Shown: one piece after another, positions 1 to 64,000 of the stretch
How the letters are laid out: each line of letters begins with the position of its first letter
Numbering within the stretch: position 1 is the first letter of the stretch
Origin: a virus
IMG/VR virus record: IMGVR_UViG_3300030117_001886
Location: 16,251-80,250 of that record
Length of the DNA: 64,000 bases
Strand: one strand, 5' to 3'
The notes under the pieces: generated by a model
Database searches by the model: none
Seen by the model: only the letters and a program-made list of their open reading frames with translations
Told to the model about the DNA's origin: nothing
Program-made: the position numbers and the translations under genes

Positions 1-1369
1 TAGTTATTACCTCAACCTTCATACCTTGGAACAAAGTTTTTACAGACTCATTCTTAAGTCTAGGGTCTGGGCCAAACTTAGGCTTGAGTTGTTCTTGATC
101 AATAATGTTAGACAATCTACCAAGTACACTACCGCTATCAGCTTTAGTCAAGACTTGCTTACAAGCTATCAACCAAGACACAAAGTCTGTTTGCTTTAGC
201 TCTTCTTGTACAATCTCACTAGCCTCATCAGCAGCTGCTTCAATTACAGACTTGATGTATGCTTTAGTGTTCTCATTCCATATCACCTTCTCACGCGACG
301 GCGTAACATCTACACCCTCTTGCAATACAATCTCTTCACCAGTATCTGGGTCATTGATTACTTGTCTTGCAGGACATTTGAAAGCAATAGGTCCCCACAT
401 CTGCTGCATCTCCAACTCACGAAAATCAACAAAGCCATAGTTAACACCAGTTGGTGCGCCTACATCTTTAGTTAATACAATATGCGGTTTACTAAACATA
501 TATGTATCAGAGATAATCAAGTTATCAGAGTTATGCATAATTTTTGGGTGAATGTTTTCTTCCCTTTCATAGCCATCTTCTGCAATACGCTTAAATTTAA
601 TGCTAGGCATATACATCAGCTGCTCTTCAACTGCATCACGATAGTCACGTCTGTTGTGTTTCTTCACACCAAACGATACTATAGTCTGATTCTTTGCATC
701 AGTAGGTACATAGTGCACTTTCGTTCCATCGCTAAGTACAACATGCGGGTTAGGCTTACCAGCCTCTGGGTTGAATGCAGGTACAATAAAGTCTGTCTTG
801 TAGTTGTAGCAATTCATCTTGAACCTTTTACCATTGTGTACAGTCTCTATAGTATAGAAATCTACACCAGTTGACAATGCAACCTTGGCACCAAGGCCAA
901 ATGCACCGAAGTTCTCAGCTGTGTTACGCTTAGTTGAATAACCAAGCTCAAGCACACCTTCCAAACGACGTGCACCAATACCAACACCATGATCATGTAT
1001 ACTAACTACATCGCAGTATCCTGTTCCTTCATTCTCTTTGTATGTAATTAGTACGTCATTGTTCTCTGTGTCTAGATGATCTAGATCGTAGTAACTTATA
1101 TCAAAGTTACTATCACTATATTGTTCGCCGTGGCGTTCAATATAATAATCTTCAGCTTTTGCTTGACCAGTTAGTATCTCTATAGCTATCTCTTTCTCAC
1201 GTTGCGCGTCAGCGCCGTTGGTAGCCAACTCTCTCACTGTGGATGGGATAGGTGTAGAGTACTGCGTAGATTGCAAAATGTCAAAGACCATTTTTTCTGC
1301 GCCCTTGTTAATCTTCTTAGCAAGGCCTTCAGATCCTTTGATCTGTTTGTCAATTGTTTTTATACTCAT
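1..1369 (-). CDS. rIIA-like GHKL-superfamily ATPase (3' end beyond window)
   Basis: The reading frame opens with ATG at 1369 and stays open for 456 codons to the window edge, so the C-terminus is missing. The N-terminal part carries all the hallmarks of a GHKL (Hsp90/MutL/histidine-kinase type) ATP-binding fold: an N-box with E47, N51 and D54 (VRELATNGADAQ), a G1 box D126-H-G-V-G130, and a G2/lid motif G155-AFGLG160 followed by AK. Phage proteins of this build are usually named rIIA-like after T4 rIIA, whose membrane-associated product affects lysis inhibition and exclusion. What this one does is not known; the ATPase fold is clear, the rIIA relation is inferred from fold and phage context. 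It follows a terminator that ends the upstream nuclease gene, so it may have its own promoter, but no good TAnnTTTG element is visible in the 22-bp gap. Confidence 0.8.
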   Translation of the reverse strand, partial: MSIKTIDKQIKGSEGLAKKINKGAEKMVFDILQSTQYSTPIPSTVRELATNGADAQREKEIAIEILTGQAKAEDYYIERHGEQYSDSNFDISYYDLDHLDTENNDVLITYKENEGTGYCDVVSIHDHGVGIGARRLEGVLELGYSTKRNTAENFGAFGLGAKVALSTGVDFYTIETVHNGKRFKMNCYNYKTDFIVPAFNPEAGKPNPHVVLSDGTKVHYVPTDAKNQTIVSFGVKKHNRRDYRDAVEEQLMYMPSIKFKRIAEDGYEREENIHPKIMHNSDNLIISDTYMFSKPHIVLTKDVGAPTGVNYGFVDFRELEMQQMWGPIAFKCPARQVINDPDTGEEIVLQEGVDVTPSREKVIWNENTKAYIKSVIEAAADEASEIVQEELKQTDFVSWLIACKQVLTKADSGSVLGRLSNIIDQEQLKPKFGPDPRLKNESVKTLFQGMKVEVIT

Positions 1370-1380
1370 AATTTTACAAT

Positions 1381-1404
1381 AAAAAAGGGAGCTATTTGCT
1401 CCCT
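1381..1404 (-). terminator. Rho-independent terminator after the nuclease gene
   Basis: Read on the minus strand, GGGAGC (loop AAATA) GCTCCC is followed directly by six T. The stem overlaps the stop codon of the nuclease gene at 1392-1394, so it would end transcription of the primase-nuclease pair before the rIIA-like gene. Confidence 0.8.
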
Positions 1405-1844
1405 AAGTTTTTAATTAATTCTATGGTTTTTAGTACCTGGCCCTGATTCTTGGGCAGGTATAGTACTGGTGGATCTTCCAGTTGCATCAAATGATTTTTA
1501 AACATCTTCCATTTGATGGGAAAAACGTCGTTAGCGTAACCCTTGACCTCTATAATCCATTTACCATTAGGGTCAACAAAGTCAGGTGTGTATGTTATAT
1601 CTCTAACTTTTTTAGTATTATCTACATATCCTTTTCTTTTATCAGGCTCATAACATTCTGCCTCATAATGAAATCCTTGTAGTAGTATATACTTTTTCTT
1701 TTCGTATAGAGATTTTATACCTGCATCCTCTAGTTTCATATACGTAAAAAGTTCAAGCTTAGACCTGAACTTAATACCTTTATAAACCTTAGCGGTAGCA
1801 TTTTGTACCTTTTTGTTTTTTGATTTACGCGTTCTTCGTTTCAC
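1392..1844 (-). CDS. PD-(D/E)xK endonuclease, possible Holliday-junction resolvase
   Basis: A 150-residue basic protein. The core shows the nuclease pattern E31 (FRSKLELFTYM), D88 (YTPDF), then E99-V-K101 in WIIEVKGY, the E...D...ExK arrangement of T7 endonuclease I and of the DUF1064 phage nucleases. Such enzymes cleave branched DNA in recombination and packaging intermediates; cleavage specificity here is inferred. The start codon is GTG at 1844 and shares one base with the TAG stop of the primase gene (TAGTG), which implies translational coupling. The N-terminal 20 residues are Lys/Arg rich and may help bind DNA. Confidence 0.75.
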   Translation of the reverse strand: MKRRTRKSKNKKVQNATAKVYKGIKFRSKLELFTYMKLEDAGIKSLYEKKKYILLQGFHYEAECYEPDKRKGYVDNTKKVRDITYTPDFVDPNGKWIIEVKGYANDVFPIKWKMFKNHLMQLEDPPVLYLPKNQGQVLKTIELIKNLGSK

Positions 1845-2836
1845 TATAATTGTATGTCTATCAATGTTTTTAATCCTCCTGTTTCCTTAAATTTAGCAAT
1901 ATAATCTGACAAATCTTTTACTCCATAATCCTCTGGTAAATAAATATTTCTTATTGGATAATATTTTTTACATATCTTAGCAGCCATGGTCTGACCAGGA
2001 TTGCTTGGATTAGTAAAATCGTTATCATAAAATACTGCTAGCTTTTCAAATCGTTGTTTGAGTTCTTCTATTATTTCCCTGCTTGGCAACTGCATTTCTG
2101 ATTGCATGGCGACAGCGGGGATACCCATCTCGAAGAGGCACATAACGTCTTTGAGACTAGATGTAATAATACAGAGATTCCCTGTTTTAGGTAATTGATC
2201 ATATCCTTGAATTTGTTTAGAGTTAGTGTTACTCATCCACTTTACCTCATCACGAGGTGAGTAGATTTTGTATTTAGTTCCTATCTTATATGCATAGCTG
2301 AGGTTACAACTAAATCTACTTTCATTTATCCAGTAGTGCGAGATAGGGCTAACTGCAAACTTAATCAAAGTTTTCTTACTAATCAAGTACTGAGACCAAA
2401 ATTCTGCATCTTTTCTCATCCAGGGCCTAGTTTTCTTACGTATTACAACAACTCGTTTGTTTTCTACACGCATAGAAGACTTGTATCCAAGATAGCCTTT
2501 AGTAAAAGCCATCTCTTCTTTGTATGAAGAAAGATTCAAACCAAAATCGTTATCAATAATTCTAAGAGCTGAATAAAAACTACAATTATATACAGCCATT
2601 ACATATCCAAAGCAGTCAAATGTATGATCGGGATGGGCCCAATCTTTGTAGAGAAGTTTGCCGCGCCATAGTACAATACTAACGCCGGGTCTATCATCCT
2701 TTCTAAGTTCACTACAAAACTTAACTCCTATTTCTTTAAAAGAAGAACAGTAATAGCTAAAAATATCTATCTCTCTGATTTTACTCAGAACCATTTCTTT
2801 GGACAGATGATCTTCACTGCTTCTATTCTTAATCAT
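1844..2836 (-). CDS. DnaG-type DNA primase with divergent zinc and Toprim domains
   Basis: 330 residues. The N-terminal part (about 25-110) aligns by pattern with CHC2 primase zinc domains (R-x-D-D-R-P-x-x-S...LYKDW...DCFGYV), but most zinc ligands are missing. The C-terminal half holds a Toprim fold: CIITSSLKDVMCL, then FYDNDF for the DxD metal site, then KDLSDYIA. In canonical Toprim domains the first motif contains a catalytic Glu (EGxxD); here that position appears to be Ser. Lies next to SSB, Sak4-like and DnaB-type genes, which fits primer synthesis at the phage fork. Distance from canonical DnaG is large, so activity is inferred. Confidence 0.72.
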   Translation of the reverse strand: MIKNRSSEDHLSKEMVLSKIREIDIFSYYCSSFKEIGVKFCSELRKDDRPGVSIVLWRGKLLYKDWAHPDHTFDCFGYVMAVYNCSFYSALRIIDNDFGLNLSSYKEEMAFTKGYLGYKSSMRVENKRVVVIRKKTRPWMRKDAEFWSQYLISKKTLIKFAVSPISHYWINESRFSCNLSYAYKIGTKYKIYSPRDEVKWMSNTNSKQIQGYDQLPKTGNLCIITSSLKDVMCLFEMGIPAVAMQSEMQLPSREIIEELKQRFEKLAVFYDNDFTNPSNPGQTMAAKICKKYYPIRNIYLPEDYGVKDLSDYIAKFKETGGLKTLIDIQL

Positions 2837-2850
2837 AGGGCTACAAATGT

Positions 2851-2882
2851 AATAAAAAATGGGGAGCTATTACACTCCCCAC
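2851..2882 (-). terminator. Rho-independent terminator after the SSB-like gene
   Basis: On the minus strand a stem GTGGGGAG/CTCCCCAT with an 8-nt loop is followed by TTTTTTA. It lies in the 71-bp gap between the SSB-like gene and the primase gene. Confidence 0.75.
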
Positions 2883-2907
2883 TTTTTATGGCCATATTAC
2901 TATAATT

Positions 2908-3660
2908 TTATGATACCCAGTCATCATCTTCTGAGATAGTATCAGTCTCTGCATCTGGTGTTACAACAGCTAGTTGAGGACTAAATACTCCCCATGCTAG
3001 TGTAGTATCAAACTCTGCATTGAAAGCTCCATACTCATCGTTAATCTTCTTAACAAACAAGTCGTCTCTCTGAGGCTTAACTCTACCAAAGAACTTAGTG
3101 TATACAGATTGATACTTACCATCTTTTACACCAACTAATAGTCTTATTTCATTGTTAGAAAGTAATCCAACCAAAGCACGAACTTCAGTTACATCACCTT
3201 TTGCAATCTTTTCTATAGTTTCAAAGTAAGCTTCGTCGCCATTAGCAACATTAGCCCACGCTTTAGTAAAGTCTACCAAAGTATCCTCACCAATGCGCGC
3301 CTTGCGTAACCCTTCTTTCTTAAACCATTCGTATGTTGGTTCTCCATCAGAGTAACATGTTTGACCAATAGCATTAATCCATTGATTCTTTCCAGACTGA
3401 GATACACGCTCAGTTGGGTTCATAAGAATATCAAATCTAGTAGTTAGATCATCATTCTTAACCCAAAAGGTTAATTTAAAATATTCAGTACCATTTAAGT
3501 CTGCGTAATAGTTAGGCTCACTTTTTACCATGATACCCAATTCATGCAATTGATCCATAGTAGGATTAACTGCAATCACTTTAAAATTTGCCAGGCCAGA
3601 GTATAATTTTATACCACCACCTGATACTTCGACATTGCTGTCATTGCTTTTAATTGCCAT
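2908..3660 (-). CDS. Putative single-stranded DNA-binding protein
   Basis: 250 residues. The body is rich in predicted beta structure with aromatic residues (FKLTFWVKNDD, VYTKFFGRV), and the C-terminus is an acidic tail ending in SEDDDWVS, similar in character to the protein-recruiting acidic tails of phage and bacterial SSBs. No clear OB-fold signature can be read by eye, so SSB is inferred from the tail, the size and the position beside the Sak4-like ATPase, primase and helicase genes. A strong terminator follows, which would allow high independent expression. Confidence 0.5.
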   Translation of the reverse strand: MAIKSNDSNVEVSGGGIKLYSGLANFKVIAVNPTMDQLHELGIMVKSEPNYYADLNGTEYFKLTFWVKNDDLTTRFDILMNPTERVSQSGKNQWINAIGQTCYSDGEPTYEWFKKEGLRKARIGEDTLVDFTKAWANVANGDEAYFETIEKIAKGDVTEVRALVGLLSNNEIRLLVGVKDGKYQSVYTKFFGRVKPQRDDLFVKKINDEYGAFNAEFDTTLAWGVFSPQLAVVTPDAETDTISEDDDWVS

Positions 3661-3678
3661 AATAAACTAGTTTAATAA

Positions 3679-4059
3679 TTAAAATTCATCTTCTTCACCA
3701 AACTCACCTATAAAAGGATCTTCTTCTTGTAGTTCTGGTGTAGCTTCTACAGTCATAGATGCTTCTGTGTGTACATCTACATCTGGTGCAGTTTCTACAG
3801 GGATACTAGTCTGGTTAGGATCTACAGCTGTATCATCTACAAAGTTGAAAGAAAGTTTTCTTACCTTCTTAGCTTTTTTGCCTTTCAATGTTGGGTGTTC
3901 AAACATTTGTTTTACTTCCCAAGCTTGTAAGCCATACTTGTCTTTGATACCGTTACGATCAATACCATTGTCTAGATCTTCCAAGATCATAGATACTGTA
4001 ATAGTGTTTGGTGTTTCGTTTTTTTGCGTCTCCTCGCCAGGCGTTCTTGCTTCAATCAT
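3679..4059 (-). CDS. Conserved small replication-region protein, helical N-terminus and acidic C-terminus
   Basis: 126 residues. The region around residues 20-55 (SMILEDLDNGIDRNGIKDKYG... EVKQMF) looks like a helix-turn-helix, followed by a Lys-rich patch. The last 50 residues are strongly acidic and end in GEEDEF. It sits between the Sak4-like and SSB-like genes, so a role in loading or bridging recombination proteins is plausible but unproven. I do not recognise a named family. Confidence 0.65.
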   Translation of the reverse strand: MIEARTPGEETQKNETPNTITVSMILEDLDNGIDRNGIKDKYGLQAWEVKQMFEHPTLKGKKAKKVRKLSFNFVDDTAVDPNQTSIPVETAPDVDVHTEASMTVEATPELQEEDPFIGEFGEEDEF

Positions 4060-4078
4060 GATTTTTTAATTTAAGCGG

Positions 4079-4777
4079 TTAATCAATAAATATTTCTGAC
4101 CATTTTAAAGGCATGGTCTTACCTTTTAAGTGGTGACAACGTGAGCCAGCAGTTACATCATCCATAGAGTTGAAAGAAACCATAGTCTCATCATCCTCTC
4201 TGTAGATGTAGCCAACAGCGTCAGCGTTAGCACATGTTATCTGCTTGATCTTACCAGTCAAATCAAGGTCCTTTACAGCAACCTCTTTGCCTTTCTTCTC
4301 AAGCATTTTGTCCTTTAGGTGACCAACTAAGATAACATGATCTGCTAGTGTATTCAATCTATCTATCCATTTCTTGTAGGCTATACGTAAATATAAATAG
4401 CCAGCACCATTTGGCAATGATAGGACTGATGCACCAGGGTTCTTTTGTTCAAAGTTTTTACCCATAGGTGTTTTCATATAAATTTGTTTAGCTTCTGCTT
4501 CACACCATTCCTCAAGTTTTGAGATAGTGTCAATAGCAACATACTTATATGGTTTGCCATCTTTTACAATAGCTTTACCAACCTCAGCAAGTTCTTTCAA
4601 GTTACTAACTTTGATCTTCAAAGCATCAACCATGTCTGAACCTTCTTCAAGGTCAATAATCAAACAGTCTTTCAACTGCGATAATACTGTAGTCTTACCT
4701 ATCTTAGGTGGACCATAGATTATCATGTTCTTAGGCGATTTACGGCTCGCCTTAACCACAGTTTTTGGTAATTCCAT
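4079..4777 (-). CDS. Sak4-like RecA-fold ATPase (single-strand annealing/recombination)
   Basis: 232 residues, the usual length for phage Sak4/AAA_24 proteins. Walker A is G22-PPKIGK-T29, the second strand carries IIDLEEGSD (39-48), and Walker B is YKYVAIDT with D83. Family members are short RecA/Rad51-like ATPases that pair with a phage SSB to promote strand annealing. The SSB-like gene two positions downstream supports this. Its ATG overlaps the stop of the DnaB-type helicase by one base, so the two are translationally coupled. Substrate DNA and partner are inferred. Confidence 0.85.
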   Translation of the reverse strand: MELPKTVVKASRKSPKNMIIYGPPKIGKTTVLSQLKDCLIIDLEEGSDMVDALKIKVSNLKELAEVGKAIVKDGKPYKYVAIDTISKLEEWCEAEAKQIYMKTPMGKNFEQKNPGASVLSLPNGAGYLYLRIAYKKWIDRLNTLADHVILVGHLKDKMLEKKGKEVAVKDLDLTGKIKQITCANADAVGYIYREDDETMVSFNSMDDVTAGSRCHHLKGKTMPLKWSEIFID

Positions 4778-5724
4778 TATGTACGTTCTTTAATAGTGAA
4801 TGTATTTAGTTCTGCTTCATAGCCTATCATACCAAGTAACCCATCACGGTTCTTCTCTACATGACATGCTAGCAAGCCTTTAGGATTTTCACCACAATAC
4901 TCTGCCGTTATACCGTATAGATCATGCGGGCGTTGTAACATCATAACAACATGTGCATCTTGACCAATACTGTCACCACCAAATAGATCTGACAGCATAG
5001 GTTGGTATTGATTCTTTGCACGATGTTCTTGCTCAATGTTACGATTGAGTTGTGATAATAGTATGTTGACTGCGCCCATAGTAGACTGCATCCACATACA
5101 TCCTTTTGATATAGTATTTAGTTTCTTTAGTTCTGTATCTTCGCTTCCTCGTATTAGTCTTGAATGATCAAATATGTTTATTATTGTAGTTGTAGGTTTA
5201 CTTAGTTGTATCTCTTCGTTTGCGTTCATTATATATTCCATTGTCCTCGGCACATTATTAAAGTATATAGGATAGTTCCCATACTTCATAACTTTCTTTG
5301 CGTAGCTTTGAAAGTCCATGTCTGAAAGTCTTTTGTTTATTGACAGTAAATCTGCCATCTCTTTCTTTACATCTTTTGATGCGGACCTCATCACTTGCTG
5401 ATAACCAGGCATCTCAAATGTCCAATAAAGAACAACAATATTTTTATCCTTATTGTTGTCTAGTACATCAAAGATTAACTGATTACTAAATGCGGACTTA
5501 CCCACACCGGGGCGCCCTGCTATAACATACATCTTACCACGTTGTAGACCACCAAGAAGATTGCGATTGAGTCTAGGCCATAGAGTTGGTAATACATCAC
5601 GTTTACCAAGTTTAGCTTCTTTGACTATTGCGATTGATTGCTTTACAGCTTTGTCTATCTTCTGGAACCCACGGGTAGAGAATACGTCATAGCTTTCTGC
5701 TGATACGTTCTCTTTTTTCTCCAT
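4777..5724 (-). CDS. DnaB-type replicative helicase (RecA-like domain only)
   Basis: 315 residues. A short leader is followed by the RecA-like motor: LGGLQRGKMYVIAGRPGVGKS contains Walker A at 70-77, then a Walker B-like strand (IINIFDHSR), then NILLSQLNRN and DLFGGDSIGQDAHVVM, the sensor and arginine-finger region typical of DnaB C-terminal domains. The N-terminal domain that binds primase in DnaB is absent, as in many phage helicases. Start overlaps the end of the upstream 170-residue gene by 38 bp. Works with the Toprim primase and family A polymerase encoded in the same block. Confidence 0.88.
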   Translation of the reverse strand: MEKKENVSAESYDVFSTRGFQKIDKAVKQSIAIVKEAKLGKRDVLPTLWPRLNRNLLGGLQRGKMYVIAGRPGVGKSAFSNQLIFDVLDNNKDKNIVVLYWTFEMPGYQQVMRSASKDVKKEMADLLSINKRLSDMDFQSYAKKVMKYGNYPIYFNNVPRTMEYIMNANEEIQLSKPTTTIINIFDHSRLIRGSEDTELKKLNTISKGCMWMQSTMGAVNILLSQLNRNIEQEHRAKNQYQPMLSDLFGGDSIGQDAHVVMMLQRPHDLYGITAEYCGENPKGLLACHVEKNRDGLLGMIGYEAELNTFTIKERT

Positions 5725-6199
5725 CTTCTACATTTTCATACTTTTCCCAAGTATAATTATTTAACCAAGTTTCTATGTTCTGCATATACGCTATGTCTTG
5801 AACCTTTAGCTGATTGTTTAAGCATTTGATAATATACTTATGTACATGTGGTTTGTTTGCCACAAGTTTTGAGTATCTTTTCTTTGCTTTTTTGTTGCTA
5901 GCAGCGTCTGGATTTTTTGCACAGAGTACACGCACATTACCTGATGACGTTGTAACTCTATTAGGGTAAATACTTATTAGTTCTGCAAACATTGCATCTA
6001 CATCGGATACAAACAAATCAAGAAACTTTTCAGTAACTGTATTTTCATTTACCCATCCGCGTAGTTGCAAGTCTGCTGGATCATATTTAAGTTTTACTTT
6101 GTCTAAGAGATTTTGTGCATTCTTATACACAATATACAAGTATACATACTCATCAGGAGATAAATTATTTTCTGATATTAGTCTGATATTCAGGTCCAT
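5687..6199 (-). CDS. Hypothetical protein of the replication block
   Basis: 170 residues, mainly helical, basic in the middle (SNKKAKKRYSKLV). No domain recognised. It starts at ATG 6199 and its 3' end overlaps the helicase gene by 38 bp. In many phages the gene upstream of a truncated DnaB encodes a helicase partner or loader; there is no motif here that proves it. Confidence 0.65.
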   Translation of the reverse strand: MDLNIRLISENNLSPDEYVYLYIVYKNAQNLLDKVKLKYDPADLQLRGWVNENTVTEKFLDLFVSDVDAMFAELISIYPNRVTTSSGNVRVLCAKNPDAASNKKAKKRYSKLVANKPHVHKYIIKCLNNQLKVQDIAYMQNIETWLNNYTWEKYENVEDGEKRERISRKL

Positions 6200-6219
6200 A
6201 GCATATAAATTTACGAAAA

Positions 6220-6447
6220 TTAATATTCAATTCCAAGATTTTTTGCTTGCAATCTTCTATCTTCTTCTTCAATTACAACTGCATACAAATTCATAATATC
6301 ATCCAAAGTACAATCACAATTAAACTCTTTAGCCACAAGATCTGGCAACTCAGTTAAACATCTTGTTTCGTATTTTTCATGAACTAGCAGCACTGCTATT
6401 TCTAACATCTCTTTAGGTAATTTACCTTGTGTAACTTCTATAACCAT
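6220..6447 (-). CDS. Small hypothetical protein
   Basis: 75 residues, acidic, helical, with no recognisable motif. It starts at ATG 6447, overlapping the end of the SF2 helicase gene by 10 bp, and lies 20 bp before the next gene, so it belongs to the same transcript. Confidence 0.55.
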   Translation of the reverse strand: MVIEVTQGKLPKEMLEIAVLLVHEKYETRCLTELPDLVAKEFNCDCTLDDIMNLYAVVIEEEDRRLQAKNLGIEY

Positions 6448-7604
6448 TTTACATTATTTAAGGATTTAACACTACTTTTTAACCACTTCTCTTCCTGACT
6501 ATCTTTTACATATAGTACATATATCTTACCAATCTTACCTTCTTGGTACCTGATAATCCTACCCACTCTCTGTATCATAGTTAGCCCTTTGCTGGTTAAT
6601 CCACATATTACAGCCATTGTTGCATCTGCTACATCAAACCCTTGATTCAAAGCCTTAGTAGAGCATAGCACAGGTTTATCACCTGATCTAAAATCTGCTA
6701 GCGCTTGTTCTTTTGCTTTCTTACGTATACCGCTATGGTATATAGTAGAAAAAGGTTCTGTAGCATCTGCAAGTTTATTTGTAAACTCATTGTCACCACC
6801 AAACACAAGTATTTTTTCACCTATGTTCTTGATAACAATCTTTTGCAATGCAGCAATCTTACCATCGGCATGGTCTACTACAGCTTTACGTTGTCTAATA
6901 GCTCTGTAAAACTGTGCGGCTGCTGCTTTTTGTTCGTTTGTAGCTGTATTCTTGCCTGGCCCCATAATGTACTTTGCCTGATCAAACGCATCAAATTGTC
7001 CAAGAATATATTTAGAGTAAACAAAAGTATTGTTTGCTTTCTTATAATCTTTTTGTTCTGAATCTGTTAGTTTGATAGGTACGCAATGTACTACATAGGG
7101 AGACACTAATCCCAACTCAACACATTTGTCAAGTGAGATTCTATACACCACAGGAGACATTTCATACAATACCTCTTTGTATTCTATATCTTCTGGCGGT
7201 GTTGCAGTCATACATAATAATCTATCCCAAGTATTGTTCTCAAAAAACTTACGATACTCAGGAGACAAGCCTAGATGTATTTCATCACAAACCACCACGG
7301 TGTAATGATTACTCTCTAACTTATATGCAGACTGATAACATACTATATCAACACGATCTAAAACGTGTTCATAGTTCCATTTTATAAACTCTTGTTTAAA
7401 TTGTTCTTGAAGCTGATGTGTAGGCACTAGCACAAGACCCTTGCCAGACTCAGTACTATCCAAAGTTTTACCAACGGCAATAACTCCACATCTAGACTTA
7501 CCAAAACCGGTACCAGCAATAATGCTGCCACTAAACTTATGTTTAGCCCAATTATTAAGAGCTCTCTTTTGTTCTTCATCTTTTATTTTAATTAGCTTAG
7601 ACAT
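6438..7604 (-). CDS. SF2 DNA helicase (UvsW/DEAD-like)
   Basis: 388 residues from ATG 7604. The motor motifs are all visible: Walker A AGTGFGKS (30-37), DEIH (107-110), TAT (133-135) and, near residue 340, QRVGRIIR, which is motif VI. This is the layout of compact phage SF2 helicases that remodel forks or recombination intermediates, as T4 UvsW does. The ATG at 7604 shares a base with the TAA stop of the preceding winged-helix gene (TAATG), favouring this start. A start five codons earlier (7619) is possible but would overlap more. Confidence 0.88.
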   Translation of the reverse strand: MSKLIKIKDEEQKRALNNWAKHKFSGSIIAGTGFGKSRCGVIAVGKTLDSTESGKGLVLVPTHQLQEQFKQEFIKWNYEHVLDRVDIVCYQSAYKLESNHYTVVVCDEIHLGLSPEYRKFFENNTWDRLLCMTATPPEDIEYKEVLYEMSPVVYRISLDKCVELGLVSPYVVHCVPIKLTDSEQKDYKKANNTFVYSKYILGQFDAFDQAKYIMGPGKNTATNEQKAAAAQFYRAIRQRKAVVDHADGKIAALQKIVIKNIGEKILVFGGDNEFTNKLADATEPFSTIYHSGIRKKAKEQALADFRSGDKPVLCSTKALNQGFDVADATMAVICGLTSKGLTMIQRVGRIIRYQEGKIGKIYVLYVKDSQEEKWLKSSVKSLNNVKWL

Positions 7605-7867
7605 TATTTGCACTTCCATAAGTTTACCGTCCTTTCTGTTTGAGTATCATAAAAATCACCAGCATGTTCTACCAATCCCTTCTCACGAAGCTCTGATACA
7701 CGTCCTGTAACTCTGTTAATATCCCAATCTAGTTTTTTAGCAATCATTCTGTTAGTGGCCTGCCCAAGATCTACATGTAATACTTTTAAAACTTGTGCCT
7801 GTCTTTTACTAATTGTACCCTCGTCAAATAACTTTTGATAGGAGGATACTGATTTATCATTTACCAT
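7604..7867 (-). CDS. Small winged-helix DNA-binding protein
   Basis: 87 residues. SKRQAQVLKVLH, then NRMIAKKLDWDINRVTGRV and SELREKGLVEH read as a winged helix-turn-helix of the MarR/LexA-like class, with a recognition helix around NRVTGRVSEL and a short wing after it. No sensor or dimerisation domain is present. Placed between helicase and DnaA-domain genes and coupled by TAATG to the SF2 helicase, so it could regulate early transcription or act in replication. Its target is unknown. Confidence 0.7.
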   Translation of the reverse strand: MVNDKSVSSYQKLFDEGTISKRQAQVLKVLHVDLGQATNRMIAKKLDWDINRVTGRVSELREKGLVEHAGDFYDTQTERTVNLWKCK

Positions 7868-8099
7868 ATATGTTTTCTTCTATTTCTTCACTAATATGTT
7901 CAGAGCAAGCTATACCAGTCTTTTCTAAGAAAGGTAGTATATCTACAGTTCTATAGCTTGAAGAGTCCTTTTCCATAGCATGTATAAATACACGATGAAC
8001 GATCACTCCACCTACATACCCTGTAGTATCATCTGCTTCTGAATAGTCATACTCAGCTTGAAGACTATAATCTTGTATTTCAAACTCATATAAATTCAT
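7857..8099 (-). CDS. Small hypothetical protein
   Basis: 80 residues, acidic, beta-rich, no known motif. Starts at ATG 8099 and overlaps both neighbours (4 bp with the DnaA-domain gene, 11 bp with the winged-helix gene), the usual mark of a real operon member. Confidence 0.6.
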   Translation of the reverse strand: MNLYEFEIQDYSLQAEYDYSEADDTTGYVGGVIVHRVFIHAMEKDSSSYRTVDILPFLEKTGIACSEHISEEIEENIYGK

Positions 8100-8533
8100 G
8101 TTAGTAATTCTTTTACGTTAATAATTTGTTCTTTTAGTTCCTTATTTTCATGTTCGAGATATTCTACACGAGCTGCAAACTTTGCAATCATGTCATCTTT
8201 ATCATTACAATCAGACATGCCTTTAATACCTACAGCTACTTCACATATACCAAAAAATTCTGCATATGGTTTATCTACATCCATAAGATCAGCGTGTACC
8301 TTGAATGCATGTAACACAGTAGAGTGATCTCTATGAAACACGCCAGCATTTACAGTCGTACTATAATGCAACTTATCATTGATAAGAACCATGCATATAC
8401 GTCTTGCTGCAACTACCTCGCCTTGTCTTGTTTTACCTCTAATTTTACTAATAGGAACTTCAGTTAGCCTAGATACTGTAGCAAGTATTCTTGCAACGTT
8501 TGCATCTAGTTTATATAATTTTACTTTTCCCAT
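8096..8533 (-). CDS. Stand-alone DnaA domain IV (origin-binding domain) protein
   Basis: 145 residues. Residues 10-82 match the helical DNA-binding domain IV of bacterial DnaA: a conserved helix (VPISKIRGKTR), AARRICMVLI, and the DnaA signature FHRDHSTVLHAFK at 66-78 (compare GGRDHTTVLHA in DnaA). There is no AAA+ ATPase domain. The C-terminal 50 residues form a likely coiled coil. The family binds DnaA boxes; here the gene overlaps the DNA polymerase start by 13 bp, so a job at the phage origin, or in competing with host DnaA, is likely but inferred. Confidence 0.85.
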   Translation of the reverse strand: MGKVKLYKLDANVARILATVSRLTEVPISKIRGKTRQGEVVAARRICMVLINDKLHYSTTVNAGVFHRDHSTVLHAFKVHADLMDVDKPYAEFFGICEVAVGIKGMSDCNDKDDMIAKFAARVEYLEHENKELKEQIINVKELLT

Positions 8534-10425
8534 GATTTACTAATATTTGTGTCTGCTTTTAACAAACCGTTAGTTACTACTTTTAATGCCGCATCCTCCA
8601 TGTGTCTAGTCATAATATCTACCCATTGTTCTGCAAATTCTATCTTACAAATAGTATCAATCTGATCATGAACTGTCATTACAATCTTCACAGGATAGTT
8701 ATTCTTCTTGATAGCTTGACGAATATATATAAGAGCAAGTTTAGTCATGTCAGCTGATGCGCCTTGTATAGGTGTATTTTTACTAGCACGTTCTATACTA
8801 CCAAGCTCAAAGGCTTGACTCTTGTCTTTGTATATGCGGGGATACCATGTAGGAAACCAGCGTCTTCTATTGAAAGGGGGAAAGGTTTTTATATATCCAA
8901 ACTTTTTACCAAACGAACCAAGCTTATCAAGGAATCCACCGATAGCTGGGAATGCTGCAAAATATTTTTGAATAAGTATCTCTGCTTCTTTAATAGTAAT
9001 GTTAAGAGTATCTGCAAGTTTATGTGGGCCCATACCGTAAGCAAGACCAAAGTTAATTGTCTTAACATTTGTTCTTAACTTACCGTGTTTAGGACATTTA
9101 CATTTACTCTTATTCTTCATATAACTACAATTCTCTTCAGCTGTATCTATCCACTCTTGGCCATAAACAAGATCTGCACATACACTGTGCAAGTCCTGTC
9201 CTTGTTCAAGAGCATTTATCCATACAGGATCTTTAGAACCAAATGCTATTACATTTAGCTCTTGAGAAGAATAATCACTAGATACAAAGCACCAACCTCC
9301 AGGAGCAAGAAAACAATTACGGAACTTATTATCCGCAGGTATCTGTTGCATGTTTGGCTTCTTGGATGCGACGCGTCCAGTGTCAAGTATTTGATTGAAT
9401 TGTGTATGTATTTTACCATCGCTTGAAACAAATTTAAAGAAGTCTTTACCATAAGAAGTAGCAAGCTTCATCTTTTCTTTGTACTTAACATACAAATCAA
9501 TGATTTCATACTTGTGTCTGTATTTATACATCTTCTTACCGTTAACGTCTTCTAGATCAGGGACCAATTTTTTAAATACTTTAAGTACTTGTGTAGGGCT
9601 GGTCCACTTAATCCCCACTTTACGTAAATCTTCTTTAGGAGTAAACAAGTCACCTTGAATATGAGATGGGACAAATTCAGACAGTTGATGATTATTAACT
9701 ACAAATTCGTCTAGTTTATCCCTCATAGTCAAGGCTTCTTGTTCGCTAGCTCGTGCGATGACCTCCCAAGCCTCTCTATCAATATCAATACCATTGTATT
9801 CAATATCAGAGAATGCTAACACCGCTCGATTTTCAAGTTCTACTACCTTGTTTAGTTTAAATTCATCTATCTTAGGTAGTTGTAGATTACGTAGTTTACA
9901 TAAATACTCTACATCTTTAGCACCGTATTGTATTTGATCATCACGATAGGCCTGACCTTGTAGACCTATAAACTGATTTCTGGTTTCTTTGTTAAGTTCT
10001 ACATTTAAGTATCTCTTACAAAGGTCTTTCAATCCATAGCCTATGTGACGACCACAAGATAACACACGTTCCACCAAAAACGTATCATATACGTTATCAC
10101 ACTCTATGTTTGCCCATTTCTTAATAAATTTATAGTCAAACTTAGCATTGTGAAATATTTTAATAATCTTTTTACTTTCTAGTATTTGTCTAAGAGGTTC
10201 TATACTGATATGTCTAGTATCAATTACATACTGGTTGTTCTCATCACCTATCTGAAACATAATCATTTTCTTACAGGTAAAGTCAAAGCCTTCAGTCTCA
10301 GTGTCAACACCGAGGACTTCCTGTCTTCCGCAATAAGCTACAGCTTGATTGATAGTAGCTAGTTCATATAAATCACTATTAAAGTCGTCTCCTAGAGCAG
10401 TACTATTTGTTATCAGCTTTATCAT
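8521..10425 (-). CDS. polA: Family A DNA polymerase with 3'-5' exonuclease
   Basis: 634 residues. The N-terminal third is a DEDDy proofreading exonuclease: GVDTET with D41 and E43 (Exo I), FHNAKFDY with D97 (Exo II) and YGAKDVEYL (Exo III). The polymerase part has motif A (SSDYSSQELNVIA), motif B (KTINFGLAYGM) and motif C at VHDQ (585-588). Cellular enzymes have HDE in motif C; here Glu is replaced by Gln at 588. No 5'-3' exonuclease domain. This is the phage replicase, working with the primase and DnaB-type helicase nearby. A short Cys cluster near 9100-9130 (CSYMKNKSKCKCPKHGK) between motifs A and B looks like a small zinc-binding insert. Confidence 0.95.
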   Translation of the reverse strand: MIKLITNSTALGDDFNSDLYELATINQAVAYCGRQEVLGVDTETEGFDFTCKKMIMFQIGDENNQYVIDTRHISIEPLRQILESKKIIKIFHNAKFDYKFIKKWANIECDNVYDTFLVERVLSCGRHIGYGLKDLCKRYLNVELNKETRNQFIGLQGQAYRDDQIQYGAKDVEYLCKLRNLQLPKIDEFKLNKVVELENRAVLAFSDIEYNGIDIDREAWEVIARASEQEALTMRDKLDEFVVNNHQLSEFVPSHIQGDLFTPKEDLRKVGIKWTSPTQVLKVFKKLVPDLEDVNGKKMYKYRHKYEIIDLYVKYKEKMKLATSYGKDFFKFVSSDGKIHTQFNQILDTGRVASKKPNMQQIPADNKFRNCFLAPGGWCFVSSDYSSQELNVIAFGSKDPVWINALEQGQDLHSVCADLVYGQEWIDTAEENCSYMKNKSKCKCPKHGKLRTNVKTINFGLAYGMGPHKLADTLNITIKEAEILIQKYFAAFPAIGGFLDKLGSFGKKFGYIKTFPPFNRRRWFPTWYPRIYKDKSQAFELGSIERASKNTPIQGASADMTKLALIYIRQAIKKNNYPVKIVMTVHDQIDTICKIEFAEQWVDIMTRHMEDAALKVVTNGLLKADTNISKSWEK

Positions 10426-10645
10426 TTGGCATAATTTTTCTTAAAGAATCGTGAAATGTTTCATCAAATTCTAATAAATATTTTGCATATGTAAGGCTAA
10501 TATTTTTACCTTGAAACGATACAGTTTCTTCATTATTCTTCTCAGCTATGAAATATGCACGTCGTAAATCTTCCATATAGCCTTGTTGTATAGCCATATA
10601 TACTTCTTTCATTTTACCCATTGTAATAATCTTTAATGTTGACAT
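10403..10645 (-). CDS. Small hypothetical protein upstream of polA
   Basis: 80 residues, helical, charged, no recognised domain. It overlaps the polymerase start by 23 bp. A second in-frame ATG at 10621 (MGKMKEVYM) lies close to the upstream gene's stop and may be the true start. Confidence 0.55.
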   Translation of the reverse strand: MSTLKIITMGKMKEVYMAIQQGYMEDLRRAYFIAEKNNEETVSFQGKNISLTYAKYLLEFDETFHDSLRKIMPNDKADNK

Positions 10646-10841
10646 TTTGTTCTTCCATAATTACACGTTCGTTAGATTTTTCGTAAGGAAAAGTCATCCC
10701 AAACATCAGTTGAAAGGAAATATCAGAGTTAATAATTTTTGGTATTTCTAACCATTTTTCTGTTGTAACATATTCACCAGCTTCATCGTATATATGTCTG
10801 GTTCTCAGTATGTTCTGGTGGTGTCCGTTATTATTTGCCAT
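10614..10841 (-). CDS. Small hypothetical protein, first gene after a terminator
   Basis: 75 residues, no recognised motif. It is the first gene downstream of the terminator at 10865-10895, so it probably begins the polA operon. The 23 bp between them hold no promoter consensus, so read-through from the upstream unit may be how the operon is expressed. Confidence 0.55.
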   Translation of the reverse strand: MANNNGHHQNILRTRHIYDEAGEYVTTEKWLEIPKIINSDISFQLMFGMTFPYEKSNERVIMEEQNVNIKDYYNG

Positions 10842-10864
10842 CTTGTTTTTGGAGTTTTAAAGCA

Positions 10865-10895
10865 TAAAAAAGGTAGAGGATTGCTCCCCTACCTT
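10865..10895 (-). terminator. Strong Rho-independent terminator
   Basis: On the minus strand an 11-bp stem starting AAGGTAGGGGA, closed by a GCAA tetraloop (GNRA type) with one G-U pair, is followed by TTTTTT. It closes the short unit that starts at the promoter near 11035-11065. Confidence 0.85.
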
Positions 10896-10916
10896 CAAAT
10901 TAATTAATTTTAATTA

Positions 10917-10982
10917 CTAGTCGAATATTATGGCCTTAATAACTATAACAATAATTAGTATAATAGCTATGTATAAGGCCAT
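10917..10982 (-). CDS. Possible 21-residue membrane peptide, or part of a small RNA
   Basis: An ATG at 10982 opens a 21-codon frame, MALYIAIILIIVIVIKAIIF then Asp, almost all hydrophobic, ending with TAG. It is the only frame between a perfect promoter and a strong terminator. However, its two ends form an 11-bp inverted repeat (10928-10938 and 10974-10984) and the opposite strand also yields a hydrophobic frame, so the sequence may be kept for RNA structure rather than protein. No clear ribosome-binding site. Confidence 0.3.
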   Translation of the reverse strand: MALYIAIILIIVIVIKAIIFD

Positions 10983-11034
10983 AAATTTGGTTTCTTGAAA
11001 TGAGGTTATAAAATTTCTTATTACAATTTGATAA

Positions 11035-11065
11035 CAAATATACAATAAAAATCTATACCTCCAAA
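11035..11065 (-). promoter_or_regulatory. Consensus Bacteroidota promoter (TTTG-N19-TATATTTG)
   Basis: On the minus strand the -33 box TTTG (11065-11062) is followed after exactly 19 bases by the -7 box TATATTTG (11042-11035). This matches the primary sigma factor consensus known for Bacteroidota (TTTG, 19-21 bases, TAnnTTTG). It lies just past the stop of the 209-residue gene and would start transcription near 11025. Confidence 0.8.
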
Positions 11066-11066
11066 C

Positions 11067-11696
11067 TTATTCTTCTAATAATTTTTTCAGATCTTCCCAT
11101 GACATGTGTCTAGGAGCATTACGAAGTTTATTTAAGACTGAATCTTCTTTTAATTCTGTCCCATATTCTTCTACAAATGCAGTAAAATCTGATTTGACAA
11201 AAGTATGTTCTGGTTTATTGTTAGTTAAGACACATTCTGTATTACTAAATACATAATCTCCTTTACTTTTAACAAAGTCTCCATTTCTACCTTTACGTTT
11301 TGCATACTTCTCAGGATGCAGTACATGTTCTAGTCTAGTTGGTGTAGTAGTTTCTGTAACTTGTACTCTTAATCTAACACCTTTGTATGTAGGATTTAAA
11401 TAATTAAGTTCTACATAATCCTCAAGGTCATCATTAAGTTCCCAGTTAAGTTGTTCTACATCAATACCAAGACCAACAAGTATATCATAGGGTTCAGCAG
11501 GAAACTTAGCACATCTAATACCAGGAGTGTATTTAGAATCAGATTGATTCATAACTACAATAGCTCTAGTATTATTTATAACTCTCTCTCCAACCTCTAT
11601 CATAATCTTTCCTTCATTTGTCCGAGTCATGGATGTAAGGATAGTATCTCCTATGCGTAAGTCCTGTTTATCTATAACTTCATAGTCCATCAACAT
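11067..11696 (-). CDS. Hypothetical early protein
   Basis: 209 residues; no family recognised. The N-terminal half is beta-rich (LRIGDTILTSM, KIMIEVGERV), the C-terminal end helical (PRHMSWEDLKKLLEE). Starts at ATG 11696 or at a second ATG two codons later, overlapping the preceding gene by 17 bp. A promoter for the next unit begins directly after its stop. Confidence 0.6.
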   Translation of the reverse strand: MLMDYEVIDKQDLRIGDTILTSMTRTNEGKIMIEVGERVINNTRAIVVMNQSDSKYTPGIRCAKFPAEPYDILVGLGIDVEQLNWELNDDLEDYVELNYLNPTYKGVRLRVQVTETTTPTRLEHVLHPEKYAKRKGRNGDFVKSKGDYVFSNTECVLTNNKPEHTFVKSDFTAFVEEYGTELKEDSVLNKLRNAPRHMSWEDLKKLLEE

Positions 11697-11922
11697 AATC
11701 GTTTTCTATTTGCCCTTGTAGCTCTTCATTGAACGGAACGGAGTCATCGTTCACTGACTCAACCACAAAGATGTTCTTAATTGCAGATGTACACTCCGAC
11801 ATAAAGTGAAGCGCATCTATTTTGTCTGTAAATGTAATGTCTTTTACATCACATAAAGCGTTTTCGTCGCATGCATGATCTCCGTACATGTCACACTCGT
11901 ATCTTATAACATATAATCTCAT
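11680..11922 (-). CDS. Hypothetical early protein, Cys/Asp-rich
   Basis: 80 residues with a small cysteine group (CDMYGDHACDENALC) and an acidic C-terminus. No known domain. ATG at 11922 overlaps the TGA of the 41-residue gene in the ATGA manner, evidence that both are translated. Confidence 0.6.
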   Translation of the reverse strand: MRLYVIRYECDMYGDHACDENALCDVKDITFTDKIDALHFMSECTSAIKNIFVVESVNDDSVPFNEELQGQIENDYVDGL

Positions 11923-12044
11923 TGGTCTCTTTTTTGTACGGATTTAACGTAATCTAACCAATCAAGCTTATCTGTGTAATAAGCATTTTTAAATATGGCA
12001 TTGTATAAGCCATACTTGATAACTACTCTAATGAATTGTTTCAT
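11919..12044 (-). CDS. Small 41-residue early protein
   Basis: Starts at ATG 12044 and ends in TGA at 11919-11921, which overlaps the ATG of the next gene (ATGA). The product begins MKQFIRVVIKYGLYNAIFK and is basic and amphipathic, with YYTDKLDWLDYV near its end. It lies downstream of the structured non-coding region. Function unknown; supported by the stop/start overlap and normal codon choice. Confidence 0.6.
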   Translation of the reverse strand: MKQFIRVVIKYGLYNAIFKNAYYTDKLDWLDYVKSVQKRDQ

Positions 12045-12076
12045 GATAATAAATGAATTAAGTGAATAAAAATGAT

Positions 12077-12095
12077 GAGACATTTCAGCTGTCTC
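12077..12095 (-). terminator. Weak terminator-like hairpin
   Basis: GAGACA and TGTCTC enclose a 7-nt loop; on the minus strand ATCATTTTTATT follows. Would end or attenuate transcription between the structured RNA and the 41-residue gene. Confidence 0.35.
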
Positions 12096-12114
12096 TTTGC
12101 TGTAAATTTTGTTA

Positions 12115-12226
12115 GATAATTAACTTATGCTATCCAGAGCGTTCCTCTCTTGCCTGATCAACAACTGGCCCTCCTAATGTCTACCCCCTCTCGAGGAACA
12201 TCGCAGCCATGGCATAAGTTATTATC
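12115..12226. ncRNA. Candidate structured RNA or cruciform: 112-nt nested inverted repeat
   Basis: Outer arms 12115-12130 and 12212-12226 are reverse complements over 15 of 16 positions, with one unpaired base (core AACTTATGC/GCATAAGTT). Inside them a second pair, GCGTTCCTC and GAGGAACATCGC, continues the stem with a two-base offset. The inner loop is GC-rich compared with its surroundings. No tRNA features are present. Strand cannot be set from the repeat alone; neighbours run leftward. Confidence 0.45.
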
Positions 12227-12355
12227 TTACTTAATGTGTTCATATAATACTTTTCAAAGATGCATAATCTAAGCGCTTAGTTATACACACAGAGCAGGAC
12301 CAGTTTGTTTCTGGAATTATTGGTTAATACTAATTCGATTACTCCTGAATAATCT

Positions 12356-12374
12356 AAAAGTGAGCTCCACTTTT
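12356..12374 (-). terminator. Hairpin after the gene at 12384
   Basis: Stem AAAAGTG/CACTTTT with a 5-nt loop, 10 bp past the stop codon. The T run on the minus strand is only four bases, so termination may be partial. Confidence 0.45.
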
Positions 12375-12383
12375 TATTAAGGA

Positions 12384-12611
12384 CTACCTCTCGTATGCAA
12401 GTCTTCTTAGACCAGCAACAGTAGTACCAACTTGTTGTGCTTTCAAAAGAGTGTACTTTTCAGTCACAATGTCTGAGTACATATCTACAAATTGTTTAAC
12501 ACTTTTAATTCCGGTTAACTCTTCACACAAACTATTAAGTTTATCAATAGTTTCTTTGTGCTCTAATTGTAACTTGTGTAACTCTTCAAGTCTTTGTTTT
12601 TCTTTGTCCAT
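12384..12611 (-). CDS. Small coiled-coil early protein
   Basis: 75 residues; the first 35 are a clear coiled coil (KQRLEELHKLQLEHKETIDK), followed by a helical tail ending in GLRRLAYER. No family recognised. Overlaps the preceding gene by 26 bp. Likely oligomeric; role unknown. Confidence 0.55.
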   Translation of the reverse strand: MDKEKQRLEELHKLQLEHKETIDKLNSLCEELTGIKSVKQFVDMYSDIVTEKYTLLKAQQVGTTVAGLRRLAYER

Positions 12612-12840
12612 CTTTTTCCTGTAACTTTTTTTCTAATACTTTAATTGTATTTACACAATGATAGATTGTCTCTATCAAATGTTGTTTGTCCATTCTGACT
12701 AATAGATCTCCAAAAGGAGAGTAAAAAGAGGAAGAGTAATAACTCTCCCACTCTCTTGTTTCTCCTAACCATTTACCTATAATCTCTTTGTACTCTATTG
12801 ACCTGTGAAAGTCAGACGCATACTTTTTATCTTTCATCAT
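12586..12840 (-). CDS. Small early protein
   Basis: 84 residues with an aromatic-rich centre (WESYYSSSFYSPFG) and a basic helical C-terminus (VLEKKLQEKDGQRKTKT). No known domain. ATG at 12840 overlaps the upstream gene by 14 bp. Confidence 0.55.
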   Translation of the reverse strand: MMKDKKYASDFHRSIEYKEIIGKWLGETREWESYYSSSFYSPFGDLLVRMDKQHLIETIYHCVNTIKVLEKKLQEKDGQRKTKT

Positions 12841-13150
12841 CTTCTATACGTTTTTTAAAATCAAAAAGATCTAATCTTTCATACCTAGCACCAGAAGATA
12901 ATCTCTCATCAGCATCTAAATACTGTAGTACATTTTTGTAGAACTGTGTCTCTTTATCTTCTCCTATTCGTAGAATATTAAGAGCTCTTTCTATACTATC
13001 GTTAAGAAAGGCAGCATAAGTTTCATTTATGTCATTGTCTCTTAGCTTACCCTCATAAGTAACTATGAGCATTTGTAAGGCATTCATCATAAGGTTGTGA
13101 TCATCATCACCTAAGTAGTCCTTTGCCTTTTTGTTGGATAAATTTTCCAT
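12827..13150 (-). CDS. Hypothetical early protein
   Basis: 107 residues, helical, acidic, no recognised motif. First gene of a three-gene overlapping set (12384-13150) that ends at the hairpin at 12356. The 153-bp gap upstream holds the terminator of the next gene and a small hairpin (TGTAGG/CCTACA near 13210-13230) but no clear promoter box. Confidence 0.55.
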   Translation of the reverse strand: MENLSNKKAKDYLGDDDHNLMMNALQMLIVTYEGKLRDNDINETYAAFLNDSIERALNILRIGEDKETQFYKNVLQYLDADERLSSGARYERLDLFDFKKRIEDDER

Positions 13151-13260
13151 AATGTTATATAATTTAATGATAATAATTGATTACAATATCAAAGTAGTGT
13201 GAAATGTAGGGTGTGAGGCCTACAACACGTACACACAAATTGACATAATCCCTGATCCTG

Positions 13261-13300
13261 AAATAAAAAAAAGAAAAAAGGGGGGACATAAGTCCCCCTT
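13261..13300 (-). terminator. Strong Rho-independent terminator
   Basis: Stem GGGGGAC/GTCCCCC with a 4-nt loop (13281-13298); on the minus strand it is followed by CTTTTTTCTTTTTTTT. Lies 4 bp past the stop of the 126-residue gene, so that gene is transcribed alone or with strong attenuation. Confidence 0.85.
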
Positions 13301-13303
13301 TTA

Positions 13304-13684
13304 TTAAGCCCTAGAAATGATGTTACGCATTTTTCCGTTAATCACTTTTGCTTCAACTTCTACTTGTTGATTGGTTAAACTGATACCTTGTAGAATATCG
13401 TTTTCCCATTCTTCAAGATTCAATGTTCCCTCTTGTATTAAAGTTTTATCTCCAAAGTTTACATTGAATTTACCTAAGTTTAGAATAAATTCTCCTTTGT
13501 CTGTTTTAACACAGATAGTTTTAAAAGGTCGTACTCCACCTACCAAAGTAGCATTGTATGTTCCCTCGTCTAGTTTTGATTCACTAGAACCTCCAGCAAT
13601 TACTGAAGCGTTTGGATTTAGTTCTTGCATTTGCATAGCTTTTTTGTAAGCTACCATTTCTGCTGTTTCTGTTAATGTTGCCAT
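13304..13684 (-). CDS. First gene of the leftward block, hypothetical beta-rich protein
   Basis: 126 residues. After a helical start the body reads as alternating strands (EGTYNATLVGG, TICVKTDKGEFILNL, QQVEVEAKVING), which could be a small OB- or SH3-like barrel, but no signature confirms this. Being first in the leftward direction and closed by its own strong terminator, it is likely made early and in quantity. No TAnnTTTG element is seen directly upstream on the minus strand. Confidence 0.6.
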   Translation of the reverse strand: MATLTETAEMVAYKKAMQMQELNPNASVIAGGSSESKLDEGTYNATLVGGVRPFKTICVKTDKGEFILNLGKFNVNFGDKTLIQEGTLNLEEWENDILQGISLTNQQVEVEAKVINGKMRNIISRA

Positions 13685-13722
13685 AACGATTTAATAAATT
13701 AAGTTAATAAAATTTGTGTGTA

Positions 13723-13786
13723 CTTGGGCAAAATGGGGTGTACCCCATGCACCAAGACCCACAGGGGCTACATTATGGGGAGGTCT
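13723..13786. other. Nested hairpins in the divergent control region
   Basis: A palindrome ATGGGGTGTACCCCAT (13733-13748) sits inside a second stem CTTGG/CCAAG (13723-13756). A further stem AGACC/GGTCT spans 13755-13786. Directly after it comes a run of A/T (13795-13840). The block separates leftward and rightward transcription, so it may be an operator, a leader of the leftward transcript, or part of an origin. Confidence 0.45.
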
Positions 13787-13833
13787 GCGCACTCAAAAAT
13801 TTTCCAAAAATTTTTTTTATTTTATTTTTTATA

Positions 13834-13841
13834 TATATTTG
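13834..13841 (+). promoter_or_regulatory. Rightward promoter -7 element TATATTTG
   Basis: TATATTTGCAC matches the Bacteroidota -7 consensus TAnnTTTG. No TTTG -33 box is present at 19-21 bases upstream; the region there is an A/T run. First rightward promoter of the window. Confidence 0.55.
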
Positions 13842-13890
13842 CACATGACCTTCAAAGAAATATTGAGAAACTGTAAACGAAAATTAATAG

Positions 13891-14025
13891 ATGGCGACAA
13901 GAAATACATTTACAAGAGTAGACACACCGAAGAAAAAAAGACCAGGGATACATGCAAAAAGCAAAACAAGTAAGCTTACAAGTTCTAAGAACTACCGCAA
14001 AAAGTACAAAGGTCAAGGAAGATAA
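13891..14025 (+). CDS. Small very basic protein (44 residues)
   Basis: Starts at ATG 13891 and reads MATRNTFTRVDTPKKKRPG, then HAKSKTSK, ending in KNYRKKYKGQGR. Such short Lys/Arg-rich proteins are often found beside structural genes in phages of Bacteroidota and are presumed to bind nucleic acid. It lies 50 bp after the TATATTTG element. An alternative frame from ATG 13845 (42 codons, MTFKEILRNCKRK) overlaps it; codon sense and the conserved-looking KKKRPG...RGQGR-type ending favour the 13891 frame. Confidence 0.65.
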   Translation: MATRNTFTRVDTPKKKRPGIHAKSKTSKLTSSKNYRKKYKGQGR

Positions 14026-14037
14026 GAATAATTTGTG

Positions 14038-14045
14038 TATATTTG
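14038..14045 (+). promoter_or_regulatory. Rightward promoter -7 element TATATTTG
   Basis: TATATTTGCAC, identical over 11 bases to the element at 13834. It lies 13 bp past the stop of the 44-residue gene. The next rightward gene starts 360 bp later, so a transcript from here would carry a long leader running antisense to the small gene at 14165-14350. Confidence 0.5.
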
Positions 14046-14164
14046 CACAAGCAGAGGCATTCCTTAATAGGAATATCACCCCTGAGGACCGAAAGGGCAG
14101 TAGGGGGTCAGACGTGGGATTTATACCTAGTAACATAATAGTAATATGGCCCTAGGCAAATACG

Positions 14165-14350
14165 CTAGAAAAAACGCTGTGACAGCGAATCATCAGTAGG
14201 AAATTTTCTCCCATAGCCTCGAAAAGGAAAGATATAGAACCTAGTTGGGATAGAATACATATTAGGTAAGTGTGGTGAATTAACACCGTGATAATTATCC
14301 CTTGGTCTTCTCAAAGAAGAAAGCACTGCTAGGTTTGAAATTCTAACCAT
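14165..14350 (-). CDS. Small leftward protein in the divergent region
   Basis: 61 residues, MVRISNLAVLSSLRRPRDN followed by HGVNSPHLPNMYSIP and FPFRGYGRKFP. Codons are those normal for this phage (AGA, TCT, CCA, ACT), and AGGAG precedes the ATG by 10 bases, one of few good ribosome-binding sites here. It is the only leftward gene between rightward ones. No known family; could instead be chance within a long leader. Confidence 0.42.
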   Translation of the reverse strand: MVRISNLAVLSSLRRPRDNYHGVNSPHLPNMYSIPTRFYIFPFRGYGRKFPTDDSLSQRFF

Positions 14351-14405
14351 AATTACAAAACTCCTAGGGGGAACCTATATCTAGACTGCACATATAATTA
14401 TAATT

Positions 14406-14621
14406 ATGGGAAAATCAAAACCAAATAATCCTAGCTTGTGGTCACGAGCAAAAGCTGCGGCCAGAAAGAAGTTTAAGGTGTATCCATCTGCATATGCTAA
14501 TGCGTGGGCATCTAAATGGTACAAATCAAAAGGTGGCACATGGCGAGGAGCTGACAATAGAGTAAAGAAATCTATGAAAGGTGGATTTACTATGGAGAAA
14601 GGACCTGCTAAATTAGACTAA
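14406..14621 (+). CDS. DUF5872-like small basic protein
   Basis: 71 residues. LWSRAKAAARKKFKVYPSAY followed by ANAWASKWYKSKGGTWR is the pattern I associate with DUF5872, a short basic family found in phages and giant viruses. The C-terminus is Lys/Gly rich (VKKSMKGGF). Probably a nucleic-acid-binding or virion protein; no function has been shown that I know of. Forms a pair with the next gene, 2 bp away. Confidence 0.75.
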   Translation: MGKSKPNNPSLWSRAKAAARKKFKVYPSAYANAWASKWYKSKGGTWRGADNRVKKSMKGGFTMEKGPAKLD

Positions 14622-14623
14622 TC

Positions 14624-14893
14624 ATGGCAAAAGGCGGATTAGGTAAATGGTTTGGTGAGAAATGGGTAGACGTAAAGACAGGTAAACCTTGTGGTAGATC
14701 TGGTAAGAAAGATAAACGTCGTGGATACCCGGCATGTAGACCATCAAAAGTAGCAGGTAGTATATCTAAAAGAGAAGCAGCTAAGAAAACAGGACCAGGA
14801 AGAGTAAACTGGTCAACCACTGCATCTGGTAGAAAGCGTAAAACAAGCAGAGCTATGCAGGGTGGATATAAGACTTTACCAAAACTTTATTAA
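14624..14893 (+). CDS. Basic protein, companion of the DUF5872-like gene
   Basis: 89 residues with KWVDVKTGKPCGRSGKKDKRRGYPACRPSK split by two cysteines, a pattern found in small basic proteins of phages and algal viruses next to DUF5872. Strongly cationic throughout. A role in genome condensation or packaging is plausible; not demonstrated. Confidence 0.7.
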   Translation: MAKGGLGKWFGEKWVDVKTGKPCGRSGKKDKRRGYPACRPSKVAGSISKREAAKKTGPGRVNWSTTASGRKRKTSRAMQGGYKTLPKLY

Positions 14894-14899
14894 TTTTTT

Positions 14900-14932
14900 C
14901 TTGGAACTATAAATTATTTTGTTATAACTTTG
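14900..14932 (+). promoter_or_regulatory. Promoter before the GroES-like gene (CTTG-N21-TAACTTTG)
   Basis: CTTG at 14900-14903 and TAACTTTG at 14925-14932 are 21 bases apart, within the Bacteroidota spacing of 19-21. Followed by GCA as at the other elements here. The ATG of the GroES-like gene is 16 bases after it. Confidence 0.65.
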
Positions 14933-14948
14933 CATTATTAAATTTAAA

Positions 14949-15236
14949 ATGATGGCAAAGAAAACAGAATTTAGACCGTACGGTAACTGGTTAGTTCTAC
15001 CAGACCCTACTACAACAGAAACAGAATCAGGGTTAATCTTAGATGACTCAACTGCAAAGAAGATGGCAACTAATGTACTAGAAGTATTAGCTGCAGGTCC
15101 TCAATGCATCATGGCAGAGGTAGGAGACACAGTTCTTGTGAATCCTTTATCAGAAGCTATGCGTATGAGTATTAATGATAAGCCTTGTGTATTAATTAAT
15201 GAGCATAATATATTAGGGAAGTTTGATAAGAACTAA
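14949..15236 (+). CDS. GroES/Cpn10-like co-chaperonin
   Basis: 95 residues, the right size for Cpn10. PYGNWLVLPDP at the start, ESGLILDDSTAKK where the mobile loop lies, VLEVLAAGPQC, VGDTVLVNP and the ending VLINEHNILGKF follow the Cpn10 beta-barrel order. Phages such as T4 (gp31) encode their own co-chaperonin so that host GroEL can fold the large capsid protein. No GroEL is seen in this window. Two adjacent ATGs (14949 and 14952) can start it. Own promoter upstream. Confidence 0.88.
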   Translation: MMAKKTEFRPYGNWLVLPDPTTTETESGLILDDSTAKKMATNVLEVLAAGPQCIMAEVGDTVLVNPLSEAMRMSINDKPCVLINEHNILGKFDKN

Positions 15237-15405
15237 ATTTTTAACTCACGAATTTGATGAGCTCTTTGAATTATACAGAGAGTTTGAAGATAAACTTACT
15301 ATGTGGTCAGAAAACAACATAAACTCTACATGGGATATAGAGGTACTTATAGGAGAATACGAATATATAATTATAGTAACTGTAGACAATGAAAATAACG
15401 ATTAA
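15223..15405 (+). CDS. Small hypothetical acidic protein
   Basis: 60 residues from a TTG start at 15223 that overlaps the GroES-like gene by 14 bp. Helical then beta (EYEYIIIVTVDNE), no known domain. The weak start codon makes it less sure than its neighbours. Confidence 0.45.
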   Translation: MIRTKFLTHEFDELFELYREFEDKLTMWSENNINSTWDIEVLIGEYEYIIIVTVDNENND

Positions 15406-15745
15406 CGCAGATACAACTACAAAACAGATAAGCATTTGGAATGGTATATTTGATCTAACTAAAAAAGAGATACAAGTTATATCTAATCTTATAGATGCAG
15501 AAGCCGTAACTAGAACAGGTAATATAGCAGATGTAAAAAACAAAAGAGCAGCTGCTAGAAATATGGGTATATCTGATTACAATACTTTAAATAACTATAT
15601 AAAAAGATTGAAAGATAAAAAAGCCTTGATAGTTAAAAATAATAATTATACCTTACATCCACTATTAAATGCAGATACTACATATGTTGAGATACTTATC
15701 AAAAACGGAGGAGATAAAACCAATAATAACCCTATGGACGAATGA
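15389..15745 (+). CDS. Hypothetical protein with possible HTH
   Basis: 118 residues. A short beta N-terminus is followed by helices (LTKKEIQVISNLID; SDYNTLNNYIKRLKDKKAL) that read like a winged helix. This could be a late regulator, but no family was recognised. Overlaps both neighbours. Confidence 0.6.
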   Translation: MKITINADTTTKQISIWNGIFDLTKKEIQVISNLIDAEAVTRTGNIADVKNKRAAARNMGISDYNTLNNYIKRLKDKKALIVKNNNYTLHPLLNADTTYVEILIKNGGDKTNNNPMDE

Positions 15746-15899
15746 GTATAATGTAGATTTTGACATAGTTCAAGATCCACATGGTATATGCTTAGAAATA
15801 ACAGTAAACGATGGAAGACAACAAACTACCTACTGCATTACAGATGATGAAGAACTTCAGCAAGGAGCTCGTTACTTTTGTGCAGAAGGGAATGCCTAA
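15669..15899 (+). CDS. Small hypothetical protein
   Basis: 76 residues as drawn; acidic and beta-rich from about residue 20 (NVDFDIVQDPHG, CLEITVNDG). The true start is uncertain: ATG 15669 or 15684 lie deep in the preceding gene, and a GGAGGAG stretch at 15709-15715 hints at initiation further downstream from a non-ATG codon. Confidence 0.45.
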   Translation: MQILHMLRYLSKTEEIKPIITLWTNEYNVDFDIVQDPHGICLEITVNDGRQQTTYCITDDEELQQGARYFCAEGNA

Positions 15900-16152
15900 T
15901 GTAAGTGAAGAAGATTATCAAGAAAGATTAGACGATTGTTTTAATTGTGAGCATTTTCTAGAAAACTTAAATAGGTGTGGTAAGTGTGGCTGTTTGGTTG
16001 AATATAAAGCTAGATGGAAAACAACTAAATGTCCTATAGGTGTTTGGAAACAACAGATAGTTGGAGAGGGTGGTACATCCCTTGAAGGCAAGATTAAACG
16101 CAATGAAGAAAACAAAGAAGGAGATAATACAGAGACTAGCGACAAAGTATAA
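15811..16152 (+). CDS. Zinc-ribbon-like protein
   Basis: 113 residues. Cysteines at 43, 46, 56, 59, 61 and 74 (CFNC; RCGKCGC; KCPIGVW) form a compact cluster that can hold one or two zinc ions. The C-terminus is charged and looks disordered. It lies just before the HU/IHF-like gene and overlaps it by 50 bp. DNA- or protein-binding role inferred from the zinc site only. Confidence 0.65.
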   Translation: MEDNKLPTALQMMKNFSKELVTFVQKGMPNVSEEDYQERLDDCFNCEHFLENLNRCGKCGCLVEYKARWKTTKCPIGVWKQQIVGEGGTSLEGKIKRNEENKEGDNTETSDKV

Positions 16153-16333
16153 TTTACCTCTTAGTACAATAGAGAATATAGTTATGCACCAGTTTAAATT
16201 TGTGGCTAAGATTATGGAAGAGGGCAAGTTTGAATCTATAAGAATACCATACTTTGGAAAGTTTTCTTCAAACAAGAAACGACGAGATTATATAACTGCA
16301 TTAAAAAATGGATCTAATAACGATAGACAATAA
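16103..16333 (+). CDS. HU/IHF-like DNA-bending protein
   Basis: 76 residues from ATG 16103 (a longer frame from 16061 exists but adds an unlikely tail). TKKEIIQRLATKYNLP at the start and SIRIPYFGKFSSNKKR at 45-60 match the HU/IHF pattern of an N-terminal helical pair followed by the strand PxFGxF. It is shorter than HU (about 90) and lacks much of the DNA-binding arm. IHF-like genes before terminase are also known in crAss-like phages. Could bend DNA for packaging or compaction. Confidence 0.65.
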   Translation: MKKTKKEIIQRLATKYNLPLSTIENIVMHQFKFVAKIMEEGKFESIRIPYFGKFSSNKKRRDYITALKNGSNNDRQ

Positions 16334-16850
16334 CGTAGCTATACCTAATGCATATACTCTTACAGTAGAAGCATTCAAAGCTATAGTAGATAGAGATAAG
16401 ACTGCAAATAAGAAAAAAGCAACTCAAGAGCTAGCCTATGTCTATTTTAAATGTGATCACCGATCTCCTTTTGCAGTATATGGAGAAGAAGAAAGGGGAT
16501 CTGAAGTCAAACTAAATGTATTTGGTTTGGATAGCAAGTGGGAAGAAGATGAAAAAGTAAAAGCCGCTTGCGATAAGTACAGAGAGTTAAACGAGACCTC
16601 AGCAGTTAGGCTACTGAAGTCTGCTAGAAACTCTGTGCTTAAATTACAGAAATATTTTGATACCGTAGATTTAACAATGATGGATGATAATGGTAGACCA
16701 ATATTTCACGCAAAAGATCTAGTAGCCAACTTATCCAAGATGGGGGATGTAGTAGATGGCTTATCAAAACTAGAAGAACAAGTAAAGAAAGAAGAACAAG
16801 CTAACAATCCTAACAGAGGTGGGGTTGTAGTTAACAAATATAGTTCGTAG
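16308..16850 (+). CDS. Conserved protein before terminase, possible small terminase subunit
   Basis: 180 residues, helical and charged, with DNGRPIFHAKDLVANL near 125-140 and a coiled-coil segment (SKLEEQVKKEEQAN) before a disordered tail. No sure domain. Its size and place two genes before TerL are consistent with a small terminase subunit, but the DNA-binding motif expected of TerS is not evident. Overlaps the HU-like gene by 26 bp. Confidence 0.55.
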   Translation: MDLITIDNNVAIPNAYTLTVEAFKAIVDRDKTANKKKATQELAYVYFKCDHRSPFAVYGEEERGSEVKLNVFGLDSKWEEDEKVKAACDKYRELNETSAVRLLKSARNSVLKLQKYFDTVDLTMMDDNGRPIFHAKDLVANLSKMGDVVDGLSKLEEQVKKEEQANNPNRGGVVVNKYSS

Positions 16851-16859
16851 ATTTGAAGT

Positions 16860-17114
16860 ATGGATTTTCTAAAAGACATAGAGGACTATCATACTGCAAT
16901 GCAAAATGCTTATCTATTTGTTACAAAAAAGATAACAGTAGATGATGTCTACAGCGATTTGGAATCTGGGGAAGTTACAGAATTTTATTTACCATTTGAT
17001 CCATTAGTAAATGATGGAAGAGATATTGGTACTCTAGATTTACTCATTGAGCATTTTACAGAACTAGAAGAGTATGAAAAATGTCAGGAGTTAGTAAAAA
17101 TAAAAGATTTATAG
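16860..17114 (+). CDS. Small acidic protein before TerL
   Basis: 84 residues, very acidic, helical; no motif. Overlaps the TerL start by 34 bp, so the two are probably made together. May regulate or bind the terminase; not demonstrated. Confidence 0.6.
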   Translation: MDFLKDIEDYHTAMQNAYLFVTKKITVDDVYSDLESGEVTEFYLPFDPLVNDGRDIGTLDLLIEHFTELEEYEKCQELVKIKDL

Positions 17115-19069
17115 ATACACATCTATTTAGTCCAGCAGCTAGCCACTTTCTAGAATATGGCTACTATACAAACGCTTTGCCTGGAACTAAGTCATACTAT
17201 GATTATTGGGATTTAGAAAAACAAAGATGTCTGTACGGATATGAGGTTGATAGTGTAAGCATTACTGGCTTTCACTATTTTTATTTAAACTACTGTCGTA
17301 TGGAAAGAGCAGTAGAAGAAATACAACCTGATGGCAGCATGTTAAACAGGCGTGAGAACAGCTTCCCATCTTTCTATGATGGAGATTACGAATACTTTCA
17401 TGCAGTAGATCAAGCAAGAAAAGAAGATAAACATTTAGCAGTACTAAAAGCTAGACGTAAAGGATTCTCATACAAGGCTGCAGCTATGTTAGTAAGAAAC
17501 TATTATTTTCAAAGAGGTAGTAGAGGTTATGTATTTGCTAGTCAGAAAGAATATCTGATCGGTGATGGCCTGTTATCAAAGGCCTGGGACATCATATCAT
17601 TTGTAGATGATAATACAGCATGGACACAACCACGTCTTAGAGACCGTGAGATGCACAAACAGTCAGGCTATAAAAAGAATATAAACGGTGCACTAGTTGA
17701 GCTTGGTATGAAGGCTCAGATAATAGGCGTATCATTGAAAGACGATCCCGACAAGGTTCGTGGTAAGGCGGGTGATCTAGTTTTCTTTGAGGAAGCTGGG
17801 TCATTCCCTGGCCTTTTGAAAGCTTGGGAGGTAGCTATGCCAACAATGCGTCAAGGTAGCAAGACCTTGGGTACAATGATAGCATTTGGTACAGGTGGTG
17901 CTGAAGGTTCTGACTTTCATGCATTGGAAGAATTATTCTATAGTCCAGATGCATACGATTGTTTAGCGTTTGAGAATATATGGGATGATGGTGCACAGGG
18001 TAGTACATGTGGTTACTTTGTACCTATATATCAGAACTTAGAAGGATTTATAGATAAGGATGGTAACTCTGATATACAGTCTGCAAAAGCATACGAAATG
18101 GATCAAAGGGAGAAGAAAAAATTAGCAGCTGATACAAAAACATTTGATCAATATATAGCTGAACATCCTATGAATCCAGGTGAGGCAACTCTACAGATTA
18201 CAGCAAATCTGTTTGATGTATCATCACTGCAAGCTCAGTATAATACAGTAAAAGTTAACAACCTGACTTCCAAGGCAATACCAGGAAGACTGCATTATGG
18301 TAAGGGGGAGACTATAAAATTTACACCGGACTACACACTAAAACCTATATTTAAGTTCCCACATAACAAGACTGATAACAACGCAGGTTGTGTAACTATG
18401 TGGGAAGCTCCATATAAAGATAAGAAAGGAGTAGTGCCTCATAATTTATATATTATTGGGCATGACCCTTATGGACAAAACAGGTCAGCAGATTCTACAT
18501 CACTTGGATCTGCATATGTACTTAAGAGAGTAAATAATCTATCACAACCAGATGATATACTTGTAGCTAGTTATGTAGGTAGACCTGAAACTCAAGATGA
18601 ATTTAATCGTAACTTATTTATGTTGGCTGATTATTACAATGCCAGGATAGGATTTGAGAATGATCGTGGTGAAGTTATAGCATACGCAAAACGACATAGA
18701 AAGTTACACAGATTGCAGCCAGAGTTTGAAATGCTAGATAAAAAAGAGTTACAATCTAGACGTGTAAGACGTAGTTATGGCATGCATATGACCCAAGCTA
18801 GAAAGCAGCAAGGTGAGATATATATAAGAGACTGGCTAAATTCAGCACGAGGGGTTGAAAGTGAAGGCAAAGAATCGTTAAATTTGCATAAGATCTATGA
18901 CCCAGCACTGTTGCAAGAATTAATTAAATTTAATCATAAAGGTAACTTTGACCGAGTTATGTCTCTTATGATAGCAATGTACCATTCCAGAGAGTTGTAC
19001 AATGCTGAAGTAAAGAATATATATGAAGATAGATCTACGGATGATTTCTTCAATAGACAAATGTTTTAA
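17081..19069 (+). CDS. terL: Terminase large subunit
   Basis: 662 residues. The ATPase part has a Walker A variant ARRKGFSYK near residue 124 and Walker B with catalytic acid in LVFFEEAGS near 235. The C-terminal nuclease shows IIGHDPYG near 460 (first acidic metal ligand), RIGFENDRG and a late Asp in KGNFDRVMSL, as in RNase H-like terminase nucleases. Drives DNA into the prohead through the portal encoded next. Length is normal for large podovirus/crAss-like TerL proteins. Confidence 0.93.
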   Translation: MSGVSKNKRFIDTHLFSPAASHFLEYGYYTNALPGTKSYYDYWDLEKQRCLYGYEVDSVSITGFHYFYLNYCRMERAVEEIQPDGSMLNRRENSFPSFYDGDYEYFHAVDQARKEDKHLAVLKARRKGFSYKAAAMLVRNYYFQRGSRGYVFASQKEYLIGDGLLSKAWDIISFVDDNTAWTQPRLRDREMHKQSGYKKNINGALVELGMKAQIIGVSLKDDPDKVRGKAGDLVFFEEAGSFPGLLKAWEVAMPTMRQGSKTLGTMIAFGTGGAEGSDFHALEELFYSPDAYDCLAFENIWDDGAQGSTCGYFVPIYQNLEGFIDKDGNSDIQSAKAYEMDQREKKKLAADTKTFDQYIAEHPMNPGEATLQITANLFDVSSLQAQYNTVKVNNLTSKAIPGRLHYGKGETIKFTPDYTLKPIFKFPHNKTDNNAGCVTMWEAPYKDKKGVVPHNLYIIGHDPYGQNRSADSTSLGSAYVLKRVNNLSQPDDILVASYVGRPETQDEFNRNLFMLADYYNARIGFENDRGEVIAYAKRHRKLHRLQPEFEMLDKKELQSRRVRRSYGMHMTQARKQQGEIYIRDWLNSARGVESEGKESLNLHKIYDPALLQELIKFNHKGNFDRVMSLMIAMYHSRELYNAEVKNIYEDRSTDDFFNRQMF

Positions 19070-19072
19070 TAT

Positions 19073-21310
19073 ATGTACGCAGCAAATCATAGTATACCCA
19101 AACAAAAACTTGCAGATTCTAAAAAGAATGACAAGTGGGGAAAAGAATGCGTAGAAGCTTTTATAGGCTTATCAAATACAAATGGATATGGTAACCGCAA
19201 GAGTAAACTACAGCAACTGTATGACTATTATAATGGTCACGTAGAGGAAGAAGATTATAAATACGTAACAAAACCTTACGGTAAAAGCCGTAGTAACTTT
19301 CCTTCCAAAATACGTAATTATCCTATTATCAAACCCATCATAGATCTTTTATTAGGAGAAAAATCTAAACGACCTCTTAATTACAGTGTTGTAGTTAAAA
19401 ATGCGGATACCGTGTCTATTAAAGAGGAGGCTAAGAAAGCTACTCTAATGCAGGTTATGCAACAAAAATTTATCAACCGTCTTAATCAGATGGGAATGCA
19501 AACTGGTATGCCCACAGAAGAGGTACAGATGCCAAAGCAAGTAGCAGAATTATTTGAAAAGAGTTATGTAGATGCTAGAGCAATCATGGGTCAGCAGGCT
19601 GTAAACTATATTATGCAAGAACAAGAGATGTATGATAAGTTTCAGAAAGCTTGGTTTCATTTCTTAGTATCAGGTGAGTGCTACACACATAGAGGGGTAA
19701 GACATAATGAACCATTTTACGAGGTACTAAATCCTGTAGATATTGACTATGATAAAGATCCTGACTGTGAGTTTGTGGAAGATGGAGACTGGGCATTGAT
19801 TCGTAAATATGCACATGCATCTACAATCGTAGATATGTTTAGAGAAGAACTTACAGATGCTCAGATAGACAGATTAGAGAGACCTGAAGAGTTTTCTAAT
19901 GATGCACACTTAAGTCAAGGTTATTCTATGCATAATGTAGAAATGTACAGAAGCAGACTTATTGAGGTAAATACTGTTTACTGGAAGTCAATGAAACAGG
20001 TTGGATTCTTAACATACCCAAATCCTATTACAGGAGAAATGGAAGAGCAGGTAGTAGAAGGAAAAACAAAACTTACAGATGAACTAAAAGAGGCAGGTGC
20101 TAAGATTTCATATGAATGGGTAACAGAAGTGTGGCAAGGTACAAAGATTGCTGATGATATGTACGTAGATGTTCGTCCAGTAGAAAATCAAAGATTTACA
20201 CTTGACAACCCATCAAACGGTAAGCTACCAATCAATGGTAGAAAGTATTCTGAAATAAACTCAGAGAATATATCACTTGTAGGATTAGGTATTCCTTACC
20301 AAATAAATTACAATATCTACAAGTACAGATTAGAAATTGCTATTGCAAAATCAAAAGATATTATTGCACAGTTTGACATCAACATGATTCCTAAAAAGTG
20401 GGACATGGATAAGTTTATGTACTATGTTGATGCAACTGGTATTGCATGGGTAGACTATAACAAAGAAGGTATGCAGCTGAATCCTCAACATCAAGCTGTA
20501 ATGGACATGTCTATCAAAACTATAGAACAGTATGTTGTATTACTAGAATCTATCATACAAGAATGGGAAAGAATCTCAGGAGTAAATAGACAAAGACAGG
20601 GTAGTATTGGAACATATGCAGGTAAAGGAACAAGTCAGCAAGCTATTGTACAATCTTCACACATTACAGAAGATATGTTCCGTAAATTTGCTAGACTAGA
20701 GCAAAGAGATATACAAGCTATTTTAGATTATTCTAAAGATGCTTGGAATGGTAGTAAGAGTGCAATGTTTTATATGCCTGACGGAACATCTGAGTTCTTT
20801 AGCATTGATGGTACTGACTACTCTGAAACTAACTATGGTATATTTGCTAGTAACTCAGCTTCTGATATTGAGAAGAAAATGAAGGTAGAGCAACTAGCAC
20901 AAGCTATGATACAGAATGGTACACCAGCATCTATTGTAGCAGAAGCTATAGATCAAGAAAGCTTTACAGCTATCAAAGATAAGATTAGAGCTGCTGAGAA
21001 AGCACAGCAAGAATTGCAACAAGCACAGCAGCAAGCTCAGATGGAGATGCAAGAAAAACAAATCCAAGCAGCTAATCAACAAAAAGCAATGGAGATGGAC
21101 AACTCTGAGAAGAACAGACAGACTCAGATTGAAGTTGCACTAATCAATGCAGAAGCAAATCAAGAACTAAAACGTCAAGAGTTAGAACTTAAAGCTCAAG
21201 AGCTAAAAGATAAAGCTGACAATATGGATGACAAGATTAGACTTGAAGAGAAAAGAATAAATTCACAAGAACGAGTAGCAAAGGATAGCAAACGAAATGC
21301 CTCTAAATAA
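19073..21310 (+). CDS. Portal protein
   Basis: 745 residues. After a helical N-terminus, KIRNYPIIKPIIDLLLGEK and RPLNYSV correspond to a segment I recall from crAss-like portals, and the mid region (EVLNPVDIDYDKDPDCEFVED; WVTEVWQGT) fits the portal stem/wing layout. The last 110 residues are a long Gln/Glu/Lys coiled coil, like the barrel of P22-type portals. It follows TerL directly. Forms the dodecameric ring through which DNA passes. Confidence 0.85.
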   Translation: MYAANHSIPKQKLADSKKNDKWGKECVEAFIGLSNTNGYGNRKSKLQQLYDYYNGHVEEEDYKYVTKPYGKSRSNFPSKIRNYPIIKPIIDLLLGEKSKRPLNYSVVVKNADTVSIKEEAKKATLMQVMQQKFINRLNQMGMQTGMPTEEVQMPKQVAELFEKSYVDARAIMGQQAVNYIMQEQEMYDKFQKAWFHFLVSGECYTHRGVRHNEPFYEVLNPVDIDYDKDPDCEFVEDGDWALIRKYAHASTIVDMFREELTDAQIDRLERPEEFSNDAHLSQGYSMHNVEMYRSRLIEVNTVYWKSMKQVGFLTYPNPITGEMEEQVVEGKTKLTDELKEAGAKISYEWVTEVWQGTKIADDMYVDVRPVENQRFTLDNPSNGKLPINGRKYSEINSENISLVGLGIPYQINYNIYKYRLEIAIAKSKDIIAQFDINMIPKKWDMDKFMYYVDATGIAWVDYNKEGMQLNPQHQAVMDMSIKTIEQYVVLLESIIQEWERISGVNRQRQGSIGTYAGKGTSQQAIVQSSHITEDMFRKFARLEQRDIQAILDYSKDAWNGSKSAMFYMPDGTSEFFSIDGTDYSETNYGIFASNSASDIEKKMKVEQLAQAMIQNGTPASIVAEAIDQESFTAIKDKIRAAEKAQQELQQAQQQAQMEMQEKQIQAANQQKAMEMDNSEKNRQTQIEVALINAEANQELKRQELELKAQELKDKADNMDDKIRLEEKRINSQERVAKDSKRNASK

Positions 21311-23132
21311 CAGGGAAAAATTAGAAATTATAACTAGGGCTAAGAAGGATGGGTATAAAGGTGATTACCTAGAACTATTCAGAATGGCTGAACAGCAGAT
21401 GCGTCAAGATATGCCTGAACCTCAGTTTAGGGGTGGTGGTTTTGCTAATGATATAAATAAACCAAAGAAGTCTACATACGTAGATGCTAGATCTGGTTAT
21501 GGTTTTCCTACTACTTATGAACATGGTGGTCCTCATACACCTGCTACAGTTGTTCCAACTTTTCCTGATGTAGACATAACAGCACTTACGGATGAAACTT
21601 ATGCGTCCTTAACCCCAGCACAGCAACAGTTATATGATGCTTATATAACTCCAGCGGGTGTTTCACAGTCTATTCCTATTACGGTTGGGGAAGAAAATCA
21701 AGTTACAAAAGACATACATTTCATAGATGCTTTAAATTTAGCTGGTAATAATCCTGCTACTGATATAATAAATCAGCCAATCCTGAACATGACTGAGAAA
21801 GAAAAGATTATATTTAGACAAAAAGGACAGTTTAGAGCTCATGCTAATTCTGGCTTGCTTGGTAGAGATATTTATATTCCATCTCGAGATGCTTATATGC
21901 ATGGTCCAAACTTTATGAGAAACAGGAGAACACTTCAGATACCGGAGGGTACTTATTTTCATCCTGAAACAAACCCAGGAACAGAAATTGATCTAAATTT
22001 AACAGACCCTAAAGATTATGAAAAATATCAGGCTGGTGTAAAAGCAGGTATATATATTCCCGATCCTTACGGAAGAGAGAGTGAGTTTGGTCCTGGAAGG
22101 ACTATTCATCCATCAATGTACCAAAAACCACAATCACAATATCTGGAAAAAGCTTTTCAGGAGTACGCTCATGTTGACCCTACTCTTACCGGCCCCTTCT
22201 CTATGCATGGTCCTGGTGGACGGATTATTACAGACATTGATAGATTACGTAGAACTGTTGAGGAAGGAGAGTATCCTGATGCTTCTAACTATCAGTCTCC
22301 TTATGATCTGGAATATCATACCCATACTGCACCAGACAGTAATGTAAATATACTAGCTAACCAATATAGTATGGATAAGTATGATATGATTAATACAAAG
22401 CCTACATTAAATTTACCCAAAAAACCAAACCCGCTTCCCTTGATTCAGCAAAAACACGGCGGCTTCGCTGCATTCTTTGCTAGTGATTATGATAAGTATG
22501 TACAGAAGAAAGAGGATGGAGGTAAAAAGGTTGAGTATACAAAACCTAAACGTGAGTCTGGTGTGTTTGTTAGTCCATTTGTACAATCATTTAAAACTTC
22601 AGACTTACAAAAGCAGCAGGATATTCAAAATATGGATTATGATTTTGATGCATTTGCAGCAGGTATTGCAGATGTAGAATCTGTAGGAGGAGCACTTATG
22701 ATTAATGATCAATCTAGTGCTACTGGTTTGTATCAAAGAAGGTTTAGTGAGATAAAAGATATATACCCTGGAACACGTGAAGAGTTCTCTAAAGATATAG
22801 CCGCACAAAAAAGATTTTTTAAAGAAAGGTTTGATAAAGACATAATGAAAGATGGTATAGAATTATTTAAAGAATATGATCCTCAGATGAATCTTTCTAG
22901 ATACGGCTTAGATCCTGTAAAAATATCTGCTCTGTCTAATATGTTAGGAAGACAGGGTACAAGAAAATATTTAGGAAACGTGTTAAGAGATGGTAAATCT
23001 CTGGAAGAAGTATTCCCTACTAAATATGGACCTAATAGACAGTTAGGGCGGGATGGTAAACCTTTAGAAAATAAAACACCAGAAGAATACATAGAACAAT
23101 TCTATAAGGTGTATTCAGAAAGAGCTAAGTAA
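21297..23132 (+). CDS. Virion protein with lytic transglycosylase-like C-terminal domain
   Basis: 611 residues. The first 400 are low in predicted order, rich in Pro, Gly, Tyr and His (HGGPHTP; GPFSMHGPGG). From about 445 a lysozyme-like segment appears: GIADVESVGGALMINDQSS then ATGLYQRRF, where Glu of DVES would be catalytic and the following Ser/Gly-Tyr-Gln region matches SLT domains. The position between portal and scaffold suggests a head or entry protein that cuts peptidoglycan during infection. Overlaps the portal gene by 14 bp. Confidence 0.65.
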   Translation: MPLNNREKLEIITRAKKDGYKGDYLELFRMAEQQMRQDMPEPQFRGGGFANDINKPKKSTYVDARSGYGFPTTYEHGGPHTPATVVPTFPDVDITALTDETYASLTPAQQQLYDAYITPAGVSQSIPITVGEENQVTKDIHFIDALNLAGNNPATDIINQPILNMTEKEKIIFRQKGQFRAHANSGLLGRDIYIPSRDAYMHGPNFMRNRRTLQIPEGTYFHPETNPGTEIDLNLTDPKDYEKYQAGVKAGIYIPDPYGRESEFGPGRTIHPSMYQKPQSQYLEKAFQEYAHVDPTLTGPFSMHGPGGRIITDIDRLRRTVEEGEYPDASNYQSPYDLEYHTHTAPDSNVNILANQYSMDKYDMINTKPTLNLPKKPNPLPLIQQKHGGFAAFFASDYDKYVQKKEDGGKKVEYTKPKRESGVFVSPFVQSFKTSDLQKQQDIQNMDYDFDAFAAGIADVESVGGALMINDQSSATGLYQRRFSEIKDIYPGTREEFSKDIAAQKRFFKERFDKDIMKDGIELFKEYDPQMNLSRYGLDPVKISALSNMLGRQGTRKYLGNVLRDGKSLEEVFPTKYGPNRQLGRDGKPLENKTPEEYIEQFYKVYSERAK

Positions 23133-23201
23133 TATGAAGTGTTATATTATAAAAGATATAGTAAAAGATATATACTAGATAAAAACTATAATAATTAATA
23201 T

Positions 23202-23209
23202 TAAATTTG
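23202..23209 (+). promoter_or_regulatory. Promoter -7 element TAAATTTG before scaffold and capsid genes
   Basis: TAAATTTGCAC matches the -7 consensus plus the GCA extension shared by other elements here. No TTTG box at the right distance upstream. The ATG of the scaffold gene begins 7 bases after its final G, so the mRNA may have almost no leader. Confidence 0.6.
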
Positions 23210-23215
23210 CACAAT

Positions 23216-24355
23216 ATGGACAATAAAGAGAAACTAAACTTAGACGACATTTCTTTCGATGATTTCATTGATGGAGGTGTAGCAACAGCGGGTGAAGAAG
23301 CAGTAGCCAGTGAGCTTGCGGTAGAAGAAACAAAAGAAGAACCAACTAATGAACTTGATGAAGATGCAGCAGTCAAAGAATCAGGAGAAGAAGTTGAAGA
23401 CATCGACACAGACGACGAGGAAGAAGAGGAAGTTGAAGAAACTTCAAATGACTCAGCAGCAGATGATGGCGTGGAGGCTACGGAGTCTGCAGAAGATGGA
23501 GAAATAGATAACACCGTAATTGGTGAAGTTCTTACAAATCTTGGATATGAATTGGAAGGAGACTATGCAGACACTGTAGAAGGTCTTACTCAAATGACAC
23601 AGGATGTAGCACAAACAATGGCTGAAGATCAGTTGGATAATTTGTTTGAGCAGTTTCCTGAGATACAACAACATTTAGAGTTTGTCCTAAACGGTGGTGA
23701 TTCTTCAGAGTTTTACAGTCAAGGCAATAGGCTAAATACAGTAGCAAATGTTAATCTTACAGAGAATAATGTAAATGCTCAACAAGCTGTACTTGTAGAA
23801 TACTTCCGAGTAAAAGGACACGATGATTCTTTTATTGCAGAATTATTAGAAGATTATGCATCTACTGATAAATTATATGATAAGTCTGTAAAAGCAAAAG
23901 AAGCATTATTAAAATACGAACAAGCACAGAGAGCTCATCAAATGGAAGCACAGAAACAAGCTTCAGCCCAGCAAAGACAGGAGGCACAAAATTTTTGGAG
24001 CAATGTAAGTGAAACTATTGAGGAGTCTAGAGAGTTCTCAGGAATAGTAGTACAACAAAAAGATAAGAAAAAGTTCTTTGACTATATATCTCAGCCAGTT
24101 GACAAACAAGGCAACACACAACGTGATCTAGATCATGAGGGTGCTGAGATGGATGTTAGGTTAGCAATTGACTATCTAATGTTCAAAGGCTTTAAATTAG
24201 AAGATATGATCAAGGCAAAAGCTAAAACAGAAACAGCTAAAACCTTGAGAAAGCAGATCAAAAGAAGTACGAGATCTGTAAAAGGTGCAAAAGGTAAAGG
24301 AGGATCTAAATCATTTGATGTAGATAATCTAGACCTTAGCTTAACAAGTCTATAG
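23216..24355 (+). CDS. Capsid scaffold-like protein
   Basis: 379 residues from ATG 23216; a TTG start 9 bases earlier would fall inside the promoter element. Residues 1-105 are extremely acidic (DTDDEEEEEVEE), the middle is helical with Gln-rich coiled coil (YEQAQRAHQMEAQKQASAQQ), and the C-terminus is basic (RKQIKRSTRSVKGAKGKGG) before the end. This acidic-helical-basic build and the position just before the major capsid gene are typical of scaffolds; the basic end would bind the capsid protein. Confidence 0.75.
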   Translation: MDNKEKLNLDDISFDDFIDGGVATAGEEAVASELAVEETKEEPTNELDEDAAVKESGEEVEDIDTDDEEEEEVEETSNDSAADDGVEATESAEDGEIDNTVIGEVLTNLGYELEGDYADTVEGLTQMTQDVAQTMAEDQLDNLFEQFPEIQQHLEFVLNGGDSSEFYSQGNRLNTVANVNLTENNVNAQQAVLVEYFRVKGHDDSFIAELLEDYASTDKLYDKSVKAKEALLKYEQAQRAHQMEAQKQASAQQRQEAQNFWSNVSETIEESREFSGIVVQQKDKKKFFDYISQPVDKQGNTQRDLDHEGAEMDVRLAIDYLMFKGFKLEDMIKAKAKTETAKTLRKQIKRSTRSVKGAKGKGGSKSFDVDNLDLSLTSL

Positions 24356-24387
24356 GAAGGAACCTATAGCATTAAATTTAAATTGAA

Positions 24388-25809
24388 ATGCGAGTATTAA
24401 AAACTTATTACAATGATTCGCAAATGACTGACACTAATTCGTTGGTTAATGCGTTGATGGAAAAGCCAACTGAGCTTTCTCCTATCATTACTCATCTCGC
24501 AGGACGTGAGGATAGAAAATTTCCTTTGACTATGTTGACAGAAGGTGTAGGTAACACTGTATCTATTGATCGCTTTGAATACGAGTATCGTGTTAAATCA
24601 CACACTCAACATATTCGTCCTGTATTAGGCAGCCTTGGTGCAGATCAAGGACAAGGTGGAGCAATCTTCACCGTAACATTCCCAGACAAATGGTTTGTTT
24701 TCCCATATACATTAGTTTCTCAATCAGGAGTACTATGTAGAATTATGGCTGAACCACGCGCGGTGAATGGTGCTTATGAGTACGACTTAAAATTAGTTAA
24801 TCCAAGTACAACTTTAGTTGTTCCTCAAGCAGACGTTACTAACGGTGCTATGTGGGGTCAATTGTACGCTAACGTAGGAGTTGACTTCTCAAGAGGTAAC
24901 GCTTCTAACTGGTCTGCGCCAGGTTTAATCCGTAACAAAATTGGTACGGTACGTAAATCTTACCACATGTCTGGTAACGCAAAAGACTATGTTGCTGAGT
25001 TTGAATTACCAACTAAAGAAGGTTCAACTACTAAATTATGGATGGACTATGAAGAATATCAGCACATGTTACACTTTAAACAAGAGTGTGAGTTGATGTA
25101 TATGTATGGTGAGAAGACTTATGATGATAATGGTGTAACTACTATGACAGACGAAAACGGACAACCTGTTATCGCTGGTCCTGGTTTATTACAACAAATC
25201 ATTAACAAGGATACTTACTCTACTTTAACTGAAAACAAGTTGAAGAATATTATTGGTGACTTATTCTACGGAATGACTGATGCTTCTCAAAAGCAAATTA
25301 CTCTTTACACTGGAACAGGTGGTATGAGAGAATTTGATGAGGCGTTAAAGAATCATTTCGGAGCAACTGCTAACTCATTTAAGGTTGGTGGCGAGAATAG
25401 ATTCATCACAGGTACTGGTCGTTCATTAGGATTGACTGGTTACTTTACAACATACGAGCACGTGGATGGACACGTAGTAAATGTAGTTAAACATGATATG
25501 TTTGACCACGGCCCAGTTGCACAAGCTCGTTCAAAACACCCTGTTACAGGATATTCACTAGAATCTTACCGTATGGTATTTGTTGATAACTCTAACTATG
25601 ATGGCCAAGCCAACATTCAGATGATCAACAAGAAAGGTCGTGAGTATTTAAGATGGGCAGTAGCTGGATCTGTAGTACCTAAAGGGTTTGCAGAATCAGA
25701 TTTACGTGCATCTGATGTAGACGGGGCGTCTGTACACATGTTGAAAACTGGTGGTATTGTATTGAAGAGATTTGATACTTCACTAGACATTGAGTGTGTA
25801 CGTTCGTAA
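24388..25809 (+). CDS. Major capsid protein
   Basis: 473 residues, placed after scaffold and before head genes. No short motif proves an HK97 fold by eye, but the length, position and expression signs agree. Arg is mainly CGT/CGC and Asn often AAC in this gene, while neighbours use mostly AGA and AAT; such codon choice is usual for the most strongly expressed phage gene. A stable GC hairpin follows the stop. It likely needs the GroES-like protein for folding. Confidence 0.85.
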   Translation: MRVLKTYYNDSQMTDTNSLVNALMEKPTELSPIITHLAGREDRKFPLTMLTEGVGNTVSIDRFEYEYRVKSHTQHIRPVLGSLGADQGQGGAIFTVTFPDKWFVFPYTLVSQSGVLCRIMAEPRAVNGAYEYDLKLVNPSTTLVVPQADVTNGAMWGQLYANVGVDFSRGNASNWSAPGLIRNKIGTVRKSYHMSGNAKDYVAEFELPTKEGSTTKLWMDYEEYQHMLHFKQECELMYMYGEKTYDDNGVTTMTDENGQPVIAGPGLLQQIINKDTYSTLTENKLKNIIGDLFYGMTDASQKQITLYTGTGGMREFDEALKNHFGATANSFKVGGENRFITGTGRSLGLTGYFTTYEHVDGHVVNVVKHDMFDHGPVAQARSKHPVTGYSLESYRMVFVDNSNYDGQANIQMINKKGREYLRWAVAGSVVPKGFAESDLRASDVDGASVHMLKTGGIVLKRFDTSLDIECVRS

Positions 25810-25847
25810 GAGGCGTTAATCGCAGTCTATATATCTGGTTTCTCGAG

Positions 25848-25881
25848 ATGAGGGGGGTGTCAAAGCCCCCCGTAATCTCAT
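25848..25881 (+). terminator. GC-rich hairpin after the major capsid gene
   Basis: GGGGGG/CCCCCC with an 8-nt loop, flanked by ATGAG/CTCAT. No T run follows, so it may act as a 3' stabiliser or partial terminator rather than a classic terminator. The 140-bp gap around it has no gene. Confidence 0.45.
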
Positions 25882-25949
25882 AACTATAAGAAAGTAGGGT
25901 TGAGTATTCTTACAGACCCGAATGGAAATTTAATTTAAAGAACTTAAAA

Positions 25950-26762
25950 ATGATAAAAAAAGTAATTTTAAGGCGTAAAGAGACTAAGAGTTTCTTGCCT
26001 AAAGAGATTCAATTAGAATCAAGAATGTACCTTAGTAGTGTTTATAAAGATAGACAACCTCTAAGGGCTTTTAGCGCAGACGAGTGCAAAAAGCATTTAA
26101 ATGGCCTACTTGATGTAGGTGCTGATCATGTAGATTGGCCTAAGCATGAAAAGAAATATTGGGCAGAACTATCTATCAATGTTCCTTTTGCAGGAGTAGA
26201 GTTAGATATTTCAACAGACGAGGATGGAAGACCAGTTAATCAGGAAGACTGGATTCGTTACAAGTGGGCACAAAGACACCCACATGTAGCAAACAGTAAG
26301 AAAGAAATGGATTCTCAGTTTGGTAAAAGATTTTACATCCTTGACCCAGGGCAAGAAGTTAGAACTAAGAATAATAAAATTCAAGTTTTAAAAGATGCCG
26401 ACAAAGAATTTATTAAAGCTTCAGGAAGCGTAGATAAAATGAAACATATTGTAAAACTTATGTCAAATACTACAAATCCTGATACTCTAACAAAAGAAGA
26501 ATTAGAGAACTTGCTTTATGAATTAAAGAACGCTGAGCCTGCTAAATTCTTAAAATTTGCAACTGACAAAGATTTAGAATTAAAAGCTCAGATAGAAGAA
26601 ATGGTTAGTCTGGAGATATTGCGTAAGATTGGTAATCAAATAATTTATATTGATGAGATCTTAGGAGATACAATGAAGGACGCTGTTATACAGTTGAATG
26701 ATAAAAAGAACTCAGGAAAACTGATGGAACTTAGAGCAAAACTAAAAGAAGCTAAAAGTTAA
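25950..26762 (+). CDS. Head-associated hypothetical protein
   Basis: 270 residues. N-terminal half globular (HVDWPKHEKKYWAELSINVP), C-terminal half helical and charged. No recognised family. The stop codon overlaps the ATG of the next gene by one base (TAATG). Likely a structural or assembly protein by position. Confidence 0.6.
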   Translation: MIKKVILRRKETKSFLPKEIQLESRMYLSSVYKDRQPLRAFSADECKKHLNGLLDVGADHVDWPKHEKKYWAELSINVPFAGVELDISTDEDGRPVNQEDWIRYKWAQRHPHVANSKKEMDSQFGKRFYILDPGQEVRTKNNKIQVLKDADKEFIKASGSVDKMKHIVKLMSNTTNPDTLTKEELENLLYELKNAEPAKFLKFATDKDLELKAQIEEMVSLEILRKIGNQIIYIDEILGDTMKDAVIQLNDKKNSGKLMELRAKLKEAKS

Positions 26763-27841
26763 TGAACATAAATGAAATGCATATAGCGGTGAACCAGGGA
26801 GTGGACAAGATCCACTCTCTGCAAGCCGATGTATTATTAAGCGAGGAGATAGATCTAGAGCTTAATAAAAATATCATGAGATTTATAAACCAAAGGTTTA
26901 ATCCTATGGGTAATAAGTATCGTCAAGGTTTTGAGCAAAGTCAAAAAAGAATTGATGATCTTAGAACTCTTTTAACGGAATCAAACCTGACTGTAACTTT
27001 CAAAGAAAATTTACTTAATGGTAAAATATTTGTAGATGTAGCAGAATTACCAGATGATTATTTATATCTAATTAGACAAAGTTCTAAAGTAAATATAAAT
27101 AATTGTAAACCTATTAATTTTGGGTTTAGTGATGCTGGGGCAACAGTGTTTAATGCAACAATACCAGAATCTGCTTTTAATACTATTGCAGGTGATGGTA
27201 TTAACCTGTATGATTCTTTATTGTTTTTTTCTGACCCGGCTGTTAACTCTAGTATTAGTTTATATAGTGGTGCTGTTAATGATGAAAATCTTAGTGATTT
27301 TATTATGCATATTATTCCACAGAGTGTTACTGCAGGGTTTTCTATGGGAGGTATTGGTAATAATCTGTTAATAACAATTGATGGGTTTCCAGGATTTGTT
27401 GATGGACAAAGTCAAGTTCAATTAACTGTAAATGGTGTAACATCTGTATATGATTTTACAGCTAGTAGTGTAGGAACACATAGAATTCCTACAAGTGTTT
27501 TTACTAGAGAAATGCATCCTAACAAGTTTATACAACATGATGATATTTTCAAACTGTTAACAGACCCATTTAACAAAACAAAACATACAGCTCCTTTATC
27601 AACGATACAAGGAGATAATATAGAAATATATACTGATGATACATTTCTCATAGAGGAAGTAAAATTATTATATTTAAGGCAACCTGCAAAGGTTGATAAT
27701 ACTTCTACAGTTCCTGTAAACTGTGATCTTCCAGACCACACTCATCAGGAAATTGTAGATATGACTGTATCAACGATCTTAGGTAATATTTCAGATCCAA
27801 GATATAGTATCTCTGTAACAGAAAAAATGCAGAGCGAATAA
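26762..27841 (+). CDS. Head/connector structural protein
   Basis: 359 residues. Segment IMRFINQRFNPMGNKYRQGF followed by EQSQKRIDDLRTLL at residues 40-72 is a helical N-terminal stretch that I recall, without search, from crAss-like phage structural proteins. The rest is beta-rich and probably forms an exposed domain. The exact part in the virion is unknown. Confidence 0.6.
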   Translation: MNINEMHIAVNQGVDKIHSLQADVLLSEEIDLELNKNIMRFINQRFNPMGNKYRQGFEQSQKRIDDLRTLLTESNLTVTFKENLLNGKIFVDVAELPDDYLYLIRQSSKVNINNCKPINFGFSDAGATVFNATIPESAFNTIAGDGINLYDSLLFFSDPAVNSSISLYSGAVNDENLSDFIMHIIPQSVTAGFSMGGIGNNLLITIDGFPGFVDGQSQVQLTVNGVTSVYDFTASSVGTHRIPTSVFTREMHPNKFIQHDDIFKLLTDPFNKTKHTAPLSTIQGDNIEIYTDDTFLIEEVKLLYLRQPAKVDNTSTVPVNCDLPDHTHQEIVDMTVSTILGNISDPRYSISVTEKMQSE

Positions 27842-27853
27842 TTATTTATTAAC

Positions 27854-27869
27854 GTGATATTTATATCAC
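27854..27869. repeat. Perfect short inverted repeat between structural genes
   Basis: GTGATAT, two T, ATATCAC. Lies 15 bp before the ATG of the 339-residue gene; could be an operator or a 5' hairpin that stabilises that message or controls its translation. Confidence 0.45.
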
Positions 27870-27884
27870 ACAAATTTTAGAAAA

Positions 27885-28904
27885 ATGAGCGGAATTTATA
27901 GAGCTACATTTGTAACAGAGGCTGACTTATCAGCAGATGGATCTGATTTTGATGGAATCGCATCAGGAGAGGTAGGAATTTTTAACGTAGATACAGGAGC
28001 TTATTTAAGTGCAAATGAAGCATTCTTGTCAACAGAGTTTGCAGATGACACTAGTGGCGCTGGAGCAACAGACCAACAGTTAGATACTAGAATCATACCT
28101 AGACGTTTTCAAATTGTACAAGGTCGTGATGTTGGTAACCCTTGGTGTTCACCAATCATCCAAAAAGAAGATGTATTGAGAATTGACTGTAGTCCAAAAT
28201 CATCTGCAGCAGCAGCTACATCATCAATTGATTTAAGTGGTGCTTCAATTGCAGTAGGCGAAACTTATTCAATTAAGTTTGTAATTACATCTATTGACTT
28301 TCACTATGAAAACTTTGTTAATCCAAATGATTCAAAGAATGTATCATATGTGGGACAAGTATTACAGTATGAGCGTACAGCTACTTCAGCAACATTAGAT
28401 ACTGAATTAGCTGCTATGGTAGTTGAGTTTAATGCTAAAGATGGCTTCCCATTCACAGCTGGTTATACTTCTGGTACTGATGTATTATTATTTACTTGTG
28501 ACAACGAGTTTGTTAGCTTTGAGGCTAAGTATGATTTTAGCAGTATTACTACAGCACCTACAGTAACTACAGTAACTGATACTAAGCATGTAGTAGGTTT
28601 TGGTGATGGTAGAATAGTTAGAGGTATGGAAAAACAAACACAAGCTTTGTTTGGATACCAAAACAGAATTTACTTACCACAAAGTCCAACATTATATTCA
28701 GTAGCATCTAATGACTACGATATGATCTCTCTTACTTTTGATCAAGGGAGAAAAGGACATGCTAATCCATGGTTATTCACAGGAGAAAATGTTGTAAACA
28801 TTGCTATTAAGGATGGTACTACACACACTGCCTTTGATAACGCATTTGGCGCTAACATTGACGGTGGAGCAGCTACTCTTTACTCTAAGTACGGAGCAGC
28901 ATAA
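27885..28904 (+). CDS. Abundant structural protein (tail or head decoration)
   Basis: 339 residues, beta-rich, low in Lys, with KHVVGFGDGRIVRGM and NRIYLPQSPTLYS near the end. No family recognised. It is bounded by a 5' inverted repeat and a very strong terminator, which suggests a separate, heavily expressed message as for tail tube, head fibre or decoration proteins. Which one cannot be decided here. Confidence 0.6.
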   Translation: MSGIYRATFVTEADLSADGSDFDGIASGEVGIFNVDTGAYLSANEAFLSTEFADDTSGAGATDQQLDTRIIPRRFQIVQGRDVGNPWCSPIIQKEDVLRIDCSPKSSAAAATSSIDLSGASIAVGETYSIKFVITSIDFHYENFVNPNDSKNVSYVGQVLQYERTATSATLDTELAAMVVEFNAKDGFPFTAGYTSGTDVLLFTCDNEFVSFEAKYDFSSITTAPTVTTVTDTKHVVGFGDGRIVRGMEKQTQALFGYQNRIYLPQSPTLYSVASNDYDMISLTFDQGRKGHANPWLFTGENVVNIAIKDGTTHTAFDNAFGANIDGGAATLYSKYGAA

Positions 28905-28915
28905 TCATTAACTTT

Positions 28916-28950
28916 ATTCATCCCCTGAAATATGGGGATGAATTTTTTTT
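28916..28950 (+). terminator. Strong Rho-independent terminator
   Basis: Ten-base stem ATTCATCCCC/GGGGATGAAT with an 8-nt loop (28916-28943), overlapping a run of eight T. The best terminator on the rightward strand in this window. Confidence 0.88.
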
Positions 28951-28959
28951 ATTTAAAAC

Positions 28960-29469
28960 ATGTCACAAAATAATATTTCAGTAACAATAAGTAAAGACTG
29001 TGAGGTTATTACATTAAAAGTTTTACCTATAGATCCAGGAGGAGGAGTTTTAACTTTAACAGGAGCTCACAATGGAGCTGCTTTAAATTTTACACCAAAT
29101 ACTTTTCCAAATCCTATAGCAGGACAAATGATAAGTTTAACATTTACTGCAGATCAATTGAATAGTGCAGGCTCAGAGCTTTCAGGTATATATATATTTA
29201 CAGCTCACCAAGGAACTTTTAAAGTTTCAGGAGGTGTAGTAGCAGCTTGTAGTTTACAGTGTTGTATTGCTAATGAAATAAATGAATACATGGCATGTCC
29301 TTGTGATCCAACAAAATCTCCTAAACTAGAAAAAGCTACAAAAGTATTTTTATTAGCAGAGGGAGCTCAAGCTGATTTATCAGCTACTATACCAAACCCA
29401 GATAATGCGATAGCAAAATTTAATAAAGCAGTATCACTGTGTAATTCATCTTGCGGCTGTGGCTGCTAA
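28960..29469 (+). CDS. Cysteine-rich structural protein
   Basis: 169 residues. The N-terminal 100 residues are beta-rich and Ig-like in feel. The C-terminal half has CSLQCCIANEINEYMACPC and ends CNSSCGCGC. A related cysteine-containing helical domain seems present at the end of the next, 1201-residue protein, so the two may interact in a fibre or spike. Disulphides in an extracellular phage part are plausible. Confidence 0.55.
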   Translation: MSQNNISVTISKDCEVITLKVLPIDPGGGVLTLTGAHNGAALNFTPNTFPNPIAGQMISLTFTADQLNSAGSELSGIYIFTAHQGTFKVSGGVVAACSLQCCIANEINEYMACPCDPTKSPKLEKATKVFLLAEGAQADLSATIPNPDNAIAKFNKAVSLCNSSCGCGC

Positions 29470-29480
29470 AATAAAAGCAT

Positions 29481-32400
29481 ATGCCTAAGTATTCTATATC
29501 TGCTTCTATAATATCTCCAAGAAAACAAGCTGCAACTTTAATAATGGGTGTAGGGGGTGGAGATTATTACTTTCCTGCTACCATTTATGGAACTAGTGAT
29601 TTTGGTGTAATAATTTCTGACTTACTAGTAATTGATGATTTAGGTACACCTACATCACCACCTACTGATCAAGCGCTTTCATCAATAGATGCGGTAAAGA
29701 TTGAAGGAAATAACTATTCTAGTGGTGGTTTTCTAACCAGTACTTCAGGACAGTGGCAAGCAGAAGTTTATCAAGTTCCTCAAAATGCAGCTTCAGGTTC
29801 CGGAGGTTCAAGAGTTCTCCTAAAAGGAGCCATGTTTGACGCCTGTTGGGATGCAAACCAAGCAGGAACAGGATCTTCTACAGGGTTTGAGCCTATAAGA
29901 ATAGAAATACAATGGTCCATACCAGATCCAACAGATCCAACCCAATTTCTTCAAGCTCCTAATAATATACAACTATTTCATCCAGGAGGTGCTATTTATC
30001 CAGGACCTATTGTTGGTCAAATTGTAGGTTGTGGTGGTTTTAGAGATCCTGTTTCAAACCAATTAGTGGATGCAAATTATGCACTAGATCTTAAAGAGTT
30101 AGGTACTAATGCAGCAGAATATTCAGACCCAGGTAATGGTGTTGATGTTTATGCAATGGATATACCTAATGTAGCATACTTTACGGATGGTACTATAGGG
30201 GATGTATTTGTACAAGAGTTCGGAGCTATTGCTCCTAATCAATATAATGGTCAGGGAAATAGTATAAAGATAGGAGATTTTACTATGAGTGGGAATGGGT
30301 ATGATACACATTTTCTAGTATCAGATCCAGATAATCCTAATACTAGTATCTTAGGTGTTTCTCAAACTCCAGGAGGAACTAATCTTCAAGATTTTTTAAA
30401 GAGACCTTTGAGTACTGACGAGTGGGGAATTTTTGTTATTAATGATATAGGAAACTCTCAATTAGGTGGTGGCACAAGTCCTGCAAAAATAACAACTGCA
30501 AATGACTGGAATAATGCTGCAGAATGGTGTTCTATGTCATACTTCTCAGTTAGTGACTTTTGTCAGTTTCAGGTAACTAATCAATATATTCCAGGATGTA
30601 CAGATCCTCTAGCATGTAATTATGACGCAGCTGCTGAAATAAATGATGGTACATGTACATACGATAATTATTGTGTGATTGCTGGTTCAGATAATAATGA
30701 TACTTCAAATCCTACATATTTTACAATAGACGCAACTACTGGAACTATTACAATGGATCGACAAGATCTTATTATAGATTTTGGTAATGATCAGACTGTA
30801 AATTCATGTGGCCAAACTTTTTCACCTGCTACAAATCCATTTGGTTCAGATTTTGCAGATGGAAATAGTTCTACTACAAGTATTGATAGAATATCATTTG
30901 CCATGGATATTAATGATGGTAATGGTATGCAGATTATTGATGAGCATATAGGTTTTAATGGTGGTGGAACCCCTGTCGTCTCTGATGCACTTCGACCTGA
31001 TTTTGTGGGAGCGGATAACGATGGAGATGGAGTGCCAGATAGCGCAAGCTCTCTTGGTGCTTTCACAAATTTAGGGCAGGTATTACCAGCAGGACAAACA
31101 ATCACTTGTAAGTTTATAGTTTTTGGTAATGGTGAATATCCTGGAGGGTGTTCAGTTCAAAGTACAACATATTCTATAACTACTCCAAATATTTCAATAG
31201 TAGGATGTACAGATTCTACAGCATATAATTACAATGCAAATGCTACTGTAGATGATGGAACATGTAGTATTTGTAACAGTGGTGCTGATTTTGCTCCCAA
31301 CTTAAACATAGATAATCAAGCTGCACCAGCTTCACAATCAGGAGCTGCTGATGGTGCTACAACTTTTAACATAAATGCAGTAGGTAGCGCATTTGCGGGG
31401 GGAGTTCAGACTGGTAATTTAATAGCAATTTTTGCTGGAAATCTAAGCGAAGCAGATATTGTAGCACATGCTCAAGGAACAAACTCTAGTATAGCGCCAA
31501 TCATGTCTCAGTCTTGGGTAGGTAATCAACAAAATCCAGGTAGTCCCTCAGTAACATTTATAGGGTTAACGGGTAATGTTACATATAATTACTTAGTATA
31601 TAATCCTAGCCTTATAGTAAATGATCCTGCAAATAATTTAAATGGTAACTGTTACAACTTTGGGTTTTTTACACAAAGCTATTATGCTTGTACAAATCCT
31701 AGTAATGATCCTTATATTACAAATGGTGTACCCGCTACTAGTTTAACTGTAGATGATCCTTCTTTATGTACTTTAGTTTCGACATGTGCAGCACTAAACC
31801 AAACTTTAGGTGCAAGCTATCAGGTTCTATCTACTAATCCATGTGATCCTCCTCTCATAAGTATAACATATAGTAATGCTGTATTCTATAATGGTAGTAT
31901 GTTAACTAGTATGCTTATTCAGGAGCCTACTGGGTCATCACACGACTTAACGGCGCAACTTCAAGCAGGATCTAGTACCCTTAATTATAATTTAAATGCT
32001 AGTGATATTCCAGGAGATTATATAATTAGTATGGAAACCCAACTTCCTGGTTCATTAACTCTATGCTTGTTAGAAGAAACGGTAAATGTTCCTCAATCAG
32101 CATTTGAAGTTTGTGGGTGTACAGATCAGGGGGCAGATAACTATAATCCTAATTCTACTCAAGATGATGGATCATGTGAATATTCTGGGTGTACAGATCC
32201 AACAGCAACAAACTTTAATCCACAAGCAACAATTGATAACGGAACATGTATATTCCCAGTATTTGGATGTACTGATCCAAATGCTACCAATTACAATCCA
32301 GCCGCAGATACAGATGACGGTTCGTGTAATTATATTTTAATAGAAGTAGGATGTACCGATCCCCAGGCATCAAACTTTTCTCCAACTGCCACTCAAGATA

Positions 32401-33086
32401 GTGGTAACTGTATATATCCTGGATGTACTGATCTTAATGCAGCAAATCCTACATATTATACTGATCCAAATGATCCTAGTCAACAAATTTTAGCAAATCA
32501 AAGTGATGGATCATGTATATATACTATAATTGATATACCAGGATGTACTGATGTTGCTGCTGATAATTACAGTATAGCGGCAACTGTAGATGATGGTTCT
32601 TGTACATATGGAGGAAACAATGGTACGACAGGGCCAACAGGTCCAACAACAGCAATAACAGCTTTAGCAGATGGTCCTGCAGGGTATGGTGCTTTTTTAC
32701 ATCATATGACTGATTGTCTTTCTAAAGCATTAACAAGGTATCATAATAAAATGATTGCAGGTGTTACCTGTGATGATGATACTCTTGTGCACCTCGCATT
32801 AGCTAGTAAACTTCTAAAAAACATGCAAATAGATTGTTTATTTGATGTTGAAAGTGATGTAGCTATGGGAAAATTAAATAATTTGATTAAATTTGTACTT
32901 TCGTATTGTGATGATTGTGAGTATGATTTAGCTGAGAGCGGTGCAATAGTAGCATTTGAAGAAGATCAAATTATAGACCTAGACACAGAGTCTATATTAA
33001 TAGATACGAATAATAATGGTGTAAATACCGCAAATCAAAGTAGTTTTATATTTGATAACGGAACAACCAACATAACAATTTTATAA
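29481..33086 (+). CDS. Large fibre/adhesin with eight GCTD...DDGSC repeats
   Basis: 1201 residues with no signal peptide, so it is presumably virion-borne. It contains eight copies of the repeat GCTDxxAxNYxxxAxxDDGSC, two singly (near residues 373 and 576) and six in a row (near 880-1045). After these comes a short Gly-Pro-Thr stretch and a helical domain with paired cysteines (HHMTDCLSKALTRYHNK; LSYCDDCEYDL). The repeat is common in secreted flavobacterial proteins. Likely a receptor-binding or decorating fibre. The Asp-rich loops could bind calcium; this is inferred from composition. Confidence 0.72.
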   Translation: MPKYSISASIISPRKQAATLIMGVGGGDYYFPATIYGTSDFGVIISDLLVIDDLGTPTSPPTDQALSSIDAVKIEGNNYSSGGFLTSTSGQWQAEVYQVPQNAASGSGGSRVLLKGAMFDACWDANQAGTGSSTGFEPIRIEIQWSIPDPTDPTQFLQAPNNIQLFHPGGAIYPGPIVGQIVGCGGFRDPVSNQLVDANYALDLKELGTNAAEYSDPGNGVDVYAMDIPNVAYFTDGTIGDVFVQEFGAIAPNQYNGQGNSIKIGDFTMSGNGYDTHFLVSDPDNPNTSILGVSQTPGGTNLQDFLKRPLSTDEWGIFVINDIGNSQLGGGTSPAKITTANDWNNAAEWCSMSYFSVSDFCQFQVTNQYIPGCTDPLACNYDAAAEINDGTCTYDNYCVIAGSDNNDTSNPTYFTIDATTGTITMDRQDLIIDFGNDQTVNSCGQTFSPATNPFGSDFADGNSSTTSIDRISFAMDINDGNGMQIIDEHIGFNGGGTPVVSDALRPDFVGADNDGDGVPDSASSLGAFTNLGQVLPAGQTITCKFIVFGNGEYPGGCSVQSTTYSITTPNISIVGCTDSTAYNYNANATVDDGTCSICNSGADFAPNLNIDNQAAPASQSGAADGATTFNINAVGSAFAGGVQTGNLIAIFAGNLSEADIVAHAQGTNSSIAPIMSQSWVGNQQNPGSPSVTFIGLTGNVTYNYLVYNPSLIVNDPANNLNGNCYNFGFFTQSYYACTNPSNDPYITNGVPATSLTVDDPSLCTLVSTCAALNQTLGASYQVLSTNPCDPPLISITYSNAVFYNGSMLTSMLIQEPTGSSHDLTAQLQAGSSTLNYNLNASDIPGDYIISMETQLPGSLTLCLLEETVNVPQSAFEVCGCTDQGADNYNPNSTQDDGSCEYSGCTDPTATNFNPQATIDNGTCIFPVFGCTDPNATNYNPAADTDDGSCNYILIEVGCTDPQASNFSPTATQDSGNCIYPGCTDLNAANPTYYTDPNDPSQQILANQSDGSCIYTIIDIPGCTDVAADNYSIAATVDDGSCTYGGNNGTTGPTGPTTAITALADGPAGYGAFLHHMTDCLSKALTRYHNKMIAGVTCDDDTLVHLALASKLLKNMQIDCLFDVESDVAMGKLNNLIKFVLSYCDDCEYDLAESGAIVAFEEDQIIDLDTESILIDTNNNGVNTANQSSFIFDNGTTNITIL
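32115..32610 (+). repeat. Tandem GCTD repeat array in the 1201-residue protein
   Basis: Six repeat units of about 24-28 codons; one unit is lengthened by an insert (YYTDPNDPSQQILANQ). DNA copies have diverged more than in the second array at 39084-40490. Confidence 0.75.
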
Positions 33087-33087
33087 A

Positions 33088-34758
33088 ATGGCAAAAGTAG
33101 AAAGCTTCCCAGTAATAACCCCAACTAGTATTACCACAGATCATATGATGTATGTGGTTAATCAAACTTTAGATACTGACCACAAACTGCAAGTAAAAGG
33201 ACTTCTTCCTGTTATTGCAGATGTTGGTAGTGCGGGGCAGGCAATACATAATAATTTAACAAACGCAGTGCAGTTTAATTTAAGAAAACTTGCAAGCGCT
33301 GATTCAAAACTAACTGTTACAACACACTCTGATGGTCATTTGTTGTTGACTGTAGTAGAAGCACAGATTAATTTAGCTAACTGTAATAACAGTTCTGGAT
33401 TTTTAACTACAGTAAACTTAGCATCTAATGTGGGGTCAACTATACTACCTGTTGCAAACGGGGGTACAGGAGCGTCAACTCTTACTGCTAATGGAGCGTT
33501 GATTGGTAATGGAACGGGGGCAGTTACAGCTGTAGATATGTCTACTAAAGGGCATTTACTAGTTGGAGATGGATCAGGAAACCCTCAAACTTTAGCTGTT
33601 GGAACAGATGGATATATTTTAAAAGCTGATTCTGGAGCAGCAACAGGTTTATCATATTTACAAACCTTACCAGTTGCTAATGGTGGTACTGGTGCTACTT
33701 CTCTTACAGCAAACGGAGTGCTTATAGGAAATGGTACTGGAGCGGTAACTACTGTAGATCTATCAACTAAAGGTACTCTACTTGTTGGTGATGGTAGTGG
33801 TAATCCTCAAGGACTAGCTGTAGGTGCAAATGGATATTGGTTAGTTGCAGACACTAGTGCAGCTACTGGACTTTCTTATGCTGAAAGGGCATTAGTTAAT
33901 TTAACTGAATTTAGAATGCCATCATCAACATTTCTAGACATGAACCAGAATAATATTGATATGGGTACTGGGTGGATAAATGGTGATGGAAGTAGTAATG
34001 AGGGTCTTAATTTCGATACTACTGGTAAAGCATTCTTTGGACAATCGAGTGCTACAGCATATTTTACTAGCACTCTTAACTTAGATAGTGGTGGTATTAA
34101 TATGAACGGTAATAGTACTATTGGTATGACTTCTGCTGCTACAGGAACTACATTAACTATCAACTCAGGTGCGGGTAGTAGTGGTAATGGAGGTATTCTA
34201 ACTTTAGAAGCTGGATCAAGTAGTGGTGGTAATGGTGATGGTGGAGATTTAATACTTACCGCAGGAGATAAGAATGGTTCTGGAGATGAAGGAGATGTTT
34301 TAGTAAAAACTTATATAAGTGGATCTGCAGCAACAGCTCTTACAATAAATGGAACAAATAGACATGTAACTGTAGAACAGGCTAATTTAGTAATGGCTAA
34401 TGGAGCGGCAAGTTTAACATTTACAGGATCTACTAATGTTACTCAAGCTACAAATCATAGTACTGCAGTAACAAATAACTCGGCTGTAGGTGTAATTACA
34501 TTGGCAGGTGTAGCATTAGCAAGTGGAGCAGAGGCTACCTTTACAGTAAACAACTCAGTTTGTAAAACTGATTCAATAATATTGGTAACTGTAGAAAGCC
34601 CTGCTATAGCAAGTAGTACAGATGATTCTGTAATAATAGCACAAACAGGATCAATAGGTGCAGGATCATTTAGAATAGCATTAAAAAATGTTGGTGATGC
34701 TGATACAGATACAAATGCAAGAAAAATACATTACATGGTAATGAATAAAACTTTATAA
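33088..34758 (+). CDS. Tail fibre protein with GGTGA-type repeats
   Basis: 556 residues. Two tandem copies of a unit of about 70 residues start at LPVANGGTGA and contain ANG(A/V)LIGNGTGAVT and VGDGSGNPQ, a repeat common in fibres of marine phages. A Gly/Ser-rich shaft follows (NSGAGSSGNGG; DGGDLILTAGDKNGSG), then a beta C-terminus (IIAQTGSIGAGSFRIALKN). Probably a trimeric side or tail fibre. Confidence 0.8.
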   Translation: MAKVESFPVITPTSITTDHMMYVVNQTLDTDHKLQVKGLLPVIADVGSAGQAIHNNLTNAVQFNLRKLASADSKLTVTTHSDGHLLLTVVEAQINLANCNNSSGFLTTVNLASNVGSTILPVANGGTGASTLTANGALIGNGTGAVTAVDMSTKGHLLVGDGSGNPQTLAVGTDGYILKADSGAATGLSYLQTLPVANGGTGATSLTANGVLIGNGTGAVTTVDLSTKGTLLVGDGSGNPQGLAVGANGYWLVADTSAATGLSYAERALVNLTEFRMPSSTFLDMNQNNIDMGTGWINGDGSSNEGLNFDTTGKAFFGQSSATAYFTSTLNLDSGGINMNGNSTIGMTSAATGTTLTINSGAGSSGNGGILTLEAGSSSGGNGDGGDLILTAGDKNGSGDEGDVLVKTYISGSAATALTINGTNRHVTVEQANLVMANGAASLTFTGSTNVTQATNHSTAVTNNSAVGVITLAGVALASGAEATFTVNNSVCKTDSIILVTVESPAIASSTDDSVIIAQTGSIGAGSFRIALKNVGDADTDTNARKIHYMVMNKTL

Positions 34759-34779
34759 TAATTTTAAATAAAAACCGAT

Positions 34780-35196
34780 ATGACTAAAATTAAAGCAACT
34801 AACAAAGATTTGTTAGATTTATTACACAGCTTATACGCTGTACAGGATTTGAAAGGATTGCAATTTGCAATAGGAGTAAGTAAAAACATTGATAGACTAA
34901 AAGCAGATCTAGAATATGTTAATGAAGCTTCTATTCCTACGGATGATTTTCAAAAACTAATAACTGAAGTTCAAATGATTGAAAACTCAAACCCTTCAGA
35001 GGAGGCGGGAAAATTAATTGCAGAACTAGAAGATAAAAACCAGAAACTAATAGACGAAAGAAAATCGCAACTAAAAGAGTTAGATGAGCTTTTAAAAGAA
35101 GAGGCAGAGATTGAATTGGTTCAAATACCAGAAAAAGCTTTACCTTCTGATATTTCAGCCAAACAGCTCGGAGGAATAATGAAACTAATTAAATAA
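34780..35196 (+). CDS. Coiled-coil structural protein
   Basis: 138 residues; helical throughout, with a coiled coil at 70-110 (ELEDKNQKLIDERKSQLKE). Short proteins of this type beside fibre genes can be fibre-assembly proteins or connectors. No family recognised. Confidence 0.55.
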   Translation: MTKIKATNKDLLDLLHSLYAVQDLKGLQFAIGVSKNIDRLKADLEYVNEASIPTDDFQKLITEVQMIENSNPSEEAGKLIAELEDKNQKLIDERKSQLKELDELLKEEAEIELVQIPEKALPSDISAKQLGGIMKLIK

Positions 35197-35208
35197 TTAA
35201 ATAATACT

Positions 35209-35604
35209 ATGGCAACATTAAGCAAAAAAATAACATTAACAGTTGCATCAGGAGCTTTAACAAGTGGTAGCATAAATATATCAGAAGGTAAAAATCTTAC
35301 GGTATCTAATTATAAAGCTGGTGTTATTGCAGTAACTGGCACTAGTAAAGCTGGTACAAATGAAATTGTATATGAAGCAAATGATTTTACAGCTCCTGCA
35401 TATTTGTATTTAAAAAATACAGATACTACAGCTACAGATTATATTTACATATATGATGATACTTCTTCAGGAGATCCTGGAGTACTAAAGCTAGCGGGTG
35501 GAGACTTTGCGTTTTTACCATTAATTGCAGATAACACTTTAAGAACATATGCAACTACGGCTAATACTGTATTAGAATATGCGTTATTTGGAACTGATCA
35601 ATAA
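35209..35604 (+). CDS. Beta-rich structural protein
   Basis: 131 residues, Thr/Ala/Gly rich, all-beta character (TLTVASGALTSGSINIS; TDYIYIYDDTSSGD). Likely a virion surface protein by context; no known domain. Confidence 0.5.
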   Translation: MATLSKKITLTVASGALTSGSINISEGKNLTVSNYKAGVIAVTGTSKAGTNEIVYEANDFTAPAYLYLKNTDTTATDYIYIYDDTSSGDPGVLKLAGGDFAFLPLIADNTLRTYATTANTVLEYALFGTDQ

Positions 35605-35621
35605 TATTAAAATAAATTAAA

Positions 35622-35966
35622 ATGGATATTCGTAATACTACAGAAAAGCTAATAGATAAAACTAACAGAAATTTGGAACACCAGTTAGGTGACGTGGTTG
35701 TTGTACATATTAATGATACAGTGCAACATGCTGGTCCGTTTTTTGCACTAACAGCGCTTGAGGCAGCTGTTGTTGATGTTAGTGAATGTACAACAAACAT
35801 TATAGAAAACGGTGGCAGTGGAAACATTCAAAACATAGCTACTAATTTTACAATTCCTATAGGTGTAACTATTTATGGAAACTTTAGAAGTATAGAGTTA
35901 GATAGTGGAGTTGTATTAGCTTATGCTAAGGCCGGAAGAACTAATGTAGAAGTTGATGCATCATAA
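35622..35966 (+). CDS. Small structural protein
   Basis: 114 residues. C-terminal half is beta-rich and resembles simple tail-associated proteins (FTIPIGVTIYGNFRSIELDSG). Shares the ATGA-like junction with the next gene. No family recognised. Confidence 0.5.
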   Translation: MDIRNTTEKLIDKTNRNLEHQLGDVVVVHINDTVQHAGPFFALTALEAAVVDVSECTTNIIENGGSGNIQNIATNFTIPIGVTIYGNFRSIELDSGVVLAYAKAGRTNVEVDAS

Positions 35967-36991
35967 TGAGATTATTAATTGTTGTTATACTTTTAACAGC
36001 TACTACTGCAAGTGCGCAGTTTAAAAAAGCTGTAAAGTTTTCTACATTTTATGTAGCGGCTAATGGCGGGACATCTCTGGCTGACCAGGATGTTTTTGCT
36101 GTTAATAATAGTTTGTTATCTAAAGATGTAGTAGAAACTCCGTATGACTATTCTCTTACTGCTGGTATTAGAAAGATACAAAGATTTCAATACGAAGGCA
36201 GTACGCCATTCAAAGATGGTACAGAGTCAGCATACGGGGATGAAGCAACAGTTGGTAGAAATGCATTTGAATATCTGTTTGAAATAGACTATAGAAGACA
36301 AGAAGGTGTAGAATATATTGATCAAAATCATTTTTTACGATATGTTAGAGACAGGTGGCTTGCTAAGGTTGCCTATGTAAAAGATGGTTTTGCTGATATA
36401 GAATATTACCAGGCTTCTCAAAGAATTAGAATAAATGGTAAAAAGAAACTTTCTTTTAATGTAGGAGCATTACAAAGGCTTGCTGAGCCTTATGGATATA
36501 ATCCATTAGAAGAATGGGTGTTACAAACAGGGCATATACACTATACACAGCTTGCAATAGAAGAGGGGTATAGTGTAGATGTATATAACAACGAATATAA
36601 AGACCCTAGTGGTAATGTAGTAGCTACAAGCGCTGATGTTTGGAATCAAGTTATAATACCTGAGGTTATCTCTAACTATGTAGAAAAGAAGAAAAATGAG
36701 TTGCCTAATGTTACACAACATTCTTTAGTAGTAGGATTTGACTTCTACTATTATAAAAAAGATTTTTGGGTACATAGTTGGGGTAACTTTTTACCATACC
36801 ATTATGATCAAGGAGATCAGTATTCTTACCACAATTTTGTAGGAGGACAGTGGTACGACTACTCAGGTGGATTAATATTTGGTCATAAGATTACAAAGAA
36901 AATTGGATATTTTATAGAAGGTAAATATAATAAATATTGGAACAGAGAATGGTACGACTTTAAATTTGGAATAAACTATATAATACTATAA
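35966..36991 (+). CDS. Exported, probable outer-membrane beta-barrel-like protein
   Basis: 341 residues. A Sec signal peptide (MRLLIVVILLTATTASA, then Q) is clear. The mature part has many Tyr/Trp/Phe-rich strands with alternating pattern, and the end WYDFKFGINYIIL resembles the last strand of outer-membrane barrels. Cleavage after SA with Gln at +1 agrees with the Bacteroidetes Q-rule. A phage-made envelope protein could alter receptors or block other phages; a membrane barrel is inferred from sequence character only. Confidence 0.62.
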   Translation: MRLLIVVILLTATTASAQFKKAVKFSTFYVAANGGTSLADQDVFAVNNSLLSKDVVETPYDYSLTAGIRKIQRFQYEGSTPFKDGTESAYGDEATVGRNAFEYLFEIDYRRQEGVEYIDQNHFLRYVRDRWLAKVAYVKDGFADIEYYQASQRIRINGKKKLSFNVGALQRLAEPYGYNPLEEWVLQTGHIHYTQLAIEEGYSVDVYNNEYKDPSGNVVATSADVWNQVIIPEVISNYVEKKKNELPNVTQHSLVVGFDFYYYKKDFWVHSWGNFLPYHYDQGDQYSYHNFVGGQWYDYSGGLIFGHKITKKIGYFIEGKYNKYWNREWYDFKFGINYIIL

Positions 36992-36993
36992 TA

Positions 36994-37269
36994 ATGGCAA
37001 AAGAATTAAACGAAGATACTAGTTTTAAAATAAGCATAAAAACATTAGCTGGCATAGCTGCTCTTATTTTTACACTAGTAGGTATGTGGTTTACACTACA
37101 AGCTGACATATCAGAAGCAAAAGAACTTCCAAAGCCTGAGGTATCAAAAATGGAATTTGATATGAAGGATATAAACATTCGTAATACAATAATAGAAACA
37201 CGTGATGATGTTAAAAAATTAGAAGAGCGAATGATTAGAATGGAAGATAAGATTGATGAATTAAGATAA
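36994..37269 (+). CDS. Membrane-anchored coiled-coil protein, possible inner spanin or lysis accessory
   Basis: 91 residues. One hydrophobic span (about 14-33, TLAGIAALIFTLVGMWF) is followed by a charged coiled coil (TRDDVKKLEERMIRMEDKI). This N-in membrane helix plus periplasmic coil layout fits i-spanins, and the lysis genes are 4 kb away, but other membrane roles are equally possible. Confidence 0.55.
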   Translation: MAKELNEDTSFKISIKTLAGIAALIFTLVGMWFTLQADISEAKELPKPEVSKMEFDMKDINIRNTIIETRDDVKKLEERMIRMEDKIDELR

Positions 37270-37626
37270 ATGAAAAAACTAAATTTAATATGGAAAACAT
37301 TTGCGACATACTTGCTAGTATTGCCATTATTGCTGGTTTGTGTTACGTGCTCAGCTCAGGTGACCGCGATGCAGTTTAACGCTAGTTGGAATGAACAAAA
37401 TAACGTAGAGTGGTTTAAAAAACTAGGAGACTGTGATAAAGAATCACATATGATAGACAACAATGATTTACAAAAGAAATATCAAATAGCTGTAGTACCA
37501 ACTATTATAATATTTGATGATGGCGAAGAAGTAAAAAGATTTCAAGCAGATCTTAGTTTTGCCATGCAAGCAACAAGAAAAGAGGTACAAGACTACATTG
37601 ATGAACTAATAATGAGTAAGTTTTAA
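37270..37626 (+). CDS. Secreted thioredoxin-fold protein without active-site cysteines
   Basis: 118 residues. Signal peptide with cleavage at CSA before Q30. The mature part follows thioredoxin: AMQFNASW at 33-40 then, where CxxC should be, NEQN (41-44); a central Lys/Asp helix; YQIAVVPTIIIFDDGE with cis-Pro P77; and a final helix. With both redox cysteines lost it cannot act as a disulphide enzyme, so a binding role in the periplasm or outside the cell is more likely. Thioredoxin likeness is by motif order, not a search. Confidence 0.65.
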   Translation: MKKLNLIWKTFATYLLVLPLLLVCVTCSAQVTAMQFNASWNEQNNVEWFKKLGDCDKESHMIDNNDLQKKYQIAVVPTIIIFDDGEEVKRFQADLSFAMQATRKEVQDYIDELIMSKF

Positions 37627-37628
37627 TT

Positions 37629-38321
37629 ATGAAATTAGGATTAGGAATAGCATTAGGAGCACCAGCATTTGTGCCAGTAGCATTTGACATAAATGATTTA
37701 AGCCCACAACTGTGGCTAAAGTTTAATGAAGGTCAAGGTGCAATTACTGATGGTATACAATGGGATGATCAGTCTGGTAATAATAGACACGCTTCACAAA
37801 CTACAGATGCTCAAGAGGGTAGTGGTTTCAGTGGTGGTGCTTTTGTTACTGATGCAGGTTCTCAAGATAACTTAGACCTAGCTAGCACATTTAATCTAAC
37901 AGGAGCTTATCATATATTTGTAGTATTGAATTTGTCAGAGCAAAGTAATGAGACATTTGTGTCTAGCGTAGACAACTCAAGTTTTATAAGATTTGCTCAA
38001 GGAGGTACTGCTGCCAGCTATCGTATGAAAAACGGAGGTACCACTGTAAATATAACTTTAACCGGAGGTTTTGGAACAGAAAAAGCTATAGCTGAAGTAT
38101 CTAGAGATAGTAGCAATAACATAAGAGTATTAAGAAACGGTACTGCAGTAGGTTCAGGAACAGGATCTGGTACTTTTGCTTTTGAGCAAATAGGTACCTC
38201 ATCTAACAGTATTACTTCTGGTGAGATACACGAAGTAGTTGTATTTAATAGCGCTTTAAGTAGTGAAAATGCAGCAGATGTAAGAAATGATATTGCTGAC
38301 AGAAATAGTTTAAGTATATAA
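37629..38321 (+). CDS. Concanavalin A-like/LamG lectin-fold protein
   Basis: 230 residues. LWLKFNEGQGAITDG followed by WDDQSGNNRHA and, at the end, GEIHEVVVFNSALSSENAA are the usual beginning and end of LamG-type jelly rolls that bind glycans. The first 20 residues are hydrophobic but lack a clean cleavage site, so location is uncertain. It could be a virion glycan-binding tip or a surface protein with its secreted neighbours. Confidence 0.7.
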   Translation: MKLGLGIALGAPAFVPVAFDINDLSPQLWLKFNEGQGAITDGIQWDDQSGNNRHASQTTDAQEGSGFSGGAFVTDAGSQDNLDLASTFNLTGAYHIFVVLNLSEQSNETFVSSVDNSSFIRFAQGGTAASYRMKNGGTTVNITLTGGFGTEKAIAEVSRDSSNNIRVLRNGTAVGSGTGSGTFAFEQIGTSSNSITSGEIHEVVVFNSALSSENAADVRNDIADRNSLSI

Positions 38322-38323
38322 TT

Positions 38324-40861
38324 ATGAATAATTTTACAAAAATATTATATGCAGTGTTAATGATAGTTGTATTTGCTACAGCTACAGCATTCGGGCAGGC
38401 TTCATATATGGTTATAGAGGCACAATACGACTCGTGGGGACCACAAGAGTCTAGCTTTGAAATATTAGATGTAAATGGAAATCAAGTATATTTTAATCAG
38501 CCTACAATCCAAGACGAATATTTACTGGATACATTATGGATAGGGGCTGGTTCTTATACAGCTATATTGTATGATCAGTATGGAGATGCATGGCAAGATA
38601 CAGATCTACAAGGATACTTTAGAATATGGAATGCGTGTCAAGATACAATGGTAGAGTTTTTATGTAGTCAAACTAATTACTTTGCTACAGAAACAATACC
38701 TTTTATGTTAGGACCTTGTAATCCAAATGCACCTCCACCTCCACCATGTTTACAAGCAACAGTTATTATCAACCTAGATCAGTATCAGTCAGAAACATCT
38801 TGGCAGATAGCTGATACTAATGGTATGGTAGTTGCTTCAGGAAGTGGGTATGGAGCTGAACCTGATTATGGAACAGTTGTAATACCAGTCTGTTTACCAC
38901 AAGGACCGCTAGAGTTTACTATAATGGATACATACGGTGATGGCTTACAAGGGTCATTGTGGCAAGGACAAGATGGTTCTTATTTTATTAAACAATGTAA
39001 TGATACACTAGTATTTGGTACAGATCCAGCATTTGGGAATGATACAATACATCCTTTTGTAATTGATAGTTGTCCACCAATACCTGGTTGTACAGACCCA
39101 GATTACTTAGAGTATAACCCATTTGCAGATGTAGATGATGGTAGCTGTTTGACAGTAGCTGTATATGGATGTATTGATAGTACAATGTATAACTACGACC
39201 CTAATGCTAACGCAATGCTTGTAACACCTGTTTGTGAGTATAAATTAACTTTACATGACTTGGTTGGTAATGGTTGGATAGCGTCAAACTTAAAAATAGT
39301 TACACCTGATACTATGATGAATTTTACTCATACAGGTGGTTTTACAGACACTTACTATTTTTATTTACCTACAGGAACACCTGTAACAAGTATATTTACT
39401 ATAAGTAATCAGGCATCACTTACAACAATAGAATGTGGATTTACTTTAACAAATCCAGAAGGTGACACAGTTATACATGTACCTGCACCATTTGTACAAC
39501 CTATATTCCCGTATCAAGGAGTAAGTGTTTGTCCTAATGAGTGTATAGATAAAATATTTGGATGTACAGATACATTAGCATTAAACTATCAAGACACTGT
39601 AAATACAGATGATGGCAGTTGTTATTATGTAGCTGGGTGTATGAATCCATTATATTTAGAGTATAATAATCTAGCTGATTATGATGATGGGTCATGCTCT
39701 ACTTTGATTGTAGTAGGTTGTATGGACAGTACAGCATATAATTATGATCCTGCAGCAAATGTAGAATTAGCTGGTTCTTGCATACCTTTTGTATATGGAT
39801 GTATGGACCCAATGATGTTTAACTATGATCCACTAGCAACAGCAGCTGATACATGTATACCTTATATATATGGTTGTACAGACGCTAGTATGTTTAATTA
39901 TAATATAAATGCTAATACAGATAACGGAAGTTGTATTGAATTTGTCTATGGTTGTACAGATAGCACAATGTTTAATTATAACCCTCTAGCTAATACAGAT
40001 AATGGATCTTGTACGCCTTATGTGTACGGATGTATGGATATTGATGCACTTAATTATAATGCATTAGCTAACACAGATGATGGAACTTGTATAGATGTTG
40101 TTTTAGGTTGTACTGATTCAACAGCGTTTAACTATAATATTTTAGCGAATACAGATGACGGCTCATGCATATCCGTTGTTTGGGGCTGTACTGATGGTGC
40201 GGCCTTTAATTACAATTCATTAGCCAATACGGATGATGGGTCTTGTGTTCCTGTTATTTTTGGATGTATAGATCCAACTATGTGGAATTATTGTGATACT
40301 TGTAATACTGATAATGGAAATTGTATACCTTACTACTATGGATGCACAGACAGCACAGCACTTAATTATGACGATAATGCAAATACTGATAATGGTAGCT
40401 GTATTTATCCTCTGTCTGGCTGCACTGATGCGACCGCTATTAATTACAATCCGCTTGCTAACGTGGCAGACAGTTCGTGTTATTATAGTGCTGGGTGTAA
40501 CTCTGGTGATGTATATTATATTCCTGACGCTTGTTTTGAGTGGGTAATACAAGTAGATCCATATTGCTGTGATGATACTTGGGATGGTACATGTGACGCA
40601 TTATATGCATATTGTGAAGATGGTTGGTCAGGGCCAACAGATGTTGCAATGTATGAAAGGTCAGCACTTATACCATATCCTAATCCAACAAAAGATTACA
40701 TAAACTTTAAAGAAGAGGTGGATGTATTAGTAATAGACAATTTAGGCAAAGATCATGTTCTTTATAAGAACACTAGAAGAATAAAACTAGATAAAGGGAT
40801 AAACTATTTAAGGGTTACTAAAGATAAAGTAAACTTTACAACAATAATAATTGTACAATGA
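38324..40861 (+). CDS. T9SS-exported surface protein with 14 GCTD repeats
   Basis: 845 residues. Residues 1-24 are a signal peptide (cleavage AFG before Q25). Two beta domains follow (about 25-250, related to each other: both contain DTYGDG- or DQYGDA-like turns), then 14 repeats of GCTDxxxxNYxxxANTDNGSC (about 254-722), a Cys-rich segment (YCCDDTWDGTC), and finally a T9SS type A sorting domain at about 784-845: PYPNPTKDYINF, VLVIDNLG, then KGINYLRV and a last strand. Known T9SS cargo is carried through the outer membrane and fixed to or released from the cell surface. The host must own the T9SS. Function for the phage is unknown. Confidence 0.85.
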   Translation: MNNFTKILYAVLMIVVFATATAFGQASYMVIEAQYDSWGPQESSFEILDVNGNQVYFNQPTIQDEYLLDTLWIGAGSYTAILYDQYGDAWQDTDLQGYFRIWNACQDTMVEFLCSQTNYFATETIPFMLGPCNPNAPPPPPCLQATVIINLDQYQSETSWQIADTNGMVVASGSGYGAEPDYGTVVIPVCLPQGPLEFTIMDTYGDGLQGSLWQGQDGSYFIKQCNDTLVFGTDPAFGNDTIHPFVIDSCPPIPGCTDPDYLEYNPFADVDDGSCLTVAVYGCIDSTMYNYDPNANAMLVTPVCEYKLTLHDLVGNGWIASNLKIVTPDTMMNFTHTGGFTDTYYFYLPTGTPVTSIFTISNQASLTTIECGFTLTNPEGDTVIHVPAPFVQPIFPYQGVSVCPNECIDKIFGCTDTLALNYQDTVNTDDGSCYYVAGCMNPLYLEYNNLADYDDGSCSTLIVVGCMDSTAYNYDPAANVELAGSCIPFVYGCMDPMMFNYDPLATAADTCIPYIYGCTDASMFNYNINANTDNGSCIEFVYGCTDSTMFNYNPLANTDNGSCTPYVYGCMDIDALNYNALANTDDGTCIDVVLGCTDSTAFNYNILANTDDGSCISVVWGCTDGAAFNYNSLANTDDGSCVPVIFGCIDPTMWNYCDTCNTDNGNCIPYYYGCTDSTALNYDDNANTDNGSCIYPLSGCTDATAINYNPLANVADSSCYYSAGCNSGDVYYIPDACFEWVIQVDPYCCDDTWDGTCDALYAYCEDGWSGPTDVAMYERSALIPYPNPTKDYINFKEEVDVLVIDNLGKDHVLYKNTRRIKLDKGINYLRVTKDKVNFTTIIIVQ
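39084..40490 (+). repeat. Fourteen-copy GCTD repeat array in the T9SS cargo gene
   Basis: Units of about 24-26 codons beginning GG(T/A)TGTA and often ending in gctaatacagataatgg-like DNA. The copies between 39860 and 40250 are close to each other at DNA level, which suggests recent expansion by recombination. Confidence 0.8.
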
Positions 40862-41325
40862 AACTAAAAGTATTAAGATTTAGCTCAGAGGTAGACTCAA
40901 GTTCAGGCCTATTGTTTGAAGAGACTGCTATGGGAAATAAATTTTTATGCTATACACTAGAAGACGAGCGTAGAGCATTAAAAGTAAAAGGAGAAACGAG
41001 AGTTCCTGCTGGTACGTACAAAATAGAATTAAGAAAAGAAGGTGGATTTCATGAAAGATATACTAAAAAATATCCTGGTATACACCGTGGTATGTTACAT
41101 GTCACTGACGTTCCTAACTTTGAGTATATTCTTATACACACTGGAAACACTGACGAGCACACTGCTGGGTGTCTTATCGTTGGGGATGCTCAAGAAAATA
41201 ACCAATTATTACCCGATGGTTTTGTTGGTAAAAGTGTTAACGCTTACAAAAGGATTTACCCTAGTATTGCAAAAGCAATAGCTGAGGGGCAAGAGGTAAC
41301 AATAGAATATATAGATTTTGATTAA
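40858..41325 (+). CDS. DUF5675-family protein, probable muralytic or lysis enzyme
   Basis: 155 residues. TRVPAGTYKIELRKEGGFH, then MLHVTDVPNFEYILIHTGNT followed by HTAGCLIVGD is the DUF5675 signature. The His near 94 and Cys near 105 in HxGNT...GC recall the active site of L,D-transpeptidase-type domains. Found in phages near holins, as here (the holin is 400 bp downstream), so it may be the endolysin or a cell-wall enzyme. Overlaps the T9SS gene by 4 bp (ATGA). Confidence 0.68.
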   Translation: MKLKVLRFSSEVDSSSGLLFEETAMGNKFLCYTLEDERRALKVKGETRVPAGTYKIELRKEGGFHERYTKKYPGIHRGMLHVTDVPNFEYILIHTGNTDEHTAGCLIVGDAQENNQLLPDGFVGKSVNAYKRIYPSIAKAIAEGQEVTIEYIDFD

Positions 41326-41717
41326 TGTCATTAGTAGTACAAAATATAACATCAACAGCATCTAAATTATATGGTGTAAAAGGGTTTAAGAAGATAAATG
41401 CTGCAAATACAGGCTCAGGTGCCGCAACTTTGTCTTTATACTATACTGGAGTAGCTAGAAGAAATACTTCGCATGATTACTCTGAGGCGGTAACTGTTGT
41501 AGAGAGAGATTATACTTTTTACATAGTAAAAGATTTAAGTATTGATGCTGCAAAGTCTACTATAATATTAGAAGAAGGATTAGACTTTAGAGATATGAAG
41601 TACTATGACTCTGATGGAGTTTTATACAATTTGTTTGATGTTCAACTAAACGCATCAACAGGGACAGAAGGACAGACTGTAGATTTAATAATAGAATTAA
41701 GTTACGATTATGATTAA
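41325..41717 (+). CDS. Beta-rich structural protein
   Basis: 130 residues, all-beta character (DYTFYIVKDLSID; STIILEEGLDF; VDLIIELSYDYD). Similar in style to the small virion proteins at 35.2-36.0 kb. No family recognised. One-base overlap with the preceding stop. Confidence 0.5.
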   Translation: MSLVVQNITSTASKLYGVKGFKKINAANTGSGAATLSLYYTGVARRNTSHDYSEAVTVVERDYTFYIVKDLSIDAAKSTIILEEGLDFRDMKYYDSDGVLYNLFDVQLNASTGTEGQTVDLIIELSYDYD

Positions 41718-42129
41718 TAATTTATTAGGAGGAATATTAGGTAAGGTTGTAGATAATGCTGAAGGCATATTAGATAAAGTAATTACAACAGATAAAGAAA
41801 GGGATGAAGCAAAGTTGCAACTGCGTAAAATATTACTTGATGCAGAAAAAGAAGCTTTTGCTAAGGAAGTAGAGGATAGAAAGAGCGCAAGAGACATGTA
41901 TAAAGATGATGCTATCATTCAAAAAGTGTTAGCAACTTTGTTTACTGTAGCTTACTTTGGTATTAGTTTTGTTATGTTTAACCATTTCGTTCTGGGCGAC
42001 ATTGACTTAGGGGAATTTGAAATTAGTTTTATTTCCACTATCTTTGGGGCCATGAGTGCAAAAGTTAATACAATTGTTGATTTCTTTTTTGGAGGTAGTT
42101 CCAAGAAAAATGATACAGAGAAAAAGTAA
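41710..42129 (+). CDS. Holin (3TM-type)
   Basis: 139 residues. An amphipathic N-terminus, a charged coiled coil with KLQLRKILLDAEKEAF and RKSARDMYKDDAI, and two hydrophobic spans (LATLFTVAYFGISFVMF; ISFISTIFGAMSAKVN) before a Lys-rich tail follow the holin-of-3TMs family. It would permeabilise the inner membrane and time lysis, releasing the enzyme coded at 40858. Confidence 0.75.
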   Translation: MINNLLGGILGKVVDNAEGILDKVITTDKERDEAKLQLRKILLDAEKEAFAKEVEDRKSARDMYKDDAIIQKVLATLFTVAYFGISFVMFNHFVLGDIDLGEFEISFISTIFGAMSAKVNTIVDFFFGGSSKKNDTEKK

Positions 42130-42145
42130 CCAACTAACTAGATAT

Positions 42146-43276
42146 ATGACTAAAGATGAAATTAAGGTTTTTTTACAAGAGAAACCTGGCTACCTGAAAG
42201 AAGGTGCCGAACGATTGTCTGAGAGACTAAACTGCAGTGTTGAAACCTGTAGACATGCTTTGAAAGAAGCTAGACTTGAAGCAAAAGGATCTGACTTTGA
42301 TTTAGATAATATAAATGAATCTGAAATAAGTGAGTTCAAGAAGTTCTTAAAAAATAATGAAATAGAAGAAACAGATGTCAAGTCTGTTAAGTTTTGGCAA
42401 AACATGCAAGGGGATAACAGATTCTCTGTTGTAGTAAAAGGAGAAGACGATCTAATGAAGCAAGCAAAGGAAGAGATGATTGCACTTCTAGAGTCTTACA
42501 GCCCAAAGGTTGAAAAGGACTACAACTCTGTCAAAGACCCAGTAGTATATGAAATATCCTTACCAGACATTCACTATGGTAAGTATACTGGACAGACACT
42601 TGACCAAGCTGAGGAAGAGTATATGAATACTGTAAAAGATTTACTAGCTAAAGCAGAAGGCTTAGATATAGAAAAAATCTTATTACCAATAGGTAATGAT
42701 GGTATGAACTCTGAGGGATACTCCCGTGCTACTACAAAAGGTACACCTCAGCAAGATTCAGCAGAATGGCAAGAAACATTTGTAGGATATTGTAACTTAA
42801 TGGTAAGAGCAATAAACTACTTAGCTAATACTGCACCAGTAGATGTGGTTGTTGTGCAAGGTAATCACGACTATGAAAGAATGTTTTACGCAGGTGAATA
42901 CCTAAGAGCATTCTTTAAAAACGATGAAAGAGTTGATGTTGATAATAACTTTGACTCTAGAAAATATTATAAATACGGAGTTAACTTAATTATGTTTACA
43001 CACGGAGATAAAGAAAAAACTGCAGAGATGCCACTAATAATGGCGACGGAACAACCTATGTTGTTTGCACAAACTAAATTTAGAGAAGTGCACTGTGGAC
43101 ATAAACATAAAGAAAGAGTTGATGAGTTTAGAGGAATAAAAGTAAGATTTATACCATCTATTTGTGCTAATGACGCTTGGCATAAGATGATGGGGTATGA
43201 AGCAAAGAGAACAGGGCAAGCACATATATGGAGTAAAAAACGCGGTTATGAAGGGTATTTACAAACTAACATCTAA
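42146..43276 (+). CDS. Calcineurin-like metallophosphoesterase with N-terminal HTH
   Basis: 376 residues from ATG 42146; a longer frame overlapping the holin is less likely. Metal-binding motifs in order: DIHYGK (D141, H143), GNDGMN near 183 (usual GD followed by Asn/Ile), GNHDYER near 239, THGDKE near 292 and GHKH near 317. The first 50 residues look like a helix-turn-helix (GAERLSERLNCSVETCRHAL). Relatives are DNA or nucleotide phosphoesterases, as in SbcD/Mre11. The extra DNA-binding-like domain suggests a DNA substrate. Confidence 0.85.
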   Translation: MTKDEIKVFLQEKPGYLKEGAERLSERLNCSVETCRHALKEARLEAKGSDFDLDNINESEISEFKKFLKNNEIEETDVKSVKFWQNMQGDNRFSVVVKGEDDLMKQAKEEMIALLESYSPKVEKDYNSVKDPVVYEISLPDIHYGKYTGQTLDQAEEEYMNTVKDLLAKAEGLDIEKILLPIGNDGMNSEGYSRATTKGTPQQDSAEWQETFVGYCNLMVRAINYLANTAPVDVVVVQGNHDYERMFYAGEYLRAFFKNDERVDVDNNFDSRKYYKYGVNLIMFTHGDKEKTAEMPLIMATEQPMLFAQTKFREVHCGHKHKERVDEFRGIKVRFIPSICANDAWHKMMGYEAKRTGQAHIWSKKRGYEGYLQTNI

Positions 43277-43281
43277 ATAAG

Positions 43282-43971
43282 ATGACATTAAATGAGATTG
43301 CATATAATATTTTAAACATTCTTAGAGGAGGACGTTCTAATAGTGACGAACACATGTCTCTAAGTCAAATAAAATTTAACATTAAGTATTACAGAACCAT
43401 GATGATACGTAGAGACATGGCTCGTAATAATTTTATGTCGAGACATCTAGAGCAAGATTTAGGATGTTTGAATCTCATTGAAGTAAATTCTTCAAAATGT
43501 TGCAATCTTGATTTGGATTGTACTGTTTTTAGAACACAAAGAAAGATACCTAAAACTGTAAGAGCTAATTTTAAAGAGCTGATAACATATGTAGGTGGAG
43601 CTGACGGTCTAACTAGAATACCTTTGATACAGTCTGACTATATTAAATACTTACCATATGATAAGTATACAAAAGATCAGAGAAAAGCTTTTATGATTGA
43701 AGATTATTTGTATCTATATAATCCTCATGGTATGGAGATTGTAAATGTACGAGGAGTTTTTGAAGATCCAGAAGAAGTTGCAAACTTTGATTGTGATGGA
43801 GTTGGATGCTATGATGATGATGCACCTTTCCCAATACCAGGAGATATGGTGCAAGCGATTACAAATGCTTTAATGAGGGGCGAGTTAATGCTTATGGCTA
43901 ATACTGCAGGAGATACAACATTAGATAGAATGCAGGATATGCCAACAGCTCCAGCACCAAATCAAGAATAA
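43282..43971 (+). CDS. Neck/tail connector-type protein
   Basis: 229 residues. MTLNEIAYNILNILRGGRSN and SQIKFNIKYYRTMMIRRDM recall a conserved structural protein of crAss-like phages; EQDLGCLNLIEV and CNLDLDC also fit. I place it as a neck/ring component by memory and by its position before the 1599-residue tail protein. Confidence 0.6.
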   Translation: MTLNEIAYNILNILRGGRSNSDEHMSLSQIKFNIKYYRTMMIRRDMARNNFMSRHLEQDLGCLNLIEVNSSKCCNLDLDCTVFRTQRKIPKTVRANFKELITYVGGADGLTRIPLIQSDYIKYLPYDKYTKDQRKAFMIEDYLYLYNPHGMEIVNVRGVFEDPEEVANFDCDGVGCYDDDAPFPIPGDMVQAITNALMRGELMLMANTAGDTTLDRMQDMPTAPAPNQE

Positions 43972-43973
43972 TT

Positions 43974-44282
43974 ATGACAGCAAAAGATATTTTAGAATAC
44001 GCAAGAGGTGGGGCTAAATCACCAGCATGGACAAGAAAGGCAGGTAAGAATCCAAAAGGAGGATTAAATGCAAAAGGTCGTGCGTCGTATAATAGAGAAA
44101 CAGGAGGTAACCTAAAAGCTCCTTCCAAAAAGAAAGGTAATAAAAGGAGATCAAGTTTTTGTAGTAGAATGTGCGGAATGAAAAGAAGACGTACTTCTGC
44201 TAAAACAGCAAGAGATCCACAATCTAGAATTAATAAATCATTACGTGCCTGGAACTGCGGGTCATGTAGCAATTGGAAATAA
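43974..44282 (+). CDS. Conserved basic phage protein (DUF6321-like)
   Basis: 102 residues. SPAWTRKAGKNPKGGLNAKG followed by RASYNRETGGNLKAP and a Cys/Arg-rich end (SFCSRMCGMKRRRTSAKTA) match a small basic protein that is common in marine phages. Probably a virion-internal DNA-binding protein; function unknown. Confidence 0.72.
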   Translation: MTAKDILEYARGGAKSPAWTRKAGKNPKGGLNAKGRASYNRETGGNLKAPSKKKGNKRRSSFCSRMCGMKRRRTSAKTARDPQSRINKSLRAWNCGSCSNWK

Positions 44283-44284
44283 AA

Positions 44285-44581
44285 ATGGGATACGGTAAAA
44301 TTAAAATGAAAAAAGGTGGCGAAAAGAAAGTTGACATGGAAAAGGTCAAAAAAGACGCTAACAAGTTTATGAAAATGATGAAGTACAGATATGGTGACTT
44401 CAAAATGTCATATAAAGTAGGTGGAATGAAAGAAGTTGATGCAGAGAAAAATCCTGGATTAGCTAAACTACCTACAAAAGTACGTAACAAAATGGGTTAC
44501 AAAAAAGAAGGCGGCATGAAAAAGAAGATGATGGGTGGCACCAAAAAGAAAATGGACGGCGGCTATAAGATGAAAAAATAG
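44285..44581 (+). CDS. Low-complexity Lys/Met/Gly-rich protein
   Basis: 98 residues from ATG 44285 (an earlier ATG at 44273 lies in the preceding gene). Almost all residues are Lys, Met, Gly and Glu (KKEGGMKKKMMGGTKKKM). Proteins like this occur in phage structural clusters and are presumed internal DNA- or membrane-binding proteins. The TAG stop shares a base with the next gene's GTG start. Confidence 0.6.
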   Translation: MGYGKIKMKKGGEKKVDMEKVKKDANKFMKMMKYRYGDFKMSYKVGGMKEVDAEKNPGLAKLPTKVRNKMGYKKEGGMKKKMMGGTKKKMDGGYKMKK

Positions 44582-45063
44582 TGGCTTATACCATTACAGA
44601 TATATATACAGACTATTGCGAGAACGTAGAGCAGATTGATAAAACTATGTTTAAAGACATATGCTTTGATTTTAATGAAGAAATCATAGAAATGTTATTA
44701 GATGGAAGTGAGTTTAACATGGGCAACAATCTATCAACTATATCTATAGTTAAAATGGACAGAGATCCTCGTAACAGAGTTATTGACTGGGCTGAGTCTA
44801 ATAGATATAAAGAAGAGCTTAAGATGGCAGGAGAGATGCTCTATGACGCTAAAACAGGAGACGGAGTTCGTTGGCATATTTATTATACAGATGACTACTA
44901 TTGTAAGTATTATTGGTACAAGGGTAGATGTAAAATAAAAAATAAATCAGTATACAGGTTTGATGCTACACGAGGTGTAAAAGGTAATAAAGAAAAATTA
45001 ACAAGGCTGCTCAAGAAAGATGATCTAGCCTATTTAAGATTTAAAAAGCATGGCAGTATATAA
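44581..45063 (+). CDS. Ring/neck-type structural protein
   Basis: 160 residues from a GTG start coupled to the preceding stop (TAGTG). The part GSEFNMGNNLSTISIVKM, WHIYYTDDYYCKYYWYKG and KNKSVYRFDATRGVKGNKEK matches what I recall of a conserved crAss-like tail/ring protein. Seen directly: strong aromatic content in the centre and a basic end. Assignment rests on memory and gene order. Confidence 0.6.
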   Translation: MAYTITDIYTDYCENVEQIDKTMFKDICFDFNEEIIEMLLDGSEFNMGNNLSTISIVKMDRDPRNRVIDWAESNRYKEELKMAGEMLYDAKTGDGVRWHIYYTDDYYCKYYWYKGRCKIKNKSVYRFDATRGVKGNKEKLTRLLKKDDLAYLRFKKHGSI

Positions 45064-45928
45064 TCAAATAACAAGTAGAGCAATCATTAGAAAGATAATG
45101 AGAGATCTACAGACTACTAGTGATAACTGGATTGATGATGCTATAGAGTGGATGGGTGAAGCTTTGGAGCACATAGGATCTTCTGCACAACTTCAAGAGA
45201 AAGGTTGTGTTCTTACTATAAAAAATTATAGAGCTGACTTACCTACTGATTTGTATTATATAAACCAAGTTGCTATAAACAATAATGTACTACCTTCTGT
45301 TGAAAATGAATTAACTGAGATATTAGCTAAAATAGATGCTATAAAAGAAGATCTTGATGCTAACCCTAATCAGAATGTTATTAGAGAACTTAGAGATCTT
45401 ACTAATAGACTTGTGGTTCTAGAGAATATATATTTAGCAGATACTGCAGGATTACAGCCCTTAGCGTACTCTACTACTAGTTTTCCTAAATCTATACACT
45501 GCACAGATTGTGTAAATGAGATGGCAAAACATAAAGAATCTTACTTTATAGATGCGGGCACAATAAAAACATCCTTTGTATCGGGTAAAGTATGCTTAAG
45601 TTATAAAGCATTCCCACTAGATGATATGGGGTATCCTATGGTGCCAGATGATATAAGTTTTAAAGAGGCATTATTCTGGTATGTATATAAAAAATTATTA
45701 TTAGGTAATAGTGTAAATGTACCAAATGGTATAAACTACACATTTGCAGAACAGCAATGGAAGTATTATTGTACTCAAGCTAGAAACTCTGCTGTATTCC
45801 CAGATATTGATAAGTGGGAATCATTCTTAAACCAGTGGGTTAGAATGATACCTAATATGAATAGGCATAATAATGCTTTTGAAAATTTAGGAACAAGAGA
45901 AATGTTAACGCGTAGTATTGACTATTAA
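45050..45928 (+). CDS. Ring/tail-adaptor (P22 gp4-like) structural protein
   Basis: 292 residues. Helical N-terminus (TSRAIIRKIMRDLQTTSDNW; DDAIEWMGEALEHIG) followed by a beta section (YRADLPTDLYYINQVAINN) and a Trp-rich helical C-terminus, the build of head-to-tail adaptor proteins in podoviruses. It is placed directly before the 1599-residue tail protein, as adaptor genes are in crAss-like phages. Confidence 0.62.
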   Translation: MAVYNQITSRAIIRKIMRDLQTTSDNWIDDAIEWMGEALEHIGSSAQLQEKGCVLTIKNYRADLPTDLYYINQVAINNNVLPSVENELTEILAKIDAIKEDLDANPNQNVIRELRDLTNRLVVLENIYLADTAGLQPLAYSTTSFPKSIHCTDCVNEMAKHKESYFIDAGTIKTSFVSGKVCLSYKAFPLDDMGYPMVPDDISFKEALFWYVYKKLLLGNSVNVPNGINYTFAEQQWKYYCTQARNSAVFPDIDKWESFLNQWVRMIPNMNRHNNAFENLGTREMLTRSIDY

Positions 45929-48900
45929 TGAAAAGATTAAAAGGTTTAAGTAGAGATGCGAATCCAATAGATCAGCCTGTTGGAAGTTATAGATATGCTA
46001 AGAACATGGTTCTTGACATGGCTAAAAACGCTATTGTATCCGAGTCAGGAGATATTACAGTATCTGAATTAGGACAAAATGCAAATGCAAGTATTATTGG
46101 TTTTTGTGTGTTAGATTCTACAGAGATAGTTATATTCTTAGTAACGTCATTTGGTGATTCTCAGATTGGGGTTGTAAATACTGACACTGGAAATCATAGT
46201 GTAATATTTAATGATAGCGCATGTACTGAAAAGTTAAATTTTAATTTAAATCACCCGATAGAAGCTGAATATAAAATTAATGCTACTGACAATACTAGTG
46301 TATATTTTACAGATGATTTTAATCCACCAAGATTTATTAACCTTAACGAGCCTCCTATAGCAACTCCGAGTTTAAATATAGAGGTTGCATTCAATCTATT
46401 TCCAATTATTGAAAAATACCCTAAAGCAACTTTAGTAGAAGTTACTAATGGAGGTACTCTTAATGTTGGTACATATTGGATGACTTGCCAGTTGGTGTCA
46501 AGAGATGGAGCTACTACAAATGTTTTAGATGTTACTAGGCCTATATACATTGGTCCAAATCCAGAGCCTCTAGCGCATCAACCTTTTGGTATTGGAGAAG
46601 CTTATGACAATGTAGATTTTCAAGGGGCAGATGCCGGTCAAACTAGTGGTAAAAAAATAATTGTAAATTTTGATAATTTAGATGATAGTTATACGTCTAT
46701 ACGTCCTATTGTTATAGCTCAGGTAGCAGGAGTTAGATCTGCTATAACTCTACCAGATCGCCCTTTATCACCAGGACAAACTGATATAACAATTCCATAT
46801 ACAGGATACGAAAGTTCTGCAACTTTTAATTTAGCTGAGATACAAGTAGGTAGAGCAAGTTATGAAAAAGCAAAAACTATTGCGCAGGTAGACGATGTAT
46901 TATATTTAGGAAATCTTGTAAGAACTAAAGTAGATTTAGGTTATCAAAAACATGCTAATAATATAAAAATAAGATCTAAACAACTAGATCCAAATGGAGG
47001 TGCAAATGATGTTATAGCAAATAATGTTAATGCAGCGTTTGGTATTAATCCACCCCTACATGCTGGTTCTGGTACTTTAAGTATATTTCATAATAATATT
47101 AACAGATCTACTCCAAATAACATAGCATTTGGTAGAAGTGCTTATGATAATTACTATTTTAAAGGTTATCAAAGAGATGAAACATATGCTTTTTATATAA
47201 CATGGATATTAAAAGATGGTACTGAATCTGTAGCATATCACATACCAGGCAGAGAAGCGGTTACACCTACTTTATCTGTAGAAGGAGGATATAAAGAAAC
47301 AGAAGATTATATTACAGGCGGGTTAGGAAATCCAGGACCAGCAGATCTTGATACAATGATGGGGCCGGTAGGGCCTGTTGCTGCTTCAGGTATAACTCCA
47401 AAACTTTTTCATTTAACAACATCTGGTTTTGATAAGACAGGAGGATTTAATATGGGTTTTTGGCAAAATGAAAATGAAACCTATCCAACTGCTGCAGAAG
47501 ATGTTAATGGAGATTTTGTAGGACTGCATGGACAAAAGGTTAGGCATCATCATTTTCCAGCTGAAAGTCAAATTGATAATTCAAACCAACAAATTAATGG
47601 GGTCAATGGATCTCAAATAAGTGCCCATGCTGGAGCTAATTTTAATTCAAGAGGAGGAGGAATGATATGGGATGGTGGATATTCAGGACAAGGTACTAAT
47701 TGTAGATTTAATCCTTTAGGATTTTATGCTACTGATATAGCATATCCTCAAGAACTTATTGATGCAGGAGTGTTAGGATATAAAATATACTATGCAAAAA
47801 GAGATTCTTCTAATGCTACTGTAATTGATTCAGGATTAGTTCATAATATACATGGAGCTGGTTCGGTTATATCTAATGCAGATGTAGCGCATACTTGGGT
47901 TTTAGGACAGTATGAAGAGTTTAATGATCCTGTTTTTCCTAGACGAAAGTTTGCTTTTGATGGGTATCACAGTTTAATAACTGGAGATAGTTTAGAAAGT
48001 GTTAATATGTTTAAGCAAACAAGATACTGTTGGCTAGGCATAGCTACAGGAGATCCTGCTGCTTCAACAGGAATTGATTTTTGGTTTACAGGTGTAAGTT
48101 CTATTGGAACAGATAGTAATGGTGATGATGTGCGGGGGAATAGAAGTAATAGATGGTTTGTAGATTGGACTAGGCAAAGACCTTCTACAGCAGGTAGTAG
48201 AAGTCCAATAGGTGCTCACTGGGGACATCAATCAGGTGGTTCTCAATTTGGAAATCCGTTAGGTAATGGTAACTGGGGATCACAGGCAAGTAGCGGAGCA
48301 GATATATTTCCCTATATGCCTATAGAAAAAATTTCTTATTTAAGAGCTGGTGCTGCTGATACTACATTATTTTCAGGGATTACTCTTGATAATACTGAGG
48401 GTACTCAAACTATTGCCTTTAAACTGTCAGACGGCTTTAGGATGCAGGGTTATTTTGCAACTAATGGAGGTGACATTAACGCACAGGGTTGGGGTCAAAT
48501 GTGGTTTGCACTGTTTAATATGGGATTATCGCAGACAGGAGTCGCAAACATACTTACATTTCAAACTTTGCAATCAGGAGATTTTGATGAACCTTATCAT
48601 AATAGTCCTGGTGGTACAACTAGTTCCGGACCTGGTCAGTCAGTTAGTTCTGGGGTATTAATGCCAACTACATCGTCTGCTCAAATTAATAGTTCACAGG
48701 CAGGTATATTTGGTAATCTTTATTCTGTTAGATCTGATATATATACTAGTTATAAAGACCAAAATTCTTTAGTATATACAGGACATTTTGTACCTACTCA
48801 TACAATTAACACTCCTACTGTAATACATTCAACTTTTGGTCAAACTCAACACACTTTTACTCCTGCTAATGATGCAGATTTAGGAGTGCCTCCAGAAGTT

Positions 48901-50727
48901 ATAATGGGAGGAGATACCTTTTTAGGAACAGTAGCTATAACAAAATTAAAAAGAGTTAGACCAGAACAGGCCCCTCAATCCAACGTTTCTGATCACGGAC
49001 CTAGTAGATCTACTCAAGCATTTTACACAGGAACTCCTGGTAGTGGTGATTTTTATGATGATAGTTGTACACATTTATTCCCAACTGAAAGTAGATCTCA
49101 TCCAGGTTTAAGACAGCAGCAAAATGATAATGAAAGATCACAATTTTTTCCTAAAACAGAGAGAAATAACCCAGCTATAATAGCTAATGATTACTATCAA
49201 AGAGAGTATGATTTTAATGATGACTTTAATGCTAAGAATACAGTTAGAATAGTTATACCATTTAATAATGCTGATACTTCTCAAGCAATTGATGATTATC
49301 CTACTAGAATTATTAGAAGTATAAGGTTTAATCAATCAGGTATTACAGATAATTTTAGAGTATTTTTACCATCACAATATAGAGATTTACCAAGACATCG
49401 TGGTGAGTTATGGAGATTAGAGGCAATGAAGTCTTTACTTATACCTCACATGGAAAAAGCATTGATGATAACAAGAGGTAAAGAAGAGTTAGCGGTTGGA
49501 GCAGCGGCGGCAGCCTTAGGTAGTGGTGATTTATTTGAAAGAGATCCTACAGAAGTTTTAACTACTGAAAGAGGTGAAGGTGGCACTCAGTCACAGTTTG
49601 CAGGTATAGTTACTAGACACGGTTACTTTTTTGTAGATGTAGAATCTAGAAAAGTATTTATGTTTGGAGAAACTTTAGAAGAAATATCTGATTACGGTAT
49701 GAGTGATTGGTTTAGAGAAAACTTAAAACATCCTTTGGCAGAGCACGCTGAAAGATATAATTTAGATATTCCTACAGCAGGGTCAGGTGCTACTGCTGGA
49801 TATGACCCTGTGTTAGATAGAATACTTCTTACATTTAGAAGTGTTGGTGTTACAGAAACTTTTAAAGCAAATATTTTTAATAACTCATATAGTGGTGCAA
49901 CCCCAGGGGATGGTGATATTATTTGGGATACTGACAATCAGCAGTTTGCTCTAAGAGTTTTAGCGTATCAGACTTTTGTAGATAATTTAATTCCATGGAG
50001 TGATGATACGTATTTTACTTATCAAAGTTGGACTATTTCATACTATCCTGCACTTAAAGCGTGGGGATCTTTTCATGACTATGCTCCTTTATTTTATCCG
50101 TATACATCTACAAGCTTATTTAAACTTACTACAAACAATGCTGATCATGTTTCAAGAGTATATACTTCAGATCCGTCAGCAACTCCTGGTAAATTTTTAA
50201 ATGATACTGCAACTAATAACATAGAGTTTGAGTATATTGATAATATAGAATCTTCTACAAATAAACTTTATAGTTCAATAAATTGGACTGTAGATGTAAG
50301 TAATCCTGGAACAAATGTTTTAAATCAAACTAATTCAGGATTTACTCATACTTTTGTTTATAATACACATCAAATGTCTCAAGAGGTAGCTTTAGTTGAA
50401 CAAAACACTGGTAATCAAAATACTACCTCCAATTGTAGAAGATTAGAAAGAGGGTGGTATTTTAATAACTTTAGAGATGATTCATTATTAGCACCATCAA
50501 ATAGTGGTGGTATAACAGCTTCTGATTCTATCTCAATGTTTACAGAAACTGGTATGAATATAATTCAAAATACTGCTTATTTAAATCCTAATAAAGCATT
50601 TCATGAAAGAAAAAAGTTTGTAGATAAATATTTAGGTGTCCGTTTACTAGATAAAACTAGCATTAGTAATAGAAAAGTTATATCTTTGTATCTTTCGGAT
50701 ACCTCTAAAAGAAAATTTTATAGATAA
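45928..50727 (+). CDS. Large tail protein, muzzle-like
   Basis: 1599 residues. The start (MKRLKGLSRDANPIDQPVG then RYAKNMVLD) and the IGFCVLDSTEIVIFLVTS segment recall the large beta-propeller-like tail protein called muzzle in crAss-like phages. The rest is beta-rich, with Asn/Gly/Ser-rich inserts (900-1000) that may be exposed loops. It probably forms the distal tail tube that holds internal proteins until infection. One-base overlaps with both neighbours (TAATG type). Confidence 0.68.
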   Translation: MKRLKGLSRDANPIDQPVGSYRYAKNMVLDMAKNAIVSESGDITVSELGQNANASIIGFCVLDSTEIVIFLVTSFGDSQIGVVNTDTGNHSVIFNDSACTEKLNFNLNHPIEAEYKINATDNTSVYFTDDFNPPRFINLNEPPIATPSLNIEVAFNLFPIIEKYPKATLVEVTNGGTLNVGTYWMTCQLVSRDGATTNVLDVTRPIYIGPNPEPLAHQPFGIGEAYDNVDFQGADAGQTSGKKIIVNFDNLDDSYTSIRPIVIAQVAGVRSAITLPDRPLSPGQTDITIPYTGYESSATFNLAEIQVGRASYEKAKTIAQVDDVLYLGNLVRTKVDLGYQKHANNIKIRSKQLDPNGGANDVIANNVNAAFGINPPLHAGSGTLSIFHNNINRSTPNNIAFGRSAYDNYYFKGYQRDETYAFYITWILKDGTESVAYHIPGREAVTPTLSVEGGYKETEDYITGGLGNPGPADLDTMMGPVGPVAASGITPKLFHLTTSGFDKTGGFNMGFWQNENETYPTAAEDVNGDFVGLHGQKVRHHHFPAESQIDNSNQQINGVNGSQISAHAGANFNSRGGGMIWDGGYSGQGTNCRFNPLGFYATDIAYPQELIDAGVLGYKIYYAKRDSSNATVIDSGLVHNIHGAGSVISNADVAHTWVLGQYEEFNDPVFPRRKFAFDGYHSLITGDSLESVNMFKQTRYCWLGIATGDPAASTGIDFWFTGVSSIGTDSNGDDVRGNRSNRWFVDWTRQRPSTAGSRSPIGAHWGHQSGGSQFGNPLGNGNWGSQASSGADIFPYMPIEKISYLRAGAADTTLFSGITLDNTEGTQTIAFKLSDGFRMQGYFATNGGDINAQGWGQMWFALFNMGLSQTGVANILTFQTLQSGDFDEPYHNSPGGTTSSGPGQSVSSGVLMPTTSSAQINSSQAGIFGNLYSVRSDIYTSYKDQNSLVYTGHFVPTHTINTPTVIHSTFGQTQHTFTPANDADLGVPPEVIMGGDTFLGTVAITKLKRVRPEQAPQSNVSDHGPSRSTQAFYTGTPGSGDFYDDSCTHLFPTESRSHPGLRQQQNDNERSQFFPKTERNNPAIIANDYYQREYDFNDDFNAKNTVRIVIPFNNADTSQAIDDYPTRIIRSIRFNQSGITDNFRVFLPSQYRDLPRHRGELWRLEAMKSLLIPHMEKALMITRGKEELAVGAAAAALGSGDLFERDPTEVLTTERGEGGTQSQFAGIVTRHGYFFVDVESRKVFMFGETLEEISDYGMSDWFRENLKHPLAEHAERYNLDIPTAGSGATAGYDPVLDRILLTFRSVGVTETFKANIFNNSYSGATPGDGDIIWDTDNQQFALRVLAYQTFVDNLIPWSDDTYFTYQSWTISYYPALKAWGSFHDYAPLFYPYTSTSLFKLTTNNADHVSRVYTSDPSATPGKFLNDTATNNIEFEYIDNIESSTNKLYSSINWTVDVSNPGTNVLNQTNSGFTHTFVYNTHQMSQEVALVEQNTGNQNTTSNCRRLERGWYFNNFRDDSLLAPSNSGGITASDSISMFTETGMNIIQNTAYLNPNKAFHERKKFVDKYLGVRLLDKTSISNRKVISLYLSDTSKRKFYR

Positions 50728-53700
50728 TGGCAAAATCAAGAGCACAGCAAGCAGCAATAGCAATCTCTATGAAGAAGAGAGGTAAGAAACCTAAGAAGTT
50801 AAGAAAGGGTGGATTTGATCTACTTAAAAAATATCAACCAGGAGGGTTTAGTAATTTTGGACAAATAGAATATGGTCCTAATATATTACAAGTACCTGGA
50901 GCGGATGCTGATGCTCAAAAATATTTACAACTAACTACCGCAAACTTTCAACAAGGAGTAGAGAATAGAGAAAATCAATTACTTGCTACACAGCAATATT
51001 ATCAGCAATTAGCAGATGCTGAAGCTAATCAGAATATTCAATCAGGTACTGCACAACTTCTTAATAAATTTAGAACAGCAGAGGGAAAAGGATTTGGAGA
51101 TAAAGCAAAAGATTTATTTACAAATACTTTTGACGCTGCTAGATTTGCAGAATCTATTAATCCTACGATTGAATTGGGTGGACAGATGACGACTGCATTT
51201 GATACAAGTCTGGGAGCTGTCCCCAAAGGAACACAGGCGATACAGATGGCTGATGGTGCTTATGCAAGCTTACCTGCGGGAGAAGCTGCACCACAAGGTG
51301 CTACTGTTTTAGGAACCGCACCTAGCGCTGCTACTCAGGCTGCATCAAATTTTGCGACTAATACAGCTGTAGGTAGTACAACAGCTAGCGTTGGAGGTGC
51401 CGTGGCACCATATGCGTTGCCTGCATATATTTTAGGAGAGGGTATAGGTATGATGGCAGATGATGACGATCCAACTACTTGGACAGGTGGAGAAATTGCT
51501 GGAGACGTTCTTTCTACGGCAGGTAAAAGAGTTGGGCAAGGAGCCTTAATAGGGTCTGTTGCAGGACCTCCTGGACAGGCACTTGGAGCTGGTGTAGGAC
51601 TTGTAGCGGGTACAATAGAAAGTATAATAAGAGGCCTTACTGGTAGAAAGAGGGCAAGAGATGCAGAAGAGGATAGGAGAGAGGAGGAATTGAGATTGTA
51701 CAACGAGTATTTAGCAAATCGTAGATCTCAAATGAGAAGTATGGCTTCTGACTATTTACAACAAGGTACAATGTATAGAGGAAAAATGGGTGGTATTAAA
51801 CCTATGAACAATCAGGGAGATTTGGTGGTATATGGACCTACACACGAACAGGGTGGTGTAATGAGAGATTCTACAACTGAGTTAGAGGGTGGTGGTATGA
51901 AAGGCGGTGTAGCTTTACCTGGCGAGGTTATAACAAACGTAAAAGATAATAAGGGTAATACAAGAGAGTATTACTTTTCTGATCATTTAAAGAATCCTAG
52001 TACAGGCAATACATTTGCTGAAGACTACAGAAAATCAGGAGGTATGAATTACAATGCAAAACAAATGTTTGCTAAACTACAAGAGCAAGTAGCTGGCAAA
52101 AACGATAAAGATAGAAGTGCACAAACTATAGCAGAGGATGGAGGTTTCGGTATGATGTTACCTACCATGCCATCAGATACTATACAAGGTATAAGCATGG
52201 ATCAAAATGCAGCTAAGCTTAAGTTTGAAAGAAATCTTAAAAGAAAGGGGATAAATCCATTTTCTCCTAATATCAAACGAAACACACAGGTATTAAAAAA
52301 TAATGAAGGTAATTTTATATATAGATATATAACTCCTTCTACTGATAATATGAGAGATGGGGGTATGGGTGAAAGATTAGAAGATATAGCTGGACAGCTA
52401 ACAAAGGCATCTAAGATGCATGCAGGACAATCTAAGAAGATTGGATCTATGGCAAAACAAATTATGAAAAAAGCAAAAAAAGGTGGGTATAAAATGTACC
52501 AAGATGGTGGTGAGGATGATGTTGTATCAGGCATGGTAACTTTACCTGAGGTTACTGTTACAGATAGAAGAACTCGTTCTGAACTAGAAAAATTGTTAAA
52601 CATAGAAGGATTAAAAAGAGAGTTAGAATTTTTTAATGAAGGTGTATTAGGAAGAACTCCGTTAAAAGGAGAAACAGGTGCAGAGACTGTTATGAACATT
52701 GCTAGTATGACTCCTTTAGGTATGGGTAGACTTGGCGTATTAAAGACTGTTAAAGGTTTAAAAGATGTAGCAACTAAAACTCCAAAGGTTATAAAAGAAT
52801 TTTTTAGAAAAAAGAAACCATTTCCACAAGGAACAATGGATATACCTCTTCCAGGAGGTGGTGTAATTAAACAACCTAGTTTATTACCGGCTACTGTAAA
52901 GAAAAATAAATCAGCAAAAGAAATATTAGATAACATAAGAAAGTTTACTAAAGAAAATAAAAGTATTATTGGAAGAACTGCTACTGGTTTAGGAGTTGCA
53001 GGTGGAGGATCAGCTTTACTCACTGACTCAGAGCCAAGCATGGAAGTAAAAACTATGGAGGAATTAAATAAAGAATTGCTAAACCGAGTACAGACTGAAA
53101 TACCTACTAAAAGAGATACATCTGATTTATCAAGTGCTCAAGAATATATAATGAAAAGTTTACGAACTGGTGAAATGACTTATCCTGAAGTATCTAATAT
53201 GACGGATAATCCATTATTATTACAATCAGTTATAGACAGTGTAAAAGAAGTACAAGGAAAGGAACATGGCGGTTTTCATCCTCCTAGAAAACCTAAAGTT
53301 GGATTCTTTACGTTAGAAAATCAGCCTTCAAGATTTGATAGAAGTATGGAAGCTACTATGTTTAGAAATGCTCTTAATTCGTATAACAGAGCTCTTGGGG
53401 CTATGCAGACTACTGAGGATAGTTTAATTAATCCTATTACAACTCCTGCAACACCTACTCCAGATTTATCTTTACCATCTCAGGATACATTGCCTACTAT
53501 GCCTACTGAAATGGTTCAGCCTACGATTGGAATGCGTACTACTGAACAAGCTGAAGATTTAACTGCAGTAAAAGCACTAACCGCTGATCAGGTTGCAGAA
53601 ATGACTGATGAGCAGCTAGATGCGTATATGAATACTTTTGCTTTAGATCCTAATGTTGTAAAGGTTGGTGAGGTAGATGTAGTAGACGAAAGTGAGGAAA

Positions 53701-54791
53701 CTCGTAAAGCAAGAGAAGCTGTAGAAACAAGCAGGAAACGTGGCGCACCAACTACTGTTTTACCTATACAGGGACTAATACCGACAGAGAGTAGATTGGG
53801 AGCATATATTTCTCCAAATAATTTTATAGATGACTTTACTAAATTATCTCCTTTACTGGCTACAGGACCTGATGGATCTTTCCCCCCGGATTTTGGACCT
53901 AATTTAGATCCTGACGCAGAGAGAAAAATGCAGTTATACATGAAAGAAAACATGAATCCTGAACGATTTGAGCCAAGAACACAAAGTCGACAGTTGTTAA
54001 CAGCATCACTTGTAGATACAGATACAGATCCTAAACTGGATATTAATACTCTTGTTGATCCGAAAACAACTGTAATGGCTGACTTGAAGAATCAGTTAAA
54101 CATAAAGGATGATGATACAGATACAGATCCTGAAAAGAAAGGAGGAGATGGTTTTAATGTAAAAAACTTATTGTCTAAGGTAGGTCTAGATAAAGTAAAA
54201 CCTAGAGATGTATTAGGAGTTGCAGCAGCAGGTTTAGGATTTGCAAAAGCAAATAAACTTGCTAAAGAAATGGGAGAGTTGGAGTTAAAGATAAAAGGTG
54301 ATATTGGTGTAGACAACATACCTAAACAAAAAGTATCTATGGAAGCTGAGAAAGTTAAGTTACAACAAGATACTAATGCTTTAGTACAATCTATGACAGA
54401 GCAAGGTAAGAGTACTGCTGAGATAGCTGCTATTAGAGCTCAAGGTGATGAGGCAATTAGAAAAATAGGACAGACAGAGAAGAACATGCAATCGCAGTTA
54501 GATCTTAAAACTGATGCATTGAATGCTACTAATAAGTTCAAGAAGGATGCTGCTAATAAAAATATAGAATTAAGCAAAGCCTTAGCTGATTTAGATATAT
54601 CTGCAGCAGAGAAAAGAAATAGAATGAATATTTGGAACAAGCTTACTAATGAAGTAATAGGTATGAGCTTAGACAGAGCTAAATTGAAGTCAGTAGAAAA
54701 ACAAATGGATGCTCTTGCTGACTCGTTAGCAAAAGGTAATGAAGCTATGACAAAAACTTTGATGGAAGAGATAAAAAAATTAACGACATAA
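50727..54791 (+). CDS. Large internal (ejected) virion protein A
   Basis: 1354 residues. Basic N-terminus (MKKRGKKPKKLRKGG), a Gly/Ala-rich hydrophobic stretch near 268-300 (LIGSVAGPPGQALGAGVGLV) able to enter membranes, then VYGPTHEQGGVM and EVITNVKD, common in internal proteins of large podoviruses. The middle is Pro/Thr-rich and looks disordered; the C-terminal 350 residues are a coiled coil. Likely stored in the tail or head and ejected with the DNA. No enzyme motif seen. Confidence 0.65.
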   Translation: MAKSRAQQAAIAISMKKRGKKPKKLRKGGFDLLKKYQPGGFSNFGQIEYGPNILQVPGADADAQKYLQLTTANFQQGVENRENQLLATQQYYQQLADAEANQNIQSGTAQLLNKFRTAEGKGFGDKAKDLFTNTFDAARFAESINPTIELGGQMTTAFDTSLGAVPKGTQAIQMADGAYASLPAGEAAPQGATVLGTAPSAATQAASNFATNTAVGSTTASVGGAVAPYALPAYILGEGIGMMADDDDPTTWTGGEIAGDVLSTAGKRVGQGALIGSVAGPPGQALGAGVGLVAGTIESIIRGLTGRKRARDAEEDRREEELRLYNEYLANRRSQMRSMASDYLQQGTMYRGKMGGIKPMNNQGDLVVYGPTHEQGGVMRDSTTELEGGGMKGGVALPGEVITNVKDNKGNTREYYFSDHLKNPSTGNTFAEDYRKSGGMNYNAKQMFAKLQEQVAGKNDKDRSAQTIAEDGGFGMMLPTMPSDTIQGISMDQNAAKLKFERNLKRKGINPFSPNIKRNTQVLKNNEGNFIYRYITPSTDNMRDGGMGERLEDIAGQLTKASKMHAGQSKKIGSMAKQIMKKAKKGGYKMYQDGGEDDVVSGMVTLPEVTVTDRRTRSELEKLLNIEGLKRELEFFNEGVLGRTPLKGETGAETVMNIASMTPLGMGRLGVLKTVKGLKDVATKTPKVIKEFFRKKKPFPQGTMDIPLPGGGVIKQPSLLPATVKKNKSAKEILDNIRKFTKENKSIIGRTATGLGVAGGGSALLTDSEPSMEVKTMEELNKELLNRVQTEIPTKRDTSDLSSAQEYIMKSLRTGEMTYPEVSNMTDNPLLLQSVIDSVKEVQGKEHGGFHPPRKPKVGFFTLENQPSRFDRSMEATMFRNALNSYNRALGAMQTTEDSLINPITTPATPTPDLSLPSQDTLPTMPTEMVQPTIGMRTTEQAEDLTAVKALTADQVAEMTDEQLDAYMNTFALDPNVVKVGEVDVVDESEETRKAREAVETSRKRGAPTTVLPIQGLIPTESRLGAYISPNNFIDDFTKLSPLLATGPDGSFPPDFGPNLDPDAERKMQLYMKENMNPERFEPRTQSRQLLTASLVDTDTDPKLDINTLVDPKTTVMADLKNQLNIKDDDTDTDPEKKGGDGFNVKNLLSKVGLDKVKPRDVLGVAAAGLGFAKANKLAKEMGELELKIKGDIGVDNIPKQKVSMEAEKVKLQQDTNALVQSMTEQGKSTAEIAAIRAQGDEAIRKIGQTEKNMQSQLDLKTDALNATNKFKKDAANKNIELSKALADLDISAAEKRNRMNIWNKLTNEVIGMSLDRAKLKSVEKQMDALADSLAKGNEAMTKTLMEEIKKLTT

Positions 54792-54795
54792 AACT

Positions 54796-56751
54796 ATGGC
54801 ACAGGGAAAATATGATTTACCAATAGATGTAGAATATAAGTCTAGGTTCGTTGATCCTGGACTTGACACATTTAAGGAGGCTGCACTCAACTATAGAAAT
54901 AGATTTGATAAAAATCAACAGGCTACTAACACCATGCTAACGGCCTTAGCTAATGAACAGTTTATGCCTGGTGAGCAGGATGCTACACAGCAAGAGATGC
55001 AAGATAATATAAATAATATATTAGGAAATGTTGTTGAAACAGGAGCATATCACACAGCTGACTTAGCGGTAAACAATGCTTTAAGATACTATACAGCAGA
55101 CCCAAAGCTAGCAGTTAAAAGACAAAACTATAAAGAGTTCCAAAAGACTCAGCTAATGTATGATACATACGGAGCTAATAATATATACGATCCTCAAAAG
55201 AATATGTTACCTAACTTTCAATCTGTATCTACAGATGGAGAAGGGAAGACAGTTTACAATCGTTATGTAAACAAAGCTCAGAAGGTAGAAGATTATAATG
55301 CACAGATACAAGCACTAGTTGGCAACATAGCCTCAGATAAAACCTTTATAGCACAGTATGGTGTAGAGGGTATACCTATTCTACAAGATATATTAATGAC
55401 AGGTACATCAACCAGAGTAAGCGACGAGAAAGTAAATAATATAATCAATGATCTAATAGGAGCATATAAGATGACTCCTGCAGGTATACAACACTTTGAT
55501 AGATATAGAAACTCTGATCAGAATGAGTTTGGTCAGCCACTACAGACTGATAAGCAAGCTGATAAAGCTATATTTGATTACATGAAAGCTGTTACTAAGA
55601 ATCAAGTAAAAACAGATATTACATTAAATCAACCTACAACTACAAGTTTTTCTAGAACTGGCCCACAGTCATCAGACAAGACTTCATTAGACTTTGTAAC
55701 AAATGTATACAAGAATAATAAAGATATTATATCTATTAGTCCTAATTTACAAAAACAAGTTCTAGGCTATCAAGAGTCTGAGCAGTTTGAGAATGCATAT
55801 ACTACAAGTGTAGATAGAGTTATAGTAGACTTTGCATCTGCAAATCTATCAGAAAGTCAATTAAATACTATATTTGATGGAACTGGTTTTGAAAATTATG
55901 AGAATAAAGAAAAATTATTACAAACTTTAGACTCATTTGGATTTACAGCATCTGATGAGCAGATGGCATATACACTAAAACATTTAGGTATACAAGACAA
56001 TGCTCAAAACAGAAAAGCCTTAACGGCTGTATCAAATCAAATAACTGAGAGATTAGCTGCAGCTGAAATATCTAATATGGGTGGAGCATTAAATCAATCT
56101 TTCCAAAATGTTGTATTCCAACCAAATGGTAATGCAAAAGTTGTAGGTGGTATGTCTTATCCTATGGGAACTATGTACATACCTACAGATCAACTTGAAT
56201 CTATATTTGATACACCAGGATTACTTCAAAGTCCTCTAGGTTTATTAAGTTATGAAGATGCTCAAGTTGGAGGTAGAAAAGTATTTGCTGAGGGAGAAGT
56301 AACGGGTAAAGATGGTAAAAAATATTTAGTAATACCTAACGCACTTGGTAAACCTATTGACATGTCAGATCAAGGCAATCAAGAACTTCTTACTAAGAAT
56401 GCTTATAGCTTAAGCGATTCTGATCTTAGAGAAACTCAACAGCAGAGATCTACAGATAGGAATGCAGCTATTGGAGGTACTCTATCTGCTCCTCAAGTGG
56501 TTGGTCCTATAGATGAAGTACTATCTGCTTTACAAATATCTGAGCCTACTAGAAACGCATTATCTGAAATAGTTACACTAGCAATGAAAGAAGGTAATAG
56601 AGAATTACCACTTAAAGGAGGACAAACCATAGCTAAGGAATTTAATAGTCTAGTTACTCAGTTACTGCGTGACGCCCCTGACAGGTATCCTACTAGAGTA
56701 GATGCTGAGAGAGCAGCTCTTGTAATTTTTGAAAGTAGTTATTTACAATAA
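54796..56751 (+). CDS. Large internal (ejected) virion protein B
   Basis: 651 residues, mostly helical, Gln/Asn-rich, with no enzyme motif or membrane span. Begins MAQGKYDLPIDVEYKSRFVD. Set between two large presumed ejection proteins, it probably belongs to the same internal complex. Function unknown. Confidence 0.6.
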   Translation: MAQGKYDLPIDVEYKSRFVDPGLDTFKEAALNYRNRFDKNQQATNTMLTALANEQFMPGEQDATQQEMQDNINNILGNVVETGAYHTADLAVNNALRYYTADPKLAVKRQNYKEFQKTQLMYDTYGANNIYDPQKNMLPNFQSVSTDGEGKTVYNRYVNKAQKVEDYNAQIQALVGNIASDKTFIAQYGVEGIPILQDILMTGTSTRVSDEKVNNIINDLIGAYKMTPAGIQHFDRYRNSDQNEFGQPLQTDKQADKAIFDYMKAVTKNQVKTDITLNQPTTTSFSRTGPQSSDKTSLDFVTNVYKNNKDIISISPNLQKQVLGYQESEQFENAYTTSVDRVIVDFASANLSESQLNTIFDGTGFENYENKEKLLQTLDSFGFTASDEQMAYTLKHLGIQDNAQNRKALTAVSNQITERLAAAEISNMGGALNQSFQNVVFQPNGNAKVVGGMSYPMGTMYIPTDQLESIFDTPGLLQSPLGLLSYEDAQVGGRKVFAEGEVTGKDGKKYLVIPNALGKPIDMSDQGNQELLTKNAYSLSDSDLRETQQQRSTDRNAAIGGTLSAPQVVGPIDEVLSALQISEPTRNALSEIVTLAMKEGNRELPLKGGQTIAKEFNSLVTQLLRDAPDRYPTRVDAERAALVIFESSYLQ

Positions 56752-56756
56752 TTTAT

Positions 56757-56764
56757 TATATTTG
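56757..56764 (+). promoter_or_regulatory. Promoter -7 element TATATTTG before the giant gene
   Basis: TATATTTGCAA lies just past the stop at 56751. A TTTG at 56728-56731 is 25 bases upstream, longer than the normal spacing. The ATG of the giant gene is only 5 bases after the element, so transcripts from here would be nearly leaderless. Confidence 0.55.
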
Positions 56765-56769
56765 CAAGA

Positions 56770-59700
56770 ATGCCAGCAAAAAGAAAAAGTAAAGATCCTA
56801 AAGTTGGGACTGGTAAAAAACCAAAAGGTTCTGATAGAAGACTGTATACTGATGAGAATCCCAAGGATACTGTAGGTATAAAGTTTGCCACACCTGCTGA
56901 TGCTAGAGCTACTGTAGCTAAGGTTAAAAAAATAAATAAGCCTTTTGCTAGAAAAATACAAATCCTTACAGTAGGCGAACAAAGAGCTAAGGTTATGGGC
57001 AAGTCAGAGGTTGTTAATATATTTAAAAAAGGTAAAGAAGCCATTCGTAAACAAAATAAACAAAAGAAACAGTTAGGTGGCTTAGACGAGAATAACATGC
57101 CTATAGGAACAGATATAGGACAATCATATCTGTCTACAATACCTAAGCCACAATCTGTAAACATACCAGTATCTGACATAAGTAAGCTTGCTACAAGGGG
57201 ATCTCAGCTTATGCAGCTAGAGTCTGACCTTGGTGCAATATCTGGTACACGCCCTCTTACAATAGAAGAAGCTCCTGAGTTATATAAAACTAATTTTAAC
57301 ACTGATACTAAAAACTTCTGGAATGCTTTGATGAAGAAGTATAGTGAGTTTAGAATATTAGGAGCAAAAGATAGATTAGGTAAACTAGCTGTGCAAATGG
57401 CTGAGTATAGTAATTCTTTAGAACTAGTAGAACAGTTATATGGTAGTAATGATATTACACTAGATGAAAGGAATGTACTAAATAAGGAAATAACTGATGG
57501 TAAATTATTTAAAAAGAGCGACAAGGTGGGTCCTGGTGCTCAAGTGCTTAACAGAATATTAGGACTACGCTACGATCAAGTTTCTCCACAAGATATACAA
57601 AACTTTGTAAATACTACATACTCACAAGGTTTACTTACAGCTGAAGATTTACAAAGAACTACAATAGATGAATCTGTAACTATGGAATCTATGCTTGAGA
57701 AGCGTAGAGAGTTACAAGAGGAGATAGAGGGCAGAGAGTCTAAGATGGATAGAAGAGCTAAGACTCTTGGCGAAGACTATGCTCTTAGAACTAAACTATC
57801 TGAAGCTAGGGGAGAAACTGCTGGGGGAGACGTGTTTGGTCAGCAAGATTATTTTGAGTATCAACTTGCAGATGATTTAGCAGGTATGGTGTCTACTTGG
57901 GAGGGTATGGCAACTTCTATAGCAGGAGCAACTATACCAGCAATTGTTAGAAATGTATCAAAAACAAAAGACCCTAGAACTGCTTTAGGCCTTACAGCGG
58001 CAGAGATTGCTACTATAGCGTACGGACAGTATTGGAGTAGATCTGCAGAAACATCTATGGAAGTAGGTGAGGCTTATGAGCAGAAGGTGCAACAGCTTAT
58101 GAAAGATAAGCAAGAGGAAATAAAGAAAAGCGGATCTACTAGACCTCTTACACAAAAAGAAACAAATGACATTTATATACAAGCCGCTGACGGGCTTGAT
58201 GAGTTGAGAGATAAAAACATGACTCTTGGTGCAACTGACCTTGTACAGTTTGCTTTAACTTTTGGTAGAATACCTGGAATGAAATGGGCTGGAAACACAG
58301 CTATAGGTAAAGTATCTCAAGCTGCTAGATCTAATCCTTATACCAGAGTTGGGTATAACCTTGGAAGGTATGGGCTAGCTATAGGATTATCTAGACAGTT
58401 AGAAGGTATGGAAGAAGGTATGCAGTATCGTTGGATGGAGGATTACATGGGTAATCATAACATTGGCGATGCAGGATTCTTTCCTCATGCAGCTGAAGGT
58501 GTAAAAGATATGGCTAACTACTTTGGTATGGTCACTGGCATCAAAGAGAAGGACAAGATGTACAACACACCTGGTATGCAAAATGCGATACAAGCAGGTA
58601 AAGATATGGCAACTGTAATGACAGGAGCTGGTCGTGCTCATAGAGGTATTACAGATCAATATCATTATAGGGTAGCGTTAAATGCGTTGGGAGAGGATGG
58701 TAAAAACTACGACGCCTTAGAAGCTAGCAGAATAAAAAGAGAAGCACTACTACCGTACTTTATAAATGGTAGAACAAAATATTTACAGGACGCCTTATAC
58801 AGAATGGGTAGTAAAGGCACTATAGATGGGTTTGATAAGGATGCAGCAATAGATGCAATCAAGGAAATAGATCAATTAAAAAATGACTATAACAAAATCT
58901 TCGATAAGAGGTCTCCAATAGGGATCTCTATCGCTGGTTTTGAGTATGACATATTAAGAGGAGCACAAATATCTCCACATACACAATATGATAGAGGATT
59001 TGTATTTAATAATGTATCCGATATACGATCTCAGGAAAAACTATTAGAAGACCTTAAGGGACAAAGAGATACGCACCTGTCTAACAAAAGTGAGCTTGCA
59101 GACTTTTTTGTTGATGATGCCTTAACGGACGCTCAGAAACAATCTATAGAGCAAAAACTTGCACAACGTGGTATAAATGCTACGCCTGTAGATCTACTAA
59201 TAGAAGAGTTAGAAGCAGATATTGCTAGCAAGAAACAAGACAATGCTAATATAGGTACAGGTGATTATACATTTGCTGCAACTCCTGGACTAGCTCCTGG
59301 TTTATATAAAAGAGAAGACTTTGATGCACTCTTTATACCAGATAGAAAAGGTAAACTAGCAGGCGGTATTCTAAAACAAATACAAGATTTACAGAAAAAG
59401 AAGTTAGATTCTCAAACGCAGGTAGAAGGTGCTCCTGCATTTACTGAGGAGGATCAACAGTTGTTAGATAATCTTATACTAGCTAAGAATAAATTAGAGT
59501 ATGAAGCTGCTTTTGAATATTTTGGCAAGCAAAGACTTAAGAATAAAAACAGAATAGCTAGAGCTGCAGCTTACGACACGCTAACTAGACTTATATCTAT
59601 ACTAGAAAGTAGAGGAAAGGAAGGGCTAAAAGAAGTTTTACCATCTATACTGACTAATAATACTAAGATGGATCAGCAAACTATTGAAGAGATAGCTCAG

Positions 59701-62700
59701 CTTGCAGATCAAATTGTTACAGATAATCAAAAAGCTGTTGAAAGATCTGGTCAAATAGAAGACGAGATAGATACTTTACTAGGTATTGATGGAGAGATGA
59801 CTGAGGCAGAGCTTGCAGATCATGATCGTTTATTAAAAGAGAAGGAGCAGACGGGTTTAAGTACAAATGTTCAAGAGTTAGAAAGACTTCGCAAAAGAAA
59901 AGAAGCTGATAGAAAGTCTAAAGAACTTCGTAAAGAACAGCTTGCTTTAAATGAAAGTATAAAAACAGGGTCGCAAATAGCACAGCAGGCACAGAATTTA
60001 TTAAATCGTTTAGCAAAAGATAATACAGACCATCTACTAGACGATTCTAACTATACACCTAGCACTAATGAGTCGTTGGTAAGAGATGTAGCGGTAGAAG
60101 ATATTAGTAATGAACTTGCAAAAATTGCTGCAGAGTTGCAAGATAACCCACAATATGCTAACCTTGATAGGATAGATAGTGCTCTTAATGATTTAGAAAG
60201 ACGTATAGCTATATTTGGTTTGCGTATAGAGGATACTGAATTACAATCAGAAAAAGATTTATATGAATCTGTAAAGCAAGAATTAGAGGGGCTGTTACCA
60301 AGTGCATCTGAGTTAAGAAGTATTATAGAACAAAATGCTATAAGTAGAGGAATAGCACAACTAGAACTAGAGGGTGATGTAGTTACTCAAATGCTTGCAC
60401 CTTTAGGGTTGGATGCAGAGTTTAATGTGGTAGAGGAAGGTCTTAACAAAAAGTTACAAGATGTAGTATCTCAAGAGCAAATTGATTCTGTAATTTCAGG
60501 TGTTCAGTCGGGAGAGATTACTGATAAAATAATGGCTGCACAAATTCTACTGGACCTGTTTAAAATAGGTCTTAATGAACAGCCTGGATTTAAAAATGAT
60601 TTAGTACAGGATATACAAGGAACTATAAAAAGTTTAAAACTTGGTTTAGAGAATCAGTTTAGAGGAATGCAAAAAGCAGGGGGTAATGCATATATAAAAG
60701 ATCCTGCAAATAACTTTCCATCAATATACTTTAACTTTCTAGGCAGAGAGCAGAAAGATCCAAACAATGCTTACTTTAAATATCAGGACCATGTAAGTGA
60801 GCCTAAACTACTTAGAGAGCTTAAGCAGCAAGGCATAATGCCTGAGATGCAAAAACTTCTTGAATTACATCTATCAGTAAAAACATTAGAAAACTTCCTA
60901 AAAGAACTTGAGTCAGATGTAACAGCTGCTACTAATATACTAAATGAGAAACAGTTAGTTGATAATAAAAGACTTACATACCTACCAACAAAACAACAGA
61001 TCAATGCTGTAAGAGAGATTGTATCATTCTTGTACACTCCGCTAGCTAAACTAAGCAAAGGTAAGAAGGGTCTAGGCAGTGTCTCTGCGCTTCTACAAGG
61101 GGCTGCGGGTACAGGTAAAACAAATATAGTTTTAAAAATGGCTATTCAAATGGCAGGTCTTGCAAACAATCAGATCTTTGCATTTGGACATAACGATAGC
61201 TCATCAGAAACTATAAACAAATCTCTAGGATTACCTACAAATACAATTGAAAAGTTCTTATCTGATGATACTGTAATATATGATGCAGTTAGATTACTTA
61301 TAATTGATGAAGCGCCTGGTATATCTACAGAACAACAATTGCAAATACAGCAAAAAGTAGAACAAATAAACGAGGGTAGAGCAGCTGGTGATAAGCTTAG
61401 AGTTATACTAGCAGGTGACCCTGCACAAATTACACAAGATGGATCAAACAGACCACTTGCTACTAGTCAAATCGAGTTTAACTTAGCTAAAGTTATTACG
61501 CCTGTTACATCTTTATATAGAAGTGATAACCCTGCAATTATAGATTTCCAAGATTCGTTCAGAAGAAGAGTAGATATTCCTACAAATCGTATAATAAATG
61601 TACGATCAACAGGTGTAAACTTTAAGACAGCTGATGAAACGCAAGGCATGCTATCTGGTGTTATTGGTTTAGGCGGCAACATGAAAGATGAGATTGTAGA
61701 AAGACTTATGAAGTTAGAGGATGCGGAGGCAGGTCCTAGAGCTATCATTACAAATCCATCTAGGGTAGAAGAGTATAGAGCTTTCTTAGAAGCTAATAAC
61801 ATAAAGAAGACAGAGGTATTATCATATATTGATGCACAAGGTAGAACTCTAGAAGAGGTATACATGGACATAAATGCTGCAGACTTTGCGGATGAAGCAG
61901 GACAGATAGATGGGGAAGCATTCAATAAAGCATTGTACACAGCTGCTTCTCGTGCAAGTAGATTGGTAATAGCATCTGGTCTAAACATTGTAAATGCTGT
62001 AGATGTAAACTTAGATAACTTGTCATCAGGATTATCACAAGAGATAAGTGATAGAAATGATCAGTATATAACTGAAGTAAATGCAAATGCAGAGTTTATC
62101 AAAATGTTCCCACAACTTGTAGAAGATGTAGATCCTGGGCAAGTAGTAGTTACACCTACAGAAACCCAGTCTCCAGAAGAGGCACAGAAAATTGTGGATG
62201 AACTATTTCCACTTGAAGAAGAAGGTGATCCTTTAGGAATAGACGATAGAGTAGAGTTTGAGTTAGACGACGCTGATGTAGATGTTAATCTAGCTGAGCA
62301 AGATGTAGAGTATCAAGAGAATAAGTTTGATACAGGCGGACAATCTATCACGTACAAAGGTAGAAAAGAAAAAGGTAAACCAAAGTCTGATGCACTATAC
62401 TACCCAGAGTCCGAAGCATTATTAGAAGACATAGATTCAGGCGGTCAGGCTATAGCTCCTATATCAGAAGATATGGGTGTTATGTTTGTAAAAGTAGACC
62501 GCGATGGGCAGTCTGGTATTGCAGTTATACAACAAGCCTACAGAACAATGTCTGATGGTACAGCAGATATAAGCAGACCTATACAAGATACATATAAAAG
62601 AGTTGCGGTAATAGGGCTAGATGAACTTGATACAGGACTAAGCTTCCTGTCTAACCAAGAAAAAGAGGTACTAAAAGCTGCACTACAAAGTGATGATCTT

Positions 62701-64000
62701 GGCGCTAGGTTTATACAGTTTGGTACAAAGAATGCTAGTACTGTAGAAGATTTAGATGGTGATGTTGCAGCCTACAATTTATTAGCAGGCTTTAGAATAC
62801 CAAAAGGTGGTACACAGAGATTTAAATTTAAGTACAAATCTGCAAAGAGGGTAAGAGGCGAAGTACGTGTACAAAATCCAAACATTTGGGCCCAAGACAA
62901 TAGAGGTGTAATAGATAGAGTAAAGCAAAAGTTTTTGAGCGGTGCTTATACAGATTCTCAACCGCCTAAAAATCCTAATGCAATTAGTTTTGATCTTAAA
63001 GTATTTACAAGAGAGGATATAAATAATGCAGCGGTTGCTATGCCTGAGATGTCCTCAGAGTTAGTAAAGAACTTACAACCAGGTAGACCGTATCTTGTTA
63101 TAAGTAATGCAGAGGTAAAGAATGGTGAGCCTAAAACATATGCAATAGAGCTAAGACCTAGACCTATATCACCAAAGATACAATCTGACTTTGATAGATT
63201 TTATGAACCTATGCTAGTGTTTATACGAACTATGAAAGAGCTTGAGCAGATACTACAGGCACCATACGGGTCAAAAGGATTACATCAACTTATTGTACCT
63301 GGTAAGAGATCTGAGGAGCAAATGCAGGAGCTTATTGCAGCTAGACTACAAGAGATAGGACAGCCTCAATTGTTACCACAAGCGCTAGAGCTTAGAGATG
63401 AAATACTAATGTTACGTTTTGAAAAGCGTAATGAGAAAGGAGAGCTTACAGGTATAGGCCCTGCACAGAAAGCTATTAATAGATTGGGTGTTTCCAATTC
63501 TATGTTAAGAACTGTTAGGATGACTAAAGATGGTAAGCGTGCAGTTCCAAGAAGTCTTCTTACATATTTAAATGAGCAAGAAGAATTAGACTCTATGTCT
63601 AATAGAAACAAGTTTACTATAGAGAGGTTAGAAGATTTGTTTGACCCAAATGTAAACTGGAACAACGGTGGTGTAGGTCAAACCGGTCTATATTTACCAA
63701 TCCCTAACTTTGCTGTATACAAGAACATAGATCAGTATATGGAGCAGATAGAGCAATCATTAATAGATATACTAGAAGAGGTTGAGCCTAGTAAGATTAT
63801 ACTAGAAAGACCGGGCAAGCCTAAACCACAGAAGGCACCAACAAGACAGGTAGAAAAGAAAGAAGATAATATTATCATATCTGATGAAGAGCAAAAAGAG
63901 GCTGATAATATTATAGGAGGCATAGAGTTAGACTATAGAGATAACAACAGCGGGTTAAAAGGTGAGAAAATTACTAGACAGAAAGCACTAAATTTACTAA
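56770..64000 (+). CDS. Giant internal virion protein with SF1 (RecD/Dda-like) helicase domain (3' end beyond window)
   Basis: Open from ATG 56770 to the window edge: at least 2410 residues. Domains seen: a basic N-terminus; coiled-coil segments; two hydrophobic Gly/Ala stretches near 380-410 and 500-545; long helical regions at 700-1400; then a complete SF1 helicase. Its motifs are TKQQINAVREI (Q-motif type), Walker A G1444-AAGTGK-T1451, motif II I1512-DEAPG, motif III LAGDPAQ (1547-1553), SLYRSDN, and motif VI TAASRA (1724-1729). After it come acidic and further unknown domains. Position after two large presumed ejection proteins suggests it is carried in the virion and ejected; this is inferred. 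In crAss-like phages the comparable gene codes for a virion RNA polymerase; no polymerase motif is seen here. Confidence 0.82.
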   Translation, partial: MPAKRKSKDPKVGTGKKPKGSDRRLYTDENPKDTVGIKFATPADARATVAKVKKINKPFARKIQILTVGEQRAKVMGKSEVVNIFKKGKEAIRKQNKQKKQLGGLDENNMPIGTDIGQSYLSTIPKPQSVNIPVSDISKLATRGSQLMQLESDLGAISGTRPLTIEEAPELYKTNFNTDTKNFWNALMKKYSEFRILGAKDRLGKLAVQMAEYSNSLELVEQLYGSNDITLDERNVLNKEITDGKLFKKSDKVGPGAQVLNRILGLRYDQVSPQDIQNFVNTTYSQGLLTAEDLQRTTIDESVTMESMLEKRRELQEEIEGRESKMDRRAKTLGEDYALRTKLSEARGETAGGDVFGQQDYFEYQLADDLAGMVSTWEGMATSIAGATIPAIVRNVSKTKDPRTALGLTAAEIATIAYGQYWSRSAETSMEVGEAYEQKVQQLMKDKQEEIKKSGSTRPLTQKETNDIYIQAADGLDELRDKNMTLGATDLVQFALTFGRIPGMKWAGNTAIGKVSQAARSNPYTRVGYNLGRYGLAIGLSRQLEGMEEGMQYRWMEDYMGNHNIGDAGFFPHAAEGVKDMANYFGMVTGIKEKDKMYNTPGMQNAIQAGKDMATVMTGAGRAHRGITDQYHYRVALNALGEDGKNYDALEASRIKREALLPYFINGRTKYLQDALYRMGSKGTIDGFDKDAAIDAIKEIDQLKNDYNKIFDKRSPIGISIAGFEYDILRGAQISPHTQYDRGFVFNNVSDIRSQEKLLEDLKGQRDTHLSNKSELADFFVDDALTDAQKQSIEQKLAQRGINATPVDLLIEELEADIASKKQDNANIGTGDYTFAATPGLAPGLYKREDFDALFIPDRKGKLAGGILKQIQDLQKKKLDSQTQVEGAPAFTEEDQQLLDNLILAKNKLEYEAAFEYFGKQRLKNKNRIARAAAYDTLTRLISILESRGKEGLKEVLPSILTNNTKMDQQTIEEIAQLADQIVTDNQKAVERSGQIEDEIDTLLGIDGEMTEAELADHDRLLKEKEQTGLSTNVQELERLRKRKEADRKSKELRKEQLALNESIKTGSQIAQQAQNLLNRLAKDNTDHLLDDSNYTPSTNESLVRDVAVEDISNELAKIAAELQDNPQYANLDRIDSALNDLERRIAIFGLRIEDTELQSEKDLYESVKQELEGLLPSASELRSIIEQNAISRGIAQLELEGDVVTQMLAPLGLDAEFNVVEEGLNKKLQDVVSQEQIDSVISGVQSGEITDKIMAAQILLDLFKIGLNEQPGFKNDLVQDIQGTIKSLKLGLENQFRGMQKAGGNAYIKDPANNFPSIYFNFLGREQKDPNNAYFKYQDHVSEPKLLRELKQQGIMPEMQKLLELHLSVKTLENFLKELESDVTAATNILNEKQLVDNKRLTYLPTKQQINAVREIVSFLYTPLAKLSKGKKGLGSVSALLQGAAGTGKTNIVLKMAIQMAGLANNQIFAFGHNDSSSETINKSLGLPTNTIEKFLSDDTVIYDAVRLLIIDEAPGISTEQQLQIQQKVEQINEGRAAGDKLRVILAGDPAQITQDGSNRPLATSQIEFNLAKVITPVTSLYRSDNPAIIDFQDSFRRRVDIPTNRIINVRSTGVNFKTADETQGMLSGVIGLGGNMKDEIVERLMKLEDAEAGPRAIITNPSRVEEYRAFLEANNIKKTEVLSYIDAQGRTLEEVYMDINAADFADEAGQIDGEAFNKALYTAASRASRLVIASGLNIVNAVDVNLDNLSSGLSQEISDRNDQYITEVNANAEFIKMFPQLVEDVDPGQVVVTPTETQSPEEAQKIVDELFPLEEEGDPLGIDDRVEFELDDADVDVNLAEQDVEYQENKFDTGGQSITYKGRKEKGKPKSDALYYPESEALLEDIDSGGQAIAPISEDMGVMFVKVDRDGQSGIAVIQQAYRTMSDGTADISRPIQDTYKRVAVIGLDELDTGLSFLSNQEKEVLKAALQSDDLGARFIQFGTKNASTVEDLDGDVAAYNLLAGFRIPKGGTQRFKFKYKSAKRVRGEVRVQNPNIWAQDNRGVIDRVKQKFLSGAYTDSQPPKNPNAISFDLKVFTREDINNAAVAMPEMSSELVKNLQPGRPYLVISNAEVKNGEPKTYAIELRPRPISPKIQSDFDRFYEPMLVFIRTMKELEQILQAPYGSKGLHQLIVPGKRSEEQMQELIAARLQEIGQPQLLPQALELRDEILMLRFEKRNEKGELTGIGPAQKAINRLGVSNSMLRTVRMTKDGKRAVPRSLLTYLNEQEELDSMSNRNKFTIERLEDLFDPNVNWNNGGVGQTGLYLPIPNFAVYKNIDQYMEQIEQSLIDILEEVEPSKIILERPGKPKPQKAPTRQVEKKEDNIIISDEEQKEADNIIGGIELDYRDNNSGLKGEKITRQKALNLL

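What the first reader, a model, noticed from the sequence alone, without database searches (positions are those of the whole stretch)
8096..8533. Stand-alone DnaA domain IV beside the phage DNA polymerase
The DnaA signature FHRDHSTVLHA is complete but there is no AAA+ domain. The protein may mark the phage origin, recruit host DnaA or DnaB loaders through its coiled-coil tail, or block host DnaA boxes and stop host replication.
Basis: partly seen in the sequence, partly recalled or inferred. Interest (0 to 1): 0.7.

Follow-up and report, generated by a model that had tools for sequence, protein, structure and literature searches.

The report
Phage stand-alone DnaA DNA-binding domain
A crAss-like phage carries, directly behind its DNA polymerase gene, a small protein made only of the DNA-reading domain of the bacterial replication starter DnaA plus a leucine-zipper-like tail; such stand-alone domains are already annotated in many phages, but what they do has not been shown.

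Summary
ORF 8096-8533(-) encodes 145 aa with a significant Bac_DnaA_C domain (PF08299, E=8e-14). Its AlphaFold model superposes on E. coli DnaA domain IV (Z 16.7, 1.5 A over 93 residues). The phage record has no DnaA AAA+ domain. The tail is a conserved heptad helix (p=0.0006), probably a dimer-forming zipper. The gene overlaps the polA stop codon in most relatives and is under purifying selection (dN/dS about 0.13). The record is a Crassvirales phage; ten other Crassvirales genomes lack the gene.

It is not a new kind: stand-alone DnaA domain IV proteins are annotated in Cellulophaga, Flavobacterium, Pelagibacter and Nonlabens phages and in PHROGs.

No DnaA-box cluster exists in this phage or its relatives, and one near-complete relative has no TTWTNCACA at all, while the same test finds E. 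coli oriC. So marking a phage origin through canonical boxes is unsupported. Best guess: a dimeric, site-specific DNA-binding subunit of the phage replication module acting at non-canonical sites (0.45). Blocking host DnaA boxes and transcription regulation remain open.

The parts
8096..8533 (-). stand-alone DnaA domain IV protein, 145 aa
   Evidence: ORF; PF08299 E=8e-14; model and fold match; relatives
8300..8494 (-). Bac_DnaA_C helix-turn-helix domain (residues 14-78)
   Evidence: residues aligned to E. coli R399, R407, R432, D433, H434, T436, H439 are kept, T435 is Ser
8306..8338 (-). DnaA signature FHRDHSTVLHA (residues 66-76)
   Evidence: translation
8102..8200 (-). zipper-like helix (residues 112-144), core positions I116 F119 V123 L126 N130 L133 I137 V140 L144
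   Evidence: helix in model; heptad permutation p=0.0006, Asn130 at position a in 19 of 20 homologs
8521..10425 (-). family A DNA polymerase with 3'-5' exonuclease; its end overlaps the start of the DnaA-IV gene
   Evidence: PF00476 E=2.7e-68; synteny
7857..8099 (-). 80-aa protein of unknown function; its start overlaps the stop of the DnaA-IV gene
   Evidence: recognisable in only two of the relatives tested
7604..7867 (-). small winged-helix protein (phrog_1123)
   Evidence: E=2.7e-15
6438..7619 (-). superfamily 2 helicase
4777..5724 (-). DnaB-like replicative helicase, C-terminal domain only
   Evidence: PF03796; no PF00772 in the record
4079..4777 (-). Sak4-like single-strand annealing protein
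   Evidence: phrog_124 E=1e-31
1844..2836 (-). DNA primase
   Evidence: phrog_12622 E=3.6e-48

Best explanation
A dimeric, sequence-specific double-stranded DNA-binding protein of the phage replication module. Shown: a predicted DnaA domain IV fold, most box-contacting residues kept, a conserved zipper-like tail, and a conserved place in the replication operon, usually overlapping polA. Inferred: two domain IV heads are joined by the zipper, bind sites on phage DNA that are not canonical DnaA boxes, and act there as the site-recognition subunit for the phage's own helicase, primase and polymerase. With no ATPase it cannot open DNA in the way DnaA does, so opening would come from the SF2 helicase, transcription or another phage protein.
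For: Fold: 1j1v Z 16.7, rmsd 1.5 over 93 residues; Foldseek TM-score 0.87-0.90 on the solved domain IV chains. E. coli contact residues R399, R407, R432, D433, H434, T436 and H439 are all present. Zipper heptad p=0.0006, with Asn at a central 'a' position. polA-dnaAIV order is kept in nearly all loci; the one exception (L044) has the gene between dnaB and sak4, still inside the replication cluster. dN/dS 0.13 overall, 0.11 in the HTH. Neighbours are PolA, SF2 helicase, DnaB-like helicase, Sak4 and primase, with no recognised origin-binding protein. Other phages also keep such genes near replication or recombination genes: SSB and RecT in phi13:2, nuclease and annealing protein in Greip, SSB and helicase in mumin9-1. 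In a subclade the recognition motif itself changes (GKSHCTVLH in L040, GKTHCTVLH in L043), which suggests that the target site can drift, unlike the widely conserved host DnaA box.
Against: No cognate site or origin could be found: no iterons, no box cluster. Lying next to polA does not prove a role in replication. Ten other Crassvirales genomes have no match to PF08299, so the function is dispensable or done otherwise there. Dimerisation is inferred from sequence and a single-chain model only.
Confidence: 0.45

Rival explanations
1. Host-replication inhibitor: the zipper-joined domain IV heads occupy DnaA boxes at host oriC but carry no AAA+ domain, so they act as a dominant-negative competitor of host DnaA and stop host initiation.
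For: Box-contacting residues are kept. The phage genome has no box cluster, and TTWTNCACA is below expectation in all four relatives (7, 0, 6 and 7 against about 11-12 each), as expected if sites that would titrate the protein are avoided; the same holds for Cellulophaga phi13:2, which has such a gene (5 against 11-12).
Against: The gene sits in the replication operon, not in a separate region of small takeover genes. Judged against permuted motifs the shortage is extreme only in G001 (0 of 2000 as low); in the other three 12-16% of permuted motifs are as low. Host DnaA alone could select for the same shortage.
Confidence: 0.22
2. Transcription regulator: a dimeric DNA-binding protein controlling phage or host promoters, with no role in initiation; full-length DnaA also acts as a transcription factor (knowledge).
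For: HTH plus zipper is a common regulator design; no origin found. Short DnaA-IV-like proteins of unknown role are modelled in NCBIfam (PRK06030, weak match E=0.005).
Against: Polymerase-helicase context conserved in nearly all relatives; the same operon already has a small winged-helix protein.
Confidence: 0.23
3. Host DnaA adaptor: the protein mixes with host DnaA on phage DNA and brings the host initiation machinery to the phage.
For: Pelagibacter phages with such a gene (HTVC204P, Greip) show no annotated polymerase, primase or replicative helicase of their own, so there a host-recruiting role is attractive.
Against: This phage encodes its own polymerase, primase and DnaB-like helicase. 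The domains through which DnaA contacts itself and DnaB (I and III, knowledge) are missing, and there is no box cluster for host DnaA.
Confidence: 0.07

Closest known systems
DnaA domain IV (PF08299 Bac_DnaA_C; solved structures 1j1v, 3pvp)
   Same: Fold (Z 16.7 and 16.6), recognition helix with RDHxTVLH, contact residues R399, R407, R432, D433, H434, T436, H439.
   Different: No domains I-III; T435 is Ser here and Ala, Thr or Cys in relatives; C-terminal zipper added; Q408 is Arg, K415 is Asn.
Stand-alone DnaA-IV proteins of phages: Cellulophaga phi13:2, phi18:3, phi46:3, phi19:3, phi19:1, phi10:1 'DnaA protein'; Flavobacterium mumin-type 'bacterial helix-turn-helix protein'; Pelagibacter Greip and HTVC204P; Nonlabens P12024L; PHROG 27829 'DnaA-like replication initiation protein'
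   Same: Small proteins (about 110-180 aa) made of a domain IV without AAA+; replication or recombination neighbourhood in those inspected.
   Different: Not close in sequence: this protein matches no PHROG strongly (best E=0.003). The zipper tail is conserved in this family; Pelagibacter members carry an N-terminal extension instead.
NCBIfam PRK06030 (NF004688, NF004686), hypothetical proteins, models of 123-151 positions
   Same: Short protein with a DnaA-IV-like region.
   Different: Weak match (E=0.005, far below cut-off); not a member.
IS200-like HuH transposase subgroup 2.1.2 with a C-terminal Bac_DnaA_C domain (PMC6006769)
   Same: DnaA-IV domain detached from DnaA; that paper also notes that the flanking repeats do not resemble DnaA boxes.
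   Different: Fused to a HuH nuclease; none here.

Membership tests
Bac_DnaA_C (PF08299) domain | profile score above the curated cut-off | tested here: met
   51.9 bits against 31.5
Bac_DnaA_C (PF08299) domain | DnaA domain IV fold | tested here: met
   AlphaFold pLDDT 84; 1j1v Z 16.7, rmsd 1.5 over 93 residues
Bac_DnaA_C (PF08299) domain | binding to TTATNCACA boxes | not testable with these tools
   Most contact residues are kept; binding itself needs an assay
DnaA (chromosomal replication initiator, TIGR00362) | whole-protein equivalog score | tested here: not met
   45.7 bits against 343.9
DnaA (chromosomal replication initiator, TIGR00362) | AAA+ ATPase domain (PF00308) | tested here: not met
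   No match in this record or three relatives, controls positive
Stand-alone phage DnaA-IV proteins (informal group) | domain IV alone in a short phage protein, no AAA+ | tested here: met
   145 aa, PF08299 only; same architecture
Canonical origin-binding use of DnaA (cluster of DnaA boxes in the genome it serves) | cluster of box-like 9-mers above chance | tested here: not met
   At most 3 one-mismatch boxes in 500 bp in four phage genomes, reached by 22-98% of shuffles; E. coli oriC as control, 0 of 300 shuffles
Leucine-zipper (GCN4-like) dimeriser | hydrophobic a/d heptad conserved across homologs | tested here: met
   permutation p=0.0006 over the best of seven registers
Leucine-zipper (GCN4-like) dimeriser | dimer in solution | not testable with these tools
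   only a single-chain model could be made

The most novel reading that the evidence does not exclude
A zipper-joined DnaA domain IV that a crAss-like phage uses as a dominant-negative plug of host oriC, while keeping its own genome poor in DnaA boxes so that the plug is not titrated.
Probability: 0.15. Interest if true: 0.65.

Novelty: new member of a known kind. Interest (0 to 1): 0.32.

Why it matters
Stand-alone DnaA domain IV proteins recur in unrelated phages and are often labelled 'DnaA' or 'replication initiation', although the ATPase that makes DnaA an initiator is missing. None of the eight phage genomes with such a gene that were tested has a cluster of canonical DnaA boxes, so the label may mislead. 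A binding-site experiment on one member would settle whether phages use this domain on their own DNA or against the host.

Tried and rejected
DnaA-box clusters or enrichment in phage genomes: none. Over-represented 8-10-mers: no site could be picked out; whether the listed words lie in coding sequence was not checked one by one. Iterons or close repeats of 9-12 bases: no array that recurs in the relatives. The divergent intergenic region 13684-14406: two copies of TATATTTGCACA-like sequence, read as promoter-like, no box cluster; its flanking genes have no match in the relatives, so it could not be footprinted. Origin from GC skew: the cumulative skew turns near window 13600, which is also where gene direction flips, so it is not evidence of an origin. 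Close relatives in bacterial genomes: none confirmed with the two patterns used, which does not exclude distant ones. Rfam and tRNA searches of the window: nothing. MT835965.1, the only hit of the window protein in the phage collection, encodes a DnaA with an AAA+ region and may be a bacterial fragment. Literature: 'crAss-like' plus DnaA gave three papers, not read in full; the crAss-like survey PMC7886860 does not mention DnaA in its main text.

Full report
What is there. The ORF at 8096-8533 on the minus strand is real and reads 145 aa. Pfam finds one significant family, Bac_DnaA_C, at E=8e-14 over residues 14-78. A search of solved sequences ranks E. coli, M. tuberculosis and T. maritima DnaA first (organisms of the entries are from knowledge). 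An AlphaFold model built on 20 window and viral homologs has mean pLDDT 84 and superposes on E. coli domain IV bound to its box (1j1v) with Z 16.7, 1.5 A over 93 residues. The AAA+ family of DnaA is absent from this record and three relatives, with positive controls.

Where it is. The window is bases 16251-80250 of an 80,250-base viral record. Its large terminase matches crAss-like phages at 38-43% identity, so it is a Crassvirales phage. The sample source is not told; 'marine' would rest only on my recollection of the JGI sample numbers of the relatives and was not tested. A Bacteroidota host is likely from Crassvirales membership (knowledge), from promoter-like TATATTTG elements and from a type IX secretion tail on another phage gene. 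Circularly shifted matches show that the 80-83 kb relatives G001-G003 cover about the same circle, so they are near complete. The operon order is polA, DnaA-IV, an 80-aa ORF, a winged-helix protein, an SF2 helicase, two small ORFs, a DnaB-like helicase, Sak4 and, further on, a primase. polA and the DnaA-IV gene overlap by 13 nt, and the next gene starts inside its stop.

How conserved. About 35 loci carry it at 58-98% identity, plus four more distant ones. polA is its upstream neighbour in nearly all; in L044 the gene lies between dnaB and sak4. Median dN/dS is 0.13. All tested relatives have exactly one copy, but they were found by this gene, so that is not an independent frequency. Ten other Crassvirales records have none.

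Anatomy. Aligned to E. coli, R399, R407, R432, D433, H434, T436 and H439 are kept and T435 is Ser. In relatives T435 is Ala, Ser, Thr or Cys, and L040 and L043 read GKSHCTVLH and GKTHCTVLH, losing D433. Which E. coli residues touch the box is taken from knowledge of the 1j1v structure, not tested here. Residues 112-144 form one helix with a conserved heptad core (I116 F119 V123 L126 N130 L133 I137 V140 L144; p=0.0006), and Asn130 sits at a central 'a' position in 19 of 20 sequences, as in GCN4-type dimers. Dimerisation is therefore likely but not shown.

Does the phage carry boxes for it? Exact TTATCCACA occurs 0, 0, 1 and 2 times in the four genomes; TTWTNCACA 7, 0, 6 and 7 times against about 11-12 expected. 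Against 2000 letter-permuted motifs the shortage is extreme only in G001. One-mismatch boxes are at about the expected number and do not cluster. Cellulophaga phi13:2, Pelagibacter Greip and HTVC204P and Flavobacterium mumin9-1, which also have such genes, show no cluster either. The same test on 40 kb of E. coli finds oriC. An origin made of other sites is not excluded.

Is it known? Yes, as a kind. GenBank already labels stand-alone domain IV proteins 'DnaA protein' in six Cellulophaga phages, 'bacterial helix-turn-helix protein' in Flavobacterium phages and 'Bac_DnaA_C domain-containing protein' or 'DNA replication initiation' in Pelagibacter phages. A viral structure library lists dozens of 'DnaA C-terminal' proteins, most of about 90-200 aa. 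PHROG 27829 is named 'DnaA-like replication initiation protein'. PMC6811365 lists DnaA among proteins of HTVC010P-related phages and PMC4615864 in two Polaribacter phages; the domain content of those was not checked here. No paper found in these searches tests the function.

Judgement. The best-supported reading is a dimeric site-specific DNA-binding subunit of the phage replication module working at non-canonical sites (0.45). A host DnaA-box blocker (0.22), a transcription regulator (0.23) and a host DnaA adaptor (0.07) remain. What is added here is modest: the zipper architecture of this crAss-like lineage, its loss of D433 in a subclade, and the absence of canonical box clusters in every phage tested.

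Noticed in passing
38324-40861 (+): An 845-aa protein with many GCTD..NYN..ANTDDGSC repeats, a hydrophobic N-terminus and a type IX secretion C-terminal sorting domain (TIGR04183 23.9 bits against a cut-off of 23; PF18962 just below its cut-off). A phage gene with a T9SS cargo tail would be unusual and points to a Bacteroidota host.
   Followed up: partly
L047 4848-5414, L048 4764-5414, L049 3250-3861: Phage proteins that join a DnaA domain IV to a C-terminal DUF4406 (nucleoside deoxyribosyltransferase-like) domain (scanned for L047; the other two are very similar in sequence).
   Followed up: partly
5687-6199 (-): A 170-aa protein between the SF2 helicase and the DnaB-like helicase that is only 41-46% identical in relatives whose neighbours are mostly 65-95% identical; no significant family match. 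A candidate helicase loader or initiator.
   Followed up: no
11923-12383: A 461-base stretch without a gene inside the minus-strand operon, with one TTATACACA; no long blastn match in the relatives.
   Followed up: no
13684-14406: Divergent intergenic region of about 700 bases with two TATATTTGCACA-like copies resembling the Bacteroidota TAnnTTTG promoter element; no Rfam match.
   Followed up: no

What the first reader, a model, noticed from the sequence alone, without database searches (positions are those of the whole stretch)
10865..11065. Self-contained small transcription unit: perfect promoter, hairpin or 21-residue membrane peptide, strong terminator
TTTG-N19-TATATTTG is an exact Bacteroidota promoter; about 130-160 nt later comes a GNRA-loop terminator. 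Between them is either a hydrophobic 21-residue peptide or an RNA closed by an 11-bp stem (10928-10938/10974-10984). Such a unit looks like a phage regulatory RNA, a toxin-like peptide or an antiholin, sitting just before the polymerase operon, where terminator read-through could control replication genes.
Basis: partly seen in the sequence, partly recalled or inferred. Interest (0 to 1): 0.7.

Follow-up and report, generated by a model that had tools for sequence, protein, structure and literature searches.

The report
Tiny membrane-peptide gene in marine phage
A marine crAss-like phage carries, just before its DNA-polymerase genes, a minimal gene (promoter, 21-residue membrane peptide, terminator) that relatives share and that travels with the gene before it, so it is probably a real small membrane protein rather than a regulatory RNA.

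Summary
On the minus strand of a crAss-like phage lie an exact Bacteroidota promoter (TTTG-N19-TATATTTG, 11065-11035), an ORF for MALYIAIILIIVIVIKAIIFD (10982-10917), an 11-bp stem inside that ORF and a GNRA-loop terminator (10896-10869), before p75-p80-DNA polymerase. Of the two readings offered, the peptide wins. Four further lineages have the same promoter, a conserved leader motif (TATAACCTCATTTCAGAGAA), a 23-33-residue single-transmembrane ORF 46-55 nt after the -7 element, and a terminator. Shuffled DNA gives such an ORF with P of 0.001 or less each. The stem is partly kept in the nearest relative only. The unit is inherited with the upstream 209-aa gene, not with the polymerase: carriers form one clade in the p209 tree (100/99) but not in the polymerase tree (AU p = 1.6e-5). 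Most relatives put other contents in the same promoter-X-terminator slot: an AT-hook-like protein or a conserved non-coding leader. Most likely the host RNA polymerase makes a short mRNA for a membrane microprotein of unknown target; leakage through the terminator may feed the polymerase operon, which has no other consensus promoter nearby. No antisense promoter or antiterminator was found. Ordinary parts, a new member of a known kind, in an unusual exchangeable slot.

The parts
11035..11065 (-). promoter of the Bacteroidota primary sigma type: TTTG-N19-TATATTTG
   Evidence: same motif at the same place in four other peptide-type lineages and most relatives; consensus from PMC6847099
10983..11034 (-). 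52-nt leader with conserved motif TATAACCTCATTTC(A)AGAAACC (about 11010-10989)
   Evidence: alignment; longest shared words of 12-16 nt with relatives against 6.4-6.7 in shuffles
10917..10982 (-). ORF for the single-transmembrane peptide MALYIAIILIIVIVIKAIIFD
   Evidence: positional and hydrophobic equivalents in L001, L004, L009, L084/L059
10928..10984 (-). 11-bp stem closing the ORF (arms 10984-10974 and 10938-10928); start codon in the 5' arm
   Evidence: partly kept in L001 only, absent in L004, L009, L084
10869..10896 (-). intrinsic terminator, 12-bp stem, GCAA loop, T6 tract
   Evidence: hairpins of different sequence at the same place in all five lineages
11067..11696 (-). p209, upstream gene co-inherited with the unit
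   Evidence: p209 tree: peptide-type rows form one clade, 100/99
10614..10841 (-). p75, first gene after the terminator, no family match
   Evidence: relatives
10403..10645 (-). p80 (MGKMKE... family), conserved before the polymerase
8521..10425 (-). family A DNA polymerase
   Evidence: PF00476 2.7e-68, phrog_17

Best explanation
It is a minimal monocistronic gene for a single-transmembrane microprotein. Shown by sequence: a consensus Bacteroidota promoter, a conserved 46-55-nt leader, a 21-33-residue strongly hydrophobic ORF at a fixed place, and an intrinsic terminator, in five lineages of marine crAss-like phages, co-inherited with the upstream p209 gene. Inferred: the host RNA polymerase with its primary sigma factor transcribes about 160 nt from near 11030 during infection. 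The leader, which has no Shine-Dalgarno sequence, is translated, and the peptide inserts into the host inner membrane as one helix. There it acts on a host membrane target, for takeover or exclusion; which target is a guess. Most transcripts stop at the terminator. Some leakage through it, or the phage's virion RNA polymerase, supplies p75-p80-polymerase.
For: Promoter exact and unique in the replication module; consensus TTTG/TAHHTTTG, average leader 33 nt and natural lack of Shine-Dalgarno sequences from PMC6847099. Same layout in L001/L002, L004, L009/L026 and L059/L084: -7-to-ATG distance 46-55 nt, stop-to-T6 39-50 nt. P of an equally hydrophobic ORF of 20 or more residues in dinucleotide shuffles: 0, 0, 0.001, 0.001, 0.0005 of 2000 each. 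Nearest relative: 15 of 20 aligned residues identical, ending KAIIFD-stop, no gap inside the ORF but a 2-nt gap right after the stop. Co-inheritance with p209 against the polymerase tree.
Against: Substitutions between the two alignable copies favour coding only weakly (blosum P about 0.02, identity P about 0.09, third-position excess not significant). The peptides of distant lineages cannot be aligned with confidence, and T-rich phage DNA readily encodes hydrophobic strings. The 12-16-nt exactly shared leader motif suggests an RNA or DNA signal too. The start codon lies inside a stable stem in the window and lacks A at -3. No expression data.
Confidence: 0.66

Rival explanations
1. Leaky terminator or attenuator before the polymerase operon: the promoter at 11065 is that of p75-p80-polymerase, and the short unit is its leader. 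Termination at 10869 sets how much polymerase is made; the peptide or a factor may modulate it.
For: No consensus promoter between terminator and polymerase in any of the five peptide-type lineages; only 18-39 nt lie between the T6 tract and the next ATG. Promoter-X-terminator-p80-polymerase also occurs with other contents X. In the D-type layout the same kind of promoter directly precedes p75.
Against: No pairing between leader and terminator arm beyond shuffles. Leader peptides share no regulatory codon run beyond hydrophobic residues. The unit is inherited with p209, not with polymerase. In crAss-like phages replication genes are reported to be transcribed by the virion polymerase (PMC10136315), which would need no host promoter.
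Confidence: 0.3
2. Regulatory small RNA whose function lies in the 11-bp stem; the ORF is incidental.
For: Fold z -4.5 for the whole RNA; stem stronger than synonymous recodings (z -2.6, P 0.014; L001 z -1.7, P 0.057); two compensatory pairs between window and L001 (read). In group C the same slot holds a conserved non-coding leader.
Against: L004, L009 and L084 show no such stem (z near 0), two of 11 pairs break in L001, and the inverted repeat is within chance for the window.
Confidence: 0.1
3. Toxic membrane peptide of a type I toxin-antitoxin pair, or an antiholin.
For: Length and composition resemble short hydrophobic type I toxins (PMC8309996, seen at abstract level).
Against: No antisense promoter with -33 and -7 boxes across the unit in any of the five lineages; phage replication module, not a recognisable lysis cassette; no family match.
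Confidence: 0.1

Closest known systems
Transcription units with promoters of the Bacteroidota primary sigma factor (sigma ABfr, TTTG/TAHHTTTG), PMC6847099
   Same: both boxes exact, 19-nt spacing, leadered mRNA without Shine-Dalgarno
   Different: lies in a phage replication module; the -33 box follows the upstream stop codon by one base
Single-transmembrane phage and bacterial microproteins (small membrane proteins under 50 aa)
   Same: one hydrophobic helix, 21-33 residues; positively charged C-terminal tail in three of five lineages, a single Lys in the other two
   Different: no sequence family found in PHROGs; exchangeable slot before DNA polymerase
Type I toxin peptides (Ibs, Hok and similar)
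   Same: size and hydrophobicity
   Different: no antisense RNA promoter found; phage gene conserved by position
Transcription attenuators with leader peptides
   Same: promoter, short ORF, terminator, then operon
   Different: no antiterminator, no shared control codons, not co-inherited with the operon

Membership tests
Sigma ABfr-type promoter | -33 TTTG and -7 TAHHTTTG at the usual spacing | tested here: met
   consensus
Sigma ABfr-type promoter | transcription start about 5 nt after the -7 element | not testable with these tools
   needs RNA-seq
Intrinsic terminator | G+C-rich hairpin directly followed by a U-run | tested here: met
   same in all five lineages
Single-transmembrane microprotein gene | short ORF at a conserved place with one hydrophobic stretch, more than composition gives | tested here: met
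   P of 0.001 or less in each of five
Single-transmembrane microprotein gene | codon-level selection | tested here: inconclusive
   blosum P about 0.02, identity P about 0.09
Type I toxin-antitoxin | antisense RNA over the toxin mRNA | tested here: not met
   no antisense -33/-7 pair in five lineages; weaker or other promoters cannot be excluded
Leader-peptide attenuator | mutually exclusive antiterminator structure | tested here: not met
   leader to terminator-arm pairing no better than shuffles
Structured regulatory RNA | secondary structure conserved across relatives | tested here: not met
   L004, L009 and L084 without stem; no Rfam match
Antiholin or holin | lies in a lysis cassette beside an endolysin | tested here: inconclusive
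   neighbours with a match are replication genes; p75, p80 and p209 have no match

The most novel reading that the evidence does not exclude
The slot before the polymerase operon is a standing exchangeable site for host-polymerase-driven accessory products (membrane microprotein, AT-hook-like protein or non-coding RNA). In the peptide type it is inherited with p209, and its terminator doubles as the dose valve for the replication genes, which are otherwise read by the virion RNA polymerase.
Probability: 0.2. Interest if true: 0.65.

Novelty: new member of a known kind. Interest (0 to 1): 0.42.

Why it matters
If true, crAss-like phages keep a small exchangeable site beside their replication genes that is read by the host polymerase and carries different accessory products in sister phages. 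It also adds a 21-residue gene class that ORF callers with a 50-60-residue floor miss, and gives a concrete test of how these phages share work between host and virion RNA polymerases.

Tried and rejected
Rfam, tRNA and PHROGs searches of the unit: nothing. Distant DNA search in phages: no match. L031's hydrophobic ORF was rejected: it overlaps the promoter box and looks like its translation. A conserved MSDKTLKSVF peptide in group C was considered and dropped, since it is broken in most members. p209 as an ssDNA-binding protein: AlphaFold model pLDDT 84, but Foldseek gave no match, and the best VIA-align row was PrgE at Z 2.5, rmsd 4.9, 85 aligned, which is undecided. Virion RNA polymerase by sequence against the PDB: nothing.

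Full report
Context. The window is part of an 80,250-base virus record. Its terminase and portal match crAss-like PHROGs and its terminase is about 42% identical to human-gut crAss-like phages. The minus-strand block 1.4-14.3 kb holds replication genes: family A polymerase, helicases and primase. An ORF of more than 2,400 residues (56770-63999, open) contains a DLDGD motif, as expected from general knowledge of virion RNA polymerases of this group; sequence search did not confirm it.

Observation. The promoter is exact and is the only correctly spaced consensus pair in an intergenic stretch of the replication module. The stem by itself is within chance for the window.

Peptide or RNA. Relatives of the polymerase gave 80 loci and of p209 two. 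Five lineages, called group A here, share promoter, leader motif, hydrophobic ORF and terminator: window, L001/L002, L004, L009/L026, L059/L084. The ORFs are MALYIAIILIIVIVIKAIIFD, MLTALYIVAILIFVILVKAIIFD, MNISFFGYIFMSIPIIFTLLYFISYIYERFTKR, MFLTLFLSFNFLVLTVVIRKIISNNTK and MFGKLFIIITIYLLVRLTIIRIIENVKR. In dinucleotide shuffles of the same stretches an ORF of 20 or more residues that is as hydrophobic appears in 0.1% or fewer. The stem is partly kept in L001 (7 pairs unchanged, 2 compensatory, 2 broken, read by hand) and is absent in the other three. With codons resampled, the fold energy is unusual only in the window (P 0.014) and marginal in L001 (0.057). Codon-level selection between window and L001 is suggestive only.

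Slot and inheritance. In relatives the place between p209 and p80-polymerase mostly begins with the same kind of promoter but differs in content. Group A has the membrane peptide. Group B has a 60-71-residue protein with GRP motifs (MNTLIKNAGKVV...RGRPVGSK). Group C has a non-coding leader of about 110 nt with conserved blocks. Group D has terminator, promoter, p75, with nothing in between. In A and C, and in most of B, a terminator then separates this from p80-polymerase and no consensus promoter with a -33 box follows. Group labels were set by me from this anatomy before trees were built. In the polymerase tree group A is scattered: the window is sister to L003 of group B (100/99), and holding A as one clade is rejected (AU p 1.6e-5; window with L001 1.4e-4). 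In the p209 tree A is one clade (100/99). So p209, promoter, peptide and terminator move as one block, with a joint between terminator and polymerase.

Mechanism. Established knowledge from papers: the primary sigma consensus and absent Shine-Dalgarno (PMC6847099); replication genes of crAss-like phages are read early by the virion polymerase, late genes probably by the host polymerase (PMC10136315; PMC8375218). From this I infer a host-polymerase-driven mini-gene inside a block otherwise read by the phage's own enzyme. The peptide should insert as one helix. Which host membrane protein it meets is unknown. Read-through at the terminator may add to polymerase expression. Antisense promoter and antiterminator were looked for and not found.

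Judgement. Ordinary parts, real unit, peptide more likely than RNA, unusual exchangeable slot. Main limits: five lineages only, one alignable peptide pair, incomplete contigs, no expression data.

Noticed in passing
L003, L005, L006, L007, L010, L017, L035, L036, L038, L028, about 40 bases ahead of TATATTTG upstream of the polymerase: In group B phages the promoter sits inside a terminator: a 12-bp hairpin carries the -33 TTTG or CTTG in its loop, the U-tract is the spacer and the -7 box follows. Covariation is strong (95% of cells paired, 7 of 12 pairs with changes on both sides, 0 of 500 shuffles), with a G-U pair in all 14 sequences that speaks for RNA. Group C looks similar. Absent in the window.
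   Followed up: partly
L046, L052, L057, L066, L080, L053, L048, between promoter and terminator: A conserved non-coding leader of about 110 nt (GTC-N6-GAC, then about TNTAAAAN2AGTATTT) in the slot, without a conserved ORF; a possible new RNA family.
   Followed up: partly
window 11067-11696: p209 family: AlphaFold model rich in strands at pLDDT 84 without a clear fold match; invariant residues listed. Possibly an OB-type ssDNA-binding protein.
   Followed up: partly
L239:1420-1600: A distant relative (polymerase 63% identical) in a Cytophagaceae MAG contig has another hairpin leader (AAAACACAT...GTGTGTTTT) before p80-polymerase.
   Followed up: no
window 13281-13298: Another strong terminator-like hairpin (GGGGGACTTATGTCCCCC, T-run) in the leftward block, with T-runs on both strands.
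   Followed up: no

What the first reader, a model, noticed from the sequence alone, without database searches (positions are those of the whole stretch)
56770..64000. Complete SF1 helicase inside a giant presumed ejection protein
All SF1 motifs (Walker A 1444-1451, DEAP 1513-1516, GDPAQ 1549-1553, TAASRA 1724-1729) are intact in a protein of over 2400 residues that follows two large internal-protein genes. An ejected helicase could pull the genome into the cell or load on entering DNA, an alternative to pulling by a virion RNA polymerase.
Basis: partly seen in the sequence, partly recalled or inferred. Interest (0 to 1): 0.85.

Follow-up and report, generated by a model that had tools for sequence, protein, structure and literature searches.

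The report
Helicase built into phage virion RNA polymerase
A crAss-like phage makes one giant (about 4,700-residue) protein, predicted to be carried in the virus particle, that contains both a DNA-helicase-type motor and the RNA polymerase that starts infection, which suggests that these phages may carry their own DNA opener for the polymerase.

Summary
The helicase is real and lies at the stated residues. It is a compact superfamily-1 (SF1) motor with all catalytic motifs.

The phage is a Crassvirales member. The contig ends overlap by 108 bp, and the reading frame runs across the junction to 4,715 aa. A sister phage has the same protein as one uninterrupted 4,623-aa frame.

Beyond the window the same polypeptide carries a zincin-like HEALH motif and a crAss-like virion RNA polymerase (catalytic DFDVD at 3818-3822; best solved match phi14:2 vRNAP, then QDE-1). 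So the helicase is not an alternative to a vRNAP; it is built into the vRNAP protein.

Homologous genes in phi14:2 and crAss001 make virion proteins, which supports the ejection idea by homology only.

The arrangement recurs: N-terminal to the polymerase, or in an upstream ORF, in one environmental clade; a different, Dda-like SF1 domain lies C-terminal in Suoliviridae and another clade. At least three origins are likely.

Most likely function: it opens or clears template for the vRNAP during entry (inferred). This form lacks room for the usual strand-splitting pin and 2B domain, so unwinding is unproven. GenBank already labels relatives "DNA helicase"; I found no paper on the fusion in the library held.

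The parts
56770..64000 (+). Giant cargo gene, first 2,410 codons; continues at the record's start (contig 108-7025 = locus L002) to 4,715 aa. Off-window parts in L002 coordinates: zincin-like HEALH 288-302; vRNAP core about 1995-4847 with catalytic DFDVD 4329-4343; stop ends at 7025
   Evidence: uninterrupted 4,623-aa homologue in sister phage G001
60985..61977 (+). Compact SF1 helicase core, residues 1406-1736
   Evidence: Pfam, profile, AlphaFold/Foldseek
61099..61122 (+). Motif I (Walker A) GAAGTGKT, residues 1444-1451
   Evidence: invariant GK[T] in relatives
61306..61317 (+). Motif II (Walker B) DEAP, residues 1513-1516
   Evidence: DE invariant
61414..61428 (+). Motif III GDPAQ, residues 1549-1553
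   Evidence: D and Q invariant
61834..61860 (+). Motif V AQGRTLEEV, residues 1689-1697
   Evidence: alignment with Dda AQG
61939..61956 (+). Motif VI TAASRA, residues 1724-1729
   Evidence: Arg invariant
56770..57069 (+). Basic N-terminal domain (about residues 1-100), absent from sister phage G001, shared with Pelagibacter phage HTVC033P gp40 and cyanophage P-TIM68
54796..56751 (+). Cargo-position gene, 651 aa; 18 bp before the giant gene
   Evidence: synteny; homologue in G001
50727..54791 (+). Cargo-position gene, 1,354 aa
   Evidence: synteny; homologue in G001
45928..50727 (+). Tail stabilisation / muzzle-type protein, 1,599 aa
   Evidence: PHROG 15100, 8.8e-57
17081..19069 (+). Large terminase subunit
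   Evidence: PHROG 6681, 1.8e-132
19073..21310 (+). Portal protein
   Evidence: PHROG 6547, 4.4e-121
24388..25809 (+). Major capsid protein, crassvirus type
   Evidence: Pfam Crass_capsid, 1.9e-76

Best explanation
The gene encodes a 4,715-residue crassvirus cargo protein that joins a crAss001 gp47-position cargo region, an SF1 helicase-type motor, a zincin-like site and the crAss-type virion RNA polymerase in one chain. It is inferred to be packaged in the capsid and ejected with the DNA. In the cell the SF1 motor most likely works for the attached polymerase: using ATP, it opens or clears the entering double-stranded DNA (exposing template, or stripping the RNA:DNA hybrid or bound proteins) so that early genes can be read. 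Shown: the domains, their linkage and their conservation. Inferred from homology: packaging and ejection. Inferred only: ATPase and translocation activity, polarity, and the coupling to transcription.
For: Helicase. vRNAP in the same chain: tblastn to phi14:2 g066 7e-19, profile without phi14:2 finds g066 at 2.8e-33 and PDB 6VR4 at 1.5e-59, fold match 6VR4 then QDE-1, catalytic DFDVD. One chain confirmed in sister phage. Helicase and vRNAP are fused, or in separate ORFs with the helicase upstream, in relatives; at least three origins on the vRNAP tree. Helicase is the most constrained part in two pairs. Virion presence of homologues (PMC10172136). Precedents: QDE-1 uses ssDNA and depends on the DNA helicase QDE-3 (PMC2950127); N4 vRNAP works on denatured but not native DNA in vitro (PMC10925440).
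Against: No biochemistry. The compact form lacks room for the 1B pin and 2B domain, so it may translocate without unwinding. Most crassviruses, phi14:2 and crAss001 included, show no such domain near their vRNAP. The zincin-like site lies between motor and polymerase and could separate them. I could not read the phi14:2 vRNAP paper, so its template requirement is not cited.
Confidence: 0.5

Rival explanations
1. Genome-entry motor: the ejected helicase grips the leading DNA and pulls the genome into the cell, alone or together with the vRNAP.
For: A vRNAP genome-ejection motor is proposed for DEV (PMC10925440); coupling of vRNAP fusions to DNA translocation is suggested for crAss-like phages (PMC10770324); the motor motifs are intact.
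Against: SF1B-type enzymes track along ssDNA (general knowledge), while the entering genome is dsDNA; most crassviruses enter without this domain.
Confidence: 0.13
2. Polyvalent effector toolkit: helicase, zincin-like protease and PD-(D/E)XK nuclease are delivered together against host DNA or defences, and share a chain with the vRNAP only for packaging.
For: Nuclease and zincin-like motifs occur in the same set of cargo proteins and shuffle position; zincins, helicases and N4-type RNAPs occur in polyvalent proteins (PMC5512222).
Against: The SF1 domain recurs specifically with the vRNAP chain or the ORF upstream of it. No methylase or other restriction-type domain was found by Pfam.
Confidence: 0.17
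3. Replication or repair starter: the ejected helicase loads on incoming DNA for early replication, recombination or circularisation rather than for transcription.
For: Nearest folds are RecD2, Dna2, RecD and Dda, which act in replication and repair.
Against: The phage has its own DnaB-like and SF2 helicases and PolA in the replication block.
Confidence: 0.1
4. Cargo remodeller: the ATPase helps the giant protein itself to unfold, refold or assemble around the exit channel.
For: Cargo proteins must partly unfold to pass the tail (PMC10172136).
Against: Nucleic-acid-motor motifs V and VI are conserved; ATP is not expected inside the capsid (general knowledge).
Confidence: 0.05

Closest known systems
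Cellulophaga phage phi14:2 gp66 virion RNA polymerase (PDB 6VR4), with gp67 and gp65
   Same: Homologous polymerase core, DFDxD motif, same gene order, virion proteins by MS/MS
   Different: In phi14:2 these are three separate proteins and no SF1 helicase was found there
Suoliviridae giant proteins, cr118_1 gp14 (4,946 aa) and cr50_1 gp59 (4,774 aa), annotated 'exonuclease V' and 'DNA helicase'
   Same: One chain with zincin-like motif, vRNAP and an SF1 helicase
   Different: Helicase is C-terminal to the polymerase and of Dda-like build with long III-VI spacing and classical motif V
SF1B helicases RecD2, Dda, Pif1
   Same: SF1 motifs and fold
   Different: The query lacks room for 1B pin and 2B insertions; about 13-15% identity
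N4/DEV giant virion RNA polymerase (Schitoviridae)
   Same: Giant ejected polymerase linked to other domains (PMC10925440, PMC10770324, PMC5512222)
   Different: N4 vRNAP is of T7 type (literature); no SF1 helicase is mentioned in the passages read
QDE-1 with RecQ helicase QDE-3 (Neurospora)
   Same: Fold relative of the polymerase that uses ssDNA and depends on a DNA helicase (PMC2950127)
   Different: Separate proteins, SF2 (RecQ) helicase, eukaryotic silencing pathway

Membership tests
Crassvirales (crAss-like phages) | Crassvirus MCP, TerL, portal and tail stabilisation protein | tested here: met
   Crass_capsid 1.9e-76; PHROGs 6681, 6547, 11589; 15100
crAss-like virion RNA polymerase (phi14:2 gp66 family) | Sequence and fold homology with catalytic DFDxD | tested here: met
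crAss-like virion RNA polymerase (phi14:2 gp66 family) | Packaged in the virion and ejected | not testable with these tools
   Shown for homologues only (PMC10172136)
SF1 helicases | Motifs Q, I, II, III, V, VI and tandem RecA fold | tested here: met
SF1B Dda/RecD2-type helicases | 1B pin and 2B insertions between motifs | tested here: not met
   I-II 63 aa and III-VI about 170 aa against 77 and 281 in Dda
SF1B Dda/RecD2-type helicases | 5'-3' translocation on ssDNA | not testable with these tools
   needs an assay
Polyvalent proteins (Iyer 2017) | Several enzymatic domains in one delivered protein, with zincin | tested here: inconclusive
   Several domains shown; zincin at motif level only; delivery inferred
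N4-type virion RNA polymerase | T7-like single-subunit polymerase fold | tested here: not met
   Fold search gives 6VR4 and QDE-1, no T7-type polymerase among the 50 best

The most novel reading that the evidence does not exclude
The ejected protein is a combined ATP-driven DNA motor and RNA polymerase: a 2B-less SF1 translocase that, coupled to the vRNAP, draws in and opens the phage genome at the membrane, so that entry, strand opening and early transcription are one machine.
Probability: 0.15. Interest if true: 0.88.

Novelty: new variant of a known kind. Interest (0 to 1): 0.62.

Why it matters
How virion polymerases open double-stranded DNA on entry is an open question: N4 vRNAP is inactive on native DNA in vitro and is thought to rely on host gyrase (PMC10925440). 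A crassvirus lineage that carries a motor on the same chain as its vRNAP, and at least two other lineages that joined a different SF1 motor to it, point to a shared need and give a direct test (Walker A mutant, native against denatured template). It also corrects annotations in abundant gut phages, where the vRNAP chain is labelled as a helicase, an exonuclease or a nuclear-pore-like protein.

Tried and rejected
Rejected: helicase as alternative to a vRNAP (same chain has the vRNAP). Rejected: frame artefact at the contig junction (108-bp overlap with 4 differences and identical encoded residues; sister phage has one intact frame). Rejected: clamp-loader reading suggested by PHROG 168 and RFC matches, which are weak P-loop matches; motifs III, V and VI and the fold favour SF1. 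Rejected: decayed passenger (dN/dS, invariant motifs). Led nowhere: viral-contig scans with single proteins and with A4; phmmer of the C-terminal half against PDB; the phi14:2 vRNAP paper and Yutin 2018 (not held); Rfam on 44-64 kb. Not used as evidence: the A1 profile match to 6VR4, because phi14:2 was in that profile. A first script that looked for exact terminal repeats found none and briefly gave 4,751 aa by plain concatenation; the overlap-aware join gives 4,715.

Full report
OBSERVATION. The reading frame at 56770-64000 (+) is open for 2,410 codons and runs off the window. Pfam AAA_30 (8.7e-15), AAA_19 (1.9e-8) and SLFN-g3_helicase (1.1e-5) exceed their gathering scores on this stretch. 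An ordered SF1 motif pattern arose in 2 of 20,000 shuffles. AlphaFold of residues 1340-1800 with 23 relatives gave pLDDT 81.2 and pTM 0.77. Foldseek ranks RecD2 (9.4e-11), Dna2, RecD, SLFN11 and T4 Dda among the best solved structures, and the cr118_1 'DNA helicase' third among viral models. TM-scores are modest (about 0.4-0.5), so the finer family is not fixed by fold.

EXTENT. The window is bases 16251-80250 of an 80,250-base virus record. The last 108 bases of the record match its first 108 with 4 differences, and the encoded residues are identical. The giant frame therefore continues at the record's start and ends at contig 7025: 4,715 aa without a stop. This join is an inference from overlap, but a sister phage (G001, source of L024) has one uninterrupted 4,623-aa frame that matches residues 150-4677 in a single alignment of 1,940 bits, with the same upstream and downstream genes.

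WHICH PHAGE. The major capsid protein hits Pfam Crass_capsid at 1.9e-76. TerL, portal and MCP hit head-and-packaging PHROGs at 1.8e-132, 4.4e-121 and 2.9e-83, and the 1,599-aa tail stabilisation protein hits PHROG 15100. The order tail tube, tail stabilisation, cargo-position genes, giant gene(s) is that of Crassvirales.

WHAT ELSE IS IN THE CHAIN. The C-terminal half matches phi14:2 g066, whose structure is known (tblastn 7e-19 over 823 aa). DFDVD at 3818-3822 aligns with the DFDID of phi14:2, with invariant flanking residues in ten crassviruses. As an independent test, a profile from nine members of this clade, without phi14:2, finds g066 at 2.8e-33 and no shuffled sequence. A profile of 12 rows without phi14:2 finds PDB 6VR4 alone, at 1.5e-59. 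The predicted polymerase core (pLDDT 67, moderate) matches 6VR4 (2.5e-19) and QDE-1 (2.7e-4) and then, weakly, a phage gp64 RNA polymerase (0.14). A zincin-type HEALH lies at 2471-2475, in a place where many relatives have HExxH; the fold was not tested. The next gene (contig 7027-10962, 1,311 aa) carries a PD-(D/E)XK-like nuclease region (PDDEXK_1 at 0.0017, and 0.00037 in the sister, both just under the Pfam cut-off). A profile grown from it finds the region in dozens of related ORFs, among them the vRNAP chain itself in L021, L023, L026, L028, L031 and L032.

HOW COMMON. The 80 best IMG/VR loci for the vRNAP core were examined. An SF1 domain lies N-terminal in the same ORF in L021, L023, L024, L026-L028 and L030-L033 and, as a separate case, in L094. 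It lies in a separate ORF, upstream of the vRNAP ORF where both were detected, in L029 and L035-L039 (in L039 no vRNAP ORF was detected). It lies C-terminal in L043, L051, L052, L064, L077, L083, L092 and L096, as in cr118_1 and cr50_1. The rest show none within the held flank. Flanks of 10 kb, and selection by similarity to this polymerase, limit the counts. On a quick maximum-likelihood tree of the vRNAP core, this phage pairs with L024 inside a 17-row clade of N-terminal or upstream helicases (SH-aLRT 99), while the C-terminal cases lie in two other places and L094 in another. Labels cluster more than in any shuffle, and I count at least three origins.

TWO HELICASE TYPES. In the N-type clade, motif I to II spans 60-70 aa and motif III to VI 148-195 aa (in L030 the script's motif VI call is unclear). 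In T4 Dda these are 77 and 281, and in the C-terminal type (and L094) 76-94 and 249-335. The C-terminal type also has the classical motif V. So the helicase of the finding is a different, stripped form without room for the 1B pin or the 2B domain. ATPase residues are nonetheless invariant in 14 N-type members at 21-44% identity to the query. In two related pairs the helicase is the most constrained part of the protein (dN/dS 0.18 against 0.29 and 0.40; 0.06 against 0.11 and 0.10). Synonymous sites are near saturation there, so only the ranking is meaningful.

VIRION AND EJECTION. GenBank marks phi14:2 g065, g066 and g067 as found by virion proteomics. In crAss001, gp45, gp46, gp47, gp49 and gp50 were detected in virions, with room for example for 6 copies of each RNAP-associated protein, and are proposed to leave the capsid ahead of the DNA in partly unfolded form (PMC10172136). 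For this phage itself, presence in the virion and ejection are inferred.

MECHANISM. I think it most likely (0.5) that the motor serves the polymerase on the same chain, by opening or clearing template. Reasons: partnership with the vRNAP as fusion or in an upstream ORF; repeated origin; strong constraint; and two precedents. QDE-1, the nearest non-phage fold, uses ssDNA and depends on the DNA helicase QDE-3 in vivo (PMC2950127). N4 vRNAP works on denatured but not native DNA in vitro, and a vRNAP genome-entry motor is proposed for DEV (PMC10925440). What weakens this: no biochemistry; the compact form may only translocate; most crassviruses examined lack it; and the zincin-like site lies between motor and polymerase and could separate them. 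Rivals are genome pulling (0.13), a polyvalent effector toolkit (0.17), a replication or repair starter (0.10) and a cargo remodeller (0.05).

NOVELTY. The cr118_1 and cr50_1 giants are deposited as 'exonuclease V' or 'DNA helicase', so an SF1 match in a crassvirus giant protein is not new as an annotation. In the papers held I found no account of an SF1 helicase in the vRNAP chain. Yutin 2021 lists SF1 helicase among crAss-like phage genes and describes large multidomain transcription proteins, but its figures are not held, and its Fig. 3 may show such a domain. The term helicase does not occur in the crAss001 atlas. Searches gave nothing on the fusion. Most subscription papers are absent, so this is no proof of novelty. 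I rate it a new variant of a known kind.

Noticed in passing
window 56770-57069: The first ~100 residues of the giant protein are a basic domain over 60% identical to a 96-aa stand-alone protein of Pelagibacter phage HTVC033P, also found in cyanophage P-TIM68, but absent from the sister crassvirus G001: a domain swapped between unrelated marine phages, perhaps a packaging or DNA-binding tag.
   Followed up: partly
L032 and L033, start of the helicase (aa 977- of ORF 2-17497): The Walker A site is preceded by an intein-like C-terminal junction (VHN before TGKT), as if an intein sits in the P-loop of the fused helicase.
   Followed up: no
window 38324-40861: An 845-aa protein in the structural block has repeated Cys/Asp-rich units and a weak match to a type IX secretion sorting domain (Por_Secre_tail, 3.7e-5, just under cut-off).
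   Followed up: partly
L009, L016 (cr8_1, cr271_1): Genes deposited as 'nuclear pore complex-like protein' contain the vRNAP core with DFDID: likely misannotation.
   Followed up: yes
L010 (crAss001 gp47), residues about 1714-1851: The virion protein gp47 of crAss001 matches the PD-(D/E)XK-like nuclease profile grown from this phage's downstream gene.
   Followed up: partly
L020 16122-24338: The vRNAP core of bajarodcaudo virus 1 is split over two ORFs with an endonuclease gene between them, as if interrupted by an intron.
   Followed up: no
L008, giant and following gene: cr4_1 giant proteins show 38 and 18 in-frame stops under the standard code, in line with reported stop-codon reassignment in crAss-like phages.
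   Followed up: no
window 63893-64000 and L002 1-108: The record's ends overlap by 108 bp with 4 differences and identical encoded residues: a circular or terminally redundant genome assembled from slightly different strains.
   Followed up: yes
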